This document shows positions 1-64,000 of a stretch of 64,000 nucleotides of DNA, one piece after another. Position 1 is the stretch's first letter; every line of letters starts with the position of its first letter. A program made the translations under genes and the position numbers. Origin of the DNA: Streptomyces sp. SPB162 (GTDB lineage: Bacteria; Actinomycetota; Actinomycetes; Streptomycetales; Streptomycetaceae); assembly GCF_029504575.1 (NCBI RefSeq), contig NZ_JAQFII010000002.1:62001-126000 (forward strand). The letters are read 5' to 3'. The notes under the pieces were generated by a model. That model made no database searches. It saw nothing but the letters and a program-made list of their open reading frames with translations, and had not been told where the DNA came from.

Positions 1-1
1 C

Positions 2-2065
2 CCCGCCGACGGCACGCTGCTCTCCCAGGGCAAGGCCGCGACGGCGTCCTCCACCGAGAACGGCGGCACGCCCGCCGCCAACGCGGTCGACGGCAACGCC
101 GGCACCCGCTGGGCCAGCGCCGCCAGTGACCCGCAGTGGCTGCAGGTCGACCTCGGCGCCACCGCGACCATCAGCTCCGTCACCCTCAAGTGGGAGGCGG
201 CGTACGCCAAGGCGTTCAAGATCCAGACGTCCGACAACGCGTCGACGTGGACCGACGTCTACTCCACCACCACAGGCGCCGGCGGCAACCAGACGCTGGC
301 CGTAACCGGCACCGGGCGCTACGTCCGGGTCTACGGCACCGTCCGCGCGACCGTATACGGCTACTCCCTCTGGGAGTTCCAGGTGTACGGCACCGGCGGC
401 GGGCCCACCGACCCCGGTGGCCCGATCGAGGGCGGCGGCGACCTCGGCCCCAACGTCAAGGTCTTCGACCCGTCCACCCCGAACATCCAGGGGACGCTGG
501 ACCAGATCTTCACCCAGCAGGAGTCGGCGCAGTTCGGCAGCGGCCGCTACCAGCTGTTCTTCAAGCCGGGCACGTACAACGGCCTGAACGCGCAGGTCGG
601 CTTCTACACCTCGGTCTCGGGTCTCGGCCTCAACCCCGACGACACCCAGATCAACGGTGACATCACCGTCGACGCCGGCTGGATGGCGGGCAACGCCACC
701 CAGAACTTCTGGCGCTCCGCGGAGAACCTGGCGATCACGCCGGTCAACGGCACCGACCGGTGGGCCGTCGCGCAGGCCGCGCCCTTCCGCAGGATCCACG
801 TCAAGGGCGGTCTGAACCTGGCGCCCGCCAGCTACGGCTGGGCGAGCGGCGGCTACATCGCCGACAGCAAGATCGACGGCACCGTCGGCCCGTACTCGCA
901 GCAGCAGTGGTACACCCGTGACAGCTCGGTCGGCGGCTGGACCAACGGCGTCTGGAACATGGTGTTCTCGGGCGTCCAGGGCGCTCCGGCGCAGGGCTTC
1001 CCCAACCCCGTCTACACGACGCTCGCCACCACCCCGGTGTCGCGCGAGAAGCCGTACATGTACCTGGACGGCAGCGAGTACAAGGTCTTCGTCCCGAACA
1101 AGCGCGTCAACGCGGTCGGCACGTCCTGGCCGAACACGCCGGGCACCTCGCTCCCGCTGAGCCAGTTCTACGTGGCGAAGCCGGGCGTCTCCGCGGCGAC
1201 GATCAACGCGGCGCTCGCCCAGGGCCTCAACCTGCTCTTCACCCCGGGCGTCTACCACGTCGACCAGGCGATCAACGTGACCCGCGCCAACACCGTCGTG
1301 CTCGGTCTCGGTCTGGCCACCATCGTTCCGGACAACGGCGTGGCGGCGGTCAAGGTCGCCGACGTCGACGGCGTCAAGCTGGCCGGCTTCCTGATCGACG
1401 CCGGTGCGGTCAACTCGCCGGTGCTGCTGCAGATCGGCCCGGCCGGAGCGTCCGGCAACCACTCCGCCAACCCCACGTCCATGCAGGACGTGTTCGCGCG
1501 GATCGGTGGCGCGGGCCCCGGCTCGGCGACCACCGCGGTCGAGGTGAACAGCAACGACACGCTCATCGACCACACCTGGCTGTGGCGTGCCGACCACGGC
1601 GCGGGCGTCGGCTGGAACACCAACCCGTCGGACTACGGGCTGAAGGTCAACGGCGCCAACGTGCTGGCCACCGGCCTGTTCGTCGAGCACTTCAAGAAGT
1701 ACGACGTGGAGTGGAGCGGCGAGAACGGCAAGACGATCTTCTTCCAGAACGAGATCGCCTACGACCCGCCGAACCAGGCCGCCATCCAGAACGGCGGCGT
1801 CAAGGGGTTCGCGGCCTACAAGGTCGATGACAACGTCACGACGCATGAGGGCTGGGGCCTCGGGAGTTACTGCAACTTCACGGCGGACCCGACGATCGTG
1901 CAGGAGCACGGCTTCGAGGCACCGAACAAGCCCGGCGTGAAGTTCCACGACCTGCTGGTCGTGTCACTCGGCGGCATGGGCCAGTACGCGCATGTCATCA
2001 ACGACGTCGGTGCGCCGACGTCGGGCACCTCGACCACCCCGTCCACGGTGACGTCCTACCCGTAA
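2..2065 (+). CDS. GH55-like exo-beta-1,3-glucanase with N-terminal discoidin module (5' partial)
   Basis: The open frame runs in from the window edge, so the start and signal peptide lie outside. The visible N-terminus is one F5/8 type C (discoidin, CBM32-like) module ending in the repeated SLWEFQVYGTGG signature near base 400. A Gly/Pro linker follows, then about 530 residues of right-handed beta-helix type with pectate-lyase-3 features (LFFKPGTYNG, FLIDAG, EVNSNDTLIDHTWLW, FFQNEIAYDPPNQA). This matches, from memory, the bacterial GH55 laminarinase SacteLam55A family, often mislabelled adenylyl cyclase. The Glu encoded at 1751-1753 is the best candidate for the general acid; this is inferred. 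The likely role is secreted exo-cleavage of beta-1,3-glucan. The next gene on this strand is a GH16 enzyme with closely similar discoidin modules, which supports a shared substrate. Confidence 0.8.
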   Translation, partial: PADGTLLSQGKAATASSTENGGTPAANAVDGNAGTRWASAASDPQWLQVDLGATATISSVTLKWEAAYAKAFKIQTSDNASTWTDVYSTTTGAGGNQTLAVTGTGRYVRVYGTVRATVYGYSLWEFQVYGTGGGPTDPGGPIEGGGDLGPNVKVFDPSTPNIQGTLDQIFTQQESAQFGSGRYQLFFKPGTYNGLNAQVGFYTSVSGLGLNPDDTQINGDITVDAGWMAGNATQNFWRSAENLAITPVNGTDRWAVAQAAPFRRIHVKGGLNLAPASYGWASGGYIADSKIDGTVGPYSQQQWYTRDSSVGGWTNGVWNMVFSGVQGAPAQGFPNPVYTTLATTPVSREKPYMYLDGSEYKVFVPNKRVNAVGTSWPNTPGTSLPLSQFYVAKPGVSAATINAALAQGLNLLFTPGVYHVDQAINVTRANTVVLGLGLATIVPDNGVAAVKVADVDGVKLAGFLIDAGAVNSPVLLQIGPAGASGNHSANPTSMQDVFARIGGAGPGSATTAVEVNSNDTLIDHTWLWRADHGAGVGWNTNPSDYGLKVNGANVLATGLFVEHFKKYDVEWSGENGKTIFFQNEIAYDPPNQAAIQNGGVKGFAAYKVDDNVTTHEGWGLGSYCNFTADPTIVQEHGFEAPNKPGVKFHDLLVVSLGGMGQYAHVINDVGAPTSGTSTTPSTVTSYP

Positions 2066-2085
2066 CCCGCTGACGGCGTGAGAAC

Positions 2086-2125
2086 GGGGTGTGGGGTGGC
2101 CCGGAAGCGGGCCGCCCCACACCCC
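2086..2125. terminator. Strong hairpin terminator between convergent genes
   Basis: A stem of about 18 pairs (GGGGTGTGGGG-T-GGCCCG and its complement, one unpaired position) closes a GAAG loop. It starts 20 bases after the GH55-like stop codon and sits between that gene and the leftward membrane-protein gene ending at 2144. It can therefore serve both strands. Confidence 0.85.
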
Positions 2126-2143
2126 GACCAGCTCAGCGGGCGC

Positions 2144-2509
2144 TCACAGGCTCCGCAGCAGCTGTTCCGCACCGGCGACCGCGATGAGACCGGCCCCCAG
2201 CAGCCACATGGCGACCCGGGTCCGGCCCTTGCGGCTCAGCTCGATGACCACCCCGCACACGATCAGCGCCGCCCCGTACACCCCCACGACCAGGACCGAC
2301 GGCTGGTCACCGAGCCGCACCACCAGCACGGCCGCCGCGACGGCCATGAAGAACGCGGCGACGACGATGCGTATCCGGCGGGCCTGCCGGGGTGTCAGCG
2401 GCTGTTGGCGGACATCGCGGAGCAGAGCGAGCCGTTCACGCGCTGTCGCGTCCTGCCATCGCTGTCCGAACTGCTGGTCGTCGAGCTCTTCATCGCCGGT
2501 TGTCGTCAC
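2144..2509 (-). CDS. Small membrane protein, third gene of ArsR operon
   Basis: A 121-residue protein of unknown function. An acidic and basic N-terminal part (about residues 1-45, ending QARRIRI) is followed by hydrophobic stretches at about 46-65, 71-88 and 96-113, so it is probably an integral membrane protein with two or three helices and a cytoplasmic N-terminus. The GTG start overlaps the ArsR stop codon in a GTGA four-base overlap, so it is translationally coupled to the regulator. No enzymatic motif is visible. The coupling suggests it is a target or partner of the ArsR regulator; that is inference only. Confidence 0.7.
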   Translation of the reverse strand: MTTTGDEELDDQQFGQRWQDATARERLALLRDVRQQPLTPRQARRIRIVVAAFFMAVAAAVLVVRLGDQPSVLVVGVYGAALIVCGVVIELSRKGRTRVAMWLLGAGLIAVAGAEQLLRSL

Positions 2510-2844
2510 GGGCTGAGCCTAGGGCCTGGGACGTGGCCCGCGGCCACATCACCGACCAGTCCGCTCAGGACACGGCGGGACGCCCGCATCAGATCGGCGA
2601 CATCGGCAGACAGGGAGTAGACCACGGTGTCCTTCTCACGGTTCGAGGTGACGATCCCCGCCCGGCGCAGGATCGCCAGCTGCTGCGAGAGGTTGGAGCG
2701 CTCCACCTCGATCGCGGCCAGCAGCTCGCGGACCGGCATCGGACCGTCCTGCAGCAGCTCCAGGACCCGGATGCGGACCGGGTGTCCCAGCATCCGGAAG
2801 AGCTCCGCCTTCGCCTGGTACAGCGGCACCGGCACGGTCCTCAC
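2506..2844 (-). CDS. ArsR-family winged-helix transcriptional regulator
   Basis: A 112-residue protein whose core (LYQAKAELFRMLGHPVRIRV, then LLAAIEVERSNLSQQLAILR and REKDTVVYSL) is the ArsR winged helix-turn-helix. The typical N-terminal metal-site cysteines (ELCVCDL) are absent and replaced by GPMPVRELL, so it is probably not a classical As/Cd/Zn sensor of that type. The GTG at 2844 is chosen as start because it overlaps the stop of the upstream 62-residue gene as GTGA, the same arrangement as at the gene's own 3' end. The open frame continues upstream, but that part is the upstream gene in another frame. A perfect palindrome at 3078-3091 is a candidate operator. Confidence 0.85.
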   Translation of the reverse strand: MRTVPVPLYQAKAELFRMLGHPVRIRVLELLQDGPMPVRELLAAIEVERSNLSQQLAILRRAGIVTSNREKDTVVYSLSADVADLMRASRRVLSGLVGDVAAGHVPGPRLSP

Positions 2845-3029
2845 GTCCTCTCGCTCCCGCCCGTCGTGGGGAGCTCCACGCCGTACAGCCTGGCGAGCCC
2901 CAGCGATTCCTCCAACGCGTCGAGTGCCCCGGAGATCGCCCCGTACTCGCCGCCGTCCACCGCTGCCGCCAGGGCCGCGCGCGCTTCGGCCACCCGCCCA
3001 CGGACCGCATCGGGTGTCATCTCCGTCAT
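2841..3029 (-). CDS. 62-residue hypothetical protein leading the ArsR operon
   Basis: A short protein starting MTEMTPDAVRGRVAEAR, preceded by a clear GGGAGG ribosome site about 5-8 bases upstream. It is predicted to be mostly helical (AALAAAVDGGEYGAISGALD, LEESLGLARLYG) with no cysteines and no membrane segment. Its stop codon overlaps the GTG of the ArsR gene. No family is recognised. The strict GTGA coupling suggests it is made in step with the regulator and may be a co-regulator or antagonist, but nothing in the sequence proves this. Confidence 0.6.
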   Translation of the reverse strand: MTEMTPDAVRGRVAEARAALAAAVDGGEYGAISGALDALEESLGLARLYGVELPTTGGSERT

Positions 3030-3077
3030 CGCACCTCCCGCAAGCCGACCCCTTGATGAGGACATGATGTATGGAAG

Positions 3078-3091
3078 TGAAGAATTCTTCA
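3078..3091. promoter_or_regulatory. Perfect 14-bp palindrome in the ArsR/GH16 divergent region
   Basis: TGAAGAATTCTTCA is a perfect inverted repeat in an otherwise GC-rich region. It lies 49-62 bases upstream of the ArsR operon start and 145-158 bases upstream of the GH16 start. AT-rich palindromes of this kind are usual for ArsR-family operators, so autoregulation is likely. Control of GH16 from the same site is possible. Confidence 0.55.
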
Positions 3092-3235
3092 ATTCGCCAG
3101 GCCGGGCCGATTCCCCCGGTTCCCACCGGCTCGCGCGCACCGCGCCGGAGCGCTCTCCCCCCTTTTCGGCGTGCTGACAGCCCCCACCGCACCCGCCCCC
3201 GCACACCGAGAGCGCCCTCACCGATGGGAGACATC

Positions 3236-5368
3236 ATGCAACGCACCCCCAGCACCACCCGGCCCGGCGGAAAGCCCCCTCAACACCCCTGGCGGTCACT
3301 CGTCCTGGCGCTCGTCGCCGCACTGGTGGCAGCCCTCTCCCTGACCGCGACGGGAGCGCCCGCGCAAGCGGCCGACGCGTTGCTGTCGCAGGGGAAGCCG
3401 ACGACGGCGTCGTCGACGGAGAACGCCGGCACCCCCGCCTCGGCGGCCGTCGACGGCAACGCCGGGACCCGCTGGTCCAGCGCCGCCGCCGATCCGCAGT
3501 GGCTGCGCGTCGACCTCGGGGCGACCGCCACGATCAGCAAGGTCGTGCTGAACTGGGAGACCGCCTACGGCTCCGCGTACCAGATCCAGACGTCGTCCGA
3601 CGGCGCGGCCTGGACCACGGTGTACACGACCACCACGGGCGCGGGCGGCATCGAAACCCTGAACGTCACCGGCAGCGGCCGGTACGTGCGGATCAACGCG
3701 ACCGCCCGGCACACCCAGTACGGCTACTCGTTGTGGGAGTTCCAGGTCTACGGGACCACCGGCCCCACCACCCCCACCTGCGGGACCGCCAACGCGGCGC
3801 TGAACCAGCCCGCGACGGCGTCCTCCACCGAGAACGCCGGCACCCCCGCGAGCGCGGCGGTGGACGGCAACCTCGGCACCCGCTGGTCCAGCGCCGCCGC
3901 CGACCCGCAGTGGCTCCGCGTCGACCTCGGCACCAGCCAGGGGATCTGCGGAGTGCAGCTCGGCTGGGAGGCCGCCTACGCCAAGGCGTACGAGATCCAG
4001 ACCTCGGCGGACGGCACCACCTGGACGACGGTCCACTCCACCACGTCGGGATCCGGCGCGACGGAACTGATCACGCTGTCGGGAACCGGCCGCTACATCC
4101 GCGTGTACGGCACCCAGCGCGCCACCGCGTACGGGTACTCGCTCTGGGAGTTCCAGGTCTTCACCACCGGCGGCAGCACCCAGCCGCCGCAGGACGGCGC
4201 GGTCCTGCTCTCGTACAACAAGCCGGGCACCGCCTCCACCTACCAGAACGCCAACAGCTGCACCGGCTGCACCCCGGCCAAGGCCTTCGACGAGGACCCG
4301 GCCACCCGGTGGGCGACCAGCGACACCAACGGCTGGGTCGACCCCGGCTGGATCGCCGTCGACCTGGGCGCGACCGCGCACGTCACCAAGGTCGTGCTCC
4401 AGTGGGACCCGGCCTACGCCACCGCCTACCAGATCCAGACCTCGTCCGACGGCGCCAACTGGACGAGCGTCTACTCCACCACGACCGGCAAGGGCTTCAA
4501 GGAGACCCTGACCGTCGACGGCAACGGCCGCTACGTGCGGATGTACGGCACCGCGCGCAGCAGCGCCTACGGCTACTCGCTGTGGACCTTCGACGTCTAC
4601 GGCACCGGCGGCAGCCCGACCGCGCCGCCCGCCCTCCCGCCGAACCCGGGCAACCCGACGCACCTGGTGTGGAGCGACGAGTTCAACGGCGCCGCGGGCA
4701 CCAGGCCGGACACCGGCAAGTGGACCCAGGACGTCGGCAACGGCCAGAACGGCGAGCTGGAGTACTACACCAACGGTGACAACACCGCGATGGACGGCGC
4801 GGGCAACCTCGTCATCGAAGCCCGCAAGGAGGCGAGCGGCCAGTACACCTCCGGCCGGATCAACACCTCGGACCACTTCAACTTCACCTACGGCCACGTC
4901 GAGGCGCGGATCAAGGTGAGCGGCACGCAGGGCCTGTGGCCCGCGTTCTGGATGCTCGGATCCAACTTCAAGACCGGCACGCCGTGGCCGAATTCCGGTG
5001 AGATCGACATCATGGAGCATGTCGGCAAGGTCGCGGACTCGGTCTACTCCACGCTGCACGCCCCGGCCTACAACGGCGGGAACGGCTACGGATCGCCGTA
5101 CACCCTCGCGGGCAGCGACTTCGCCTCGGCCTTCCACACCTACGCCGTGGACTGGGACTCCACCCACATGACGTTCTCGGTGGACGGCCATGCCTTCTTC
5201 ACCGCGGACAAGGCCGTGGTGGAGTCGACGAGGGGCCCGTGGGTGTACGACCACCCGTTCTACATCATCCTCAACAACGCGGTCGGGGGTGACTGGCCCG
5301 GGGCGCCCGACGCCACGACCGTCCTGCCGCAGAAGATGCAGATCGACTACGTGCGCGTGTCCCAGTAG
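3236..5368 (+). CDS. Secreted GH16 endo-beta-1,3-glucanase with three discoidin/CBM32 modules
   Basis: A 710-residue exported laminarinase-type enzyme. The ATG at 3236 is chosen because GGGAG lies 5 bases upstream; the frame is open further upstream without a usable site. The signal peptide is about residues 1-43 (twin-basic N-region, long Ala/Leu/Val core, AQAAD cleavage region). Three F5/8C modules follow (about 45-178, 185-315, 325-460), each ending YGYSLW(E/T)F(Q/D)V(Y/F), then the GH16 domain (LVWSDEFNG to the end). The catalytic motif GEIDIMEH places the nucleophile at E589 and the acid/base at E594, with the beta-bulge spacing typical of laminarinases. It probably cleaves beta-1,3-glucan internally, complementing the GH55-like exo-enzyme upstream. 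A strong terminator follows. Confidence 0.93.
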   Translation: MQRTPSTTRPGGKPPQHPWRSLVLALVAALVAALSLTATGAPAQAADALLSQGKPTTASSTENAGTPASAAVDGNAGTRWSSAAADPQWLRVDLGATATISKVVLNWETAYGSAYQIQTSSDGAAWTTVYTTTTGAGGIETLNVTGSGRYVRINATARHTQYGYSLWEFQVYGTTGPTTPTCGTANAALNQPATASSTENAGTPASAAVDGNLGTRWSSAAADPQWLRVDLGTSQGICGVQLGWEAAYAKAYEIQTSADGTTWTTVHSTTSGSGATELITLSGTGRYIRVYGTQRATAYGYSLWEFQVFTTGGSTQPPQDGAVLLSYNKPGTASTYQNANSCTGCTPAKAFDEDPATRWATSDTNGWVDPGWIAVDLGATAHVTKVVLQWDPAYATAYQIQTSSDGANWTSVYSTTTGKGFKETLTVDGNGRYVRMYGTARSSAYGYSLWTFDVYGTGGSPTAPPALPPNPGNPTHLVWSDEFNGAAGTRPDTGKWTQDVGNGQNGELEYYTNGDNTAMDGAGNLVIEARKEASGQYTSGRINTSDHFNFTYGHVEARIKVSGTQGLWPAFWMLGSNFKTGTPWPNSGEIDIMEHVGKVADSVYSTLHAPAYNGGNGYGSPYTLAGSDFASAFHTYAVDWDSTHMTFSVDGHAFFTADKAVVESTRGPWVYDHPFYIILNNAVGGDWPGAPDATTVLPQKMQIDYVRVSQ

Positions 5369-5398
5369 CCCACCACCCGCACAGCCGTAGGGCCACCG

Positions 5399-5444
5399 GT
5401 GCCGGCCGGGCCCCGTCCTCCCACGGACGGGGCCCGGCCGGCAC
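5399..5444. terminator. Perfect 20-bp stem terminator after GH16
   Basis: GTGCCGGCCGGGCCCCGTCC pairs perfectly with its complement across a TCCCAC loop, 30 bases after the GH16 stop codon. Confidence 0.9.
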
Positions 5445-5453
5445 TTCGGCATG

Positions 5454-5491
5454 CATCGTTGGAAAGAGGCTCCCCGGGGGAAATCAACGAT
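5454..5491. promoter_or_regulatory. Inverted CATCGTTG/CAACGATG pair upstream of the sugar importer
   Basis: CATCGTTG (5454-5461) and CAACGATG (5484-5491) form an 8-base inverted repeat with a 22-base spacer. The half-site ACATCGTT also occurs in the palindrome in front of the GH2 gene at 16449-16468, suggesting a shared regulator. It lies in the 318-base gap before the binding-protein gene, which otherwise shows only the AACGTT-centred site at 5574. Confidence 0.4.
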
Positions 5492-5573
5492 GTGTCCCGG
5501 ATGGCGCGTTCCAGGCCGGACACATTTTGGAAATGCGGCAGTCGAACGCTTGTGGGCGGCCGCGCGGCGCGTA

Positions 5574-5585
5574 TATAACGTTGTA
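5574..5585. promoter_or_regulatory. AACGTT-centred LacI-type operator candidate
   Basis: TATAACGTTGTA is a near-palindrome with a central CG, the usual form of LacI-family operators. It lies about 180 bases upstream of the importer's first gene. The LacI regulator encoded at 10711-11728 in the same cluster is the natural candidate to bind it. Confidence 0.45.
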
Positions 5586-5762
5586 AAGCCGAGCGGCGGG
5601 AGAGCCTCCCCAGTCGCCGGACCACCGGTATCGGCGCACGTCACCGTGCTGTCCGGGCGCCGCGCTCGCCTTGCGCGGAGGCCCGTCGGCGTGCGCTCCG
5701 CAGAACTCCAGGACCGGACCACGTACTGCTCGGCGGCACCGCCGTCGTACCCAAGGAGTGTC

Positions 5763-6851
5763 GTGAGCATGACCACCAAGAGATCCCGCACCCTCGCCGC
5801 CGCCTGCGTGTTCGTCGCGACGGCCGCCCTGGCCACCGCCGGCTGCTCGAAGTCGGAGACGACGGACAAGGCCACGGGCGACACCGGCGCGGGAGCGCAG
5901 ACCGTCGCGCCGACCACCGCCGCCGCCGGCGCGGGCTGCACGCTGCAGAGTTACGGCGCCACCAAACTGGACCTGAAGAACACGGTGGTCGGATTCTCCC
6001 AGTCCGAGAAGGAGGCCAACCCCTTCCGCATCGCGGAGACCCAGTCCATCAAGGACGAGGCCTCCAAGCTCGGCGTCAAGAAGCTGCTCACCACCAACGC
6101 GCAATCGCAGCTGCCCAAGCAGATCAGCGACATCCAGGACATGCTCTCGCAGGGCGCACAGCTGCTCATCGTCGCGCCGCTCAACTCCGACGGGCTGCAG
6201 CCGGCGCTGCAGGCCGCCGCGGCCAAGCACGTGCCGGTCATCACCATCGACCGCAAGCTCAACGCGACCGCCTGCAAGGACTACGTGGCCTTCCTCGGCT
6301 CCAACTTCGTCGAGCAGGGCAAGCGCGCGGCCGACGCGATGATCAAGGTGACCGGTGGCAAGGGCAAGGTGGCGATCCTGCTCGGCGCGTCGGGCAACAA
6401 CGTCACCACCGACCGCACCAAGGGCTTCGTCGACCAGCTCAAGGCGCAGGCCCCCGGCCTGGAGATCGTCGCGCAGCAGACCGGCGAGTTCGCCCGAGAC
6501 AAGGGCCAGCAGGTCATGGAGCAACTCATCCAGTCCAAGCCGGAGATCACCGCCGTCTACGCCGAGAACGACGAGATGGGCCTCGGCGCGGTCACCGCGC
6601 TCAAGGGCGCCAACAAGAAGCCCGGCAAGGACATCAAGATCGTGTCGATCGACGGCACCCGCAACGCCGTCCAGGCACTGGTCAACGGCGACTACAACGC
6701 CGTCATCGAGTCCAACCCGCGCTTCGGGCCGCTGGCCTTCGCCACCGCCCAGAAGTTCTTCGGCGGCGAGGGCATCCCGGAGAACGTGATCATCTCCGAC
6801 CGGGCGTACGACGACAGCAACGCCAAGGCGTCGCTGGGCGGGGCGTACTGA
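5763..6851 (+). CDS. Sugar ABC transporter substrate-binding lipoprotein (YtfQ-like)
   Basis: A type 1 periplasmic-binding-protein-fold lipoprotein of about 362 residues. The N-terminus has a lipobox (LATAGC, Cys near residue 31), so it is anchored to the outer membrane face. Motifs VGFSQSEKEANPFRIAE, IVAPLNSDGLQPAL, DRTKGF, TGEFARDKGQQVMEQL, YAENDEMGLGAV and VSIDG follow the order seen in E. coli YtfQ, the galactofuranose-binding protein. AAGGAG at 5753-5758 sits 4 bases before GTG 5763 and 10 before ATG 5769; either could be the start. It is first in a cluster with a fused ATPase, two permeases, a LacI regulator and an aldose 1-epimerase. The ligand is probably a hexose or pentose, perhaps in furanose form. 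The fold is certain, the ligand is not. Confidence 0.88.
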   Translation: MSMTTKRSRTLAAACVFVATAALATAGCSKSETTDKATGDTGAGAQTVAPTTAAAGAGCTLQSYGATKLDLKNTVVGFSQSEKEANPFRIAETQSIKDEASKLGVKKLLTTNAQSQLPKQISDIQDMLSQGAQLLIVAPLNSDGLQPALQAAAAKHVPVITIDRKLNATACKDYVAFLGSNFVEQGKRAADAMIKVTGGKGKVAILLGASGNNVTTDRTKGFVDQLKAQAPGLEIVAQQTGEFARDKGQQVMEQLIQSKPEITAVYAENDEMGLGAVTALKGANKKPGKDIKIVSIDGTRNAVQALVNGDYNAVIESNPRFGPLAFATAQKFFGGEGIPENVIISDRAYDDSNAKASLGGAY

Positions 6852-6937
6852 CCCCGGCCCAGCCGTGCGACGGGCCGCCCCCGCACCGGCGCGGGCGGCC
6901 CGCACCCTCCACCAGCTCTCCCCGGAAGGCCACGACC

Positions 6938-8574
<1,637 letters not shown>

Positions 8575-8578
<4 letters not shown>

Positions 8579-9546
8579 CCGACGTCCCGATCACCCTCGG
8601 CGCCCGCGGGCTGGACAAGGCCCGGGTCACGGCGCTGCTCCAGCGGTACGGCGTCTACGGCGCCGTCGCCGCGCTCCTGCTGTTCAACGCGGTCTTCACG
8701 GACCACTTCCTGACCGTCGACAATCTGCGCACCCAGCTGGTCCAGGTCTCCCCCATCGTCATCGTCGCGCTCGGCATGGCGCTGGTCATCGGCACCGAGG
8801 GCGTCGACCTGTCGGTCGGCTCCACCATGGCGCTCGCCAGCGCGCTGCTACCGCTCTACCTCGGCTACGGCCTGGTCCCCGCGCTGCTGCTCGCGCTGTT
8901 CGCCGGCGTTGTGGTCGGCCTGGTGAACGGCTCGCTGGTCTCGCTCGTGGGACTGCAGCCCATCGTCGCCACCCTCGCGCTGTTCGTCGGCGGCCGCGGT
9001 CTGGCCCTGGTCATCGCGGACGGACAGCTCAAGCAGATCGAGAACACCGATCTGCTGGGACTGGGCACCGACAGCCTGCTGGGCGTCCCGGTGGTCGTCC
9101 TGATCGCCGGGGTGCTCGCCGTCGCCATCGCGTTCCTGGTCCAGCGCACCACCTTCGGGCGGCAACTGGTCGCGGTCGGCGGCAACCGGGCCGCCGCGGC
9201 GCTCGCCGGGCTGCCCGTCAAGCGCGTGCTGATCGGCGTGTACGTGCTGTGCGGTGTCCTGGCGGCGCTGGCCGGTGTCCTCGCCACCGCGCGGCTGACC
9301 GCCAGCGACCCCTCCGCGCTCGGCAACCTGATGGAGCTGTCCGCCATCACCGCCGTGGTCGTCGGCGGCACCCCGCTGACCGGCGGTTCGGTACGGGTCC
9401 TGGGCACGGTGACGGGCGCCCTGCTGATGCAGTTGCTGCACGCCACCCTGGTCACCCACAACCTGCACGACTCCACCGCCCAGATGGCCCAAGCGGCCAT
9501 CATCCTCGTCGCCGTCTATGTCGCCCGGGAGCGTCGATCCCGATGA
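8575..9546 (+). CDS. Sugar ABC transporter permease 1 (YtfT-like)
   Basis: A 323-residue polytopic permease of the CUT2/BPD_transp_2 family with about eight to ten membrane helices. Family landmarks are VIVALGMALVIGTEGVDLSV, the GNLMELSAITAVVVGGTPLTGG loop and LMQLLHATLV. It forms the membrane channel together with the second permease. ATGA overlaps join it to both neighbours (8575-8578 and 9543-9546), which indicates one polycistronic message and fixed stoichiometry. Confidence 0.92.
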
Positions 9547-10575
9547 AAGCCCTCGTGAAAGCCACCTCCGCACCCGCCTTCGTGCCGCCGGAGGACCTGG
9601 CGGCCACCGCCCGGCCCGCCGGGCGGCAGCGCGCGGCCGAACTGCTCCAGCGCCAGGGCGTCCTCGCGGTCCTGCTGCTGGTCGTCCTCGTCTCCTCGTT
9701 CGTCTTCGACTCCTTCGCGAGCCTGGACAACGCGCGCGGAGTGACCGTCCAGGCGTCCTTCCTGTCGATCGTCGCCCTCGGGATGACGCTGGTGATCATC
9801 ACCGGCGGGATCGACCTGTCCGTCGGCTCCGTCTTCGCACTCGGCGGTGTGCTCGCGGCCTGGGCCTCCCAGTGGGGAATACTGCCCGCGCTCCTGGTGC
9901 CGCTCGCCGTCTGCGGAGCCATCGGGGCGATCAACGGCCTGCTCGTCGCGCGGGCCGGGATGGCACCGTTCATCGTGACGCTCGCCTCCCTGCTCGCCGC
10001 GCGCGGGACTGCTGCTCGCCCTCACCCACGAGGGCGCCACCACCTACCTCGTGCCGCGCGGCTCGGCCTTCGCCGAACTGGGCGGCGGCAGCATCGGCGG
10101 CTTCGGGTACCCGGTGTTCATCGCTCTGGCGCTGTTCGCGGTGGGCGGCCTGGTGCTGCAGCGCACCTCGTTCGGCCAGGCCCTGTTCGCGGTCGGCGGC
10201 AGCAGCGACGCCGCCACCCTGATGGGTCTGCCGGTGGCCAGGACGAAGGTCCTGGTGTACCTGCTGAGTGGGCTGCTGGCCGGGCTCGCCGGGGCGCTCA
10301 ACGCCGCCCGGCTCTCCTCGGGCGTCACCATCATCGGCGTGGGGATGGAGCTCGACGCCATCGCCGCCGTCGTGATCGGTGGCACGCTGCTGGTCGGCGG
10401 CGCGGGTTCGGTCTCCGGCACCCTGTGGGGGGTGCTGCTGCTGGCGGTGATCCAGAACCTGATCAACCAGATCGGCTCCCTGAACTCCTCCTACCAGTCG
10501 GTGGTCAGCGGCGGCTTCCTGATCCTCGTGGTGGTCGCCCAGCGCTATCTTTCCGCGGCCCGCCGCAGTACCTGA
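9543..10575 (+). pseudogene. Sugar ABC transporter permease 2 (YjfF-like), single-base frameshift
   Basis: The first part (MKALVKATSAPAF through VTLASLLAARG) and the second part (VPRGSAFAELGGG to the end) lie in frames offset by one base. Removing one base near 10005-10010 (in GCGCGGGACT) rejoins them as LAARGLLLALTHEGATTYLV and gives a complete CUT2 permease of about 343 residues with IITGGIDLSVGSVFALGG and GMELDAIAAVVIGGTLLVGG. The ATG overlaps the previous stop codon. All neighbours are intact in sequence features and the split is a lone +1 event, so sequencing error is more likely than inactivation. If the indel is real, the importer would lack half of its channel. Confidence 0.85.
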
Positions 10576-10710
10576 ACCCGTCCGGCTCCGCCGTCGGTCG
10601 TGGACCGGGCGGAGCCGGACGCACCACACTGGGGCCGGACACCGCCGGGTCTCAAGCACCCGGATCGCAACGGCCCGGAGCTCCGCAGCCGGGCCGAAGG
10701 AAGGACATTC

Positions 10711-11728
10711 GTGGGCGCCAGCCTCAAGGACGTCGCGCAGCTGGCGGGCGTTTCCATCAAAACCGTCTCGAACGTGGTCAACAACTATCCGCACGTCACC
10801 CCCGGGATGCGGGCGAAGGTGCAGCGGGCCATCGACGAGCTCGGCTACCGACCCAACCTGACCGCCCGTCATCTGCGCAAGGGCCGGACCGGCATCATCG
10901 CGCTCGCCGTCCCGGAACTCGGCAACCCGTATTTCGCCGAACTCGCGGGCGCCGTCGTCGACGCCGCCGCCCGGCACGACTACACCGTGCTGCTCGACCA
11001 CACCGGGCGGCGAACGGCAGAAGGAGATCCTGGTCTCGCAGGGCTTCCGCGCCCATGTCATCGACGGACTCATCCTCAGCCCGATCGAGCTGGAGGCCGC
11101 CGACCTGCTGGGCCGGACCGACGACGCCCCGCTGGTGCTCGTCGGCGAACGCGAGTACGACGCCCCGTACGACCAGATCGCCATCGACAACGTCTCCGCC
11201 GCGCGCACCGCCGTACGCCACCTCACCGGGCTCGGACACCGGCGGATCGCCTTCCTCGGTGCCCGCAGGGAAAGCGCCCGGCAACCGGCCCACCTGCGGC
11301 TGCGTGGCTGGCGGGAGGAGCTGGGCGCGACCGGACTGCCCTGCGACGACTCACTGGTGGCCGCGACCGACGGCTACGGCCGCATTGACGGCGCCGCCGC
11401 CATGAACGCCCTGCTGGACCGCGGGGAGCGGCCCGACGCCGTCTTCGCCTACAACGACCTGATCGCGATCGGCGCGATGCGTGCGCTGACCGACCGCGGG
11501 CTGCGGGTACCGGACGACGTCGCCGTCGTCGGCTTCGACGACATCGAGGAGGGGCGGTTCTCGACCATCGCCCTGACCACGGTCTCGCCCGACAAACAAG
11601 CCATCGCCCGGCTGGCGGTCGAACGGGTGGTGGCCCGGCTCGCGGGCGCCCCCGACCTGGTGCCGGAGCGGATCCAACCCGGCTACACACTGGTGGCCAG
11701 GGAGTCCACCGCGCGCCGACCCGGCTGA
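10711..11728 (+). pseudogene. LacI-family transcriptional regulator, single-base frameshift
   Basis: The GTG start at 10711 is preceded by GAAGGAAGG. Residues 1-55 form the LacI helix-turn-helix (LKDVAQLAGVSIKTVSNVVN and LTARHLRKGRTG). The effector domain begins IIALAVPELGNPYFAEL, then the frame shifts by +1 near 11005-11010. Dropping one base there continues as HTGGERQKEILVSQGF and runs to YTLVAREST. The repaired protein is about 338 residues, normal for LacI repressors. It follows the importer genes and precedes the aldose 1-epimerase, so it probably controls this cluster through the AACGTT-centred sites. As with the permease, the lone indel looks like a sequence error. Confidence 0.87.
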
Positions 11729-11794
11729 GCCGGTTCGCGTTCGCGGGCACCACCCGCCGCGTACCCGTCCACCGCACCCTTCTTGAGGACTCAC

Positions 11795-12877
11795 ATGCCC
11801 CGACCCGCAGCGCACCGTGAACCGTTCGGCACCACCCCGGACGGCCGGCCCGTGGACCGCTGGACACTGCGGTCCCCGTCCGGAGTCACCGCCGAGGTCC
11901 TCACCTACGGGGGCGTCCTGCACGCCCTCACGGTCCCGGACCGCGCGGGCCACAGCCGTTCCGTCGTCCTGGCACTGCCCGACCTGGAGGCCTACGCCGG
12001 GCCCAGCCCCTACTTCGGCGCCCTCGTCGGGCGTTACGCCAACCGCATCGCGGGCGGCCGGTTCACCCTGGACGGGCAGGAGCACCACGTACCGGCCAAC
12101 GACCACGGACACGCGCTGCACGGCGGACCCGACGGTTTCGACGGCCGGGTGTGGGACGCGGAACCGGTCGGCGACGACGCGGCCGTGCGGCTGACGCTGC
12201 GCAGCCCCGACGGTGACATGGGCTTCCCCGGCGAGCTGACCGTGACGGCGCACTACGCACTCGACGAGCGGGGCACGCTCTCCGTCACCTTCGAGGCCGT
12301 CACGGACCGGCCGACCGTCGTCAACCTCACCAACCACGCGTACTTCAACCTGGCGGGGACGGGTACCGGAGCGGGGCCGGGCGGCGTGCTGGACCACTGG
12401 CTCAGCGTCGGCGCGGACCGCTACCTGCCGGTGACGGCCGACGCGATCCCGCTCGGACCGGCGCAGGAGGTGGCCGGCACACCCTTCGACCTCACCGCAC
12501 CGCGCCGGCTGGGCGACTGCCTGGCGGCGGACGATCCCCAACTGAAGGACGCGGACGGATACGACCACTGCTGGGTCCTGCGCCCGCCGGAAAACTCCGA
12601 CGGCCTGCGGGCCGCGGCACTGCTGCGCGACCCCGCCTCCGGGCGCGAGCTCCAGGTCTGGACGACTGAGCCCGGCATCCAGGTCTACACGGCCAACCAC
12701 CTCGACGGCTCGCTCACCGACGCGGACGGCAACCGCCACGAGCGGCACGGCGCCGTGTGCCTGGAGACCCAGCACTTCCCGGACGCGCCGAACCGGCCCG
12801 ACTACCCCAGCACCGTGCTGCGGCCCGGCACCGTCTTCCGCAGCCGCACCGAGTTCCGCTCCACCCACCTGGGCTGA
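11795..12877 (+). CDS. galM: Aldose 1-epimerase (galactose mutarotase)
   Basis: A 360-residue mutarotase that interconverts alpha and beta anomers of free aldoses. Family landmarks in order are SPSGVTAEVLTYGGVLHAL, YFGALVGRYANRIAGGRFTL, NDHGHALHGG (catalytic His), VNLTNHAYFNLAG (second His), DGYDHCWVL and ETQHFPDAPN (catalytic Glu region). It has no signal peptide and is cytoplasmic. ATG 11795 is chosen over an upstream TTG because GAGG lies just before it. Its place after the importer and LacI gene suggests it equilibrates the imported sugar; galactose or arabinose would both fit. Confidence 0.93.
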   Translation: MPRPAAHREPFGTTPDGRPVDRWTLRSPSGVTAEVLTYGGVLHALTVPDRAGHSRSVVLALPDLEAYAGPSPYFGALVGRYANRIAGGRFTLDGQEHHVPANDHGHALHGGPDGFDGRVWDAEPVGDDAAVRLTLRSPDGDMGFPGELTVTAHYALDERGTLSVTFEAVTDRPTVVNLTNHAYFNLAGTGTGAGPGGVLDHWLSVGADRYLPVTADAIPLGPAQEVAGTPFDLTAPRRLGDCLAADDPQLKDADGYDHCWVLRPPENSDGLRAAALLRDPASGRELQVWTTEPGIQVYTANHLDGSLTDADGNRHERHGAVCLETQHFPDAPNRPDYPSTVLRPGTVFRSRTEFRSTHLG

Positions 12878-12895
12878 GCGGCCCCGTACGGTCCC

Positions 12896-12920
12896 GTGGG
12901 GCGGCCGGGTGCCGCCCCAC
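12896..12920. terminator. Hairpin terminator after galM
   Basis: GTGGGGCGGC pairs perfectly with GCCGCCCCAC across a CGGGT loop, 18 bases after the galM stop codon and just before the convergent GH5 gene. Confidence 0.85.
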
Positions 12921-12928
12921 GGAGCCGG

Positions 12929-16321
<3,393 letters not shown>

Positions 16322-16324
16322 ACC

Positions 16325-16367
16325 GGTACGCGGTGCGGCGGACCTGACCGGGGCCGCACCGCGTACC
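16325..16367. terminator. 15-bp perfect stem terminator after GH6
   Basis: GGTACGCGGTGCGGC pairs perfectly with GCCGCACCGCGTACC across a 13-base loop, immediately after the GH6 stop codon. Confidence 0.88.
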
Positions 16368-16448
16368 TCCCCTTGCCCGCGCCGACTTGACCACGCCACC
16401 CCGTTCGTCCGGACCCTCGCGGCCCGGTGCGAGCGGGGTGTCGTTGCG

Positions 16449-16468
16449 TTTACATCGTTAGATGTCAA
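16449..16468. promoter_or_regulatory. Palindromic operator candidate upstream of GH2 (ACATC-N4-GATGT)
   Basis: TTTACATCGTTAGATGTCAA is an inverted repeat (TTnACATC-N4-GATGTnAA). Its ACATCGTT half-site recurs at 5484-5491 in front of the furanose importer. It lies 130-149 bases upstream of the GH2 start. Confidence 0.5.
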
Positions 16469-16539
16469 CCGCGCCCAATTGCTGCGCGAGGTCTGGACAG
16501 TGACGTGACGGCATGCTGTCATTCCGCTGGACCTTACAT

Positions 16540-16553
16540 TTCCAACGTTAGAA
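16540..16553. promoter_or_regulatory. AACGTT-centred operator candidate upstream of GH2
   Basis: TTCCAACGTTAGAA is a palindrome (TTCnAACGTTnGAA) with a central CG, typical of LacI-family binding sites. It resembles the AACGTT-centred site at 5574-5585. It lies 45-58 bases before the GH2 start codon, a position suited to repression. Confidence 0.5.
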
Positions 16554-16597
16554 GACCCGCGTCACAGCACGGCCCACCCCACGAAGGAGCCGCTCTG

Positions 16598-18946
16598 ATG
16601 AAACGCCCCTCCGACGCCGGGCACCCGCCCTGGCCGCGCCGCCTCGTCTCCGCGTTCGCGGTACTGGCGCTCGCCGCCGGCGCACTGGCCGCCCTCGGCC
16701 AGGCGCCGGCCAGTGCCGCCGCCTGGTCGCCGAAAGCCTCCCCCATGACCACGCCCTGGACGGACCAGGTCCCGGTCGACAACCCGTTGCCCGAGTACCC
16801 CCGCCCCCAACTCACCCGGCCCGACTGGGCCAACCTCAACGGTATCTGGGACTTCGCCGTCACCGGCCGCGACGCCGGCCCGCCCGCGGCGTTCACCGAG
16901 CAGATCCGCGTCCCGTTCGTCGCCGAGTCCGCGCTGTCGGGCATCAAGCGCAAGATCACCGAGAACGACAAGCTCTGGTACAAGCGCACCTTCACCGTCC
17001 CCTCCACCTGGAACGGCCGCCGCGTCCAGCTCAACTTCGGCGCCTCCGACTGGCAGACGACCGTCTGGGTCAACGGCCAGCAGGCCGGGTCGGTGCACAA
17101 GGGCGGTTACGACGCCTTCGGTTATGACATCACCCCCCTGCTGACCAGCGGTTCCAACACCATCGTGGTCTCGGTCTACGACCCGACCCAGACCGGCGGA
17201 GGGGCCGTCGGCAAACAGCGCGTCAACGACGTCTCCCCGCACCCGGGCGGCGGGATCTTCTACACGGCGGCCTCCGGGATCTGGCAGACCGTCTGGTTGG
17301 AGCCGGTCGCCGCCGCGCACATCACCCGCGTGGACCTGGTCCCGAACCTGGCGAACAACACCCTGCGTGTCACGGTCAGGGGCGACGGCATCAGCGGCCA
17401 GGGCGCCCGTGTCACCGTCTCCACCGCGGGCACCACGGTCGGCACCGCGACCGGGTCCGTCGGCACGGAGTTCTCCGTGCCCGTGCCCAGCGCGCACCGG
17501 TGGAGCCCCGACGACCCGTTCCTGTACGACGTGCGCGCCGACCTGACCAGCGGTACCACCACCGTCGACTCGGTCGGCAGCTACACCGGGATGCGGTCGA
17601 TCGCGATCGCCAAGGTCGACAACGTCCTGCGGCCCGTCCTGAACGGGAAGTTCGTCTTCCAGACCGGCACCCTCGACCAGGGGTTCTGGCCCGACGGCAT
17701 CTACACCGCGCCGACCGACGCGGCGCTCAGGTCCGATCTCCAGGCGCACAAGGACCTGGGCTTCAACATGGTCCGCAAGCACATCAAGGTGGAACCGCAG
17801 CGCTGGTTCTACTGGGCCGACCGGCTCGGTCTGCTGGTGTGGCAGGACATGCCCGCCATGGACACCGGCAAGTCGCCGGACAGCGCCGCCCGCGCCCAGT
17901 GGGAGACCGAGTTCCACGCCGTCATCGACCAGCACCGCAGCTCCCCCGCCCTGATCCAATGGGTGGACCAGAACGAGGGCTGGGGCCAGTACGACCAGGC
18001 CCGCATCGCCAATGACGTCAAGGCCTACGACCCGTCCCGCCTCGTCGACAACATGAGCGGCGTCAACTGCTGCGGCTCCGTGGACGGCGGCAACGGCGAC
18101 GTCGTCGACAACCACATCTACGTCGGGCCGGGCAGCACCGCCCCCACCGCGACCCGCGCCGCCGTGCTGGGCGAGTACGGCGGGCTCGGCTTCAAGGTGA
18201 CGGGCCACGAGTGGTATCCGGGTGGCGGGTTCAGCTACGAGGACCAACCGAACCTGACGGCCCTCAACAACCGGTTCGTCGGGCTGCTCGACGCCATCCG
18301 CCTCAACCAGCTGCCCGCCGGGCTCTCCGCGTCGGTCTACACCGAGATCACGGACGTCGAGAACGAGGTCAACGGACTCCTCACCTACGACCGCCAGGTC
18401 GTCAAGGTCGACGCGGCCCGGGTGAAGGCCGCCAACCAGGCCCTGATCAACGCCTCCCTCAACCCCCCGCCACCGGTCGTCCTCCCCGTCGGCCAGTACA
18501 AGTCCCTAAGGGTCACCACGCCCGGCTTCACCAACAGGTACCTGCGCCATGCCAACGCGCTGGCCTACACCGAGGTCGTCGACGGCAACAGCAGTGCGCT
18601 GCTCAAGAGCGACGCGACCTGGAAGATCGTCACCGGCCTCGCCAACAGCGCCTGCTACTCCTTCGAGTCGCGCAACTACCCCGGCGAGTACCTGCGCCAC
18701 CAGGACTTCCGGGTCCGGCGAACGCCCAACGACGGGTCGGCGCTCTTCAAGGCCGACGCCACCTTCTGCGCCGTCCAGGGCAGCGGCGGCGTCCGGTTCT
18801 CCGCCTCCAACATCCCCGGGAGCTACCTCCGGCACATCAACTCCGAGGTCTGGCTGGCCACTCCGGGCGGCGGCCACACCTGGGACAACCCGGCCACCTT
18901 CACCGAGGACACCACCTGGTCCGTGGACTCACCCTGGGCGCCCTGA
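16598..18946 (+). CDS. Secreted GH2 glycosidase with C-terminal AbfB/CBM42 module
   Basis: A 782-residue exported enzyme. GAAGGAGC precedes ATG 16598 and a signal peptide ends near ASAAAW (about residue 42). GH2 sugar-binding, immunoglobulin-like and TIM-barrel domains follow (about 60-630): RPDWANLNGIWDFAV, DKLWYKRTF, then acid/base E460 in WVDQNEGWG and nucleophile E526 in VLGEYGG. The C-terminal 140 residues form an AbfB beta-trefoil (RYLRHANALAYTE, YLRHQDFRVRR, SYLRHINSEVWL, with repeated xYLRH), the CBM42 family known to bind arabinofuranose. GH2 covers beta-galactosidase, beta-glucuronidase, beta-mannosidase and also reported Streptomyces beta-galactofuranosidases. The furanose-binding module and the promoter motifs shared with the YtfQ-like importer favour a furanosidase role; this is inference. 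Confidence 0.88.
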   Translation: MKRPSDAGHPPWPRRLVSAFAVLALAAGALAALGQAPASAAAWSPKASPMTTPWTDQVPVDNPLPEYPRPQLTRPDWANLNGIWDFAVTGRDAGPPAAFTEQIRVPFVAESALSGIKRKITENDKLWYKRTFTVPSTWNGRRVQLNFGASDWQTTVWVNGQQAGSVHKGGYDAFGYDITPLLTSGSNTIVVSVYDPTQTGGGAVGKQRVNDVSPHPGGGIFYTAASGIWQTVWLEPVAAAHITRVDLVPNLANNTLRVTVRGDGISGQGARVTVSTAGTTVGTATGSVGTEFSVPVPSAHRWSPDDPFLYDVRADLTSGTTTVDSVGSYTGMRSIAIAKVDNVLRPVLNGKFVFQTGTLDQGFWPDGIYTAPTDAALRSDLQAHKDLGFNMVRKHIKVEPQRWFYWADRLGLLVWQDMPAMDTGKSPDSAARAQWETEFHAVIDQHRSSPALIQWVDQNEGWGQYDQARIANDVKAYDPSRLVDNMSGVNCCGSVDGGNGDVVDNHIYVGPGSTAPTATRAAVLGEYGGLGFKVTGHEWYPGGGFSYEDQPNLTALNNRFVGLLDAIRLNQLPAGLSASVYTEITDVENEVNGLLTYDRQVVKVDAARVKAANQALINASLNPPPPVVLPVGQYKSLRVTTPGFTNRYLRHANALAYTEVVDGNSSALLKSDATWKIVTGLANSACYSFESRNYPGEYLRHQDFRVRRTPNDGSALFKADATFCAVQGSGGVRFSASNIPGSYLRHINSEVWLATPGGGHTWDNPATFTEDTTWSVDSPWAP

Positions 18947-18978
18947 GCCGACCCCGATCCGCGGGAACACCCTGAACC

Positions 18979-19024
18979 GGCGGCTGGAGGGGAATCCAGC
19001 TCCCTCCTCGCCCCTCCAGCCGCC
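18979..19024. terminator. 14-bp perfect stem terminator after GH2
   Basis: GGCGGCTGGAGGGG pairs perfectly with CCCCTCCAGCCGCC across an 18-base loop, 32 bases after the GH2 stop codon. Confidence 0.85.
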
Positions 19025-19147
19025 ACCCAGGACCCGGATGTGACGCACCGCACACGCGCATCCGGACGGACCGGGGATTGCACCGGCCGTCTCCGTCCTC
19101 TCCCCCGGCACAGAGACACGGGACGACAAGACACGGAAGGCGGTCCC

Positions 19148-20101
19148 ATGCCGGTCCACAGGACATCCGGAGCCCGCACACGACGCCAGGCGACACCGCG
19201 GGCCACGGACGAAGCGCCGGCGCCTCCCCGGCCCTTCCCTCCCGTGCCGGGAGTGCGCCACCACCACGTCACGATCAACGGCGTGCGGTTGCACTACGCC
19301 GAGACCGGCGAACCGGACGCACCGCCGGTGCTGCTCGTCCACGGCTTCCCCCAGCACTGGTACACCTGGCGGCACGTACTGCCAGGACTGGCCGGCGAGT
19401 ACCGGCTGATCTGCCTGGACCTGCCCGGCTTCGGCTGGTCGCAGGCGTCGCCCGGCGGGTACGGCACGGAGCGGCGGGCGGCGGACCTCGTCGCGGTGCT
19501 GGACGCCCTCGGGCTGGAGCGGGTGCGGCTGCTGGCCCATGACTGGGGCGCCTGGGCGGGCTACTTCGCCTGCGCCCGGTGGCCCGAGCGCTTCAGCCAC
19601 TTCCTCGCGCTGAGCATGGTCCACCCGTGGCCCAGCCGCCGGAACACCCTCCGGCACGCCTGGCGCTTCTGGTACACGGTGCTGCTGGAGTGGCCGCCGC
19701 TCGGCCGCCGGGTCCTGCGGCACTGGCCGGCCTTCACCCGGTACCTGTTGCGGCGCGGGGTGGCCGACCGGGCGGCCTGGCGGCAGGGCGAGGTCGAGGA
19801 GTTCGCCGCCGCGGCCCGCCAGCCGGACAGCGCGCGAGCCGGTGAGGGGATCCACCGCGCGTTCGTCACCACCGACATCGCGGCCCTGCGCCGCAAGGAG
19901 TTCCACTCGCTGCGGCTGACCGTCCCGACCGTGCTCCTGGCGGGAGAGCGCGACGTCGTCATCCCGCCCGGTCTCCTGGCGGACGGCGAACTCTTCGCCG
20001 ACGCACTGACCGTCGAGGTGCTCAACGGGTGCGGGCACTGCCCGCAGCACGAACGGCCCGAGCTGGTCGTGGCGGCGGCCAGGCGATTGTTCGCGAGCTG
20101 A
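19148..20101 (+). CDS. Alpha/beta hydrolase, epoxide hydrolase or dehalogenase type
   Basis: A 317-residue cytoplasmic alpha/beta-hydrolase. The oxyanion motif HGFPQHW is followed by the nucleophile elbow LLAHDWGAW with Asp (D132) rather than Ser, which marks the epoxide hydrolase/haloalkane dehalogenase branch. GERDVVIPP carries the acidic member and GCGHCPQHE the catalytic His (H297). ATG 19148 is chosen because GGAAGG lies about 8 bases upstream; residues 1-38 are disordered and basic. It stands alone between a terminator and a region without clear genes. Fluoroacetate dehalogenase is another possibility. Confidence 0.88.
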   Translation: MPVHRTSGARTRRQATPRATDEAPAPPRPFPPVPGVRHHHVTINGVRLHYAETGEPDAPPVLLVHGFPQHWYTWRHVLPGLAGEYRLICLDLPGFGWSQASPGGYGTERRAADLVAVLDALGLERVRLLAHDWGAWAGYFACARWPERFSHFLALSMVHPWPSRRNTLRHAWRFWYTVLLEWPPLGRRVLRHWPAFTRYLLRRGVADRAAWRQGEVEEFAAAARQPDSARAGEGIHRAFVTTDIAALRRKEFHSLRLTVPTVLLAGERDVVIPPGLLADGELFADALTVEVLNGCGHCPQHERPELVVAAARRLFAS

Positions 20102-20148
20102 GTTGATGCGGCGCTCTCCCGCAGACCATGCGAAGGAGAGCCGATCCG

Positions 20149-20615
20149 ATGCCCGATGAGGGACACCCGAGGAGCGACGACGCCGGCTGGCCGCGGGCCG
20201 GGCTGGATCCGGTGCGGCGTCTGCGGGCGGCGCGGGGGCGGGTGGTCGCGGGGGCGGGTGGTTCGAGGTCGGGCGGCTCGAGGGCGGGCTGCCCGGCGAC
20301 AACCGGGGTGGTGACGACCGGCCGGCCTTCCGGGCGGTGAGCGTTTCGGGCCACCGGGAGCGCTTCAAGGTCGTTCGGCGACCGGGCTGGTGCCTGATGC
20401 GGAGCAGGCTGCCGGCCGGCGGCATGGCCGCGGTGCCCGAGGGGACCGGCACCCGGTTCGCCTTCTTCAGCGCTTACCGCTTCCCGGCCGGCGCCGCCCT
20501 CCAGTGGCTGCGCCGACCGGGGGCACGGGCCCGCGGCACCGCCCTGACGACGGCGCCGCAGCGGCGGATCGACGCCAGGTCACGTCCCGGCGCCGCCCCA
20601 GGCGCGGCGGAATGA
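20149..20615 (+). other. Region without a convincing gene; possible decayed or frameshifted ORF
   Basis: Between the alpha/beta hydrolase and the convergent sigma-factor gene there are about 480 bases with two overlapping short open frames. One starts MPDEGHPRSDDAG at 20149 after a GGAG-like site and ends at 20340. The other continues in another frame as WFEVGRLEGGLPGDNRG, then RFKVVRRPGWCLMRSRLPAG and TRFAFFSAYRF to 20615. The second part has protein-like composition, so a frameshifted gene is possible, but no family is recognised and no intact product can be proposed. Confidence 0.3.
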
Positions 20616-21104
20616 CGTCCTGGCGCGGAACAGCCGGGATCTGACGGTCCCCAGCGGGACCGCCAGCACCCGCGCCACTTCCTGCTCGTCCAGGCCCTCG
20701 ACGTGACGGAGCATCAGTACGGCGCGGTGTTCCGGCGACAGTCGCCGCAGCACGTCCCCGATGTCCTGGCCGAGTTCCGGATCGCCCGGCGCCGGCAGCT
20801 CGGAGAGCTCCGCGGGGACCGTCCGCCGCCGTTGCCCGGCGACCCGGACCGCCTCGCGGACGGCGATCACCCGCACCCAGCCGAAGAGCGCCGCCGGCTC
20901 CCTCACCTGCCGGATGTGGCGGAAGACCGCGGTCAGTGCCTCCTGCGCCGCGTCGTCCGCGTCCTGCAGCGCGACCGGGCCGCAGACGCGTCCCACATAC
21001 GGGGTGAGGACGGTGAGCAGCTCGTCCATCGCCAGCCGGTCGCCCCGCTGCGCGCCCGCCACCAGCCGCGCCAGCACGACCGGATCCAGGCGGCCGGTGC
21101 TCAC
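20580..21104 (-). CDS. ECF-type RNA polymerase sigma factor
   Basis: A 174-residue sigma-70 family protein. Region 2 spans about residues 10-85 (LARLVAGAQRGDRLAMDELL, ADDAAQEALTAVFRHI, FGWVRVIAVREAVR) and region 4 about 110-165 (RRLSPEHRAVLMLRHVEGLD, VPLGTVRSRLFRAR). The GTG at 21104 is taken as start because it overlaps the stop codon of the upstream DUF4231 gene (GTGA) and precedes the first conserved residues closely. No anti-sigma factor of the zinc-binding type is adjacent; the coupled membrane protein upstream is the only candidate partner. Confidence 0.9.
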   Translation of the reverse strand: MSTGRLDPVVLARLVAGAQRGDRLAMDELLTVLTPYVGRVCGPVALQDADDAAQEALTAVFRHIRQVREPAALFGWVRVIAVREAVRVAGQRRRTVPAELSELPAPGDPELGQDIGDVLRRLSPEHRAVLMLRHVEGLDEQEVARVLAVPLGTVRSRLFRARTSFRRAWGGAGT

Positions 21105-21571
21105 ATGACTCCCGGGCCCGCGTCCGAACCCGCCCGCGTTCCGCGCCGGTGGACGGCCCAGTTCTGTATCTCGGTCGCGGAGACCGCCTCGATCGCCTCC
21201 ACCAGCACCCGGCGGGCTTCGGCGTCCCGTTGGTCTTCCGGCAGCAGCCGGTACCGCTCGACGGCGGGGCGCAGCCGCGACCAGGACTCCGCGGCGAGGA
21301 CGTAACGCTCGGTGTGGTTGAAGACCTGGCGGAACCCGCCGATGAAGACGGCCACGCCCGCCACGGTGGCGGTGACGGCGGCGGGCGCCTGGATGCCGGC
21401 AGCGACCACCGTGGAGGCGCCCGCCAGCAGTGCGCCCAGCTCCACGGTCCAGTGCCATCTGCGGGCGTTGTCGCGGGTGCGCGCGTACCAGGCCAAGTCC
21501 CGCAGGGCATAGGCCAGTACGGGATCGTCGTGGACCGGAGGCTCGATGGGGGTCCGTCTGCGTATGAACAC
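21101..21571 (-). CDS. DUF4231 (SLATT-like) two-helix membrane protein
   Basis: A 156-residue protein. A soluble N-terminus (PVLAYALRDLAWYARTRDNA) precedes two hydrophobic helices at about 45-62 and 66-82 (GALLAGASTVVAAGIQAP, VTATVAGVAVFIGGF). An amphipathic helical tail follows with HTERYVLAAESWSRLRPAVE and repeated Arg/Glu. This is the DUF4231/SLATT layout. SLATT domains have been proposed as pore-forming effectors in nucleotide-signalling conflict systems, but here no synthetase or SLOG gene is adjacent. Its stop overlaps the GTG of the ECF sigma factor, so the two are co-translated; it might act as a membrane partner of the sigma factor. Confidence 0.75.
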   Translation of the reverse strand: MFIRRRTPIEPPVHDDPVLAYALRDLAWYARTRDNARRWHWTVELGALLAGASTVVAAGIQAPAAVTATVAGVAVFIGGFRQVFNHTERYVLAAESWSRLRPAVERYRLLPEDQRDAEARRVLVEAIEAVSATEIQNWAVHRRGTRAGSDAGPGVM

Positions 21572-21735
21572 GCGAACATGTTGCCTCGCGCGCGGGGAAG
21601 ACGGAGCGCATCAGGGAAGACCGTCGTCCGCGGTGGTGCCCCGGAACCGATCGCTCCGGGATCGCGTCCCTCTCCGTGCGGGAGGGGCCGCGGTGGACCT
21701 CGCGGAAGCTGTACGTCGAAAGGAAGGCACGCACC

Positions 21736-22008
21736 ATGGGCATTCTCGCCTGGATCGTTCTCGGACTCATCGCCGGGGTCATCGCCAAGGTCCTGCTGCC
21801 CGGACGTGACCCCGGCGGCATCATCATCACCACGCTGATCGGTATAGCGGGGGCGTTCGTCGGCGGCTGGCTCTCCGCGCGACTCCTCGACAAGCCCGTC
21901 GGGCACCAGTTCTTCGACCTGGCCACGTGGGGCGCGGCCATCGGCGGATCGCTGGTCCTGCTGATCCTCTACCGGATCTTCTTCGGCGACTCGCGCGCCC
22001 GCCGCTGA
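21736..22008 (+). CDS. GlsB/YeaQ/YmgE-family stress membrane protein
   Basis: A 90-residue membrane protein with three hydrophobic segments (LAWIVLGLIAGVIAKVLL, IIITTLIGIAGAFVGGWL, AAIGGSLVLLILYRIFF) and the family loop PGRDPGG(I)IIT. These small transglycosylase-associated proteins are common general-stress proteins. GGAAGG lies about 8 bases before ATG 21736. It is transcribed away from the DUF4231/sigma pair and converges on the antiporter gene. Confidence 0.9.
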   Translation: MGILAWIVLGLIAGVIAKVLLPGRDPGGIIITTLIGIAGAFVGGWLSARLLDKPVGHQFFDLATWGAAIGGSLVLLILYRIFFGDSRARR

Positions 22009-22048
22009 CCACGCGGTCCTGACCGCGCGCTTTTGACCGTCCGCCGCC

Positions 22049-22102
22049 GTCAGAGCGCCGCCGTCAGGCCGCTGTCAGACCGCCGCCGTCAGGCCGTCTC
22101 CT
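22049..22102. repeat. Tandem repeat of the antiporter gene 3' end including the stop codon
   Basis: Near-copies of CGCCGCCGTCAG contain TCA (TGA on the gene strand) at 22050, 22064, 22075 and 22089, the last being the real stop codon. Spacing is 14, 11 and 14 bases. It fills the gap between the convergent GlsB-like and antiporter genes. Confidence 0.65.
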
Positions 22103-23689
22103 CGCGGTAGGCGGCGGCCTCCTCGAGGTCCAGTCGGCGCAGCAGCGTCCGGAGCATCTCGTCGTCGATGCGCCGGGCGTCGCGCAGTTCCACGAACACC
22201 TCGCGTTCGGCGCCGATCATCTGCCGGGCGAGCCGCCGGTAGGTGCCGTCCGCGGACTCCCCGGTCGTCTCGTTGACCGCCCCCAGCCGCTCCCACACCG
22301 CGTTGCGCCGCCGTTCCATGACGGTGCGCAGCCGGTCGGCGAGCGGCTGCGGCAGTTCGTTGCGCCGGTCGGTGAGGAGTTCGGTGAGCAGGCGCTCCGC
22401 GGCGGCCGACGCCTCGCTCTGGGCCTGCGCCTCGGCGAGCGTCTCGGCGTGCTCGTCACGGGACGGGATCTTCAGCCGGCGGATCAGCGGCGGCAGGGTG
22501 AGGCCCTGCACGACGAGGGTGCCGATCACGGTGGTAAAGGTCAGGAAGAGCACGAGGTTGCGGGCGGGGAACGCCTCCCCGTCGTCCAGGGTCAGCGGGA
22601 TCGAGAAGGCGATGGCGAGCGAGACGACGCCGCGCATCCCGGCCCAGCCGACGATGACGGGTCCGGTCCAGTTGGTGTCGGGTTCGCGCTCCCGGATGCG
22701 GGACGACACCTTGCGGGGCAGGAAGGTCGCAGGGAAGACCCAGGCGAAGCGGGCGGCCACCACGACGACGAAGACCGCGAACGCGTACCAGGCGGACTCC
22801 CCCACCCCGTACTCGCCGAGTCCGCCGAGCACCACGCGCAACTGCAGCCCGATGAGGGCGAAGACGGTCGACTCCAGGATGAAGCCGACCATCTTCCACA
22901 CCGCCGCCTCCTGCAGTCGCGTCGCGAAGTCGACCTGCCAGGAGCGGTGTCCCAGGTAGAGGCCGACGACCACGACGGCGAGCACCCCCGACGCCCCGAC
23001 CCGCTCCGCCGCGGCGTAGGCCGCGAACGGGATGAGCAGCGACAGGGTGTTCTGGAGCAGCGGCTCTTTCAGGTGGGTGCGCAGCCAGTGCAGCGGCACC
23101 ATGAGGATGAGGCCGACGACGACACCGCCCGCGGCGGCGACGGTGAACTCCCTGATGCCCTCGCCCCAGGTGGCCCCCTCCCCCACGACGGCGGCCAGGG
23201 CGACCTTGTACGCGGTGATCGCGGTCGCGTCGTTCACCAGCGACTCGCCCTGCAGGATCGTGGTGATCCGGCTGGGCAGTTTGAGGCGGCGCGCGATGGC
23301 GGTGGCGGCGACCGCGTCGGGCGGGGCGATCACCGCGCCCAGTACCAGGGCCACGGTCAGCGAGAGGTCGGGCACCACCAGGTAGGCCACGTATCCGACC
23401 GCGATCGTCGCGAACAGGACATAGCCGACGGAGAGCAGCGCGATCGGTCGCGCGTTGGCCCGCAGATCGAGGTAGGAGCTCTCCAGGGCGGCCGTGTGCA
23501 GGAGCGGCGCGGCAGCAGCAGCGGGAGCACGATCTCCGGGTCGAGGGTGTAGTCCGGCATGCCCGGCACGTAGGACGCGAGCAGCCCGGCGGTGACCAGC
23601 AGCAGCGGCGCCGGCACCGGTGTGCGGCGGGCGGCGCCCGCGATCGCGGCGCTGCCCGCGATCAACATCAGCAGTGGCATGACATCCAT
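22089..23689 (-). pseudogene. Na+/H+ antiporter (CPA1/NhaP type), single-base frameshift
   Basis: The N-terminal 60 residues (MDVMPLLMLIAGSAAIAGAA to LDPEIVLPLLLP) and the remaining 460 (LHTAALESSYLDLRANARPI to the C-terminus) lie in different frames. Restoring one base near 23507-23525 joins them. The main part has the family ion-binding segment IAPPDAVAATAIA, GESLVNDATAITAYKVAL, a membrane stretch of about ten more helices and GWAGMRGVVSLAIAF. The last 140 residues form a charged cytoplasmic tail rich in Glu/Arg that probably regulates transport. The lone indel in an otherwise conserved gene suggests a sequencing error. A UBP-type zinc-finger gene is divergent 81 bases away. Confidence 0.88.
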
Positions 23690-23770
23690 CAGCGTGTGCC
23701 CGTTCCCATCTGGTTCTCGTTGCCGGGTCTCGTTCTTCGATTGCCGTCGACCCGATCTAACCTGGCAATC

Positions 23771-24031
23771 ATGAGTGAGTGCCCGCATGTTCCCGACCTG
23801 CCGCGCCCCGAGCCGGCCCCGCTGACGGCCACCTGTCCGGAATGCCTGGCTGTGGGCAGTCATCCGGTGCAACTGAGGCTGTGTCTCGTGTGTGGCCACG
23901 TCGGCTGCTGTGACTCGTCGCCCTACCGGCATGCCACCGGCCATTTCGAGGAGACCGGGCATCCGGTGATGCGGAGCTTCGAGCCGGGCGAGAGCTGGAG
24001 TTGGTGCTTCGTGGATCTGCGCCTGGTGTGA
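23771..24031 (+). CDS. UBP-type zinc finger protein
   Basis: An 86-residue protein that consists of little else than a ZnF-UBP domain. Ligands are CPHV near the N-terminus, TCPECL, LCLVCGHVGCCDSS, RHATGHFEETGHP and then a closing WSWCFVDL strand. In eukaryotes the fold binds ubiquitin C-termini; bacterial versions have no ubiquitin partner and their role is unclear. The gene starts 81 bases from the divergent antiporter gene. In some actinobacteria a similar finger is encoded next to or fused with such antiporters, so a role in its regulation is plausible. Confidence 0.88.
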   Translation: MSECPHVPDLPRPEPAPLTATCPECLAVGSHPVQLRLCLVCGHVGCCDSSPYRHATGHFEETGHPVMRSFEPGESWSWCFVDLRLV

Positions 24032-24048
24032 GTCCGGCGCCCGCCGAC

Positions 24049-24156
24049 CCGGCCCGGGTCCGCGTCGGGGCCGTGGTCGACGTCGGGGCCGTGGTCGACG
24101 TCAGGGCCCGGGTCCGCGTCGGGGCCTTGGTCGATGTCCGGTCCCGGGTCCGCGCT
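24049..24156. repeat. Six 18-bp tandem repeats in a gene-poor gap
   Basis: Units in perfect 18-base phase, alternating two types: (C)GGCCCGGGTCCGCGTC and GGGGCCGTGGTCGACGTC. They lie just after the zinc-finger gene. They would encode six-residue repeats in either direction (for example DPGPDV), but no start or ribosome site makes this a credible gene. The rest of the gap to 24481 shows nothing recognisable. Confidence 0.75.
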
Positions 24157-24481
24157 GGGCGGACCCGGCCCGGGACAGCAGCAGGCCCGGCAGGTTCGCA
24201 CGGGGGTGGCGGCCTGCCGGGCCTGTGCGAACTACGGTAGCGAGGCCGCGCGCCAAATGGCGGCGTCTGGCTCGCAACCCGTGCTGCGGATACACGACAC
24301 GGCGCAGGCACGCCTGAATCCCGCGGATCGCGTGCCGGAATCCGTCCGCCGACCGGTTGGCCGAATCACGCCGGGGGCGTTCCGGGCCTGTCAACGAGCG
24401 GAGCCACGGACGGCGTCCTGTCCCACGCGGCACACAAGCCGCGCACGGTCAGGGATTCCGATTGCGACGGAGAGGAACTCC

Positions 24482-25022
24482 ATGTCGAAACTCCACCTCG
24501 CCCGGGGCGTACTGGGCCTGACGGCCGCGCTCGCGGTCGGCGCGACCCTCTTGGCCGGGCCGGCGACCGCGGCCGCCCCGACCCGCCCGCCCCGGGCGGC
24601 GCCGGGGCTCCTTACCGGCCATACGGCCGCCCAGTCCGCGCTCGACGGCACCGTCGCGGCGGGCGCGCCGGCTACTCCCGGCCCACCAGCTTGACGAGAT
24701 GCTCACCACGGCGCCGACCGGCCCGGACTCCCCCGACTACGGTTACGGGCTGGCGATGATGTCCCCACGGCTGCCCTGCGGGGTGACCGTCTGGGGTCAT
24801 GACGGCGGGATCTTCGGATCCTCGTCGGGTGCGGTCACCACCCGCGACGGCCGGCACAGCCTGTCCACCAACACCAACACCAACACCAACGCGGACTGGA
24901 TCGGCGGCCAGGACCTTTCCGTCCCGGCGGAGTTCTGCCCGACCGCTTCCGCTCCCTCCCCGGGCAGCACCTCTCCCACCACCGCCTTCCCGACCACCGC
25001 GGCCCGGACCCTGGGCTTCTGA
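24482..25022 (+). pseudogene. Serine beta-lactamase/DD-carboxypeptidase remnant with internal deletion
   Basis: Two ends of one protein survive. 24482-24694 encodes a signal peptide (MSKLHLARGVLGLTAALAVG... TAAAP) and the start of a mature domain (TAAQSALDGTVAAGAP), running into a stop. From about 24690, in another frame, the C-terminal end of a D-Ala-D-Ala carboxypeptidase/esterase domain continues (QLDEMLTTAPT, YGYGLAMM, TVWGHDGGIFGSSSGAV, the last being the HxGG third active-site box). The SxxK and YxN boxes and roughly 200 residues are missing. A four-unit ACCAACACC-type repeat encoding Thr-Asn lies near 24870. This is true decay, not a simple frameshift. Confidence 0.75.
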
Positions 25023-25037
25023 GAACACCCCCTGGCC

Positions 25038-25075
25038 CCCGGCTCCGGTCACACCCGGGCGTGACCGGAGCCGGG
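25038..25075. terminator. 15-bp perfect stem terminator overlapping the MFS gene end
   Basis: CCCGGCTCCGGTCAC pairs perfectly with GTGACCGGAGCCGGG across an 8-base loop. The MFS stop codon (25049-25051) lies inside the stem, and the right arm lies in its last codons. It separates the DD-peptidase remnant from the convergent MFS gene. Confidence 0.8.
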
Positions 25076-26515
25076 CCCCGCCGCCGTGACCGGCGCGGCG
25101 GACGCCGGAACAGCGGACCCCGCCCGCGGGTGGTCCCGGACCAGCAGGCAGCCGAGGGCGCCTGCCAGCACCGCCGCGATCGGCAGGGCCGCGGTCACGT
25201 GCAGGGTGGCGACGAACGCGTCGGCGTACGTCCTGCCCGCGTGGAGCTCCGCTGCCAGCCGGTTCTGCAGCAAGCCGCCCACGATGGCCGCTCCGACGAC
25301 GGAGCCGATCTGCCGGATCGTGTTGTTGACCCCCGAAGCGGCCCCGGCCAGCCGGGGATCGACGTTGCGCATCGCCTCGGTGGACATCGGGGCGATCACA
25401 CAGCCCACCCCGAGACCAGTGACCACCGTCGCCGGTATGAACGCGTACCAGGGACTGGTGGGCCCCGCGATCAGCACGATCGAGAACATCCCCGCCGCGT
25501 ACATCACCAGGCCGGCCATCAGCAGGTACTTGCCGCCGATGCGGTCGGAGAGCCGCCCGGCGAACGGCCCCACCACCATCGACACCACTGAGGAGGGGGC
25601 CAGCACCAGGCCCGCCTTGGCGGCGCTCAGATGCAGCACTGACTGCAGATAGAGGTTGAAGGGCAGCACGAGGCCGACCATCGCCATGGACACGACTCCG
25701 ACGAGCACCGTCAGCACACTGAAGTTCCGGTCGTGGAAGAGGCTGAACGGCACCAGCGGCTCGCGGTCCTGATGGCGGCGCTGGTGCCGCAGGAAGATCA
25801 CCACCAGTGCGGCTCCGGCCGCCAGCAACGCCCATATGCCGGTGCCCCAGTGGTACCGCTCCCCCTCTTGCAGGCCGAAGGCCAGCGAGAACAGCGCCGC
25901 GGTGGCGATCAGTACGCCGGTCACGTCGAAGCGGTGGCCCCGCCCGGAGCGGATGTCGGGCACGACGAGGAAGGTCAGCACGAGGGCGACCAGCCCAATG
26001 GGCACGTTGACCAGGAAGATCCAGCGCCAGCCGACCGTGGACACCAACAGACCGCCCAGGGTGGGCCCCGACAGGGTGGCCAGCCCGGCGACCGTGCCCC
26101 AGATCCCCATCGCGGTACCCCGCCGCGCCGGCGGGAAGACCGAAACGATCAGGGCCATCGTCTGCGGTATCAGCAGGGCGGCGCCCACCCCTTGGACGGC
26201 ACGTGCACCGATCAGCGCCGCGGCGTTCGGCGCCAGCCCGCAGGCGATGCTGGCCAGCGTGAAGACCGCCAGTCCCATCGCGAACAGATTGCGCGGGCCG
26301 CGCAGGTCGCCGAGGCGGCCCGCGGTGATCAGGAGCACCGCCAGCACCAGGGCGTAGCCGCTGACCACCCAGAGCGTCTGGTCGAGCGAGGCGCCCAGCC
26401 CGTCGATCATCTGCGGGATGGCGATGTTCACGATCGTCAGGTCCAGCAGCGTCATGAAGAATCCGAGGGACAACGTCACCAGGACCGCCCATGGGTTCGC
26501 GTGCCATCTGCGCAT
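25049..26515 (-). CDS. MFS multidrug transporter, DHA2 (EmrB/QacA) type
   Basis: A 488-residue drug:proton antiporter with about 14 membrane helices. Landmarks are SLGFFMTLLDLTIVNIAIPQ (helix 1, motif D1), WVVSGYALVLAVLLITAGRL, GDLRGPRNLFAMG (motif A), ARAVQGVGAALLIPQTMALI (motif B) and WRWIFLVNVPIG (family motif after helix 5-6). It starts 130 bases from a divergent MarR-type regulator, the usual arrangement for an inducible efflux pump. The substrate is unknown. Confidence 0.93.
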   Translation of the reverse strand: MRRWHANPWAVLVTLSLGFFMTLLDLTIVNIAIPQMIDGLGASLDQTLWVVSGYALVLAVLLITAGRLGDLRGPRNLFAMGLAVFTLASIACGLAPNAAALIGARAVQGVGAALLIPQTMALIVSVFPPARRGTAMGIWGTVAGLATLSGPTLGGLLVSTVGWRWIFLVNVPIGLVALVLTFLVVPDIRSGRGHRFDVTGVLIATAALFSLAFGLQEGERYHWGTGIWALLAAGAALVVIFLRHQRRHQDREPLVPFSLFHDRNFSVLTVLVGVVSMAMVGLVLPFNLYLQSVLHLSAAKAGLVLAPSSVVSMVVGPFAGRLSDRIGGKYLLMAGLVMYAAGMFSIVLIAGPTSPWYAFIPATVVTGLGVGCVIAPMSTEAMRNVDPRLAGAASGVNNTIRQIGSVVGAAIVGGLLQNRLAAELHAGRTYADAFVATLHVTAALPIAAVLAGALGCLLVRDHPRAGSAVPASAAPVTAAGPGSGHARV

Positions 26516-26591
26516 GATGCAAGGCCTTCCGTTCCTACCCGGCCCGGAATCCCCCGCGCCCTGCCCCGACGATATTCCATCTTTTTCAATA

Positions 26592-26623
26592 CATCAAGAG
26601 TGATGCATCAAGAAGTATGCATC
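26592..26623. promoter_or_regulatory. Operator region between MFS and MarR genes
   Basis: CATCAAGA occurs at 26592 and 26607 (15 bases apart), TGATGCATCA (26601-26610) is a perfect palindrome, and ATGCATC recurs at 26617. Overlapping direct and inverted repeats in an AT-rich divergent gap are typical of MarR autoregulated operators. Confidence 0.55.
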
Positions 26624-26645
26624 GATGTCGATGTACCTTGGCGGC

Positions 26646-27104
26646 ATGAACGGAGTCGAACTGTTCCTCCTGGGACGCACCCTGATGAAGATCGGCGAGG
26701 AGGCCATGCCGGAACCGGCGGGCGGCGCGGGCGCCCACGCCGGGAGCCTGCGTTCGGTGCTCGTCGTGGCGAGCGACATCGCCGGCCACCCGGACAGCGC
26801 CATCGGCGAGATCGCCGCCCGGACCGGCCTGCCCCAGAGCCAGGTCTCCAATGCGGTGGCGCGGTTGAAGGAGGCGGGTTCCGTGGTCACTTCGGCCGAT
26901 CCGGCCGACCGCCGGCGGCTGCTCGTCCGGCAGGCGCCCGAGGTCTCGGAACGCGTGGAGCAGGTTCGTGCGACGACGATCGAGGCGGCGCTCGTCGCGA
27001 TGCTCGGCGCGGACGACCCGCGCCGGCTGCGGGAGGTCACCGCGGCCCTGGACACGCTCGCCCGCCACCTGAGCCCACAGGCCGCCGCTCGGGCACGCGA
27101 GTAA
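26646..27104 (+). CDS. MarR-family transcriptional regulator
   Basis: A 152-residue regulator with a winged helix-turn-helix (SAIGEIAARTGLPQSQVSNAVARLKEAG, then TSADPADRRRLLVRQ as the wing). N- and C-terminal helices serve dimerisation. ATG 26646 is preferred; ATG 26625 is in frame but lies next to the repeat elements. It is divergent from the DHA2 pump and likely represses it until a ligand binds. The PadR gene further on is convergent and unrelated. Confidence 0.85.
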   Translation: MNGVELFLLGRTLMKIGEEAMPEPAGGAGAHAGSLRSVLVVASDIAGHPDSAIGEIAARTGLPQSQVSNAVARLKEAGSVVTSADPADRRRLLVRQAPEVSERVEQVRATTIEAALVAMLGADDPRRLREVTAALDTLARHLSPQAAARARE

Positions 27105-27162
27105 CCGAGTCCGACCACGCGAGGAGCGCCCGAACCAGCCGGACACGGCGGCCGGGGCTCAG

Positions 27163-27233
27163 GTCAGCCCCGCCGGCCCCCGCCCGCAGGGCACCGCATC
27201 AGCCCCGCCAGGCCCCGCCCGCGGGGGCCCGCG

Positions 27234-27250
<17 letters not shown>
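27163..27250. repeat. 35-bp tandem repeat covering the PadR gene 3' end
   Basis: Copies begin at 27163, 27198 and 27233 in exact 35-base phase: (G/A)TCAGCCCCGCC-GGCCCC-CGCCCGC. TCA, the stop on the PadR strand, recurs at 27164, 27199 and 27234, the last being the real stop. Confidence 0.75.
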
Positions 27251-29926
<2,676 letters not shown>

Positions 29927-29945
29927 CTAGACGAGTCGAGCCGAT

Positions 29946-29963
29946 TATGCAACAAGTTGCATA
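29946..29963. promoter_or_regulatory. 18-bp palindrome upstream of fadH
   Basis: TATGCAACAAGTTGCATA has perfect 8-base arms around AA, 56-73 bases upstream of the fadH start and close to the end of the LysR gene. Its form suits a TetR- or MarR-type dimer better than LysR (which favours T-N11-A), so the binder may be encoded elsewhere. Confidence 0.55.
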
Positions 29964-29995
29964 GAGTCCCGGGAATCGACGCGGGCCACGCGAGC

Positions 29996-30904
29996 TCAGG
30001 CGGGAGCGTCCTCCGTGCGTTCGGGCAGCGTGGCGCGGGCCCGCCGGACCAGGGCGCGGGCCGCCGGGCCGGCCGGGCCCTCCGCCCGCCAGGCGAGCGC
30101 GAGCCTCCCGCGCAGCTCTGGCCCGGTCAGCCGTACCGGGTGCAGTTCGCCGGGGTGGGAACGGGCGAGGGACTCGGGCAGGATCGCCACCCCCAGACCC
30201 CGGATCGCGAACTGCGCCAGGACGGTGGGATCCCCCGCCTCGAACGCGATCCGCGGCTGGAAACCCGCCGCGGCGCAGCCGCGGTCGACCGCGGTGCGCA
30301 GCCCGGTGCCGCGCGGCAGGCACATCAGGGGGAGCCCGGCGAGGGCCTCGAAGGCGATCGAGGTCCGGCGCGCCAGCGGGTCGCCGGGGGCGACGGCGAC
30401 GACGAACGGCTCGTCCACGACGACCCGCACCCCGATGCCCGGCGGCGGCTCGTCCGCCAGGCTGACCACCGCCACATCCAACCGCCCGGTGAGCAGCGAC
30501 TGGAGGAGGTTGTCCGACGTGTCCTCGACGAGGCTGATCTCCACCGCCGGGTGGCTGTGATGAAAGTCGGCGAGCAGTCCGGCCAGGTCGACGGCGCGCC
30601 CGAGCGAGGTCACGGTGCCGACCGCGACATGCCCGCGGACCAGCCCGGTCAGCTCCTCGACGGCCTGCCGGGCGCCGGCGACGGCGGCGAGGGCCGCACG
30701 CGCGTACGGCAGCACCGCGGCGCCCACGTCGGTGGGCCGGACCGTGCGCCCGGAGCGGTCCAGCAGGTCCTGGCCCAGCTCCCGCTCCAACTGGCGAATC
30801 TGGGCGCTCACCCCGGGCTGCGCCACATGGAGTCTGGCCGCCGCCTTGGTGAAGCTCGCCTCCTCGGTGACCGTCACGAGGTATTCCAACTGGCGTAGTT
30901 CCAT
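29996..30904 (-). CDS. LysR-family transcriptional regulator
   Basis: A 302-residue regulator. MELRQLEYLVTVTEEASFTK and AAARLHVAQPGVSAQIRQLE form the N-terminal helix-turn-helix; the effector domain runs from about 90 (VRGHVAVGTVTSLGRAVDLA) to 290. The class resembles CynR/CbbR-like regulators of Actinobacteria. It is upstream of fadH on the same strand with 105 bases between, so cotranscription is possible. The ATG at 30904 is the only start before the conserved MELRQLxY motif. A MITE-like element begins 11 bases upstream of the start and could affect its promoter. Confidence 0.9.
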   Translation of the reverse strand: MELRQLEYLVTVTEEASFTKAAARLHVAQPGVSAQIRQLERELGQDLLDRSGRTVRPTDVGAAVLPYARAALAAVAGARQAVEELTGLVRGHVAVGTVTSLGRAVDLAGLLADFHHSHPAVEISLVEDTSDNLLQSLLTGRLDVAVVSLADEPPPGIGVRVVVDEPFVVAVAPGDPLARRTSIAFEALAGLPLMCLPRGTGLRTAVDRGCAAAGFQPRIAFEAGDPTVLAQFAIRGLGVAILPESLARSHPGELHPVRLTGPELRGRLALAWRAEGPAGPAARALVRRARATLPERTEDAPA

Positions 30905-30914
30905 AACCCATGAC

Positions 30915-31084
30915 GCTAAGGGCTGTCCCGTGATCCCTGGTGGATCAGCGCGCGGCGTCAGATGCGGTGCATCGCACGGCGGAGGGGCGCCCGCGTGCTG
31001 CATGTATTCGGGCGTTCCGACAACGCGGCGAGGTGCCGTGGCTGTCGTCGGGCGCCCGCCAGGGATTGCGGGACAGCCCTTAGC
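30915..31084. mobile_element. MITE-like element with ~29-bp terminal inverted repeats
   Basis: The 170-base segment is bounded by perfect 16-base inverted repeats (GCTAAGGGCTGTCCCG) that extend to about 29 bases with three mismatches (ATCCCTGG-GG follows on both sides). The interior has smaller palindromes and no credible gene or transposase. AGGGCTGTCCCG-type ends are common in Streptomyces IS5-like elements, so this is probably a non-autonomous relative. No clear target duplication separate from the repeats is visible. It lies directly upstream of the LysR gene. Confidence 0.7.
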
Positions 31085-31191
31085 AGTCGGGATATCCATC
31101 GCCAGGGCTTATGGGCGGCGATCGACGCCGGGGTGCACCGGTCCGGCATCGGTCAGGGCGCCGACGCCGAACCGGGCGCGAAGGGCGGCCG

Positions 31192-32877
31192 TCAGGACGC
31201 GAACACCTGGAGCTCCGCGACCTGCCCCGCCGGCCACCCCGTATTGCCGGTGAAGTGCACCCGCAGATACCGGACGGTCGCGGTGGCCGGGAACGTGACG
31301 GTGACGCGGTTGCCCGTGGCCGGATCGAAGGTGCGCCCGGCCGACCCGGCCAGAGTGGCGAAGTTCGAGCCGTCGGTGCTGCCCAGGACGGAGAGCGTCT
31401 GGGTCCTGGTCCCCCAGGCGGTGGCCGGCGGCACGGACAGGACGACCCGCTTCGTACCCACCGCGGAGCCGAGATCGACCTGCAGCCACTGCGGGAACGC
31501 GTTGTTGGCGCTCTCCCAGTAGCTGTCGGCGTCTCCGTCGACGGCGTTGCCCGCGCCGTAGCCCTGCGTGTGGCTGCTCTCCGTCGTCGGCCGGTGCAGC
31601 GCGAGGTTCACGTCGACGGGCGGGGGCCCGCCACCGATGACGGGAACGGTCGGGCGGACCGCCGTCAGCGGGAGCAGGCCCTTGAGCATCCTGCCGCCGT
31701 CGGCCGTCAGCCGCAGGTAGTAGTCGGCGGAGCAGGCCGTCCCGTCCTCGTCCAGCCCCAGCAGACCGGAGCCCGCCGGGATCATGGACGCGTTCTCCGC
31801 CGTCTTGGCGATCTGGTTGCCCTCGTTGTACTCGTCGAACATCGAGATGTAGATGCCCTGGGCGCCGGCCCGGACCACGTTGTAGAACTGCCGCCACATG
31901 AAGTCGCCGTGCGCCCGCTGGCGTCCTGCCACGTCCCCGGGAAGGACGCACGGCTGGTAGTCGATGCCGTGGGCGTTGCAGTCGGCCTGGTCCGGGACGG
32001 TGCACAGGTCGTAGAAGTGGTCGGAGTCCCCCGCGTTGCCGATTCTGCCGACCATCCACGGGGAGAGCATGTGGAAGGCGCGGTAGACGTCGAGGTAGCC
32101 GGGTCGTGAGTCGTTGACGCCGGTGCGCCAGTACGTCGGCACGCCGCCCATGACGTAACAGCCCTGGTTCTTGAACCAGTTGACGACATCGAGGCAGGCC
32201 GCGGGGGACCAGGGGTGGTTCTCGTCGGCGAAGCCGAAGCCCCAGACGCCGACCACCGGCTTGCCGTTCTGCCGCGCGTACGCGGGGGACGACGTCAGGG
32301 CCGACATCTTGGCGGTCCAGTCGGCCTTGATCTCCGGCTGCATGTTCGCCCAGCCGCTGACGTCGTACATGACGTAGAACTTGCGGTCGTTGGCCTCCGC
32401 CGCGCTCCTGACCTTCCCTGCCATCGCGTCACGCGTGGCGCCCTCGCCACCGTTGGGGTTGAACCGCTGCAGGGCGGCGGTGTCGCAGCCGTTCTGCCGC
32501 ATCGACAGGAAGTGGGCGTTGACCGTCTGCTGGTCGTAGGAGGAGAAGAGCGTCGCGGGCTGCCCGTTGCCGAGGTTGCCGTAGGCGGTCCGGTAGGCCC
32601 CGGTGTAGTCCCGCATGTCCGGCCACGCCCTGATCGCGTTGTTGGACGGGGACGGCGGCTGGGACCAGTTCCGGCTCCAGTGCCACCAGCCGTTGACGGG
32701 GGCTCCGTCGCCGGGTGCGGCGAACCAGCCCTGGTAGCCGACGGTGATCTTTCCGACCACGTCACCGGGAGGGCTCGCGGCAACGGCCGCCCCTCCCAGC
32801 GCACCGGCGGCCGGCAGGGCGCCGAAGGCGACTCCCGCCGTCACCGATCCGATGAACGCCCGGCGTGAGATCCCCAT
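31192..32877 (-). CDS. Secreted GH71/GH99-like glycosidase with C-terminal discoidin module
   Basis: A 561-residue exported enzyme. GGGAGG lies 7 bases before ATG 32877; the N-terminus MGISRRAFIGSVTAG has a twin-arginine motif, so Tat export is likely. The catalytic part (about 40-420: VGYQGWFAAPGDGAPVNGWW, YVMYDVSGW, VWGFGFADE, IYISMFDEYNEGNQ) follows the GH71/GH99-like superfamily seen in Actinobacteria. GH71 is alpha-1,3-glucanase and GH99 endo-alpha-mannosidase; the exact substrate is not provable here. The C-terminal 135 residues form an F5/8C module closely similar to those of the divergent GH87 enzyme (YWESANNAFPQWLQVDLGS). Pairing with GH87 favours alpha-1,3-glucan. Confidence 0.85.
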   Translation of the reverse strand: MGISRRAFIGSVTAGVAFGALPAAGALGGAAVAASPPGDVVGKITVGYQGWFAAPGDGAPVNGWWHWSRNWSQPPSPSNNAIRAWPDMRDYTGAYRTAYGNLGNGQPATLFSSYDQQTVNAHFLSMRQNGCDTAALQRFNPNGGEGATRDAMAGKVRSAAEANDRKFYVMYDVSGWANMQPEIKADWTAKMSALTSSPAYARQNGKPVVGVWGFGFADENHPWSPAACLDVVNWFKNQGCYVMGGVPTYWRTGVNDSRPGYLDVYRAFHMLSPWMVGRIGNAGDSDHFYDLCTVPDQADCNAHGIDYQPCVLPGDVAGRQRAHGDFMWRQFYNVVRAGAQGIYISMFDEYNEGNQIAKTAENASMIPAGSGLLGLDEDGTACSADYYLRLTADGGRMLKGLLPLTAVRPTVPVIGGGPPPVDVNLALHRPTTESSHTQGYGAGNAVDGDADSYWESANNAFPQWLQVDLGSAVGTKRVVLSVPPATAWGTRTQTLSVLGSTDGSNFATLAGSAGRTFDPATGNRVTVTFPATATVRYLRVHFTGNTGWPAGQVAELQVFAS

Positions 32878-33092
32878 CTGGACTCCTCCCGTTGTACACG
32901 GTTGCGCGCCGCTGACCGGCCAGCGGCAGAGCGTAGCCACGACGACAGAGAGACGCAATAGAGCGCGCACGGCGAGCAAATTCGTCAACTTACTCTGAAA
33001 TTACGCTCCATGGTCGGTCCGGAGCGCGTCAAGCCGATCTTGCGCGGGCGTAGACGCCGTCGTAGCCCGTCTGTAACATTCTGCTAACTCAA

Positions 33093-33107
33093 TGCAAATT
33101 CATTGCA
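33093..33107. promoter_or_regulatory. TGCAA-N5-TTGCA operator candidate upstream of GH87
   Basis: TGCAAATTCATTGCA is an inverted repeat 111-125 bases before the GH87 start, in the 340-base divergent region 32878-33217 that serves both alpha-glucanase genes. TTGCA half-sites resemble those of MalR-like LacI regulators of alpha-glucan genes. The remainder of the region shows no gene. Confidence 0.4.
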
Positions 33108-33217
33108 GAGTGATGTTCATTCTTCACCGTTCTCCGCAACTTCGACGGCGAGAGCGTGGCCGTGGCCTCACTCGCCCCCCACTCCTGGCACTTTCGGACG
33201 AGAGACAGAGGAACGCA

Positions 33218-36200
33218 GTGAGATCGAAGCGGATACCCAAGCTGGTCGCGGGCTCGCTCGCGACCAGTCTGATGCTCCTCGGCGGGCCGGTGCTCCGGGC
33301 CGCCGCGGCCGAGCCCACCCCCCACGCGGCGACGTCAAAGACGGCCCGCGCCTCCAGTGGCGGCAGCACGGCCGGAAACCTGAACGACGGCGACCAGTCC
33401 ACCTACTGGGAGGGCAGCGGCAGCGCCCTCCCGCAGTGGGCCCAGGTCGACCTCGGGCGCAGCAGGACCATCGACCAGGTCACCCTGAAGGTCCCCGCGG
33501 GCTGGTCGAGCCGCACCCAGACGCTCGCGGTGCAGGGCAGCGCGGACGGCACGAGTTACGAGACGATCGTCGGCTCCGCCAAGTACGTCTTCGCTCCCGG
33601 CTCCGGCAACGCCGTGAAGATCCGGTTCCCGGCGGCCACCACCCGCTTCGTTCGGGTCGCCGTCACGGCGAACACCGCCAAGGCGGCCGCCCAGATCTCC
33701 GAACTGCAGGTCTCCGAGGCAGCGGCCTCCACCGACAACCTCGCCATCTCCAAGACGATCACGGCGAGCAGCTCCAACGCCCCCTACGTGCCGGGCAACG
33801 CCAACGACAGCGACCAGGCCAGCTACTGGGAGAGCAACAACAACGCCTTTCCGCAGTGGATCCAGGCCGACCTGGGAGCCACCGTCGGGGTGAACCAGCT
33901 GGTGCTGAAGCTGCCGACCGGGTGGGAAACCCGGACGCAGACGCTGTCGGTACAGGGCAGCACCAACGGCTCGACCTTCACCGACATCGCCGCCTCCAAG
34001 GGGTACGTCTTCGATCCGTCCGCCGGCAACACGGTGACGGTGAACTTCAACACGATCAACACCCGGTACGTGCGGCTGAACGTCACCGCCAACACCGCCT
34101 GGCCGGCGGCCCAGCTCTCCGAGTTCGAGCTCTACGGGCCGACGACGGGTGACACGCAGGCGCCCACGGCGCCGGCGGGCCTGGCCTACACCCAGCCGGC
34201 GTCGGGCCAGATCAAACTGACGTGGAACGCCTCGACGGACAACGTCGGCGTCACCGGCTACGACGTGTATGCCAACAATGTGCTGCGCACCAGCGTGGCC
34301 GGAAACGTGCTGACCTACACCGACAGCCAGCCCGACACGGCGACCGTGGCCTACTACGTCAAGGCCAAGGACGCGGCCGGCAACCAGTCGGGCAACAGCA
34401 ACACCGTCACCCGCACGGGCACCGGTGGCGGCGGCTCCAACCTGGCGGTCGGCAAGGCCATCACCGCCTCGTCCACCACCCAGAACTTCGTCGCCGCGAA
34501 CGCGAACGACAACAACGTGGCGACCTACTGGGAGGGCGGCAGCAGCTACCCCGACACGCTGACCGTCGCGCTGGGCTCCAACGCCGACGTCAACTCCGTC
34601 GTGGTGAAGCTCAACCCGGACGGCGCGTGGGCGACGCGTACCCAGACCATCCAGGTCCTCGGACGTGAGCAGAGCTCCTCGTCCCTCACCGGCCTGACCT
34701 CGCCGACCGTCTACACGTTCAACCCCGCCACGGGCAACACGGTGACGATCCCCGTCGCCGGACGGGTCGCGGACGTCCAGCTCAAGATCACGTCGAACTC
34801 CGGCGCGGGCGGCGGCCAGGTAGCCGAGTTCCAGGTGATCGGCACGCCGGCTCCCAACCCGGACCTGACGGTGTCCGCACTCTCCGCCTCGCCCGCCGCA
34901 CCGGTCGAGACCGACCCGATCACGCTCTCCGCGACGGTGAAGAACATCGGCCCCGCGGCCGCGGGCGCGACCAATGTCAACCTCTACCTCGGCACCACGC
35001 TCGCCGGCACCGCGCCGGTCGCCGCCCTCGCGGCCGGGGCGTCGGCCACCGTCTCCGCCACTATCGGCACGCGCACGGCGGGTTCCTACCCGCTGACCGC
35101 CAAGGTCGACGAGGCCAACGCCGTCATCGAGCAGAGCGAGGCGAACAACGCCTTCAGCAGCCCGAGCCCGCTGGTCGTCACCCCGGTGGCCAGCTCCGAC
35201 CTGATCGCGTCGCCCGTCAGCTGGACCCCGGGCAACCCGGCGGCCGGCAACACGGTCACGTTCTCGGTGGCCATCAAGAACCAGGGCACCGTCGCCTCCG
35301 CGAGCGGCGCCCACGGCATCACCCTGACGGTCACGGACACCACGTCCGGCTCCGTCGTCAAGACCCTGACCGGCGCCTACAACGGGACGATCGCGGCCGG
35401 CGCCACCGCCGCCCCGGTCAACCTCGGCACCTGGACGGCGGGCAACGGCAAGTACAGCGTCAAGACCGTCCTGGCCAACGACGCCAACGAGCTGCCGGTC
35501 AAGCAGGCCAACAACACCAGCACCCAGCCGCTCTTCGTCGGACGCGGCGCCAACATGCCGTACGACATGTACGAGGCCGAGGACGGCGTCCTCGGTGGCG
35601 GCGCGGCCGTCGTCGGACCGAACCGGACCGTGGGCGACGTGGCGGGCGAGGCGTCGGGCCGCAAGGCCGTCACGCTGAACTCGACCGGCTCCTCCGTCGA
35701 GTTCACCACCAAGGCCAGCACCAACACCCTGGTCACCCGCTTCTCCATCCCGGACGCCGCGGGCGGCGACGGCATCAACTCCACCCTGGACATCTACGTC
35801 AACGGCACCTTCCTCAAGGCCATCGACCTGACGTCCAAGTACGCCTGGCTGTACGGGAACGAGACCGGTCCCGGCAACTCACCCGGCGCCGGCGGCCCGC
35901 GTCACATCTACGACGAGGCCAACATCCTGCTCGGGACAACCGTCCCGGCCGGATCGAAGATCAAGCTGCAGAAGGACGCCGCCAACACCACGCAGTACGC
36001 GATCGACTTCATCAACCTGGAGCAGGCGACGGTCATCGCCAACCCGGACCCGGCCAAGTACACGGTCCCGGCGGGCGTCACGCACCAGGACGTGCAGAAC
36101 GCGCTCGACAAGGTCCGGATGGACACCACGGGCACCCTGGTCGGCGTCTACCTGCCCCCGGGCGAGTACCAGACGGCGAGCAAGTTCCAGGTGTACGGCA

Positions 36201-37222
36201 AGGCCGTCAAGGTGGTCGGCGCCGGACCCTGGTTCACCCGCTTCAACGCTCCCTCGACCCAGGCCAACACCGACATCGGCTTCCGGGCGGAGGCGTCCGC
36301 GAACGGCTCCTCGTTCTCCGGCTTCGCCTACTTCGGCAACTACACGTCGCGCATCGACGGCCCCGGCAAGGTCTTCGACTTCTCCAACGTCGCCAACATC
36401 ACCATTGACAACGTCTGGAACGAGCACACGGTCTGCCTCTACTGGGGCGCCAACACCGACAACATCACCATCACCAACTCCCGCATCCGTGACACGTTCG
36501 CCGACGGCATCAACATGACGAACGGCTCCACGGACAACCACCTCAACAACATCGAGGCGCGGTCCACCGGTGACGACAGCTTCGCGCTCTTCTCCGCCAT
36601 CGACGCCGGCGGGGCGGACGAGAAGAACAACGTCTTCGAGAACCTGACGTCAATCCTGACCTGGCGCGCCGCCGGTGTCGCGGTCTACGGCGGCTTCGCG
36701 AACACCTTCCGCAACATCTACATCGCCGACACCCTGGTCTACTCGGGCATCACGATCAGCTCGCTGGACTTCGGCTACCCGATGAACGGCTTCGGCACCG
36801 ACCCGACCAACCTGCAGAACATCTCGATCGTGCGGGCCGGCGGGCACTTCTGGGGCAGTCAGGTCTTCCCGGCCATCTGGGTCTTCTCGGCCTCGAAGAT
36901 CTTCCAAGGCATCCGCGTCACGGATGTCGACATCGTGGATCCGACCTACAGCGGCATCATGTTCCAGACGAACTACGTCGGCGGGCAGCCGCAGTTCCCG
37001 GTGAAGGACACCGTCTTCACCAACGTCTCGATCACCGGTGCCCAGAAGAGCGGGGACGCCTTCGACGCCAAGTCCGGCTACGGGATCTGGGCCAACGAAC
37101 TGCCCGAGCCCAACCAGGGCCCGGCGGTGGGCACGGTCACCTTCAACAACCTGCGGATGAGCAACAACTTCCAGAACATCAAGAACACCACCTCGACCTT
37201 CACCATCGTCCAGAACCCGTAA
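33218..37222 (+). CDS. Secreted multidomain GH87 alpha-1,3-glucanase
   Basis: A 1334-residue exported enzyme. GAGG precedes GTG 33218, and a signal peptide ends near AAAAEP (about residue 31). Order: two discoidin-like modules (about 35-170, 175-310), FN3 (about 315-405), a third discoidin module (410-545), two CARDB domains (about 550-655, 660-775), a CBM35/CBM6-like domain starting YEAEDGVLGGG (about 785-945), then the beta-helix (about 950-1334). D1096 (RDTFADGIN) and D1119/D1120 (STGDDSFALFS) have exactly the 23/24-residue spacing of the catalytic Asp1067, 1090 and 1091 reported for GH87 Agl-FH1. It likely hydrolyses alpha-1,3-glucan of fungal walls or biofilms. Annotations as mycodextranase refer to the same family. 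Confidence 0.93.
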   Translation: MRSKRIPKLVAGSLATSLMLLGGPVLRAAAAEPTPHAATSKTARASSGGSTAGNLNDGDQSTYWEGSGSALPQWAQVDLGRSRTIDQVTLKVPAGWSSRTQTLAVQGSADGTSYETIVGSAKYVFAPGSGNAVKIRFPAATTRFVRVAVTANTAKAAAQISELQVSEAAASTDNLAISKTITASSSNAPYVPGNANDSDQASYWESNNNAFPQWIQADLGATVGVNQLVLKLPTGWETRTQTLSVQGSTNGSTFTDIAASKGYVFDPSAGNTVTVNFNTINTRYVRLNVTANTAWPAAQLSEFELYGPTTGDTQAPTAPAGLAYTQPASGQIKLTWNASTDNVGVTGYDVYANNVLRTSVAGNVLTYTDSQPDTATVAYYVKAKDAAGNQSGNSNTVTRTGTGGGGSNLAVGKAITASSTTQNFVAANANDNNVATYWEGGSSYPDTLTVALGSNADVNSVVVKLNPDGAWATRTQTIQVLGREQSSSSLTGLTSPTVYTFNPATGNTVTIPVAGRVADVQLKITSNSGAGGGQVAEFQVIGTPAPNPDLTVSALSASPAAPVETDPITLSATVKNIGPAAAGATNVNLYLGTTLAGTAPVAALAAGASATVSATIGTRTAGSYPLTAKVDEANAVIEQSEANNAFSSPSPLVVTPVASSDLIASPVSWTPGNPAAGNTVTFSVAIKNQGTVASASGAHGITLTVTDTTSGSVVKTLTGAYNGTIAAGATAAPVNLGTWTAGNGKYSVKTVLANDANELPVKQANNTSTQPLFVGRGANMPYDMYEAEDGVLGGGAAVVGPNRTVGDVAGEASGRKAVTLNSTGSSVEFTTKASTNTLVTRFSIPDAAGGDGINSTLDIYVNGTFLKAIDLTSKYAWLYGNETGPGNSPGAGGPRHIYDEANILLGTTVPAGSKIKLQKDAANTTQYAIDFINLEQATVIANPDPAKYTVPAGVTHQDVQNALDKVRMDTTGTLVGVYLPPGEYQTASKFQVYGKAVKVVGAGPWFTRFNAPSTQANTDIGFRAEASANGSSFSGFAYFGNYTSRIDGPGKVFDFSNVANITIDNVWNEHTVCLYWGANTDNITITNSRIRDTFADGINMTNGSTDNHLNNIEARSTGDDSFALFSAIDAGGADEKNNVFENLTSILTWRAAGVAVYGGFANTFRNIYIADTLVYSGITISSLDFGYPMNGFGTDPTNLQNISIVRAGGHFWGSQVFPAIWVFSASKIFQGIRVTDVDIVDPTYSGIMFQTNYVGGQPQFPVKDTVFTNVSITGAQKSGDAFDAKSGYGIWANELPEPNQGPAVGTVTFNNLRMSNNFQNIKNTTSTFTIVQNP

Positions 37223-37245
37223 GGAGCGGATGGCCCCACAGTTGG

Positions 37246-37291
37246 ACGCGCGTGCCGCCGGGAACCCTGACTCTCCCGGCGGCACGCGCGT
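37246..37291. terminator. 18-bp perfect stem terminator after GH87
   Basis: ACGCGCGTGCCGCCGGGA pairs perfectly with TCCCGGCGGCACGCGCGT across a 10-base loop, 24 bases after the GH87 stop codon. Confidence 0.9.
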
Positions 37292-37300
37292 TCGTGTGGG

Positions 37301-37368
37301 TACTCAGCAGGATCCGGTGCTCAGAGGGATTCGGTGCTCAGAGGGATGGGGCGCTCAGAGCGATTCGA
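37301..37368. repeat. Four 17-bp tandem repeats covering the DUF6227 gene 3' end
   Basis: Exact 17-base phase: copies begin at 37301, 37318, 37335 and 37352 with consensus TGCTCAGAGGGATTCGG. TCA (TGA on the gene strand) recurs at 37304, 37321, 37338 and 37355, the last being the true stop codon. The duplicated piece is the codons for ESL plus stop. Confidence 0.85.
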
Positions 37369-38134
37369 GGAGCCGATCCGCCGCGTCGCGGGCGGTGTCC
37401 TGGCGGTCGTAGACCTCGCAGACGGGGTGGCGGTCCGGGGTCATGGAGTGGTCCACCTCCCAGAGGCTGACCTCCTCGCCGCCCGGGAGCAGGAACGCGT
37501 GTTCGTACAGGGTCCAGCCGGCGCAGCGCTCGTCGACCGTCCTGCTGTTGCTGCCGGCGAAGGCTATGTCGTGGCCGACGGCGGAGAGCACCCGCAGGCG
37601 GATCGCTTCACCCGGGAGGTCGGGGTTGACCGCCCGGCGCAGCAGCCGCATGGCGTGATCGGCGGAGTCGGCCGCCTCGTACCTGCGGCGGCGGCCCGCG
37701 GCCGAGGGGGCGACGTACAGATCGAGCCGGTGCTCCGGCAGGTTTCCGAGGGCGGTGCTGTGTTCCAGGTCGCCGAACCGGATGTCCACCTCCAGCTCGG
37801 CCGCGAGCAGGGCCGGCTCGTCCGCGTAGATCTCGTGCACCAGGTGGGCGCGGGGACCGGTGTCGTGCTCCAGTTCCCACAGGACCGGGGTCGTGCCGTC
37901 CGGCAGCAGGAAGACATGGCGCAGGGTGCGGCGGCCGAGGACGCGGCCGGGCTCCCTGCCGTAGCGGTTCGAGACCAGCTCGGTGCGGTGCACGATGGCG
38001 GTGCGCAGCCGCGCGAGCAGCGTCGCGGCGATGGGCGCCGGTCGGCCCGCCCGGGCCAGTAACCCGTTCAGGTGGTCGGACGAGGTCCGGTCGTTGAAGT
38101 CGTCTCGCGCCATGATGGGTTCCGGGTACGTCAT
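37355..38134 (-). CDS. DUF6227-family protein
   Basis: A 259-residue cytoplasmic protein typical of Streptomyces. It starts MTYPEPIMARDDF, with GAGGG 5 bases before ATG 38134; ATG 38113 is an in-frame alternative. Two copies of one motif are present: HVFLLPDGTTPVLWELEHD near residue 75 and HAFLLPGGEEVSLWEVDHS near 220, each followed by a (H/C)EIYxDE-type strand, so the protein arose by internal duplication. It is rich in Arg and Leu with no catalytic signature. The family function is unknown. Confidence 0.75.
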   Translation of the reverse strand: MTYPEPIMARDDFNDRTSSDHLNGLLARAGRPAPIAATLLARLRTAIVHRTELVSNRYGREPGRVLGRRTLRHVFLLPDGTTPVLWELEHDTGPRAHLVHEIYADEPALLAAELEVDIRFGDLEHSTALGNLPEHRLDLYVAPSAAGRRRRYEAADSADHAMRLLRRAVNPDLPGEAIRLRVLSAVGHDIAFAGSNSRTVDERCAGWTLYEHAFLLPGGEEVSLWEVDHSMTPDRHPVCEVYDRQDTARDAADRLLESL

Positions 38135-38347
38135 GTGGCCCTCTTGATGATCACGTCCCTGCCGTTGAGGCGCTCAGAGTAGTGGTCCGGGCACACTCTG
38201 TGCCAGGGGTCGTGCGGTGTTCGTTCGACTGGGCCGATCGTGGCCCGTCGCGGGCGCGCGGGTGGTTCTGCCGCCATCGCGATTAGGCCGAGAGGTGAGC
38301 GGATAGAGCGGATGAGATCACCCACGGTTCACAGGTGAAGGAGTGCC

Positions 38348-39601
38348 ATGACGGACGGGGCGGGCGGACGGATCACGGACGTTCAGGGGGCGGCGGAGCC
38401 CGGTGGCGTCGCCGGTGCCGACGTGGCCGAGAACGGGGCCCGGCGGCGTCTGCTGCCGTGGAAGCACCGGCGGGACCTCTCGCCCGCTCAGCTGCGCCGG
38501 AGACAGGCCCTCACCCGGGGCGGCCTCGCCGTCACGCTGGTGTGTGTCGGCACGGTGGGCTGGTCGGTGGGGCAGGCCCTCACCTACCCGGGCAAGGACA
38601 GCGTGATGGCGCGGCTGGCCGAATGGAGCCGCGACCACCGACTGGGCGTGGTGGTCGACAAGCTGGAGGACCTCCAGTACCAGCTCGACCCACCGGAGGT
38701 GGGCGGCACCCTGCCGCCCGACGCGCTGGCCCGGATGAACGCGGTCGCTCCCGCCATCGTCCACCAGTCGGAAGAAGTGCCGCTGCGCGAGCCGATGGAG
38801 CCCGTCGTCAGTCCCGGGCTGCCGGGCGAGGGCGTCTGGCGTCCGGTGGCGAGCTCCCACGGCCTGCCGATCGTGCAGGCGACCTACGTACGGCCCGACA
38901 GCGCGCACACGTCCTACCAGGCGGCGATCGCGTGGATCAGCACGAAGCACGCGCGCTTCCAGCTCCACCCGGGCTTCCGCGAGCCGGGCGGCACCTTCTC
39001 CGTGCCCCCGACCATTCCCGAAGGCCGGCGAACCGGGCTCGTCGCGACCTGGAACGGCGGATTCCGGGTTACCGACGGCGGGTCGAACGGCGGCTTCTAC
39101 CTCGACGGGCGGACCGCCGGTGAGCTGCGGCCCGGCGCCGCTTCCGAGGTCTTCTACCGCGACGGGTCGTTCGAAATCGGCGTGTGGGGCCGCGACGTCG
39201 GTATGACGCCGGACGTCGTCGGCGTCCGGCAGTGCCTGGAGCTGATGGTCGACGGCGGCAGCGTCGTACCGGACATCGGGGACGACTCCAAGTGGGGCGT
39301 CACCGACCAGAGCAAGATGTACGTGGAGCGCTCCGGCGTCGGGGTCACCGCCTCCGGCGACGTCATCATGGTCGTCGGACAGGCGCTTACCGCCCGAACC
39401 CTGGCGGACCTGATGCAGCGGGCCGGCGCGGTCCGTGCCATGCCGCTGGACATGAACCGCGCCTGGCCCTCCTTCATGGCCTACGACGGCAGCCGTGACC
39501 CCGCCAACCCCACGCCGACCAACCTCCTCGACTTCGAGAACCCGGCCGACCGCTACTACGTCAAGGCGACACGCGACTTCGTGGCCGTCTACGGCAGGTA
39601 G
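38348..39601 (+). CDS. Membrane-anchored phosphodiester glycosidase (NAGPA-like) family protein
   Basis: A 417-residue protein. AAGGAG precedes ATG 38348. A basic cytoplasmic tail (about 1-55) is followed by one membrane helix ([19 protein letters not shown]), so the bulk is extracellular. The C-terminal half has the NAGPA/DUF2233 pattern: [61 protein letters not shown]. Family members include the enzyme that uncovers mannose-6-phosphate and bacterial exopolysaccharide-linked phosphodiester glycosidases. The substrate here is unknown. It is convergent with the GH1 gene, with only 8 bases between the stops. Confidence 0.7.
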
Positions 39602-39609
39602 CGTCCGGC

Positions 39610-41026
39610 CTACGCCAAGGAGTCCCCGGCCCGCAGGCCGCCGGCGCGGATGACGTCGGCGTACCACCGCGCGCTGTCCTTCAGGGTGCGCTGCTGGCTG
39701 GCGAAGTCGACATGGATCATGCCGAAACGCTTGCTGTACCCGTACGCCCACTCGAAGTTGTCCAGCAGCGACCAGAGGAAGAAGCCGCGGACGTCCGCGC
39801 CCTCCGCGATGGCCCGGTGGACGGCGGCGAGGTGGGAGCCGAGGTAGGCGATGCGCTCGGGGTCGTGGACGTCGCCCGACGGATCGCGGTAGTCGTCGTA
39901 CGCGGCGCCGTTCTCCGTGATGAGCAGGGGGAAGTCGGGCAGTTCGGCCCGGAGCCGGGTGAGGATCTCGTACAGCCCGCTCGCGTCCACCGGCCAGTCC
40001 ATCGCGGTGGCGCGGGCCGGGGGCGGCCACGAACCGGGCGTGCTGCTCGGCCCCCGGCCAGGCCGACGGGATGGCGCTGGTCCCGGCGGCGACGACGGTG
40101 GGGGTGTAGTAGTTCAGGCCGAGCGAGTCGATCGGCCGGGAGATCGCGGCCAGGTCGCCGTCGCGCACGAAGTGCCAGTCGGTGAGCGACGAGGTGTCGT
40201 TGATCAGGTCCTGGGGGTACCGGCCGTGGAACACCGGGTCGAGGAAGACCCGGTTCGCGAGCGCGTCGATCCGGCGCGCGGCGTCCAGATCGGCGGGCGA
40301 TCGGGTCAGCGGCCGGACCGCGGCGAGGTTGAGCGTGAGGGAGACCTCGGCCGTCGACGGCAGCAGGTCCCGCAGCACGCCGACGGCCCGGCCGTGGGCG
40401 AGGTTCAGGTGGTGCGCGGCCCGCAGCGCGGCGGTGGGCTCGGCGCGGCCCGGCGCGTGCACCCCCTCCGCGTACCCCAGGAAGGCGCTGCACCACGGCT
40501 CGTTGAGCGTCGTCCAGGTCGGTACCCGGTCGCCGAGGGCGCCGGCGACGATCGCCGCGTAGTCGGCGAACCGGTCGGCGGTCTCGCGGACCGGCCAGCC
40601 GCCCGCGTCCTCCAGCTCCTGCGGCAGGTCCCAGTGGTAGAGCGTCAGGACGGGCCGGATACCCCGGTTCAGCAACTCGTCGACCAGCGAGCGGTAGAAG
40701 TCCAGCCCCTTCTGCAGGGCGGGGCCGCGCCCGGTGGGCTGGACGCGCGGCCAGGACACGGACAGCCGGTAGTCGGTCAGGCCGAGTTCTGACATCAGGG
40801 CGACGTCCTCGGGCATCCGGTGGAAGTGGTCGGCGGCGATATCACCGGTGTCGCCGTTGCGGACCTTGCCCGGGGTGTGGCTGAAGGTGTCCCAGATGGA
40901 CGGGGTGCGGCCGTCCTCCCGGGCGGCGCCCTCGATCTGGTAGGCGGCGGTGGCCGCGCCCCAGCGGAAGCCCGGAGGGAAGGTGAGTGCGGTGGCGGCT
41001 TCCGGGCGCGCGTCGATGGCGGTCAT
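39610..41026 (-). pseudogene. GH1 beta-glucosidase, single-base frameshift
   Basis: A cytoplasmic family 1 enzyme in two frames. The first part starts [20 protein letters not shown] and has [21 protein letters not shown] and acid/base E176 in [11 protein letters not shown]. The second has nucleophile Glu in [15 protein letters not shown] and [20 protein letters not shown]. Removing one base near 40009-40011 gives [16 protein letters not shown] and a normal protein of about 471 residues. It ends the four-gene cluster behind CebEFG-like importer genes, the place of bglC in Streptomyces, so it likely splits imported cellobiose or cello-oligosaccharides. Single indel: probable sequencing error. 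Confidence 0.9.
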
Positions 41027-41101
41027 CAGGAAAGGCTCCCAACACGGTCGTGAGGATTCGGAGTGGTGGCGCGGGGCGGAGCGGGGGGAGGAACGGACGG
41101 C

Positions 41102-42028
41102 TCACCCCTTGACAGCGCCGTGCATGATGCCGCCGACGATCTGCCGGCCCAGGAGCCCGAAGACCAGCAGGACGGGCAGGGTGCCCAGCAGCGTGCCGGC
41201 CATGATCACCGACTGGTCGTGCACGTATCCGCCGCCCAGTTGGCGCAGTGCGACCTGCACGGTGGGCTCCTGCGAGGTGAGCGCGATGACCGGCCAGAAG
41301 AACTCGTTCCAAGAGGCCATGAAGGTCAGCATGCCGAGCACCGCCATGCCGGGCCGGGCGATGGGCACCACGATGCTCCAGAAGATCCGCGCGGTGGACG
41401 CGCCGTCCACCCTGCCCGCCTCGATGAGCTCGTCGGGCAGCGCCTGCACCAGGTACTGCCGCATGAAGAACACGCCGAAGGCCGAGACGAGGCCGGGCAG
41501 GATCACCGCTTGCAGCTGGTTGATCCAGTGCAGCTTGGCGATCAGCATGAACAGCGGGATGACGCCCAGCTGCGGCGGGATCATCATCGTGCCGACGGTG
41601 ATCGCCAGCAGCGGGTTGCGGCCCCGGAAGCGCAGCTTGGCGAAGGCGAATCCGGCGAGCGTGGAGCACAGCACGGTACCGACGGTCACCGAGCCCGACA
41701 CGATGAAGGAGTTGAGCAGCGCCTTGCCGATGTCCGCCTGCTCCAGCACCTGCTGGAAGTTGTGCGTCAGGTTCGGGCCCGGCAGCAGCGACGGCGGGCT
41801 CTGCGCCAGTTCGGCGTTGGACCGGGTCGCCGCGACGATGGTCCAGTAGAAGGGGAACGCGGACAGCAGCGCGGCGACGATGAGGATCGCGTAGGCGAGC
41901 CGGCCCGCGTGGTGCTGGCGGCCGGCGCCGGTGGCCCGGCGGCGTACCTTCCCGTGCCGTCCGGTAGCCGGGCGGTCCTGGTCGTCCTCGGCGCCTGAGC
42001 GCGGCGCGGACGTGGTGAGCGAGGTCAT
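41102..42028 (-). CDS. Oligosaccharide ABC permease 2 (CebG-like)
   Basis: A 308-residue MalG-type permease with six membrane helices (LAYAILIVAALLSAFPFYWT first, EFFWPVIALTSQEPTVQVAL near the end). The cytoplasmic EAA loop reads ELIEAGRVDGASTARIFWSIVVP, the contact for the ATPase. An ATGA overlap at 42025-42028 couples it to the first permease. No ATPase gene is present; Streptomyces CebEFG uses the shared MsiK ATPase encoded elsewhere, which fits. It passes cellobiose/cellotriose-type sugars if the CebE assignment holds. Confidence 0.9.
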   Translation of the reverse strand: MTSLTTSAPRSGAEDDQDRPATGRHGKVRRRATGAGRQHHAGRLAYAILIVAALLSAFPFYWTIVAATRSNAELAQSPPSLLPGPNLTHNFQQVLEQADIGKALLNSFIVSGSVTVGTVLCSTLAGFAFAKLRFRGRNPLLAITVGTMMIPPQLGVIPLFMLIAKLHWINQLQAVILPGLVSAFGVFFMRQYLVQALPDELIEAGRVDGASTARIFWSIVVPIARPGMAVLGMLTFMASWNEFFWPVIALTSQEPTVQVALRQLGGGYVHDQSVIMAGTLLGTLPVLLVFGLLGRQIVGGIMHGAVKG

Positions 42029-42987
42029 CGGACGGCCTCCTGACGGGTACGCCGACGGGCGACGGCGGCGTTGGCGCCGACGAGCAGCACGATCAGGACG
42101 AACATGATCCAGGCGATGGCGGCGGCGCGGCCGAGGTGGAAGTAGCCCCAGCCCTGCTCGTACATATAGAGGCCCAGGGTCTGGTACTGGTGCGAGATGC
42201 CGCCGGAGATGCTGCCCTCGAAGAGCAGCGGCTCACCGAACAGCTGTGTCGCGCCGATCGTCGAGACGACGACGGTGAACAGGATGGTCGGACGCAGGCC
42301 CGGCAGCGTCACGTGCAGGAACTGCCGCCAGCGGGACGCCCCGTCGATCTGCGCCGCCTCGTACAACTCACCGGGGATGGACTGCATGCCCGCGAGGTAG
42401 ATGAGCGCGTTGTACCCGGTCCAGCGCCAGGTGACGATGGTGGAGACCGCGATCTGCGAGGCCACCGTGCCGGACTGCCAGTCCACCGGTGAGAAGCCGA
42501 CCAGTCCGAGGACCCAGTTGATCAGGCCGAAGTCGCGGCCGAAGAGCTGGGCGAAGACCAGCGTCGCCGCCGCGACGGAGGTCGCGTACGGCAGCAGCAC
42601 CGCGACCCGCAGGAACGTGCGGCCGCGCAGCTTGTAGTTGAGCAGGTGGGCCAGGCCCAGGGCCATCAGCAGCTGCGGCACAGTGGACAGGACACCGATG
42701 CTGAACGTGTTGCGCAGCGCCGTCCAGAAGTAGCTGTCGCTCAGCAGCGCGGTGTAGTTGTCGAGCCCGCGCCACTCCATCTGGTCCGGGGTCTGCAGCT
42801 CGACCCGGTACAGCGAGACGTACGCGGTGTAGATCAGCGGGAAGAGCCCGAAGGCGACGAAGAGCGTGAAGAACGGGGCTGTGTAGGCGTACGGCGACAT
42901 CCGGCGCAGCAGCCGGGTGCGGCGCTCGGCGCGGAGCCGTGGCGGGGGCGCCGTCCGGGCGGGCGGCGTGGTGACGGACACGGTCAT
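42025..42987 (-). CDS. Oligosaccharide ABC permease 1 (CebF-like)
   Basis: A 320-residue MalF-type permease. Six helices begin after a basic N-terminal tail (YAYTAPFFTLFVAFGLFPLI), and the EAA loop is ELYEAAQIDGASRWRQFLHVTLPG. It follows the binding-protein gene with a 153-base gap and overlaps the second permease. It pairs with CebG-like permease 2 to form the channel. Confidence 0.9.
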   Translation of the reverse strand: MTVSVTTPPARTAPPPRLRAERRTRLLRRMSPYAYTAPFFTLFVAFGLFPLIYTAYVSLYRVELQTPDQMEWRGLDNYTALLSDSYFWTALRNTFSIGVLSTVPQLLMALGLAHLLNYKLRGRTFLRVAVLLPYATSVAAATLVFAQLFGRDFGLINWVLGLVGFSPVDWQSGTVASQIAVSTIVTWRWTGYNALIYLAGMQSIPGELYEAAQIDGASRWRQFLHVTLPGLRPTILFTVVVSTIGATQLFGEPLLFEGSISGGISHQYQTLGLYMYEQGWGYFHLGRAAAIAWIMFVLIVLLVGANAAVARRRTRQEAVR

Positions 42988-43140
42988 GTGCCAGGCCTTC
43001 GTATCGGGGAACGGTGCTGAGGTACGTGTCGAACCGGTCGTACGGGAAGCGGGTGGCGACGTGGGGCAGCTGGTGCGCCGGGTCCGGGCGCGGCGGGGAG
43101 GTTCAGGCGTCCGGACCCGGCACCATCAGGCCGGCCCCGG

Positions 43141-44452
43141 TCAGCCGAGGGCGTTCTTCACGCCCTTCTGCGCGTGGCTCCAGGCCGCGTCGGCCGACGT
43201 GCCCTTGCGCTCGACCTCGCCGAGGGCGTTGGTGATCTGGGTGTTCACGTCGTTGTCACGCAGACCCGGCACCTGGACGGGCGCCTGCTCGGCGGCCGTT
43301 CCGAAGACCGTGCCGATCGGGGCGTTGCTGAAGTAGGGGTCCTTCACGTCCTTCACCAGGTCGATGGCACCGAGGTTGGAGGGGAAGCTGCCCTGCTTGG
43401 TGAAGAGCTTGGCCTGCTGCTCCTTGGCGGTGATCCACTTGATGAAGTCGAAGGCCTCCTTGGTGTGCTTGGCACCCTTGGGGATCGACAGGTAGGACCC
43501 GCCCCAGTTCCCCCGCGCCGCCCGGCAGGGCCGCGACGTCCCACTTGCCCTTGCCCGCGTCGGCGGCCTGGCCCTTGATGTAGCCCAGCATCCAGGCGGG
43601 GCAGGCGATGGTGGCGAAGGAACCGCTGCTGAAGGCCTGGTTCCACTCGGGGGCCCACTGGGCGAGCTTGGCGCTCAGACCGTCCTGAGCGGCCTTGACC
43701 GAGGCGGTCCAGGCCGCCTTCACCGCGGGGTTGGAATCGTAGATCAGCTTGCCGGAGGCGTCGTAGTAGCGCTCCTTCTGCTGTCCGACCATCACCGAGT
43801 AGAGGCTGGCGATGCTGTCCATCCAGTGGCTTTTGGCCGGCGCCTTGGCGGCGTACTGCCTGCCCAGGGCGAGGTAGCCGTCCCAGGTCGCCCACTGCTT
43901 GGCGAGCTCGACCCGGTCGGTGGGCAGCCCGGCGGCCTTGAACAGGTCCGCGCGGTAGCAGAGCGCCTCGGGTCCGGTGTCGGTGCCCAGACCCAGCACG
44001 CGCCCGTCGGGCGCGGTCGCGGCCGACCACTTGGACTGCGAGAACTGCGCCTGCAGGTCCTTGGCGCCCAGCGCGCTGAGGTCCTCGAACTTGTCGGCCT
44101 GCTGCCGGGTCACCGAGGCGATGCGGCCGACCTCGACCCCCTGCACGTCGGCGAGGCCGCCGCCCCCGGCGAGGCGGGTCTGCAGCGCCTTCCAGTAGTC
44201 GGCCTCGTTCTCGGTGTCGCTCTCCTTGATCGTCACGTTCGGGTGGAGCTTCTGGTAGTCGGCGTAGAGGCCGGCCTCCTGGTAGCCGAAGGTGCCGAAG
44301 AGGTCGACGGTGAGCGTGACCTTGCCCCCGTCGGCACTGTCCGCGGAGCTGCTCCCAGAAGAGCTGGATCCACAGGCGGCAAGGAGCGCCCCGGCCAGTG
44401 CGACCGCCCCGAATCTGATGGCGACGTGTCTGGCGGCTCGGGCAACGGGCAT
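43141..44452 (-). pseudogene. CebE-like sugar-binding lipoprotein, frameshift in a C5/G5 run
   Basis: An extracellular solute-binding lipoprotein (lipobox LLAACGSS, Cys near residue 26; GGGAGG before ATG 44452). VTLTVDLFGTFGYQEAGLYA, YWKALQTRLAGGGGLADVQG and LGTDTGPEALCYRADLFKAA closely follow, from memory, Streptomyces CebE, the cellobiose/cellotriose binder. At 43510-43514 a run of five C (five G on the gene strand) is one base too long. Removing it joins ALPGGAG to NWGGSYLSIPKGAKHTKEAF and continues to the end (AWSHAQKGVKNALG), giving about 436 residues. The homopolymer indel points to sequencing error. A LacI-type palindrome lies 37-54 bases upstream. Confidence 0.88.
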
Positions 44453-44488
44453 GGAAGCCTCCCATGGCTTCAGGACGGACGCGAGTTC

Positions 44489-44506
44489 TTGAGAGCGCTC
44501 TCAAGC
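44489..44506. promoter_or_regulatory. 18-bp perfect palindrome upstream of cebE-like gene
   Basis: CTTGAGAGCGCTCTCAAG is fully symmetric. Its core TGAGAGCGCTCTCA differs from the CebR consensus only by a symmetric G-to-A/C-to-T change at position 3 of each half. It lies 37-54 bases before the start codon. No lacI/cebR gene is nearby. Confidence 0.75.
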
Positions 44507-44715
44507 GATGGCCAGGAGCGTGCCCGGACATCAGGTCGGCGTCAAGTGTTGAAGCGGAAATGCCTCGCGGCGGCTTGCGTGGACTGGGCGGCGCGCCACC
44601 GCGGAGCCCTGCCGGACAGATCGCGGGGAGCGGCCGACGCCGACCCGTGAGGCGCCGGACGAGACAAGTCACGGGGGCGCCACCGGTTGTTCGAACGCTT
44701 GAGCAGCCGCGCGAC

Positions 44716-44729
44716 GGAGAGCGCTCTCC
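44716..44729. promoter_or_regulatory. Second GAGAGCGCTCTC palindrome
   Basis: GGAGAGCGCTCTCC shares the 12-base core of the palindrome at 44489-44506 and lies about 225 bases further upstream. Two sites suggest looping or a second promoter. The gap 44453-44928 otherwise holds only a terminator and no supported gene. Confidence 0.55.
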
Positions 44730-44872
44730 TCCATTCGTGGCAAGGCCGTCGCGCTCGTGGACGCCTCCGGGTCGGCGCCGACGACTCCGGCGGGCGCCCT
44801 GGCGTCGGGTGGGCGTTCACCACCTGAACCGCTTCCGCGTTCGGGGCGCTGAACCCGTCCATTTCTTGCCCG

Positions 44873-44914
44873 CGGCGGCGCCCAGCCGAACTCCGATTCG
44901 GCCGGGCGCCGCCG
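44873..44914. terminator. 18-bp stem terminator downstream of the 52-residue gene
   Basis: CGGCGGCGCCCAGCCGAA pairs with TTCGGCCGGGCGCCGCCG with one mismatch across a CTCCGA loop, just past the stop of the leftward small gene at 44929. Confidence 0.8.
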
Positions 44915-44928
44915 GTCGGCGCCGGCGG

Positions 44929-45087
44929 TCAGACGTCGTCGCCCCGGGCGGGGGTGGCGGCCGGGCGTTCGGGAGTCTCCCGCACGTCATGGTCGGTGGG
45001 CCGGCCGGGCTCGCCCTCCGGGACGGCGGCGCGGGCGACTTCGGCACGCAGCATGGCGTTCAGGGCCGCGAAAGGGTCGATGGGCAT
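44929..45087 (-). CDS. 52-residue hypothetical protein
   Basis: A short protein (MPIDPFAALNAMLRAEVARA, then an acidic disordered tail ending RGDDV) with a strong GGAGG site 7 bases before ATG 45087 and a terminator right after it. The N-terminal helix is amphipathic; there is no signal peptide or cysteine. Similar MPIDPFAALNAM-type short proteins occur in streptomycetes, but no function is known. Confidence 0.6.
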   Translation of the reverse strand: MPIDPFAALNAMLRAEVARAAVPEGEPGRPTDHDVRETPERPAATPARGDDV

Positions 45088-45163
45088 GCAGAGTCCTCCG
45101 GGATCGGGAAGTGGGGCCGGCGTGCGGAGCGGAAGGGGGCCGGAAAAGCGGCCCTCGGTCCGG

Positions 45164-45550
45164 TCAGCAGCGCAGGACCACACAGCTCAGCCCGAGGAGT
45201 CCGGTACCAGGCCGTTCGGCGGTCGGCACCGGGACACCGCGCCGCGGGGCGGCCGCGGCGGGGTGGGTACCGGTGCGGGCCGCGTGGCGTACCACCCGCG
45301 AGGGCCCGGCGGCCCGCGGGACCCGGGCCGCTCGTACCGTGGCGCCGGCCTCGTTCGGGTGCTCGTCGCCCGCGGCGGACAGCGGCTCCGACACCACGGT
45401 CCGGGGCTGGATGTCCCCGTCGGCCATCAGGTCCGGTGACAGCGTCCCGCCCACCAGCAGAAACACGGCGACGACGGCCAGCAGGACGTCCAGGGCAGCG
45501 TCGCGCCGGCTGCGGCGCTGCGCGCGGCGGCACGGCGGAACGGCACCCAT
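45164..45550 (-). CDS. Small membrane/exported hypothetical protein
   Basis: A 128-residue protein. AGGAGG precedes ATG 45550. A very basic N-terminus (CRRAQRRSRRDAA) leads into one membrane helix (LDVLLAVVAVFLLVGGTL), then about 90 disordered Arg/Ala/Pro-rich residues ending LLGLSCVVLRC. The two cysteines at the very C-terminus are notable. No family is recognised. It may belong to the same transcript as the 52-residue gene that follows. Confidence 0.5.
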   Translation of the reverse strand: MGAVPPCRRAQRRSRRDAALDVLLAVVAVFLLVGGTLSPDLMADGDIQPRTVVSEPLSAAGDEHPNEAGATVRAARVPRAAGPSRVVRHAARTGTHPAAAAPRRGVPVPTAERPGTGLLGLSCVVLRC

Positions 45551-45814
45551 GGATCGGACCTCCTGATCACGGGTCCTATCCGCATTCCGTCCTGTGATCA
45601 CCTGCCGGCCGTCCGCGTCCCCCGCTTGGCCTGCGGTTTCATTCGAATCGGCGAGTCCGCGCACACGCGGTGTGACGGGCCCGGGCGCTACCGGATACCC
45701 GCGCGGAACGTTCCACGTGGGATGCTGGGAAGTGACGGCCGTTCTCGAGGCCGCAATCGCCACCGTCCGGACCGTTCCGGGTGGCCCCGTTCTGTGAAAC
45801 CTGACGAAGGTGCC

Positions 45815-46042
45815 ATGACCACGCTTTTCTCCAACCCTGATCCCTCCACGCCGGTCGCGCCGCATACCTCGCCGGTCCCGTCGACCGACCCCTTCCACCA
45901 GGCCGACCTGGGCGACGACCCGGACGCGCGGTACGAGGACGAGGACGAGCACGGGGACGTGAAGGCCGACCTGACCGCTCCCCCGGCACCGCCGGCGCAG
46001 ACCCGGTCCCGGCGCACGTCGCGGCCCGCCGCCAGGCGGTAG
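45815..46042 (+). CDS. 75-residue acidic/Pro-rich hypothetical protein
   Basis: It starts MTTLFSNPDPSTPVAPHTSP and continues with an acidic middle (DLGDDPDARYEDEDEHGD) and a basic end (TRSRRTSRPAARR). The charge gradient and low complexity indicate an intrinsically disordered protein. GAAGG lies about 7 bases before the ATG. No function can be proposed. Confidence 0.45.
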   Translation: MTTLFSNPDPSTPVAPHTSPVPSTDPFHQADLGDDPDARYEDEDEHGDVKADLTAPPAPPAQTRSRRTSRPAARR

Positions 46043-46155
46043 TGCTTCGTAGGACCCGCCTCCCACCTGGCCTTTCGAGCTCGGGACGGTGCGCGCCGCG
46101 TCCGGCGCGCACGCGGGACCCACGGAGTGTCAGACCCACGCGGCAGACTGTGCAC

Positions 46156-46401
46156 ATGGACGCCGCAGACGACGAACTCGCCATCCTGCAAGCCCTCCAC
46201 GCACATGCCCGCGCCGTGGGAGAGGACCCGGGCCTGGTCGAGGATCTCATCGGCCTCGTACGGGGCTTCGGCTCGCTCGACGCCGCCGCCGAGGCGTCGG
46301 CAGAGGCCGAGCGCCGTACGGACGCCCAGACCCGGGAGCTGTCCGCGAAGATCGATCTTTGGTGCAACCTGCCCGACACCGACCGCAGTCGGCACCGGTA
46401 G
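46156..46401 (+). CDS. 81-residue helical hypothetical protein
   Basis: The protein (MDAADDELAILQALHAHARA, then VGEDPGLVEDLIGLVRGFGS and an Ala/Glu helix) is predicted to be all-helical and acidic, without membrane segments. The ribosome site is weak, which lowers confidence. A terminator follows 46 bases after the stop, which supports a real transcript end here. Confidence 0.5.
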   Translation: MDAADDELAILQALHAHARAVGEDPGLVEDLIGLVRGFGSLDAAAEASAEAERRTDAQTRELSAKIDLWCNLPDTDRSRHR

Positions 46402-46446
46402 GCGGTACGGCCCGGCGGGTCCTTCGCGGGACCACCTACGGACACG

Positions 46447-46488
46447 CGTCGGCCCCGCGACCCGAGGGGGGTGGGCGCGGGGCCGACG
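46447..46488. terminator. 13-bp perfect stem terminator
   Basis: CGTCGGCCCCGCG pairs perfectly with CGCGGGGCCGACG across a 16-base loop. It lies between the small rightward gene and the convergent ATPase gene. The following stretch to 46846 shows no gene. Confidence 0.8.
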
Positions 46489-46846
46489 GCGCCGGGCGGT
46501 GTCCTCACAACCCCGCCCGGCGGGAAACGCCCGGGAACCAGTCGGGCGTTCTGGTCTGCGCGCGGCCCGGCCGGGTGATCGGTGGACCGGGGGAAGACCA
46601 CCGAGACCTCGGTTCGGGCCGCGCAGTTTCATGGTGCAGCCGGGGGTCCCTCCTGCTCAACCCGGCCGCTCCCCTGACGCATGCCCGCCCGACCCCTGAT
46701 CATTCCTCCGGAGCGACGGGGTATCTGGCGCACCGCCGAAAAGCGTTCTCCGAACTCCGCCCGCACTCGTGGGGCGAGCGGCCGTCGGGCGGCCTGACGC
46801 ATCGTCTGTCCACGACTCCCGGTGACAAACCCTCGCTCGCGCCGTC

Positions 46847-47650
46847 TCATCCGGCGGCCGTGGCCCGTTCGACCAACTGCAGCGCGAGCGGGTCTGCGGC
46901 GTAGACGATCCGCACGACGCCGTCGGCGTGCCGGTCCGCGCTGGCCGCGACCCCGAAGACGTCGCGCAGCACCACCGGGGTGAGCACGTCCAGCACCGGC
47001 CCTGCCGCGACCACGGCGCCCTGTTGCAGGACGACGAGGTGGTCGCAGAGCCGGACGGCGAGGTCCAGGTCGTGCAGGACCGCCAGCGTGGTGGTGCCGA
47101 TGGCCCGGATCAGCGAGAGCAGCTCGAAGCGCGCGCGGATGTCGAGGTGGTTGGTGAGCTCGTCCAGCACGAGTAGGTGCGGGCGCTGGGCCAACGCCCG
47201 GGCCAGCAGCACCCGTTGCCGCTCCCCGCCGGAGAGCGAGGCGAAGTCGCGGTCGGCCAGCGGGCGGGCGCCGCACTGGTCCAGCGCCCGCTCGACCGCC
47301 TCGTGGTCCTCGGGGCCGTCCCGGCCGAGCAGGCCGTGGTGCGGGGTGCGCCCCAGCGCCACGATCTCCCGCACGCACAGCCCCGTCGCATGGCCCACGT
47401 CCTGCAGGACCGCGGCGGTGCGGCGGGCGGCGGCGCGGGCGGGGATCGTCCAGATGTCGTCCCCGCCCACGCACACCGCCCCGCCCTCCGGCCGCAGCGA
47501 GCGGTAGACCGAGCGCAGCAGCGTGGACTTGCCGCTGCCGTTCGGCCCGACGAGCCCGACGATCTCGCCGGACCCCACCTCCAGACAGACGTCCCGCAGG
47601 ATGGGCCGGCGATCCAGGGTGACGTCGAGCTGGTCGACGCTGAGTCTCAT
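46847..47650 (-). CDS. Metal-chelate ABC transporter ATPase (FecE/FepC type)
   Basis: A 267-residue ATPase. Walker A is VGPNGSGKSTLLRSVYRSLR near residue 38; the signature is SLSGGERQRVLLARAL, Walker B LLVLDELTNHLD, and the switch His is in AVLHDLDLAVR. In Walker B the usual DEPT is DELT. ATGA overlap (47647-47650) couples it to the permease. It is the last gene of the leftward run that starts with the isonitrile lipopeptide genes, so it probably powers re-import of the metal-loaded product; that link is inferred from position. Confidence 0.92.
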   Translation of the reverse strand: MRLSVDQLDVTLDRRPILRDVCLEVGSGEIVGLVGPNGSGKSTLLRSVYRSLRPEGGAVCVGGDDIWTIPARAAARRTAAVLQDVGHATGLCVREIVALGRTPHHGLLGRDGPEDHEAVERALDQCGARPLADRDFASLSGGERQRVLLARALAQRPHLLVLDELTNHLDIRARFELLSLIRAIGTTTLAVLHDLDLAVRLCDHLVVLQQGAVVAAGPVLDVLTPVVLRDVFGVAASADRHADGVVRIVYAADPLALQLVERATAAG

Positions 47651-48696
47651 ACGGAATCCAAGCTCGTGTTGCGGCGCAGCAGCCACAGGAAGAACGGCGC
47701 GCCGAAGAGGGCGGTGAGGATGCCGAGCGGCAGTTCGTTGGGCCGGTCCAGAGTGCGCGACAGGAGGTCGACGACGACGAGGTAGATCGCGCCGGTGGCC
47801 GCGGCGAGCGGGAGCAGCCTGCGGTGGTCCGCGCCGACGGCGAGCCGCACGAGGTGCGGGATCATCAGGCCGACGAAGCCGATGCCGCCCGCGACCGCGA
47901 TGATGGTGCCGGTCAACAGCGAGGACAGCACCAGCAGCGCGGCCCGCAGCCGGTGCACCTCCACCCCGAGTGCCGTCGCGGACTCGTCCCCGGCCAGCAG
48001 CGCGTTCAGTCGCCGCCCGTACAGCGCGAGGGCGACCGTCGTCCCGAGCACGGCGCCGCTCACCAGCGGCAGTTGGCTCCACTGTGCCCCGGCGACGCTG
48101 CCGAGCATCCAGAACATCACCGAGCGCAGCTCGTTGGGGGTGGCCCGGAGCTGCAGATAGCTGGTGGCCGCGAGGAACAGGTAGCCGATGGCGACACCGG
48201 ACAGCACCAGACGGGTGGGAGCCAGTCGGCCGCCGCGCCGGCCGAGGAGGAAGACGAGGGCGACGGCCGCGACGGCGCCGGCGAACGCCGCCGAGGAGAC
48301 GCCCAGGCCGCCGAGGGCGCCGGTGGTCAGCGTCATGACCAGCACGGCACCGAGCGACGCCCCGGAGGAGACGCCCAGGACGTAGGGGTCGGCCAGCGGG
48401 TTGGCGACGACGGCCTGCAGCACGACCCCGGCGACGGCGAGGCCGCCGCCCGCGAGCGCGGCGAGCAGCACCCGGGGGATACGGAAGTTCCAGACGATCT
48501 GGTCCTGGACGGGGTCGCCGGCGAAGGTGCCGCCGCCCAGGTGGGCGAGGACGATGTGCCAGACGTCCCCGAGGGGGACGTTCACGGCTCCGATGCCGAC
48601 GGCCACCATCATCACCAGAACGAGCAGGGCGAGGAGGGCGGGCAGGACAAGCAGGGCGGACAGCGGGGAGCGGGGACGCAGCGCGCGTGGGGTCAT
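47647..48696 (-). CDS. Metal-chelate ABC transporter permease (FecCD/BtuC type)
   Basis: A 349-residue permease with about ten helices. FecCD landmarks are GDVWHIVLAHLGGG, VWNFRIPRVLLAALAGGGLA, LADPYVLGVSSGASLGAVLV, GGIGFVGLMIPHLVRLAVGA and DLLSRTLDRPNELPLGILTA. A single permease gene is present, so it must act as a homodimer. It starts 10 bases after the binding-protein stop codon and overlaps the ATPase gene. Confidence 0.93.
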   Translation of the reverse strand: MTPRALRPRSPLSALLVLPALLALLVLVMMVAVGIGAVNVPLGDVWHIVLAHLGGGTFAGDPVQDQIVWNFRIPRVLLAALAGGGLAVAGVVLQAVVANPLADPYVLGVSSGASLGAVLVMTLTTGALGGLGVSSAAFAGAVAAVALVFLLGRRGGRLAPTRLVLSGVAIGYLFLAATSYLQLRATPNELRSVMFWMLGSVAGAQWSQLPLVSGAVLGTTVALALYGRRLNALLAGDESATALGVEVHRLRAALLVLSSLLTGTIIAVAGGIGFVGLMIPHLVRLAVGADHRRLLPLAAATGAIYLVVVDLLSRTLDRPNELPLGILTALFGAPFFLWLLRRNTSLDSV

Positions 48697-48706
48697 CTGC
48701 GGCGCG

Positions 48707-49771
48707 TCAGAGGGCGTCGGGGTGCAGCATCCGGGCGATGCGTTCGACGGCGACGTCGTTGCTGGGCCCGAGATAGATGGAGTCGGACAGGACCGTGAAT
48801 CTCTTGTCCCGTGCGGCGTTCCACTGCGGGAACCGCGCCAGCAGCTTGCGTGCGTAGCCGGCGGCGTCCGGGTCGTGGTAGCTGACGACGACGAGCGCGT
48901 CGACCTGCGCGGCGGCGACCTTCTCCTTGCTGAGGTCGGCGAAGGAGTTGCTCGTGACGGAGGCGAACGCGTTGGCTCCCCCGGCCTTGGCGAGGATGTC
49001 GTTCCAGATGCCGACGCCGGCGATCGAGCTGAACTCGTTCGCTCCCATCGACATGTTGGAGAAGATCACCATCACCTTCGACGGCCGTGCGGCGCCGGCT
49101 GCCGTCGCCGGCCTGGCGGTCACCTTGGTGCGGACGGCGGCGACGTGCGCGCGGGAGTCCGCGATCAGCTTCTCGGCGCGGGCGCTGACGCCGAAGATCC
49201 TGCCGAGGTCGCGCAGCATCGAGTAGCTGTCGTCGATGGACGGCGGGCCTGTGAGGGAGCCGGCGTCGTCGCAGCCCTTGACCGGCAGGTAGGTGTGCGC
49301 GCCGATCGACGCGAGGTCCTTGCGGGTGGCGTAGCCGTTCTTGGGGTCGAAGCCGAACCCTGTGGTGGACAGCACGAAATCCGGCCGCAGGTTCAGCATC
49401 GCCTCGCGCGGGATGTCCTGGATGTCGTTGAGTTTCACTCCTCCGGTGGGCAGCTTCGCGATGGCCTCGGCGCGTCCCGGTACCTCCGACATGCCGTAGG
49501 ACTGGGCGTTGGCGACGATGCGGTCACCGAGCCCGAGGGCGAGCATCGAGGACACCTCGGCGACGGACGCGCCGTTCATGACGACGACACGGCTGGGCGC
49601 CTTGGTGTACGTGGTGGTCTGCCCGCAGTCGGTGACGGTGACCGGGTAGCCGGGCCCTGGTGGTTCCGCTTTTCCGGCGGAGGCCGCCGTCCTCGACGAG
49701 GTGCCGCAGGCGGCGGTGGCCAGACAGAGTGCTCCGACCGCGAATGCGGCGGTTGGCTGTTTCCATGACAT
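48707..49771 (-). CDS. Metal-chelate ABC substrate-binding lipoprotein (FecB type)
   Basis: A 354-residue type III binding protein with lipobox TAAC (Cys near 22; GAGGAG before ATG 49771). The FecB/BtuF fold is seen in TKAPSRVVVMNGASVAEVSS, LNLRPDFVLSTTGF, VMVIFSNMSMGAN and VDALVVVSYHDPD. It begins 88 bases after the NRPS stop codon on the same strand. Adjacent to an isonitrile lipopeptide pathway, whose products bind metal, it is a good candidate to recognise that product with Cu, Zn or Fe bound. An unrelated siderophore is the alternative. Confidence 0.9.
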   Translation of the reverse strand: MSWKQPTAAFAVGALCLATAACGTSSRTAASAGKAEPPGPGYPVTVTDCGQTTTYTKAPSRVVVMNGASVAEVSSMLALGLGDRIVANAQSYGMSEVPGRAEAIAKLPTGGVKLNDIQDIPREAMLNLRPDFVLSTTGFGFDPKNGYATRKDLASIGAHTYLPVKGCDDAGSLTGPPSIDDSYSMLRDLGRIFGVSARAEKLIADSRAHVAAVRTKVTARPATAAGAARPSKVMVIFSNMSMGANEFSSIAGVGIWNDILAKAGGANAFASVTSNSFADLSKEKVAAAQVDALVVVSYHDPDAAGYARKLLARFPQWNAARDKRFTVLSDSIYLGPSNDVAVERIARMLHPDAL

Positions 49772-49859
49772 GCGGGCTCCTCGGGTGGTGCGGACTCCGC
49801 TTCAGTAGTCGGAGCGGAGTCCGCCCGGGTTCCCGGATGTCGTGAACCAGATCTCCGCA

Positions 49860-52800
49860 TCAGCGACGGGCCTGGTGGGGGACGCGGGGCCGTTGCCTGT
49901 CGGGCGGCGGCAGCGCCCCCGTCGTGACGCAGCGCTCCAGGTACCGGTGGACCAGCCGCCGGTCGATGGAGGGGCAGCTGACGCCACTGCCCCGGAGCCC
50001 GTGCAGCAGGTTGTCGGCGACGACCCGGCCCAGCCCCAGTTCGGGTTCCGCGACGGCGTCTTCCGCCGCTCCGGCGACGGGGTCGTCGGTCCGGGAGTCG
50101 AAGAACGCCAGGGTCGTGGTGGCGACGTCGGCGGCGCGCGGCAGTTCCGCCCGCCACCGCGCCAGCGGCATGCTCTCCAGCGGGTAGCCGAACTCTCGTA
50201 TCCAGGCGTAGAGATCGGCCAGCCGGACGGTCGGCACCGGCGCGTGGTTGTACACCGGCCGCTCGGCCGGAGCGCTCGCCGTCACGGCGGCGGACAGCCG
50301 GACGACGGCCCGCGCCACATAGTCGACCGGGGTCCACACCTCGGCCTCGAACAGGTCGGGCACGATGCCGGCCGGGATGCCGGCGCGCAGCACGCTCCAC
50401 AGGAAGTCGCGCTCGTTGACGTAGCCGGTGCCGGCGGCGCCGACGACCCGGCCGAGCCGGTGCACCGTGACGGGTAGCCCGCGTTCGCCCGCCTGCTCCA
50501 CCAGCCGTTCCGCGGCCCACTTGGACTGCTGGTAGCCGTGGACGAGGCCCGGATGCGGGGGCAGGAACGTCTCCGCGACCTCAGGACTCGCCCCGGCGGG
50601 CGGCGCGACGGAGAGGGTGGAGACGAGGTGGAACGGGATCGCGCGGGTCGCCGCCATCCGCAGCAGCTGCCGGGTGGACTCCACGTTGGGCCCGCGCAGG
50701 CTGGCGTACTCGCGCATGATGCTGACGGTCGCCGCGTTGTGGTAGATCGCGTCGCAGCCGGACGAGAGTTCCGCGAAGCGGCCCTCGGTGAGTCCGAGCA
50801 GCGGGCGGGCGAGGTCGCCCGGCTCGGCGACGACCCGCTGCTCCCATCCATGAGGCGGCGTCAGTTCCTGTTCGGCGAGTGCCCGGTGGATCCGTCCTTC
50901 GGCCGCCGCCCGGTCCTCGGCCCGCACCAGGCAGACGACCTCCGCGTCGGTGGCCGTCAGCAGCTCGGCGAGCAGCTGGGCCCCGACGAAGCCGGTCGCC
51001 CCGGTCAGCAGCACCCGTCGTGGCGGGGACACCGGCGGGGTGCGTCCGCCGGGGCCGACGGTGATGTCATCGTGCAGAACGGAGTCGGCGAGTACGGCCT
51101 GCGGCACCGGACCGCTTGGTGCCGCTTCGGGTACGGCCGGACCGCGCTGGTCGTCCAGATGGCGGGCGAGTTCGGCGGCCGTCGGGTACTGGAAGAGCCA
51201 GGCGACGCGGACGTCGGCCCCCAGCTCCACACCGAGCCGGTTGGCGACCTGGATCGCCTGCAGCGACTGGCCGCCGAGGTCGAAGAAGTCATCCTGCGGG
51301 GTGATGTCCGCAGTGCCCAGGACCCGCGCCCAGGCGGCGACGACGACCTGTTCCGTACGGTGCACGGCGTCATCGGTGACGTCGTCGGCGACCGGTGCCG
51401 AAGCCGCGGCCGGCGCCGCGAGCGCGTTGCGGTCGATCTTGCCCGCGCCCGTTCGGGGCAGTCGCCCGGTGAAGAGGACGGCGGACGGGATCATCGCGGC
51501 GGGCAGCGTGGTCCGCAGGTGCTCGCGCACGTCGGCGGCGGACGGCGCCGGCGGGTCCGCGACGACGTGCGCGACGAGGCGGCGCGTACCGTCCGGCAGC
51601 ACCTGCCCGACGACGGCCGCCTCCCGTATCCCCTGATGCGTGAGCAGGACGGTCTCCACCTCCGCCGGCTGCACCCGGTGCCCGCTGATCTTGAACTCAC
51701 CGTCGGCGCGTCCGACGAACCGGAGCTGTCCGTCCGTCCCGAGCCGTACGAGGTCTCCGGTCCGGTACGCGCGCGGCCGGTCCGCCGGCTCCGGCAGCGG
51801 CTGGAACCGCGCGTCGTCGCCGCCCGCGCCGCCGCGGTACCCCCGGGCGAGCGCGTCACCGACGAGATACAGCTCGCCGACCGCGGAGTCCGCGCCCGCG
51901 TCGTCCGCGGACGACAAGACGACGACGGCCCTGGTGCCGGGCAGCGGGCGGCCGATCGGGACGTCCCCGCGCGCCAGTTCCGGCACCTGCAGTTCCGCCA
52001 CGATGGCCACCACGGTCGTCTCCGTCGGCCCGTAGGTGTTGAACAGCCGAACCGAGGACCCGACGGCGTCCCGCCAGCGGTCCACCCGCTCCGGCAGCGC
52101 CGCCTCACCGCCGATGATCACGGCCCGCAGCATTGGCGGCAGCTTCGCGGCGCCGGTCGAGACCGCGTACGCCAGCTCGTGCCAGTACGCCGTTGGCAGG
52201 TCGAGGACGGTGATCCCCAGCCGCTCGCAGGACCGCGTCAGAACAGGCACGGACTCGGTCATCGCGTCAGTGCGCACCACGAGCGTGGCGCCGGCGCAGA
52301 GCGTCAGGAAGATCTCCTCCACGCTGGCGTCGAAATGCAGCGGCGCGAACTGCAGTACGCGGTCGTCCGGGCCGATCCCGTACCGGTCGCCCGCCCCCGC
52401 CACGAAGTGCGCCAGCGCGGCATGGCTGATCTCGACGCCCTTGGGCCGGCCCGTGGACCCTGAGGTGTGGATGACGTACGCGAGCCGGTCCGGGTCCGGC
52501 TCGGCAGTGCCACGCGCCGCATCCGCGACGTCCAGGGAGTCCGGTCCGTCCAGCAGGAGCTGCGGCAGCCCGCTGCCCCTGAACCGGTCGGCGTACCCCG
52601 CCGTGGTGATGACGGCCCCTGCTCCGGACTCGCCGCACAGCGTCTCGATCCGGGCGGCCGGGGCGCCGGGATCCAGCGGGCAGTAGGCGGCGCCCGCGAG
52701 GAGGATGCCGAGGATGGCGGCGACCGCGTCGATGCCGCGCGGCAGCGCGATGATCACCGTGTCCCCGGGCCCGGTGCCCTGGCCTGCCAGCCGGCCGGCC

Positions 52801-54305
52801 ACACCGCGCGCGGCCGCCAGCAGTTCCGCGTAGCTGAGCGTCGCGCCGTCGAACGCGACCGCCGTCACATCGCCGCGGGTGGCGGCGTGTTCGGCGATGA
52901 GGTCGAGGACGGGACGCGCGGGACGCGGCAGCGGTCCCCCGTCGAGGGTGACCGCGGTCCTGGTGGGCGGGGTGATGGCCCGGCGGCCGCCCAGCTCGCC
53001 CAGCGGCCGGTCCGGCGCGGCCGTCGCGTCGTTCAGCAGGGCCAGCACCGCGCTCTGGTGCCGGGCGAGCGCCGCCTCGTCGTACAGCTCCGGGTGCGCG
53101 TCGAAGGCGAACCGCAGGCCCTCGCCCTCGGCCCGGTCGTAGACGTTGACGGACAGGTCGTCGACCGGCCCCGCCGACACGTTGTGGACGGTGCTCCGGT
53201 GTCCGGCGAAGCGCAGGTCGTACTCGAACGGCATGATGTTGACGCCCGGCCCCGACAGCCGGCGCCTGCCGCCGACGAGTTTGAGTTCCCGGCGCAGGTG
53301 CTCGTACCGGTAGCGCTGGTGCGGCAACCCGGCGCGCAGTTCCGCCGAGACGCGGGTGGTGAGGTCGCGCAGCGTGTCGCCGGCGCCGACCGCGATGCGC
53401 AGCGGCAGGACGTTGCGGACCATGCACGGCACCCGCAGCGACACCGAGCCGAGCCGGCCCATCGCGGGCAGGCTGAGGATCACCTCGGGCTCGCCGGACT
53501 CCTGGGCGAGGTACCCGGCGGTGACCGCCAGCACCACGTCGGACCAGGTGACGGAGAGCTCGCGGGCCACCGCGCGCAATGTCCCGGTCTCCGGCGCGCC
53601 GAGGTCGGTCACCCGTCGCAGGAAGGTACGGGCGGGCAGCGCGGAACGCTCGGCGAGGGTGGGGACCGCCGGGCGGTCCGCGAATCGCTCCGTCCAGTAG
53701 GCCCGGTCGGCCTCCCGGCGTTTCGAGGCGAGGTAGGCCCGGTCCTCCTGGTAGACCGATTCCAGGGTGCCGAAGCCGCTCTCTCCCAGCGGTGTGCCCT
53801 GGGCCAGCGCCGTGTAGACCTGCGCGACGCGGCGGGCGACGAGCGACAGGCCGAACCCGTCGAGGGCGATGTGGTGGACGCGGTGGTACCAGAGGAACTC
53901 CGCGGGACCGGTCTGCAGCAGCGCGTGCCCGAAGACCGGGTCGTGGGCGAGGTCCACCGGGCGCGCCACGTCGCGTTCCATCCAGGCGGTGGCGGCGGCC
54001 CGCGGGTCCGGCTCCGCGGTGAGGTCCGCGGTGTGCAGCCGCCAGTCGACGGCGGGCACCGCGATCTCCCAGGGGCGGCCGTCGACCTCGGTGAACCGCA
54101 CGTTCAGCGCCTCGACCTCGCCGACGGCGTGGTGCAGTGCCTTGTCGAACGCCGCCACGTCCACCGGTCCGTGGATCTGCACGTATTCGGCGGTGTTGTA
54201 GGCAGGGCTCTCGGCGTCGAGTTGGTGGCCGGTCCAGATGCCCTCCTGCCCGGTGAGCAGGGCCCGGCGGTCCCCGGGCGCGCCGCGGGTCTCAGGCGTC
54301 GGCAT
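49860..54305 (-). CDS. scoA: Isonitrile lipopeptide NRPS (C-A-T-reductase), ScoA-like
   Basis: A 1481-residue single-module synthetase. Condensation domain about 15-440 with HHIALDG (H144, H145, D149). Adenylation domain about 470-960 (YVIHTSGSTGRPKGVEI, FNTYGPTETTV, YRTGDLVRLGTDGQLRFVGR, KISGHRVQPAEVE). Thiolation domain about 985-1060 with carrier Ser S1014 in DLGGQSLQ. Thioester reductase about 1095-1470 with GATGFVG (G1102) and Y1258/K1262 in YQQSKWA. This is the layout of ScoA and a shorter version of M. tuberculosis Nrp (Rv0101). It should acylate an amino acid (lysine in the known case) with isonitrile fatty acyl chains and release it reductively. GGAGG precedes the start, which overlaps the ACP gene. 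Confidence 0.93.
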   Translation of the reverse strand: MPTPETRGAPGDRRALLTGQEGIWTGHQLDAESPAYNTAEYVQIHGPVDVAAFDKALHHAVGEVEALNVRFTEVDGRPWEIAVPAVDWRLHTADLTAEPDPRAAATAWMERDVARPVDLAHDPVFGHALLQTGPAEFLWYHRVHHIALDGFGLSLVARRVAQVYTALAQGTPLGESGFGTLESVYQEDRAYLASKRREADRAYWTERFADRPAVPTLAERSALPARTFLRRVTDLGAPETGTLRAVARELSVTWSDVVLAVTAGYLAQESGEPEVILSLPAMGRLGSVSLRVPCMVRNVLPLRIAVGAGDTLRDLTTRVSAELRAGLPHQRYRYEHLRRELKLVGGRRRLSGPGVNIMPFEYDLRFAGHRSTVHNVSAGPVDDLSVNVYDRAEGEGLRFAFDAHPELYDEAALARHQSAVLALLNDATAAPDRPLGELGGRRAITPPTRTAVTLDGGPLPRPARPVLDLIAEHAATRGDVTAVAFDGATLSYAELLAAARGVAGRLAGQGTGPGDTVIIALPRGIDAVAAILGILLAGAAYCPLDPGAPAARIETLCGESGAGAVITTAGYADRFRGSGLPQLLLDGPDSLDVADAARGTAEPDPDRLAYVIHTSGSTGRPKGVEISHAALAHFVAGAGDRYGIGPDDRVLQFAPLHFDASVEEIFLTLCAGATLVVRTDAMTESVPVLTRSCERLGITVLDLPTAYWHELAYAVSTGAAKLPPMLRAVIIGGEAALPERVDRWRDAVGSSVRLFNTYGPTETTVVAIVAELQVPELARGDVPIGRPLPGTRAVVVLSSADDAGADSAVGELYLVGDALARGYRGGAGGDDARFQPLPEPADRPRAYRTGDLVRLGTDGQLRFVGRADGEFKISGHRVQPAEVETVLLTHQGIREAAVVGQVLPDGTRRLVAHVVADPPAPSAADVREHLRTTLPAAMIPSAVLFTGRLPRTGAGKIDRNALAAPAAASAPVADDVTDDAVHRTEQVVVAAWARVLGTADITPQDDFFDLGGQSLQAIQVANRLGVELGADVRVAWLFQYPTAAELARHLDDQRGPAVPEAAPSGPVPQAVLADSVLHDDITVGPGGRTPPVSPPRRVLLTGATGFVGAQLLAELLTATDAEVVCLVRAEDRAAAEGRIHRALAEQELTPPHGWEQRVVAEPGDLARPLLGLTEGRFAELSSGCDAIYHNAATVSIMREYASLRGPNVESTRQLLRMAATRAIPFHLVSTLSVAPPAGASPEVAETFLPPHPGLVHGYQQSKWAAERLVEQAGERGLPVTVHRLGRVVGAAGTGYVNERDFLWSVLRAGIPAGIVPDLFEAEVWTPVDYVARAVVRLSAAVTASAPAERPVYNHAPVPTVRLADLYAWIREFGYPLESMPLARWRAELPRAADVATTTLAFFDSRTDDPVAGAAEDAVAEPELGLGRVVADNLLHGLRGSGVSCPSIDRRLVHRYLERCVTTGALPPPDRQRPRVPHQARR

Positions 54306-54582
54306 GTGCGCCTCCGGACTGCCGGTCCGCCAGCAGCTGCCACCATTGGGCGAAGGAGGTGCGTTCCGCCAGTTCGACGAAGCTGACCTCGGATCCGGCC
54401 GCGCGCCAGCGCTCGGCGAGGGTGACGATGCGCAGCGAGTCCAGGCCGGCGTAGAGCGGGTTCTCCTCCAGGTCGACCTCGTCGGGCTGCTGGTGCAGGA
54501 ACTCGGCGAGGTCGGCGCGGAAGTCCGCGAGGGTCAGGGGCGTCGAGGGCGGTGAGGGCGTCAGGGGCTCAGGCACAGTCAT
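54292..54582 (-). CDS. scoB: Acyl carrier protein, ScoB-like
   Basis: A 96-residue carrier protein with the phosphopantetheine site GLDSLRIVTLAE (S49). The N-terminus is Pro-rich (VPEPLTPSPPSTP). It carries the fatty acyl chain loaded by ScoC through glycine addition and isonitrile formation. The gene overlaps the NRPS start by 14 bases, so the two are tightly coupled. It is distinct from the second carrier domain fused to the KASIII protein at 57734. Confidence 0.9.
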   Translation of the reverse strand: MTVPEPLTPSPPSTPLTLADFRADLAEFLHQQPDEVDLEENPLYAGLDSLRIVTLAERWRAAGSEVSFVELAERTSFAQWWQLLADRQSGGAHADA

Positions 54583-54625
54583 GTGGTCTCTCTCGAAGTC
54601 ACGCGGGACGTCGCGGGCGCCGGGG

Positions 54626-56233
54626 TCAGTTGACCTTGCGCCGGGCGTCGTCCCAGAAACGGTCGCGCAGCTCCCGGCGCAGGATCTTGCCGCTCGGATT
54701 GCGGGGCACGTGGTCGATGAACTCGTAGGTGGCGGGCAGTTTGAACGCGGCCAGCCGTCCTACCAGGAAGCGGTGCAGGTCCCGGGGCTTTGGCGGCTCC
54801 TGGCCGGGGACCGCGACGACGAAGGCGCGGACGCTCTCGCCCCAGCGCTCGTCCGGGGCCCCGACGACGACCGCCTCGGCGACCCCCGGGTGTGCTTCCA
54901 GCGCCGACTCGATCTCGGCGGGGTAGACGTTCTCGCCGGCCACGATGACGGCGTCCTTGATGCGGTCGCTGATGAAGACGTAGCCCTCGTCGTCCAGGTA
55001 CCCCGCGTCACCGGTGTGCACCCAGCCGTCGACGAGCGTCTCGCGGGTCTTGTCGGGCAGGCCCCAGTACTCCAGCATCCGAGCCGGTGTGGCCAGGCAC
55101 ACCTCGCCGACGACGCCGGGCGGCAGCGGTTCGCCCTTGTGGTCGATGACCTTGCAGTCGATGCCCGGGTACGGGCGTCCGGCCGCCGTCATCCGCGCCC
55201 CGCCGGGTACGTGGGCAGCGGGCGGCAGGCACACCGCCGTGTTGCCGGTCTCGGTCAGGCCGTAGATCTGGGCGAAGTCGCTGTCGAACATCGCCAGACT
55301 CTGCTCCAGCAGTGCCTCGGAGATCGGCGAACCACCGTAGACGATCTTCCGCAGGGTGTTGAAGTCCTCCGGTTTCACCCCGGGTTCGGCGAGGATCATG
55401 CGCAGCATCGCGGGCACCACGCAGGCGGTGGTGATGCCGAGGTCGCGGATGAGGGCGACGGCGTCGGGGGCGGAGAAGGCGCGCATCGCCACCACCGTCA
55501 CCCCGGCGTTGAAGTTCTGGGTGGCCCACCACAGGCCGCCGATGTGGAAGCCGGGTATGCCGACCAGGGCGATGTCGCCGGTCCTCCAGTCGATCCAATC
55601 CAAGCCCTCTCGGGCCAGTGCGTCCCGGACGGCGAAGAAACTGCGGTGCGCGAGGACGACTCCCTTGGGCAGCCCGGTGGTTCCGCTGGTGTAGAGCTGC
55701 GCTATCGGGTCGTCGGGGCCGGTCGCCGGGTGGGGATCGGTGTCCGGCTGCGCGTCCTTCCAGGACTGGTACGCCGGCCGGTCCCCGGTGGAAGCGCCGC
55801 CGAGGAGGACGACGGTGCCCGGCGGGTCGGTCGGCATCCGGTCGACGACCTGGGCGAACTCGTCCTCCAGGAAGAGCAGTGCGCTCGCCGAGTCCTCGAG
55901 GATGTGACTCACCTCGGGGGCGGTGAGCCGCCAGTTCACCGGCACCAGCACCGTTCCGCTCTTGGCGCACGCGAAGAGGATCACGTAGTAGTGCTCGGAC
56001 TCCCGGCCCAGGTACGCGACCCGCGCTCCCGGCGGCAGGCCCGCGGCCCGGATCGCGTGGGCGACGCGGTTGCTCTCCCGGTGCAGTTCCCCGTAGGTGA
56101 GCGTGCGGTCCTCGCAGCGGACGGCCACGGTCCCTGCCCGCTCAGCGGCGTGGAAGGCCGCGGTCTCCCACAGCGTCCGCAGGAACGGGTAGTACGGTTG
56201 TTCGTCGCCCGGCGGACGACCCACGGTGCTCAC
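54626..56233 (-). CDS. scoC: Fatty acyl-ACP ligase, ScoC/FadD10-like
   Basis: A 535-residue ANL-superfamily enzyme. AMP-binding motifs are LYTSGTTGLPKGVVLAHRS and YGLTETGNTAVCL; the C-terminal lobe has HTGDAGYLDDEGYVFISDR and RNPSGKILRREL with the catalytic Lys. In this gene family (FadD10, Rv0099) the enzyme activates a fatty acid and loads it on the dedicated ACP rather than on CoA. The start is GTG 56233. It is spaced 43 bases before scoB and 68 bases after scoD. Confidence 0.92.
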   Translation of the reverse strand: MSTVGRPPGDEQPYYPFLRTLWETAAFHAAERAGTVAVRCEDRTLTYGELHRESNRVAHAIRAAGLPPGARVAYLGRESEHYYVILFACAKSGTVLVPVNWRLTAPEVSHILEDSASALLFLEDEFAQVVDRMPTDPPGTVVLLGGASTGDRPAYQSWKDAQPDTDPHPATGPDDPIAQLYTSGTTGLPKGVVLAHRSFFAVRDALAREGLDWIDWRTGDIALVGIPGFHIGGLWWATQNFNAGVTVVAMRAFSAPDAVALIRDLGITTACVVPAMLRMILAEPGVKPEDFNTLRKIVYGGSPISEALLEQSLAMFDSDFAQIYGLTETGNTAVCLPPAAHVPGGARMTAAGRPYPGIDCKVIDHKGEPLPPGVVGEVCLATPARMLEYWGLPDKTRETLVDGWVHTGDAGYLDDEGYVFISDRIKDAVIVAGENVYPAEIESALEAHPGVAEAVVVGAPDERWGESVRAFVVAVPGQEPPKPRDLHRFLVGRLAAFKLPATYEFIDHVPRNPSGKILRRELRDRFWDDARRKVN

Positions 56234-56301
56234 AGCCTCTGTCCTTTCCGGGCCGCGCGCCTCCGGACGGGCGGCGGCGCGCGGCGATGTCGGGGGGACG
56301 T

Positions 56302-56835
56302 TCAGGACGCGCCGACGGCCACTCCGTCGAAGGCGTTGACGAACGCGAGTTTCACCTCACCGTCGCAGCGGCCGCCCGCCGCGTCCCAGTACCGGTAGGA
56401 GGTGTCCGCGATGATCAGCGGATCTCCGCCGCCGGGGGTGCGCCGGTCCACGGTGTGGATCTCGAATCCACCGGAGAAGGCACGGGCGTTGATGGGCCGG
56501 CGGAAACTCCCGCCGAACCGGGCGATGAGGATGTCGGGCAACTGGTGCCGCCAGTAGTCCTCCAGCGTCCAGGAGCTGAATTCCGGCAGCAGCCCTTCCT
56601 TGACGGATTTGGCGACCACGTAATACATCATCTGGTTGTAGCTGATGTTCACTTCGACCGCGTTCAGATGGCCCGTGTCGTCGATGTAGCACGACTCGCC
56701 GATGGAGAACTCGCATGCGGCCGAGACCCGGCCGTTCTCCACAGTGACCACGGCGGACCGGAGATATTTGCAATGCGCCTTGTAGGGCCGCAGCACCCGC
56801 GGCAGGAGTTCGGTGTCGGTATCGAAGGCGGTCAT
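56302..56835 (-). CDS. scoD: FcoT-type thioesterase/glycine-adding enzyme, ScoD-like
   Basis: A 177-residue hot-dog-fold protein of the FcoT family (Rv0098). Visible family pieces are PYKAHCKYLRSAVVTVENGR, YIDDTGHLNAVEVNISYNQM, FSSWTLEDYWRHQLPDILI and the C-terminal AFVNAFDGVA. Work on ScoD homologues assigns it to the addition of glycine to an alpha,beta-unsaturated acyl-ACP and thioester release, giving the N-carboxymethyl-3-amino acid used by ScoE. Only 4 bases separate it from scoE. Confidence 0.92.
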   Translation of the reverse strand: MTAFDTDTELLPRVLRPYKAHCKYLRSAVVTVENGRVSAACEFSIGESCYIDDTGHLNAVEVNISYNQMMYYVVAKSVKEGLLPEFSSWTLEDYWRHQLPDILIARFGGSFRRPINARAFSGGFEIHTVDRRTPGGGDPLIIADTSYRYWDAAGGRCDGEVKLAFVNAFDGVAVGAS

Positions 56836-56839
56836 CGCC

Positions 56840-57730
56840 CTACGCCGCCGGGATCTCGTCGTAGAGCTTGCGCTCGTCGTGCACCGTGACGCGGAAGGAG
56901 ACGGTCGGCTCCGGCGCGGCGGTGTGCAGGGCGCGGTGGATCAGACTGCGGTTGTCCCAGACCAGCAGGTCGCCCTGCTCGAAGGTCTGCAGGTGGATGC
57001 CGGGGTGGGTGAACTCCTCGTCCAGTTGTCCGGTGGCCTCGAACAGCCGCCGCAGCAGCGCCTCGTCAAGCGGACGGCCGTCCGCGTCCTCCATACCGAC
57101 GGTGAAGCCCTCGCTCAGGTACAGCACCGTCTCGCCGGTGAACGGATGGGTGAAGGTGGTGGGCTTCACCACCGGCGGGGTCTTGGTCTCGACCTCCTCC
57201 AGGATTTCGGAGAGTGGCCGGTACACGTCGTGCGGCCGGATCTTGAAGTACTTCCGTACGGAATGCCGCGCGCAGGTGCCCTCGATGTCCTGCTTCAGGT
57301 CCTCGGGCAGTGCCTCGTACGCCCGGCCCATGTCGATGAAATAGGTTCCGCGGCTCTTCTGCGGAATCACCTGTGGGTAGATGAGGGTGAGTCCGAACGG
57401 GTCGGGCATGAACATGTAGTCGGCGTGCCAGAATTTGCCGGTCTTCGGCACACCGATCTGCTTCCCGTCCTTCGGGACGTTCGAGGAGACGAATATCTCC
57501 TCGACCTCGGGGTGCTGGTACATGGGCTCGTAGTACGTCTCGGGACGGCCCAGTCGCTTGCCGAGTTCGAGGAACTGTTGGGGCGACAGGTCCTGGCCCT
57601 TCAGCACCGCGATCTTGCGCGTGTAGACCGTCTGCTTGAGCGCGGCGATGTCCTCGTCGGTGGCGGCGGCGTAGTCGAAGCCCTCGATGCTCGCACCGAG
57701 CGTCTTGCCGTCCTGCGGAGTGATCTTCAT
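56840..57730 (-). CDS. scoE: Fe(II)/2-oxoglutarate isonitrile synthase, ScoE-like
   Basis: A 296-residue TauD/TfdA-family oxygenase. The iron triad is H102 and D104 (KFWHADYMF) and distal H265 (SLIHRALH). [15 protein letters not shown] and [14 protein letters not shown] are regions conserved in ScoE and Rv0097, where Tyr, Lys and Arg hold the carboxylates of the unusual substrate. ScoE oxidatively decarboxylates a 3-(carboxymethylamino) fatty acid to a 3-isonitrile fatty acid. It starts 3 bases after the KASIII-ACP stop codon, so both are made from one message. Confidence 0.94.
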
Positions 57731-57733
57731 GGG

Positions 57734-59119
57734 TCAGCCCTTCGTGTGGTGGGTGGTGGCCGGCGTGCCGACCGGGCCGTCGAGCTTCGCGTCGATCAGC
57801 CCTACGGTTTCCTCGAGGGTCAGGTCGCCGCGCAGTTCGTTGTCCGCGACCTCGATGCCGAGATCGCGCTCGAGGCGCATGCTGATCTCGACCATCGTCA
57901 GCGAGTCGACGTCGAGTTCGGCGAACGTCGCCTCCGGGCGGACCAGGTCCGGGTCCGCGTCGTGCAGCTTCGCGATGATCGCGACCAGCTGCTCGTAGGT
58001 GGTGCTCATGGCGGCTGTCTCCTCCGTTGTGCTTCGGGTACCGGAAGTGCTGAGGTCGGGCCACCGCAGTACGCAGGAGCCCCAGGTGAGGCCGCCTCCG
58101 AACGCGGTGAGCAGGATGCGCTGACCCGGCTGGACGACCTGCCGGGCGGCGGCGTCGGCGAGGGCGAGCGGTATCGAGGCGGCGCCGGTGTTGCCGACGG
58201 ACTCGATGTTGGACACACAGGCGGTCCTGGCGAGTCCGAGCTCGTCGGCCACCGAGTGCAGGATCCGCAGGTTGGCCTGGTGGGGCACGAGGTGGTCGAC
58301 GTCCTCGACCTTCCAGTCGGCGCGCTCCAGCACCGCGCGCGCCGAGCCGGCCATGTGGGTCACGGCGTGCCGGTAGACCTCCCGGCCGCGCATCGCGAAG
58401 CGCCGGTCCTCGCGCGTGCCGTCGCCGGCCCGCTGCCGGGAGCCGCCGGCCGCGACGATGATGAGCTCCTCGTTCGCGCCGTCACTGCCGAGGTCGAAGT
58501 GGGTGACGGCGCCGAGTTCGTCGGCGCGCCCGGCGCGCAGCACCACCGCTCCCGCGCCGTCCCCGAAGATGATCGCGTTCGCCCGGTCGTCGGGGTCGAC
58601 GATCGAGGAGTACGTGTCCGCTCCGATCAGCAGCACCCGGCGGGCGACGCCGGCCGCGATGAGCCCGGCGGCCGAGGCCAGCCCGTACACGAATCCGGTG
58701 CACACGGCGCTGATGTCGAACGCGGCCACGCCGTTCAGGCCGAGCCGGTCCGCGACGAGGGGCGCGGTGGCCGGGCAGGAGCGGTCGGGTGTGGTGGTGG
58801 CGACGATCACCGCGTCCACCGACGCGGCACCGGCGGACTCCAGCGCCCGGCGCCCCGCCTCGACCGCCAGGTCGGAGGTGGCCTGCCCGGGGTCCACGAC
58901 GTGCCGCTGCCCGATGCCGGTACGGGTTCTGATCCACGCGTCGGTGGTGTCGAGACGCCGCGACAGGTCCTCGTTGGTGACGACCCCTGGCGGCAACCAT
59001 CCGGCGATGCCGCAGACGACGGCGACGGGCGCGGCTCCTGCGGGCCGGTGGGCCGGGTGGGTCGGATCGGTGGAGGTGTCGGGTAGGGGCGGCAGGGTGG
59101 GGATGTTCGGGCTGAGCAC
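57734..59119 (-). CDS. Ketoacyl synthase III (FabH-like) fused to an acyl carrier protein
   Basis: A 461-residue protein. Residues about 30-350 are a FabH-like condensing enzyme with the full triad: C140 (ISAVCTGFVYG), His in LVPHQANLRI and Asn in ESVGNTGAASIP. After a 20-residue linker a complete ACP follows from residue 371 with S406 in DVDSLTMVEI. Directly before the ACP's own ATG (58009) lies GGAGGAG with 9-base spacing, so free ACP could also be made. The stop and start would form ATGA in another frame, the normal actinomycete coupling, so a one-base error could have created the fusion. It probably supplies a short or branched acyl chain to the isonitrile pathway. Known five-gene sco clusters lack it. 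Confidence 0.88.
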   Translation of the reverse strand: MLSPNIPTLPPLPDTSTDPTHPAHRPAGAAPVAVVCGIAGWLPPGVVTNEDLSRRLDTTDAWIRTRTGIGQRHVVDPGQATSDLAVEAGRRALESAGAASVDAVIVATTTPDRSCPATAPLVADRLGLNGVAAFDISAVCTGFVYGLASAAGLIAAGVARRVLLIGADTYSSIVDPDDRANAIIFGDGAGAVVLRAGRADELGAVTHFDLGSDGANEELIIVAAGGSRQRAGDGTREDRRFAMRGREVYRHAVTHMAGSARAVLERADWKVEDVDHLVPHQANLRILHSVADELGLARTACVSNIESVGNTGAASIPLALADAAARQVVQPGQRILLTAFGGGLTWGSCVLRWPDLSTSGTRSTTEETAAMSTTYEQLVAIIAKLHDADPDLVRPEATFAELDVDSLTMVEISMRLERDLGIEVADNELRGDLTLEETVGLIDAKLDGPVGTPATTHHTKG

Positions 59120-59228
59120 GGCGGATCTCCTCGGTATGCGTGCACTTGCGCGGCCACCACGGGCCGGGAGGGAAACGGAAACGAGTGAAGGGTCGGACGG
59201 CGGTCGGCGACGGGTCGGGCGGTCGCGT

Positions 59229-60659
59229 TCAGGCGCCGGGGCCGGGAGCCGGCACTCTGCGGAAGGCCAGCAGCACCACGGTGCCCAGACAGATGCCCGC
59301 CGCGATCACGTAGACGGCCGTGCGGATGTCGCCCAGCAGGGCGAGACGCAGCGCGTCACCGTGCAGGGCGCCGTGCCGGCCGGTGTCGGCGACGGCCACC
59401 AGCACCGCGAGGCCGACCGCGCCACCGACCTGCAGGGTCGTGGACGCGAGGCCCGACGCGACACCCTGGTCCCCGGGCGCGACCCCGGCGGCCGCCGCGA
59501 TCCACATCGCGGTCCATCCGGCGCCCTGCCCGGCGCTCAGCAGCACGATCCCCGGCAGCACCCGCGCGTACGAACCGTCGGCGGTCAGCCCCGGCGCGAG
59601 GACGGCGACGCCGGCGGCGCCCAGCAGCAGGGATCCCAGCAGGGTCTTCGTCATCCCGATCGCACCGACCGCCAGTTCGCCCACCTTGGTGCCGGCCGCC
59701 ACCACCAGCGCCGGGACGAGGAAGGCGAGCCCGGTCTGCAGGGCGCTGTAGCCGCGCACCGTCTGGAAGTACAGCGTCAGGAAGTACGGCAGCGAGCTGA
59801 AGGTGGCGCTGAACACCGCGGTCAGGGCCATGGCGGCGACCAGGCTGCGGTGGCCGAACAGCCGGGCCGGCGTGAGTGGGTCCCGGGTGCGGGTCTCGAT
59901 GACCGCGAAGGCCGCGAGCAGTGCGACGGAGGCGGCCGCGCAGCCCAGGACGGAGGCACTGGTCCAGCCGGCCTCGGGTGCGTGCACCAGGACGAAGACC
60001 AGCAGGGTGATGCCGCCGGTCGCGGCGAGCGCGCCGGCCACGTCGAACTGCCGCCGCCGCTGCCACGTCTCGTCGGCGGGGAAGAGCATCCATCCGGCGA
60101 CGGCGATCAGCACGGCCAGCGGCACGTTGACGAAGAAGACCGAAGGCCAGCCGAACGCGTCGACGAGCACGCCGCCGAGCAGGGAGCCGAAGCAGAGTCC
60201 GCCCGCGCCCGCGGCGCCCCAGACGGCGAGCGCCCGGTTGCGGGCCGGCCCCTCACTGAACAGCGTATTGATCAAAGAGAGAGTGGCGGGAAACAGCAGT
60301 GCCCCGCCGATGCCCTGGACGGCGCGGACGGCCACCAGGACGGCGGCGGATCCGGCCAGTCCTCCGACGAGGGAGGAGCCGGCGTACAGCAGGGCCGCGA
60401 CGGTGAAGATCCGGCGGCGGCCGAGCAGGTCGGTGGTCCGGCCGCCCAGCAACAGGAATCCGGCGGTGGCGACGACGTAGGCGCTGACCACCCACTGCAG
60501 GTCCTGGGCCGAGAAACCGAGGCCGCTGCCGATGCTCGGCAGGGCGACATAGACGACGTTGAAGTCGAGAGCGATGACGAGCTGAGCGGTGGCCAGAACG
60601 AACAAGGACAGTCCGAGACGTTGGCGCGTTGGAGCGGGTGGTGCCTTCAGTGCAGACAT
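59229..60659 (-). CDS. MFS exporter, DHA2 type, of the isonitrile lipopeptide cluster
   Basis: A 476-residue transporter with about 14 helices. Landmarks are LSLFVLATAQLVIALDFNVV, LQWVVSAYVVATAGFLLLGG, RTTDLLGRRRIFTVAALLYA (motif A), VRAVQGIGGALLFPATLSLI and WPSVFFVNVPLAVLIA. ATG 60659 follows AAGGGGGAAC. It is the first gene of the leftward run, 109 bases ahead of the KASIII-ACP gene, and is the likely exporter of the metallophore or a self-resistance pump. It is not closely matched to the MFS at 25049. Confidence 0.9.
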   Translation of the reverse strand: MSALKAPPAPTRQRLGLSLFVLATAQLVIALDFNVVYVALPSIGSGLGFSAQDLQWVVSAYVVATAGFLLLGGRTTDLLGRRRIFTVAALLYAGSSLVGGLAGSAAVLVAVRAVQGIGGALLFPATLSLINTLFSEGPARNRALAVWGAAGAGGLCFGSLLGGVLVDAFGWPSVFFVNVPLAVLIAVAGWMLFPADETWQRRRQFDVAGALAATGGITLLVFVLVHAPEAGWTSASVLGCAAASVALLAAFAVIETRTRDPLTPARLFGHRSLVAAMALTAVFSATFSSLPYFLTLYFQTVRGYSALQTGLAFLVPALVVAAGTKVGELAVGAIGMTKTLLGSLLLGAAGVAVLAPGLTADGSYARVLPGIVLLSAGQGAGWTAMWIAAAAGVAPGDQGVASGLASTTLQVGGAVGLAVLVAVADTGRHGALHGDALRLALLGDIRTAVYVIAAGICLGTVVLLAFRRVPAPGPGA

Positions 60660-61151
60660 GCTCGGACGTTCCCCCTTGGAATGCGCCCCTGGTCGTATGT
60701 CCGTCACACGCCGGGAGCGAGACCCGTTGTGGATCCTGACCGAGGCTCCGGAACGCGGCAAACGCCGTGCATTCGATTTGGACTGACTCAGGGTCGTATT
60801 GCGAATGCGGCTTCCGTGTGGTGCGGCTGCGCCGGCGCGTTGGAGTAACGCGGATGTGCCACCGCTAACCGGCCAAAGGAATGGGCACCAGCGGGGAAGT
60901 TGTCAACCCGCCCTGCAGTCAAACCTGCTATTTTTGGCCACCCGTGGAGCACTGCGAGGCCCAGGAGATGGCGAATTAAGGCCGCGACTTCCGTGATCCC
61001 GCCTCGTTCGCACCACAGGGGCTCTCAACAGGGGTTTTCTAGTAGTCGGATGAGGGAGTCATTCAGTTCCCGGCGTCTCCGACAATTTTCATCACACCAT
61101 ACTGGGTTGCGGATCGGCCGACCAGCCCCGTACGGCATGCAAACATGAGGA
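60660..61151. other. Divergent promoter region between metallophore and copper operons
   Basis: These 492 bases separate the leftward biosynthetic run from the rightward copper operon and should hold promoters for both. The DNA is more AT-rich than its surroundings. I saw no convincing CsoR, Zur, iron-box or other named operator, and no supported gene. Confidence 0.5.
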
Positions 61152-61463
61152 GTGGCATCGACTCCTGGGGCAGAAATTCCCGCTCCCGCACGTTCCGCCG
61201 GCTCGTGGCGTATATCCAGGGCGGCGCCACCACCGGCTCTGCTCGGATTCCTGTTGCTGTTGGCCGTCCTCATGGCAGCCTCGTTCGCGGTCGGCCGGGC
61301 GGCCGGTCCTGTCGCTCCGGGAATTCACCGGACGGGCAATGACGCACCGGGTGTCCCGGGCGAACCGTCACCCGGATCGCCGTCGGAACCGGACGGCGGC
61401 GGGATGCCGGGCATGGGCGGCATGGGGTCGCAGGGGCCCGAGATCACGGCGGCCGGACGATGA
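61152..61463 (+). CDS. Small Met-rich single-pass membrane protein of the copper operon
   Basis: A 103-residue protein with one membrane helix (LLGFLLLLAVLMAASFAVG, about residues 31-50) and a Gly/Pro/Met-rich outer tail (GGGMPGMGGMGSQGPEI) that resembles low-affinity Cu(I)-binding Met motifs. GTG 61152 is the only start that leaves the helix intact, but its ribosome site (GAGGA) is almost touching it. The stop overlaps the P-type ATPase start as ATGA, so the two are coupled. It may hand copper to the pump or receive it outside; this is inference. Confidence 0.6.
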   Translation: MASTPGAEIPAPARSAGSWRISRAAPPPALLGFLLLLAVLMAASFAVGRAAGPVAPGIHRTGNDAPGVPGEPSPGSPSEPDGGGMPGMGGMGSQGPEITAAGR

Positions 61464-63802
61464 CGGCCTCCGGTGCGATCACCACGGATCTGGTCGTCGG
61501 CGGTATGACGTGCGCGGCCTGCGTCGGCCGCGTGGAGAAGAAGCTCGCCCGGCTTGCCGACGTGACCGCCAGCGTGAACCTGGCCACCGGCCGGGCGCGC
61601 GTCACCCACCCGCCGGAGATGCCGGCCGAGCGACTGATCTCCGCCGTGGAGCAGGCCGGTTACACCGCCGAACTCCCCCGCCCGCCCGCACCGGACGGCA
61701 ACGGGCCCGTCGGGGCCGGGGCCGATGATGCCGCCGGCCGCGACGCCGCCCGGGACCGGTTGCTGGGCACCGCCGCGCTCGCGCTCCCCGTCATGCTGCT
61801 GTCCATGGTCCCGGCCTGGCAGTTCAATCACTGGCAGTGGCTGTGCTTCACCCTCGCCGCACCCGTGGCCACCTGGGGGGCCTGGCCGTTCCACCGCCAG
61901 GCCCTGCGGGGGCTGCGGCACTCCGCGGCGACGATGGACACGCTGGTGTCCGTGGGGGTGGCCGCCTCCTTCCTCTGGTCCGTGTACGCGCTCTATTTCG
62001 GCGGGGCCGGCGAACAGAACATGCGGATGCCGTTCAACTGGCTGCCGTCGGCCGGCGACGGAGTCGCGCACGTGTATCTGGAGGCGGCGGTCGGCGTTCC
62101 GCTGTTCGTGCTGACCGGGCGCTACCTGGAGGCACGCGCCCGGCGCGGCACCGGCTCCGCGCTCCGCGCGCTGGCCGAACTGGGCGCCAAGGACGTCGAG
62201 TTGCGGGGACACAACGGCGTCGGCGGCCCGCGGATACCCATCGCGGAGCTGCGGGTCGGCCAGGAGTTCCTGGTGCGGCCCGGCGAGAAGGTCGCCACCG
62301 ACGGTGTCGTGGTGGACGGCGCTTCCGCGCTCGATCTCTCCCTCGTCACGGGCGAGAGCACACCGGTGGAGGTCGGCCCCGGTGCCACGGTCGTGGGCGC
62401 GGCCGTCAACTCCGGCGGTCTGCTGGTGGTGCGGGCGACCGCCGTCGGCGCCGACACCCAACTCGAGCGGATCACCCGCCTGGTGACCGACGCGCAGGCG
62501 GGCAAGGCCCGCGTCCAGCGGCTCGCGGATTCGATCGCCGGCGTGTTCGTACCCGCCGTCGTGACGGTCGCGTGCACCGTGCTGGGCTTCTGGCTGGGGG
62601 CGGGAGCGGGCGCCGAGGCCGCCGTGACCGCGGCCGTCGCCGTCCTGGTGGTCGCCTGTCCGTGCGCGCTCGGCCTCGCCACTCCGACCGCCTTCCTCGC
62701 CGCCACCGGACGCGGCGCCCGACTGGGCATCCTCATCCGCGAACCCGAGGCGCTGGAGCGGCTGCGCCGGGTGGACACCGTCGTGTTCGACAAGACCGGC
62801 ACGCTCACCACCGGCCGGATGGCCCTCGTCGCGACCACGACCGTTCCCGACGGACCGGCCGCCGACGAGGTACTGCGGCTGGCGGGCGCGGTGGAGCACG
62901 GCTCGGAACACCCCGTCGGACGGGCGGTGGCCGCCGCCGCACGCCGGCGGGCCGGAGAGGGCGCCGCCCTGCCGGCGGCCGAGGGCTTCCGGGCGCTGCC
63001 CGGGGTGGGCGTGACCGGCCGGGTCGAGGGTCACGAGGTGCGCGTGGCCGGCCCCCGCGACCGTTCAGACCTGCCCGACGTGCTGCGACAGGCCCTGGAA
63101 CGGGCGGAGCGTGCCGCGCACACCGCCGTCGTCGTGGAGCTGGACGGCCGGGCGGCCGCCGTGCTGGCCGTCGGCGACACCGTGCGCCCCTCCAGCTACC
63201 GCGCCGTGCGCCATCTGCGGGAGCTGGGCATCGAGTCCGTCCTGCTCACCGGCGACGGACCCGCCGCGGCCGCGGCGATCGCCGAGCAGGTCGGCATCAC
63301 CCGGGTGCACGCCGGCGTCGCCCCGCGGGGCAAAGCCGAGATCATCGCCGAACTGCGGTCCGAAGGGCGGCGGGTGGCCATGGTCGGCGACGGGGTCAAC
63401 GACGCCGCGGCGCTGGCCGTGGCCGATCTCGGGATCGCGATGGGCACGGGGACCGACGTGGCGATCGGCGCGGCGGACCTCACGCTCGTGCGCGAGGACA
63501 TGGAGGCGGTCGTGCAGGCCGTCCGGCTCACCCGTCGCACCCTGCGCACGATCCGGGCCAACCTCGGGTGGGCGTTCGCGTACAACGTCCTGACGCTGCC
63601 GCTCGCGGCGACCGGCTGGCTCGACCCGATGTTCGCGGCGCTGGCGATGTCGGCCAGTTCGGTGCTCGTCGTCGGCAACAGCCTGCGGCTGGTCGGGCCT
63701 TCGCCCGGCGGCGGGTCCGGTTCCGGATCCGCTGCACGGGGGGCCGGGCGGACGCCGGGCCGTCGCGCCGGCGGCGAGCGGTCCCTGGCGGGTGCGCGAT
63801 GA
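61460..63802 (+). CDS. copA: Cu+-exporting P-type ATPase (CopA/CtpA-B type)
   Basis: A 780-residue P1B-type ATPase. One N-terminal heavy-metal domain has GGMTCAACVGRVEKK (C18, C21). The membrane metal site is the CPC motif in VACPCALGLATPTA (C400-P401-C402), diagnostic of the monovalent-copper group. The phosphorylation site is D444 in DKTGTLTTGR; TGES precedes it (VTGESTPVEVG), EHP (SEHPVGRAV) and GDGVNDAAAL follow. It exports Cu+ across the plasma membrane. It overlaps both neighbours by ATGA. The position next to an isonitrile lipopeptide cluster parallels M. tuberculosis, where ctpB lies beside the nrp operon. Confidence 0.93.
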   Translation: MTASGAITTDLVVGGMTCAACVGRVEKKLARLADVTASVNLATGRARVTHPPEMPAERLISAVEQAGYTAELPRPPAPDGNGPVGAGADDAAGRDAARDRLLGTAALALPVMLLSMVPAWQFNHWQWLCFTLAAPVATWGAWPFHRQALRGLRHSAATMDTLVSVGVAASFLWSVYALYFGGAGEQNMRMPFNWLPSAGDGVAHVYLEAAVGVPLFVLTGRYLEARARRGTGSALRALAELGAKDVELRGHNGVGGPRIPIAELRVGQEFLVRPGEKVATDGVVVDGASALDLSLVTGESTPVEVGPGATVVGAAVNSGGLLVVRATAVGADTQLERITRLVTDAQAGKARVQRLADSIAGVFVPAVVTVACTVLGFWLGAGAGAEAAVTAAVAVLVVACPCALGLATPTAFLAATGRGARLGILIREPEALERLRRVDTVVFDKTGTLTTGRMALVATTTVPDGPAADEVLRLAGAVEHGSEHPVGRAVAAAARRRAGEGAALPAAEGFRALPGVGVTGRVEGHEVRVAGPRDRSDLPDVLRQALERAERAAHTAVVVELDGRAAAVLAVGDTVRPSSYRAVRHLRELGIESVLLTGDGPAAAAAIAEQVGITRVHAGVAPRGKAEIIAELRSEGRRVAMVGDGVNDAAALAVADLGIAMGTGTDVAIGAADLTLVREDMEAVVQAVRLTRRTLRTIRANLGWAFAYNVLTLPLAATGWLDPMFAALAMSASSVLVVGNSLRLVGPSPGGGSGSGSAARGAGRTPGRRAGGERSLAGAR

Positions 63803-64000
63803 CTCCGCCGATCGACGACGGCCCCGACCGGGCTCCTGCCGGGATCATCCTCGAGGTGCCGGGGCCGCTGCGCGCCGCGCTGGTCCCGGTGGCCACCTGC
63901 GTGGCCGTGCTGGCGCTGCTCACCGCCTACACGGCGACGGGCGCGGCCGGCGAACCCCCGGCCCGGATCACCGTCACCGACGCCCGCGTCCTCCGGCCCG
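63799..64000 (+). CDS. Start of a membrane-anchored, probably PCuAC-like copper protein (3' partial)
   Basis: The first 67 residues are visible. A short cytoplasmic tail and LEVPGPLR lead into one membrane helix (AALVPVATCVAVLALLTAYT), then ARITVTDARVLRP, which resembles the first strand of the PCu(A)C/DUF461 copper-chaperone fold. The start overlaps the ATPase stop as ATGA, so it belongs to the copper operon. The assignment rests on a short piece and on context; the rest lies beyond the window. Confidence 0.5.
   Translation, partial: MTPPIDDGPDRAPAGIILEVPGPLRAALVPVATCVAVLALLTAYTATGAAGEPPARITVTDARVLRP

Follow-up and report, generated by a model that had tools for sequence, protein, structure and literature searches.

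Do the genes for making, exporting and taking back up an isonitrile metallophore form a single unit in Streptomyces, and can the receptor be recognised among them? Clusters for isonitrile lipopeptides, and the role of these compounds as chalkophores, have been described before (PMC9600254, PMC12140626). How Gram-positive bacteria take up chalkophores is poorly understood, and there is dispute over which metal isonitrile lipopeptides bind in nature. The question is raised by a 64,000-nt stretch of Streptomyces sp. SPB162 (hereafter the window), for which the original prediction described a complete isonitrile lipopeptide locus, whose ten genes would form one synthesis-export-uptake unit and thereby reveal the cognate receptor.

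Gene content, product and relatives of the locus

ORF calls and Pfam searches bear out the ten predicted genes, which are all present and intact in the order and on the strand foreseen, between 46847 and 60659 on the minus strand (Table 1). In the direction of transcription they encode an MFS pump, a KASIII-ACP, ScoE, FcoT/ScoD, an acyl ligase, an ACP, a C-A-T-R NRPS, FecB, FecCD and FecE, and the 88-base gap that had been pointed out between the NRPS and FecB genes (49772-49859) is real. For FecE, a long ORF (46847-48082) with an upstream GTG start was judged over-extended and the ATG at 47656 was retained, giving a protein of 269 aa and a 10-nt overlap with FecCD. ORFs downstream of FecE (44464-46632) were considered spurious, having neither a Pfam match nor a counterpart in relatives, and an Rfam search gave no match.

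Table 1. Coordinates of the genes and predicted promoters in and beside the locus
Feature	Position	Strand	Evidence or remark
FecE ATPase	46847..47656	-	PF00005 (ABC_tran) 2.7e-28
FecCD permease	47647..48696	-	PF01032 1.1e-96
FecB-type substrate-binding protein, lipoprotein-like signal, candidate Cu-chalkophore receptor	48707..49771	-	PF01497 (Peripla_BP_2) 9.1e-15
Promoter P2 (predicted), in the 88-base gap	49806..49834	-	-35 GGGAAC 49834-49829, -10 CGACTA 49811-49806
NRPS C-A-T-R, 1481 aa	49860..54305	-	Pfam Condensation/AMP-binding/PP-binding/NAD_binding_4
Stand-alone ACP, DSL motif	54292..54582	-	PF00550 21.1 bits, cut-off 20.8
Acyl ligase (ScoC/FadD10-like), predicted acyl loading onto ACP	54626..56233	-	AMP-binding 1.8e-80
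ScoD/FcoT (2E)-enoyl-ACP glycyltransferase	56302..56835	-	NCBIfam equivalog; Pfam FcoT (PF10862)
ScoE-type isonitrile-forming Fe(II)/2-oxoglutarate oxidase-decarboxylase	56840..57730	-	NCBIfam equivalog; Pfam TauD
KASIII fused to acyl carrier protein	57734..59119	-	Cys140/His280/Asn310 triad, ACP Ser406; Pfam KASIII + ACP
MFS efflux pump (DHA2/EmrB-like), predicted chalkophore exporter	59229..60659	-	Pfam MFS_1 2.5e-44
Promoter P1 (predicted), GGGAACT-N16-CGACTACT	61041..61071	-	Motif match ahead of MFS
Small single-TM protein, Met-rich tail MPGMGGMGS	61152..61463	+	Similar ORF in 22 related loci
Copper P1B-type ATPase, CtpB/CopA-like	61460..63802	+	TIGR01511 501.8 bits, cut-off 397; CPC, YN, MxxSS motifs
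PCuAC-like copper chaperone, gene start	63799..64000	+	Runs to about 64323, past window end; start approximate
Asp/Arg hydroxylase AspH, PF05118	64361-65113	-	Own genome, just beyond window
SigC-like ECF sigma factor	65110-65868	-	Own genome, just beyond window
Met-rich membrane protein	66135-67061	-	Own genome, just beyond window

By orthology, the five biosynthetic genes correspond to those for ScoE, ScoD, the acyl ligase, the ACP and the C-A-T-R NRPS, and their order, ScoE-FcoT-ligase-ACP-NRPS, is that of Rv0097-Rv0101, as had been claimed. ScoE reaches 522 bits against an NCBIfam equivalog cut-off of 400, aligns over its full length with ScoE of S. coeruleorubidus (PDB 6dch, E 6.7e-167) and keeps both the iron ligands (H102, D104, H265) and the substrate-holding residues (Y66, K163, R280), whose roles have been described (PMC7949033). 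ScoD likewise exceeds its equivalog cut-off (301 bits against 250) and matches the structures 5wsy and 2pfc (Rv0098), and the structures matched by the acyl ligase include FadD10 (4ir7). The nearest NCBIfam models of the MFS pump, LmrA/EmrB, score under cut-off.

By its gene set, the locus is thus of a known kind, that of the isonitrile lipopeptide or SF2768-type chalkophore clusters. The sfa cluster (SF2768) of S. thioluteus, compared by description, has an equal biosynthetic gene set, whereas the window has a fused KASIII-ACP, with the hydroxylase gene on the far side of the copper genes, past the window end; in S. orinoci, an Asp/Arg hydroxylase gene is located downstream of the importer, comparable to the position reported for the tailoring enzyme SfaE. 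An ABC importer inside the cluster, as found here, is expected of an SF2768-type chalkophore locus, and the idea is already published for SF2768 of S. thioluteus, whose cluster reportedly holds an ABC transporter and had its transport elements tested by Wang et al. in 2017. The sco cluster of S. coeruleorubidus (ScoA-E, INLP) has ScoE and ScoD, whose orthologues here exceed curated cut-offs and carry equal catalytic and substrate residues, but its published pathway comprises five enzymes, to which the present locus adds an exporter, an importer, a sigma factor and copper genes. In M. tuberculosis, Rv0096-Rv0101 (nrp) has an equal five-gene order and a copper P-type ATPase gene (ctpB) nearby; however, descriptions of that locus include neither sigC nor a FecBCD importer, and PPE1 participates, whereas neither a PPE gene nor a second NRPS module was seen in the window.

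The NRPS is closest to the curated model of the myxochelin NRPS MxcG, also of C-A-T-R build, but stays below its equivalog cut-off (1866 bits against 2300). MxcG acylates both amines of lysine, with reductive release, and although its acyl donor differs, the likeness fits a diamino acid that is acylated twice and released by reduction. The KASIII points to a short-chain product. From these features we infer an SF2768-like diisonitrile, to which the PF05118 enzyme may add a hydroxyl group. The diisonitrile SF2768 itself is produced by strain ID71268, which has been grouped with S. buecherae and has the matching cluster (PMC10127220), and the locus of the S. buecherae type strain AC541 is syntenic with the window, with equal gene order.

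A scan with ScoE, limited to one genome per species, gave 57 loci, 52 of which had flanks long enough for comparison. FecB-FecCD(-FecE) follows the NRPS gene on the same strand in 48 of these 52 named loci, nearly all from Streptomyces, and the four loci without the importer have the most divergent ScoE (63-66%). In nearly all relatives, an MFS gene lies ahead of ScoE, adjoining ScoE or KASIII. Among named species, the nearest relative is S. fildesensis. KASIII is dispensable, being missing between MFS and ScoE in four loci, and its fusion to the ACP is confined to the window's clade, with two adjacent separate genes or none elsewhere. Since the order recurs in 48 named relatives, the arrangement is not due to chance, and this synteny supports the prediction of an isonitrile lipopeptide locus, whose exporter and importer are inherited together with it.

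Copper genes and a shared promoter element

The locus is nonetheless not complete as predicted, because metal-handling and regulatory genes had been missed: a P1B-ATPase, PCuAC, a Met-rich protein, a SigC-like ECF and the hydroxylase are co-conserved, partly beyond the window, and lie beside the locus in most relatives, in either orientation. In the window, the P1B-ATPase gene is divergent from the MFS gene and preceded by that for the small Met-rich membrane protein; the ATPase accompanies about 60 related loci, some of which are one place fetched twice. These conserved copper genes favour copper, which is very probably the metal bound by the product. Diisonitriles of the SF2768 type bind copper and bring about its uptake (PMC9600254). 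That the product is chiefly a zinc metallophore, the role proposed for the kupyaphores of M. tuberculosis, seems very improbable to us: a zinc role has been published in mycobacteria and is discussed in PMC9600254, but the diisonitriles bind Cu and not Zn (PMC9600254), and the co-conserved P1B-ATPase has a Cu-type signature (TIGR01511) and is accompanied by PCuAC and Met-rich proteins.

The ECF homologue of one related locus has M. tuberculosis SigC as its best solved match, and the homologue tested scores 165.7 bits with the SigC model, under the cut-off of 219, the next named family, SigY, reaching 88.5. M. tuberculosis SigC drives transcription of ctpB as well as of the nrp operon, and CtpB is required when copper is starved but not otherwise (PMC7924339, PMC9147137). 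The likeness to this control is striking, and by analogy a SigC-type ECF may regulate the present locus. As a marker of chalkophore makers, the SigC-like ECF was rejected, since 185 of 298 Streptomycetaceae genomes encode it.

The 88-base gap probably holds a promoter of its own, given the conservation of an ECF-type motif at FecB. When the 74 sequences upstream of FecB were searched without bias for spaced pairs of 4-mers, GGAA-N18-CGAC emerged in 72, the best pair in first-order shuffled controls reaching 19 of 74; all 72 keep one spacing, GGAAC-N17-CGAC, and the first base of the element lies 26-155 nt away from the start of FecB. In the window, the -10 element of this predicted promoter, P2, lies 35 nt before the FecB ATG. 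The full ECF-type motif, GGGAACY-N16-CGACTACT, has exactly two matches in the strain's own 7.2-Mb genome, P2 and P1, the latter about 410 bp from the MFS start, an unusual distance. The same element stands ahead of AspH-MFS operons, many P-ATPase operons and many MFS genes in related loci, i.e., a common promoter element lies upstream of target operons, as expected of a SigC-type copper-starvation regulon; upstream of the P1B-ATPase, it was looked for and not found in the window's clade. Sigma-70 promoters and intrinsic terminators were searched between 46000 and 61500, and none stood above chance. About a dozen loci, the window included, have a perfect dyad around the -10 element, and the gap RNA has a better fold than any of 200 shuffled versions (z -3.6); this structure may be either a terminator of the NRPS gene or an operator.

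Across the 298 Streptomycetaceae genomes, 149 motif sites were listed, versus 14 for a reversed control pattern. The SigC-like ECF is present in 92 of the 95 motif-bearing genomes (Fisher p 1.6e-20, a value inflated by shared ancestry), and 73 of the 149 sites lie within 20 kb of a listed ECF gene, about half not being near one. The sigma-promoter link that these figures suggest is a correlation among related genomes.

The importer with and without synthesis genes

The anticipated co-occurrence of importer and synthesis genes was checked in the same 298 genomes, counting ScoD as present at 60% identity or more. ScoD was found in 22 genomes and the receptor in 36, the latter in 21 of the 22 producers versus 15 of the 276 others (Fisher p about 1e-21, again inflated by shared ancestry). 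Beyond the family, each was found in 2 of 296 genomes of a phylum sample in which the window's own genome is counted. This distribution makes FecB the best candidate receptor; the expectation that a cognate receptor could be identified here is upheld to that extent.

For the ten genes to be one co-transcribed synthesis-export-uptake unit, with an importer specific to its own product, appears unlikely. The single strand, the tight spacing and the constancy of the importer, both in the 48 syntenic loci and in the 21 producer genomes, would agree with such a unit; the importer, however, has its own conserved, predicted ECF-type promoter in the gap (72 of 74 loci) and occurs without synthesis genes, so that the claim of one unit is not supported and the locus is probably not a single transcription unit.

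The 15 importer-only genomes, one of them only 71% complete, have no ScoD, and their ScoE-like matches do not exceed about 37% identity, or 32% where the match is full-length; a sixteenth genome included in this search, G238, belongs to a producer that has an additional receptor. In most importer-only genomes, FecBCDE adjoins genes for a SigC-like ECF, PCuAC, a P1B-ATPase and a Met-rich protein. Another metallophore cluster at these loci was considered and rejected, the neighbours being copper genes, a transposase, a glycosidase, PepSY_TM, NicO and similar; no NRPS or other metallophore synthesis gene was found among those scanned. FecBCDE could in principle carry a different metallophore, for example an iron siderophore, its place next to the cluster having to do with regulation alone. 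The usual cargo of FecBCD transporters is Fe-siderophores or cobalamin, and for FecB, which has no close solved relative, the nearest solved structures are iron-type binding proteins, but the presence of copper-gene neighbours even where synthesis genes are absent, the lack of another metallophore synthesis gene among the scanned neighbours and the very strong co-occurrence with ScoD make such a cargo improbable.

The importer-only pattern fits repeated loss of synthesis with the receptor kept, which makes chalkophore piracy possible. These genomes might instead use a different copper ligand, endogenous or foreign, with no piracy of a diisonitrile, a reading that we find conceivable but doubtful. 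In its favour, identity of their receptors to the window's is just 59-66% in most and 38-44% in three; yet producers' receptors outside the window's clade diverge equally (about 57-67%), and in a tree built from 73 receptors those labelled importer-only, one of whose 15 tips is the extra receptor of producer G238, are interleaved with those of producers, with 6 label changes against a shuffled mean of 13.8 (6-7 in bootstrap, strongly supported branches alone forcing only 1).

A proposed copper-acquisition locus

We consider it probable that the window holds a copper-acquisition locus combining synthesis, export and uptake under separate ECF-driven promoters. The ligase, ACP, ScoD and ScoE would build a beta-isocyano acyl chain, probably C4, with the help of KASIII-ACP, and the single-module NRPS would place two such chains onto a diamino acid, probably lysine, and release an SF2768-like diisonitrile reductively. 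The MFS pump would export this diisonitrile, the Cu(I) complex of which would be caught by the FecB lipoprotein and imported via FecCD/FecE, and the P1B-ATPase and PCuAC would probably hand copper on to exported cuproenzymes. When copper is scarce, the SigC-like ECF would probably activate synthesis (from P1) and uptake (from P2) separately, through one promoter sequence.

More tentatively, and with somewhat less confidence than doubt, we propose that the motif GGGAACY-N16-CGACTACT may define a streptomycete-wide SigC-type copper-starvation regulon, in which synthesis and FecBCDE would be exchangeable modules and receptor-only pirates would arise repeatedly. In the literature searched, which was partially covered, we found no report of the shared promoter, of the linked SigC-like sigma factor or of receptor-only relatives. 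The precise promoter offers a simple handle on the control of the locus, and the receptor-only relatives are natural test strains for the recognition of diisonitrile-copper complexes by FecBCDE and for the exploitation of a public good.

Dyad and leader at the two probable promoters

The -10 element of P2, the probable ECF-type promoter in the gap between the NRPS and FecB genes, is enclosed by a 12-bp perfect dyad with arms GCGGACTCCGCT and AGCGGAGTCCGC, which may be a terminator or an operator. Similar dyads occupy the equivalent position in about 12 relatives, the majority of them with the divergent P-ATPase (copper P1B-ATPase) arrangement; their arm sequences differ, yet the arms match each other.

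P1, which carries the same promoter motif, is separated from the MFS (exporter) start by a leader of ~370 nt, in which no convincing ORF was found. In the M. tuberculosis nrp operon, the ppe1-5' RNA lies at the ppe1 5' end.

Coordinates of the features discussed (window positions unless a locus or genome is named)
Feature	Position	Strand
Dyad at P2	49789-49823	
P1-MFS leader	60660-61040	
GH16	3071-5368	
GH5 cellulase with CBM2	12976-15249	
GH2-AbfB	16427-18946	
Alpha-1,3-glucanase with F5/8 domains	33092-37222	
Glycosyl hydrolase family 1 gene	39610-40500	-
Sugar-binding-lipoprotein-like ORF	43141-44672	-
PepSY_TM protein	L134:7648-9303	
NicO-type metal transporter	L137:13231-14373	
Tandem FecB genes	G209:C1:1331968-1334871	

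Other genes in the window

The first part of the window holds multiple polysaccharide hydrolase genes. Two ORFs are broken, probably by frameshifts: the final third of the sugar-binding-lipoprotein-like ORF is out of frame, and the glycosyl hydrolase family 1 gene is represented by just its C-terminal 130 aa, in one frame. These are perhaps assembly indels; the genome assembly comprises two contigs and is 91% complete.

Importer complement among relatives

L111 (G239), with ScoE (72%), KASIII and ScoD (60%) all present and no detectable FecBCD importer, is the sole near-orthologous producer without that importer. At two importer-only loci, having the receptor without ScoD or ScoE, the importer adjoins a PepSY_TM protein (L134) or a NicO-type metal transporter (L137). 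Two producers carry two receptors: G238 (L138) has a second FecBCDE adjoining its own ECF/PCuAC (sigma factor/copper chaperone) genes, and G209 a tandem pair of FecB genes, both with the promoter motif.
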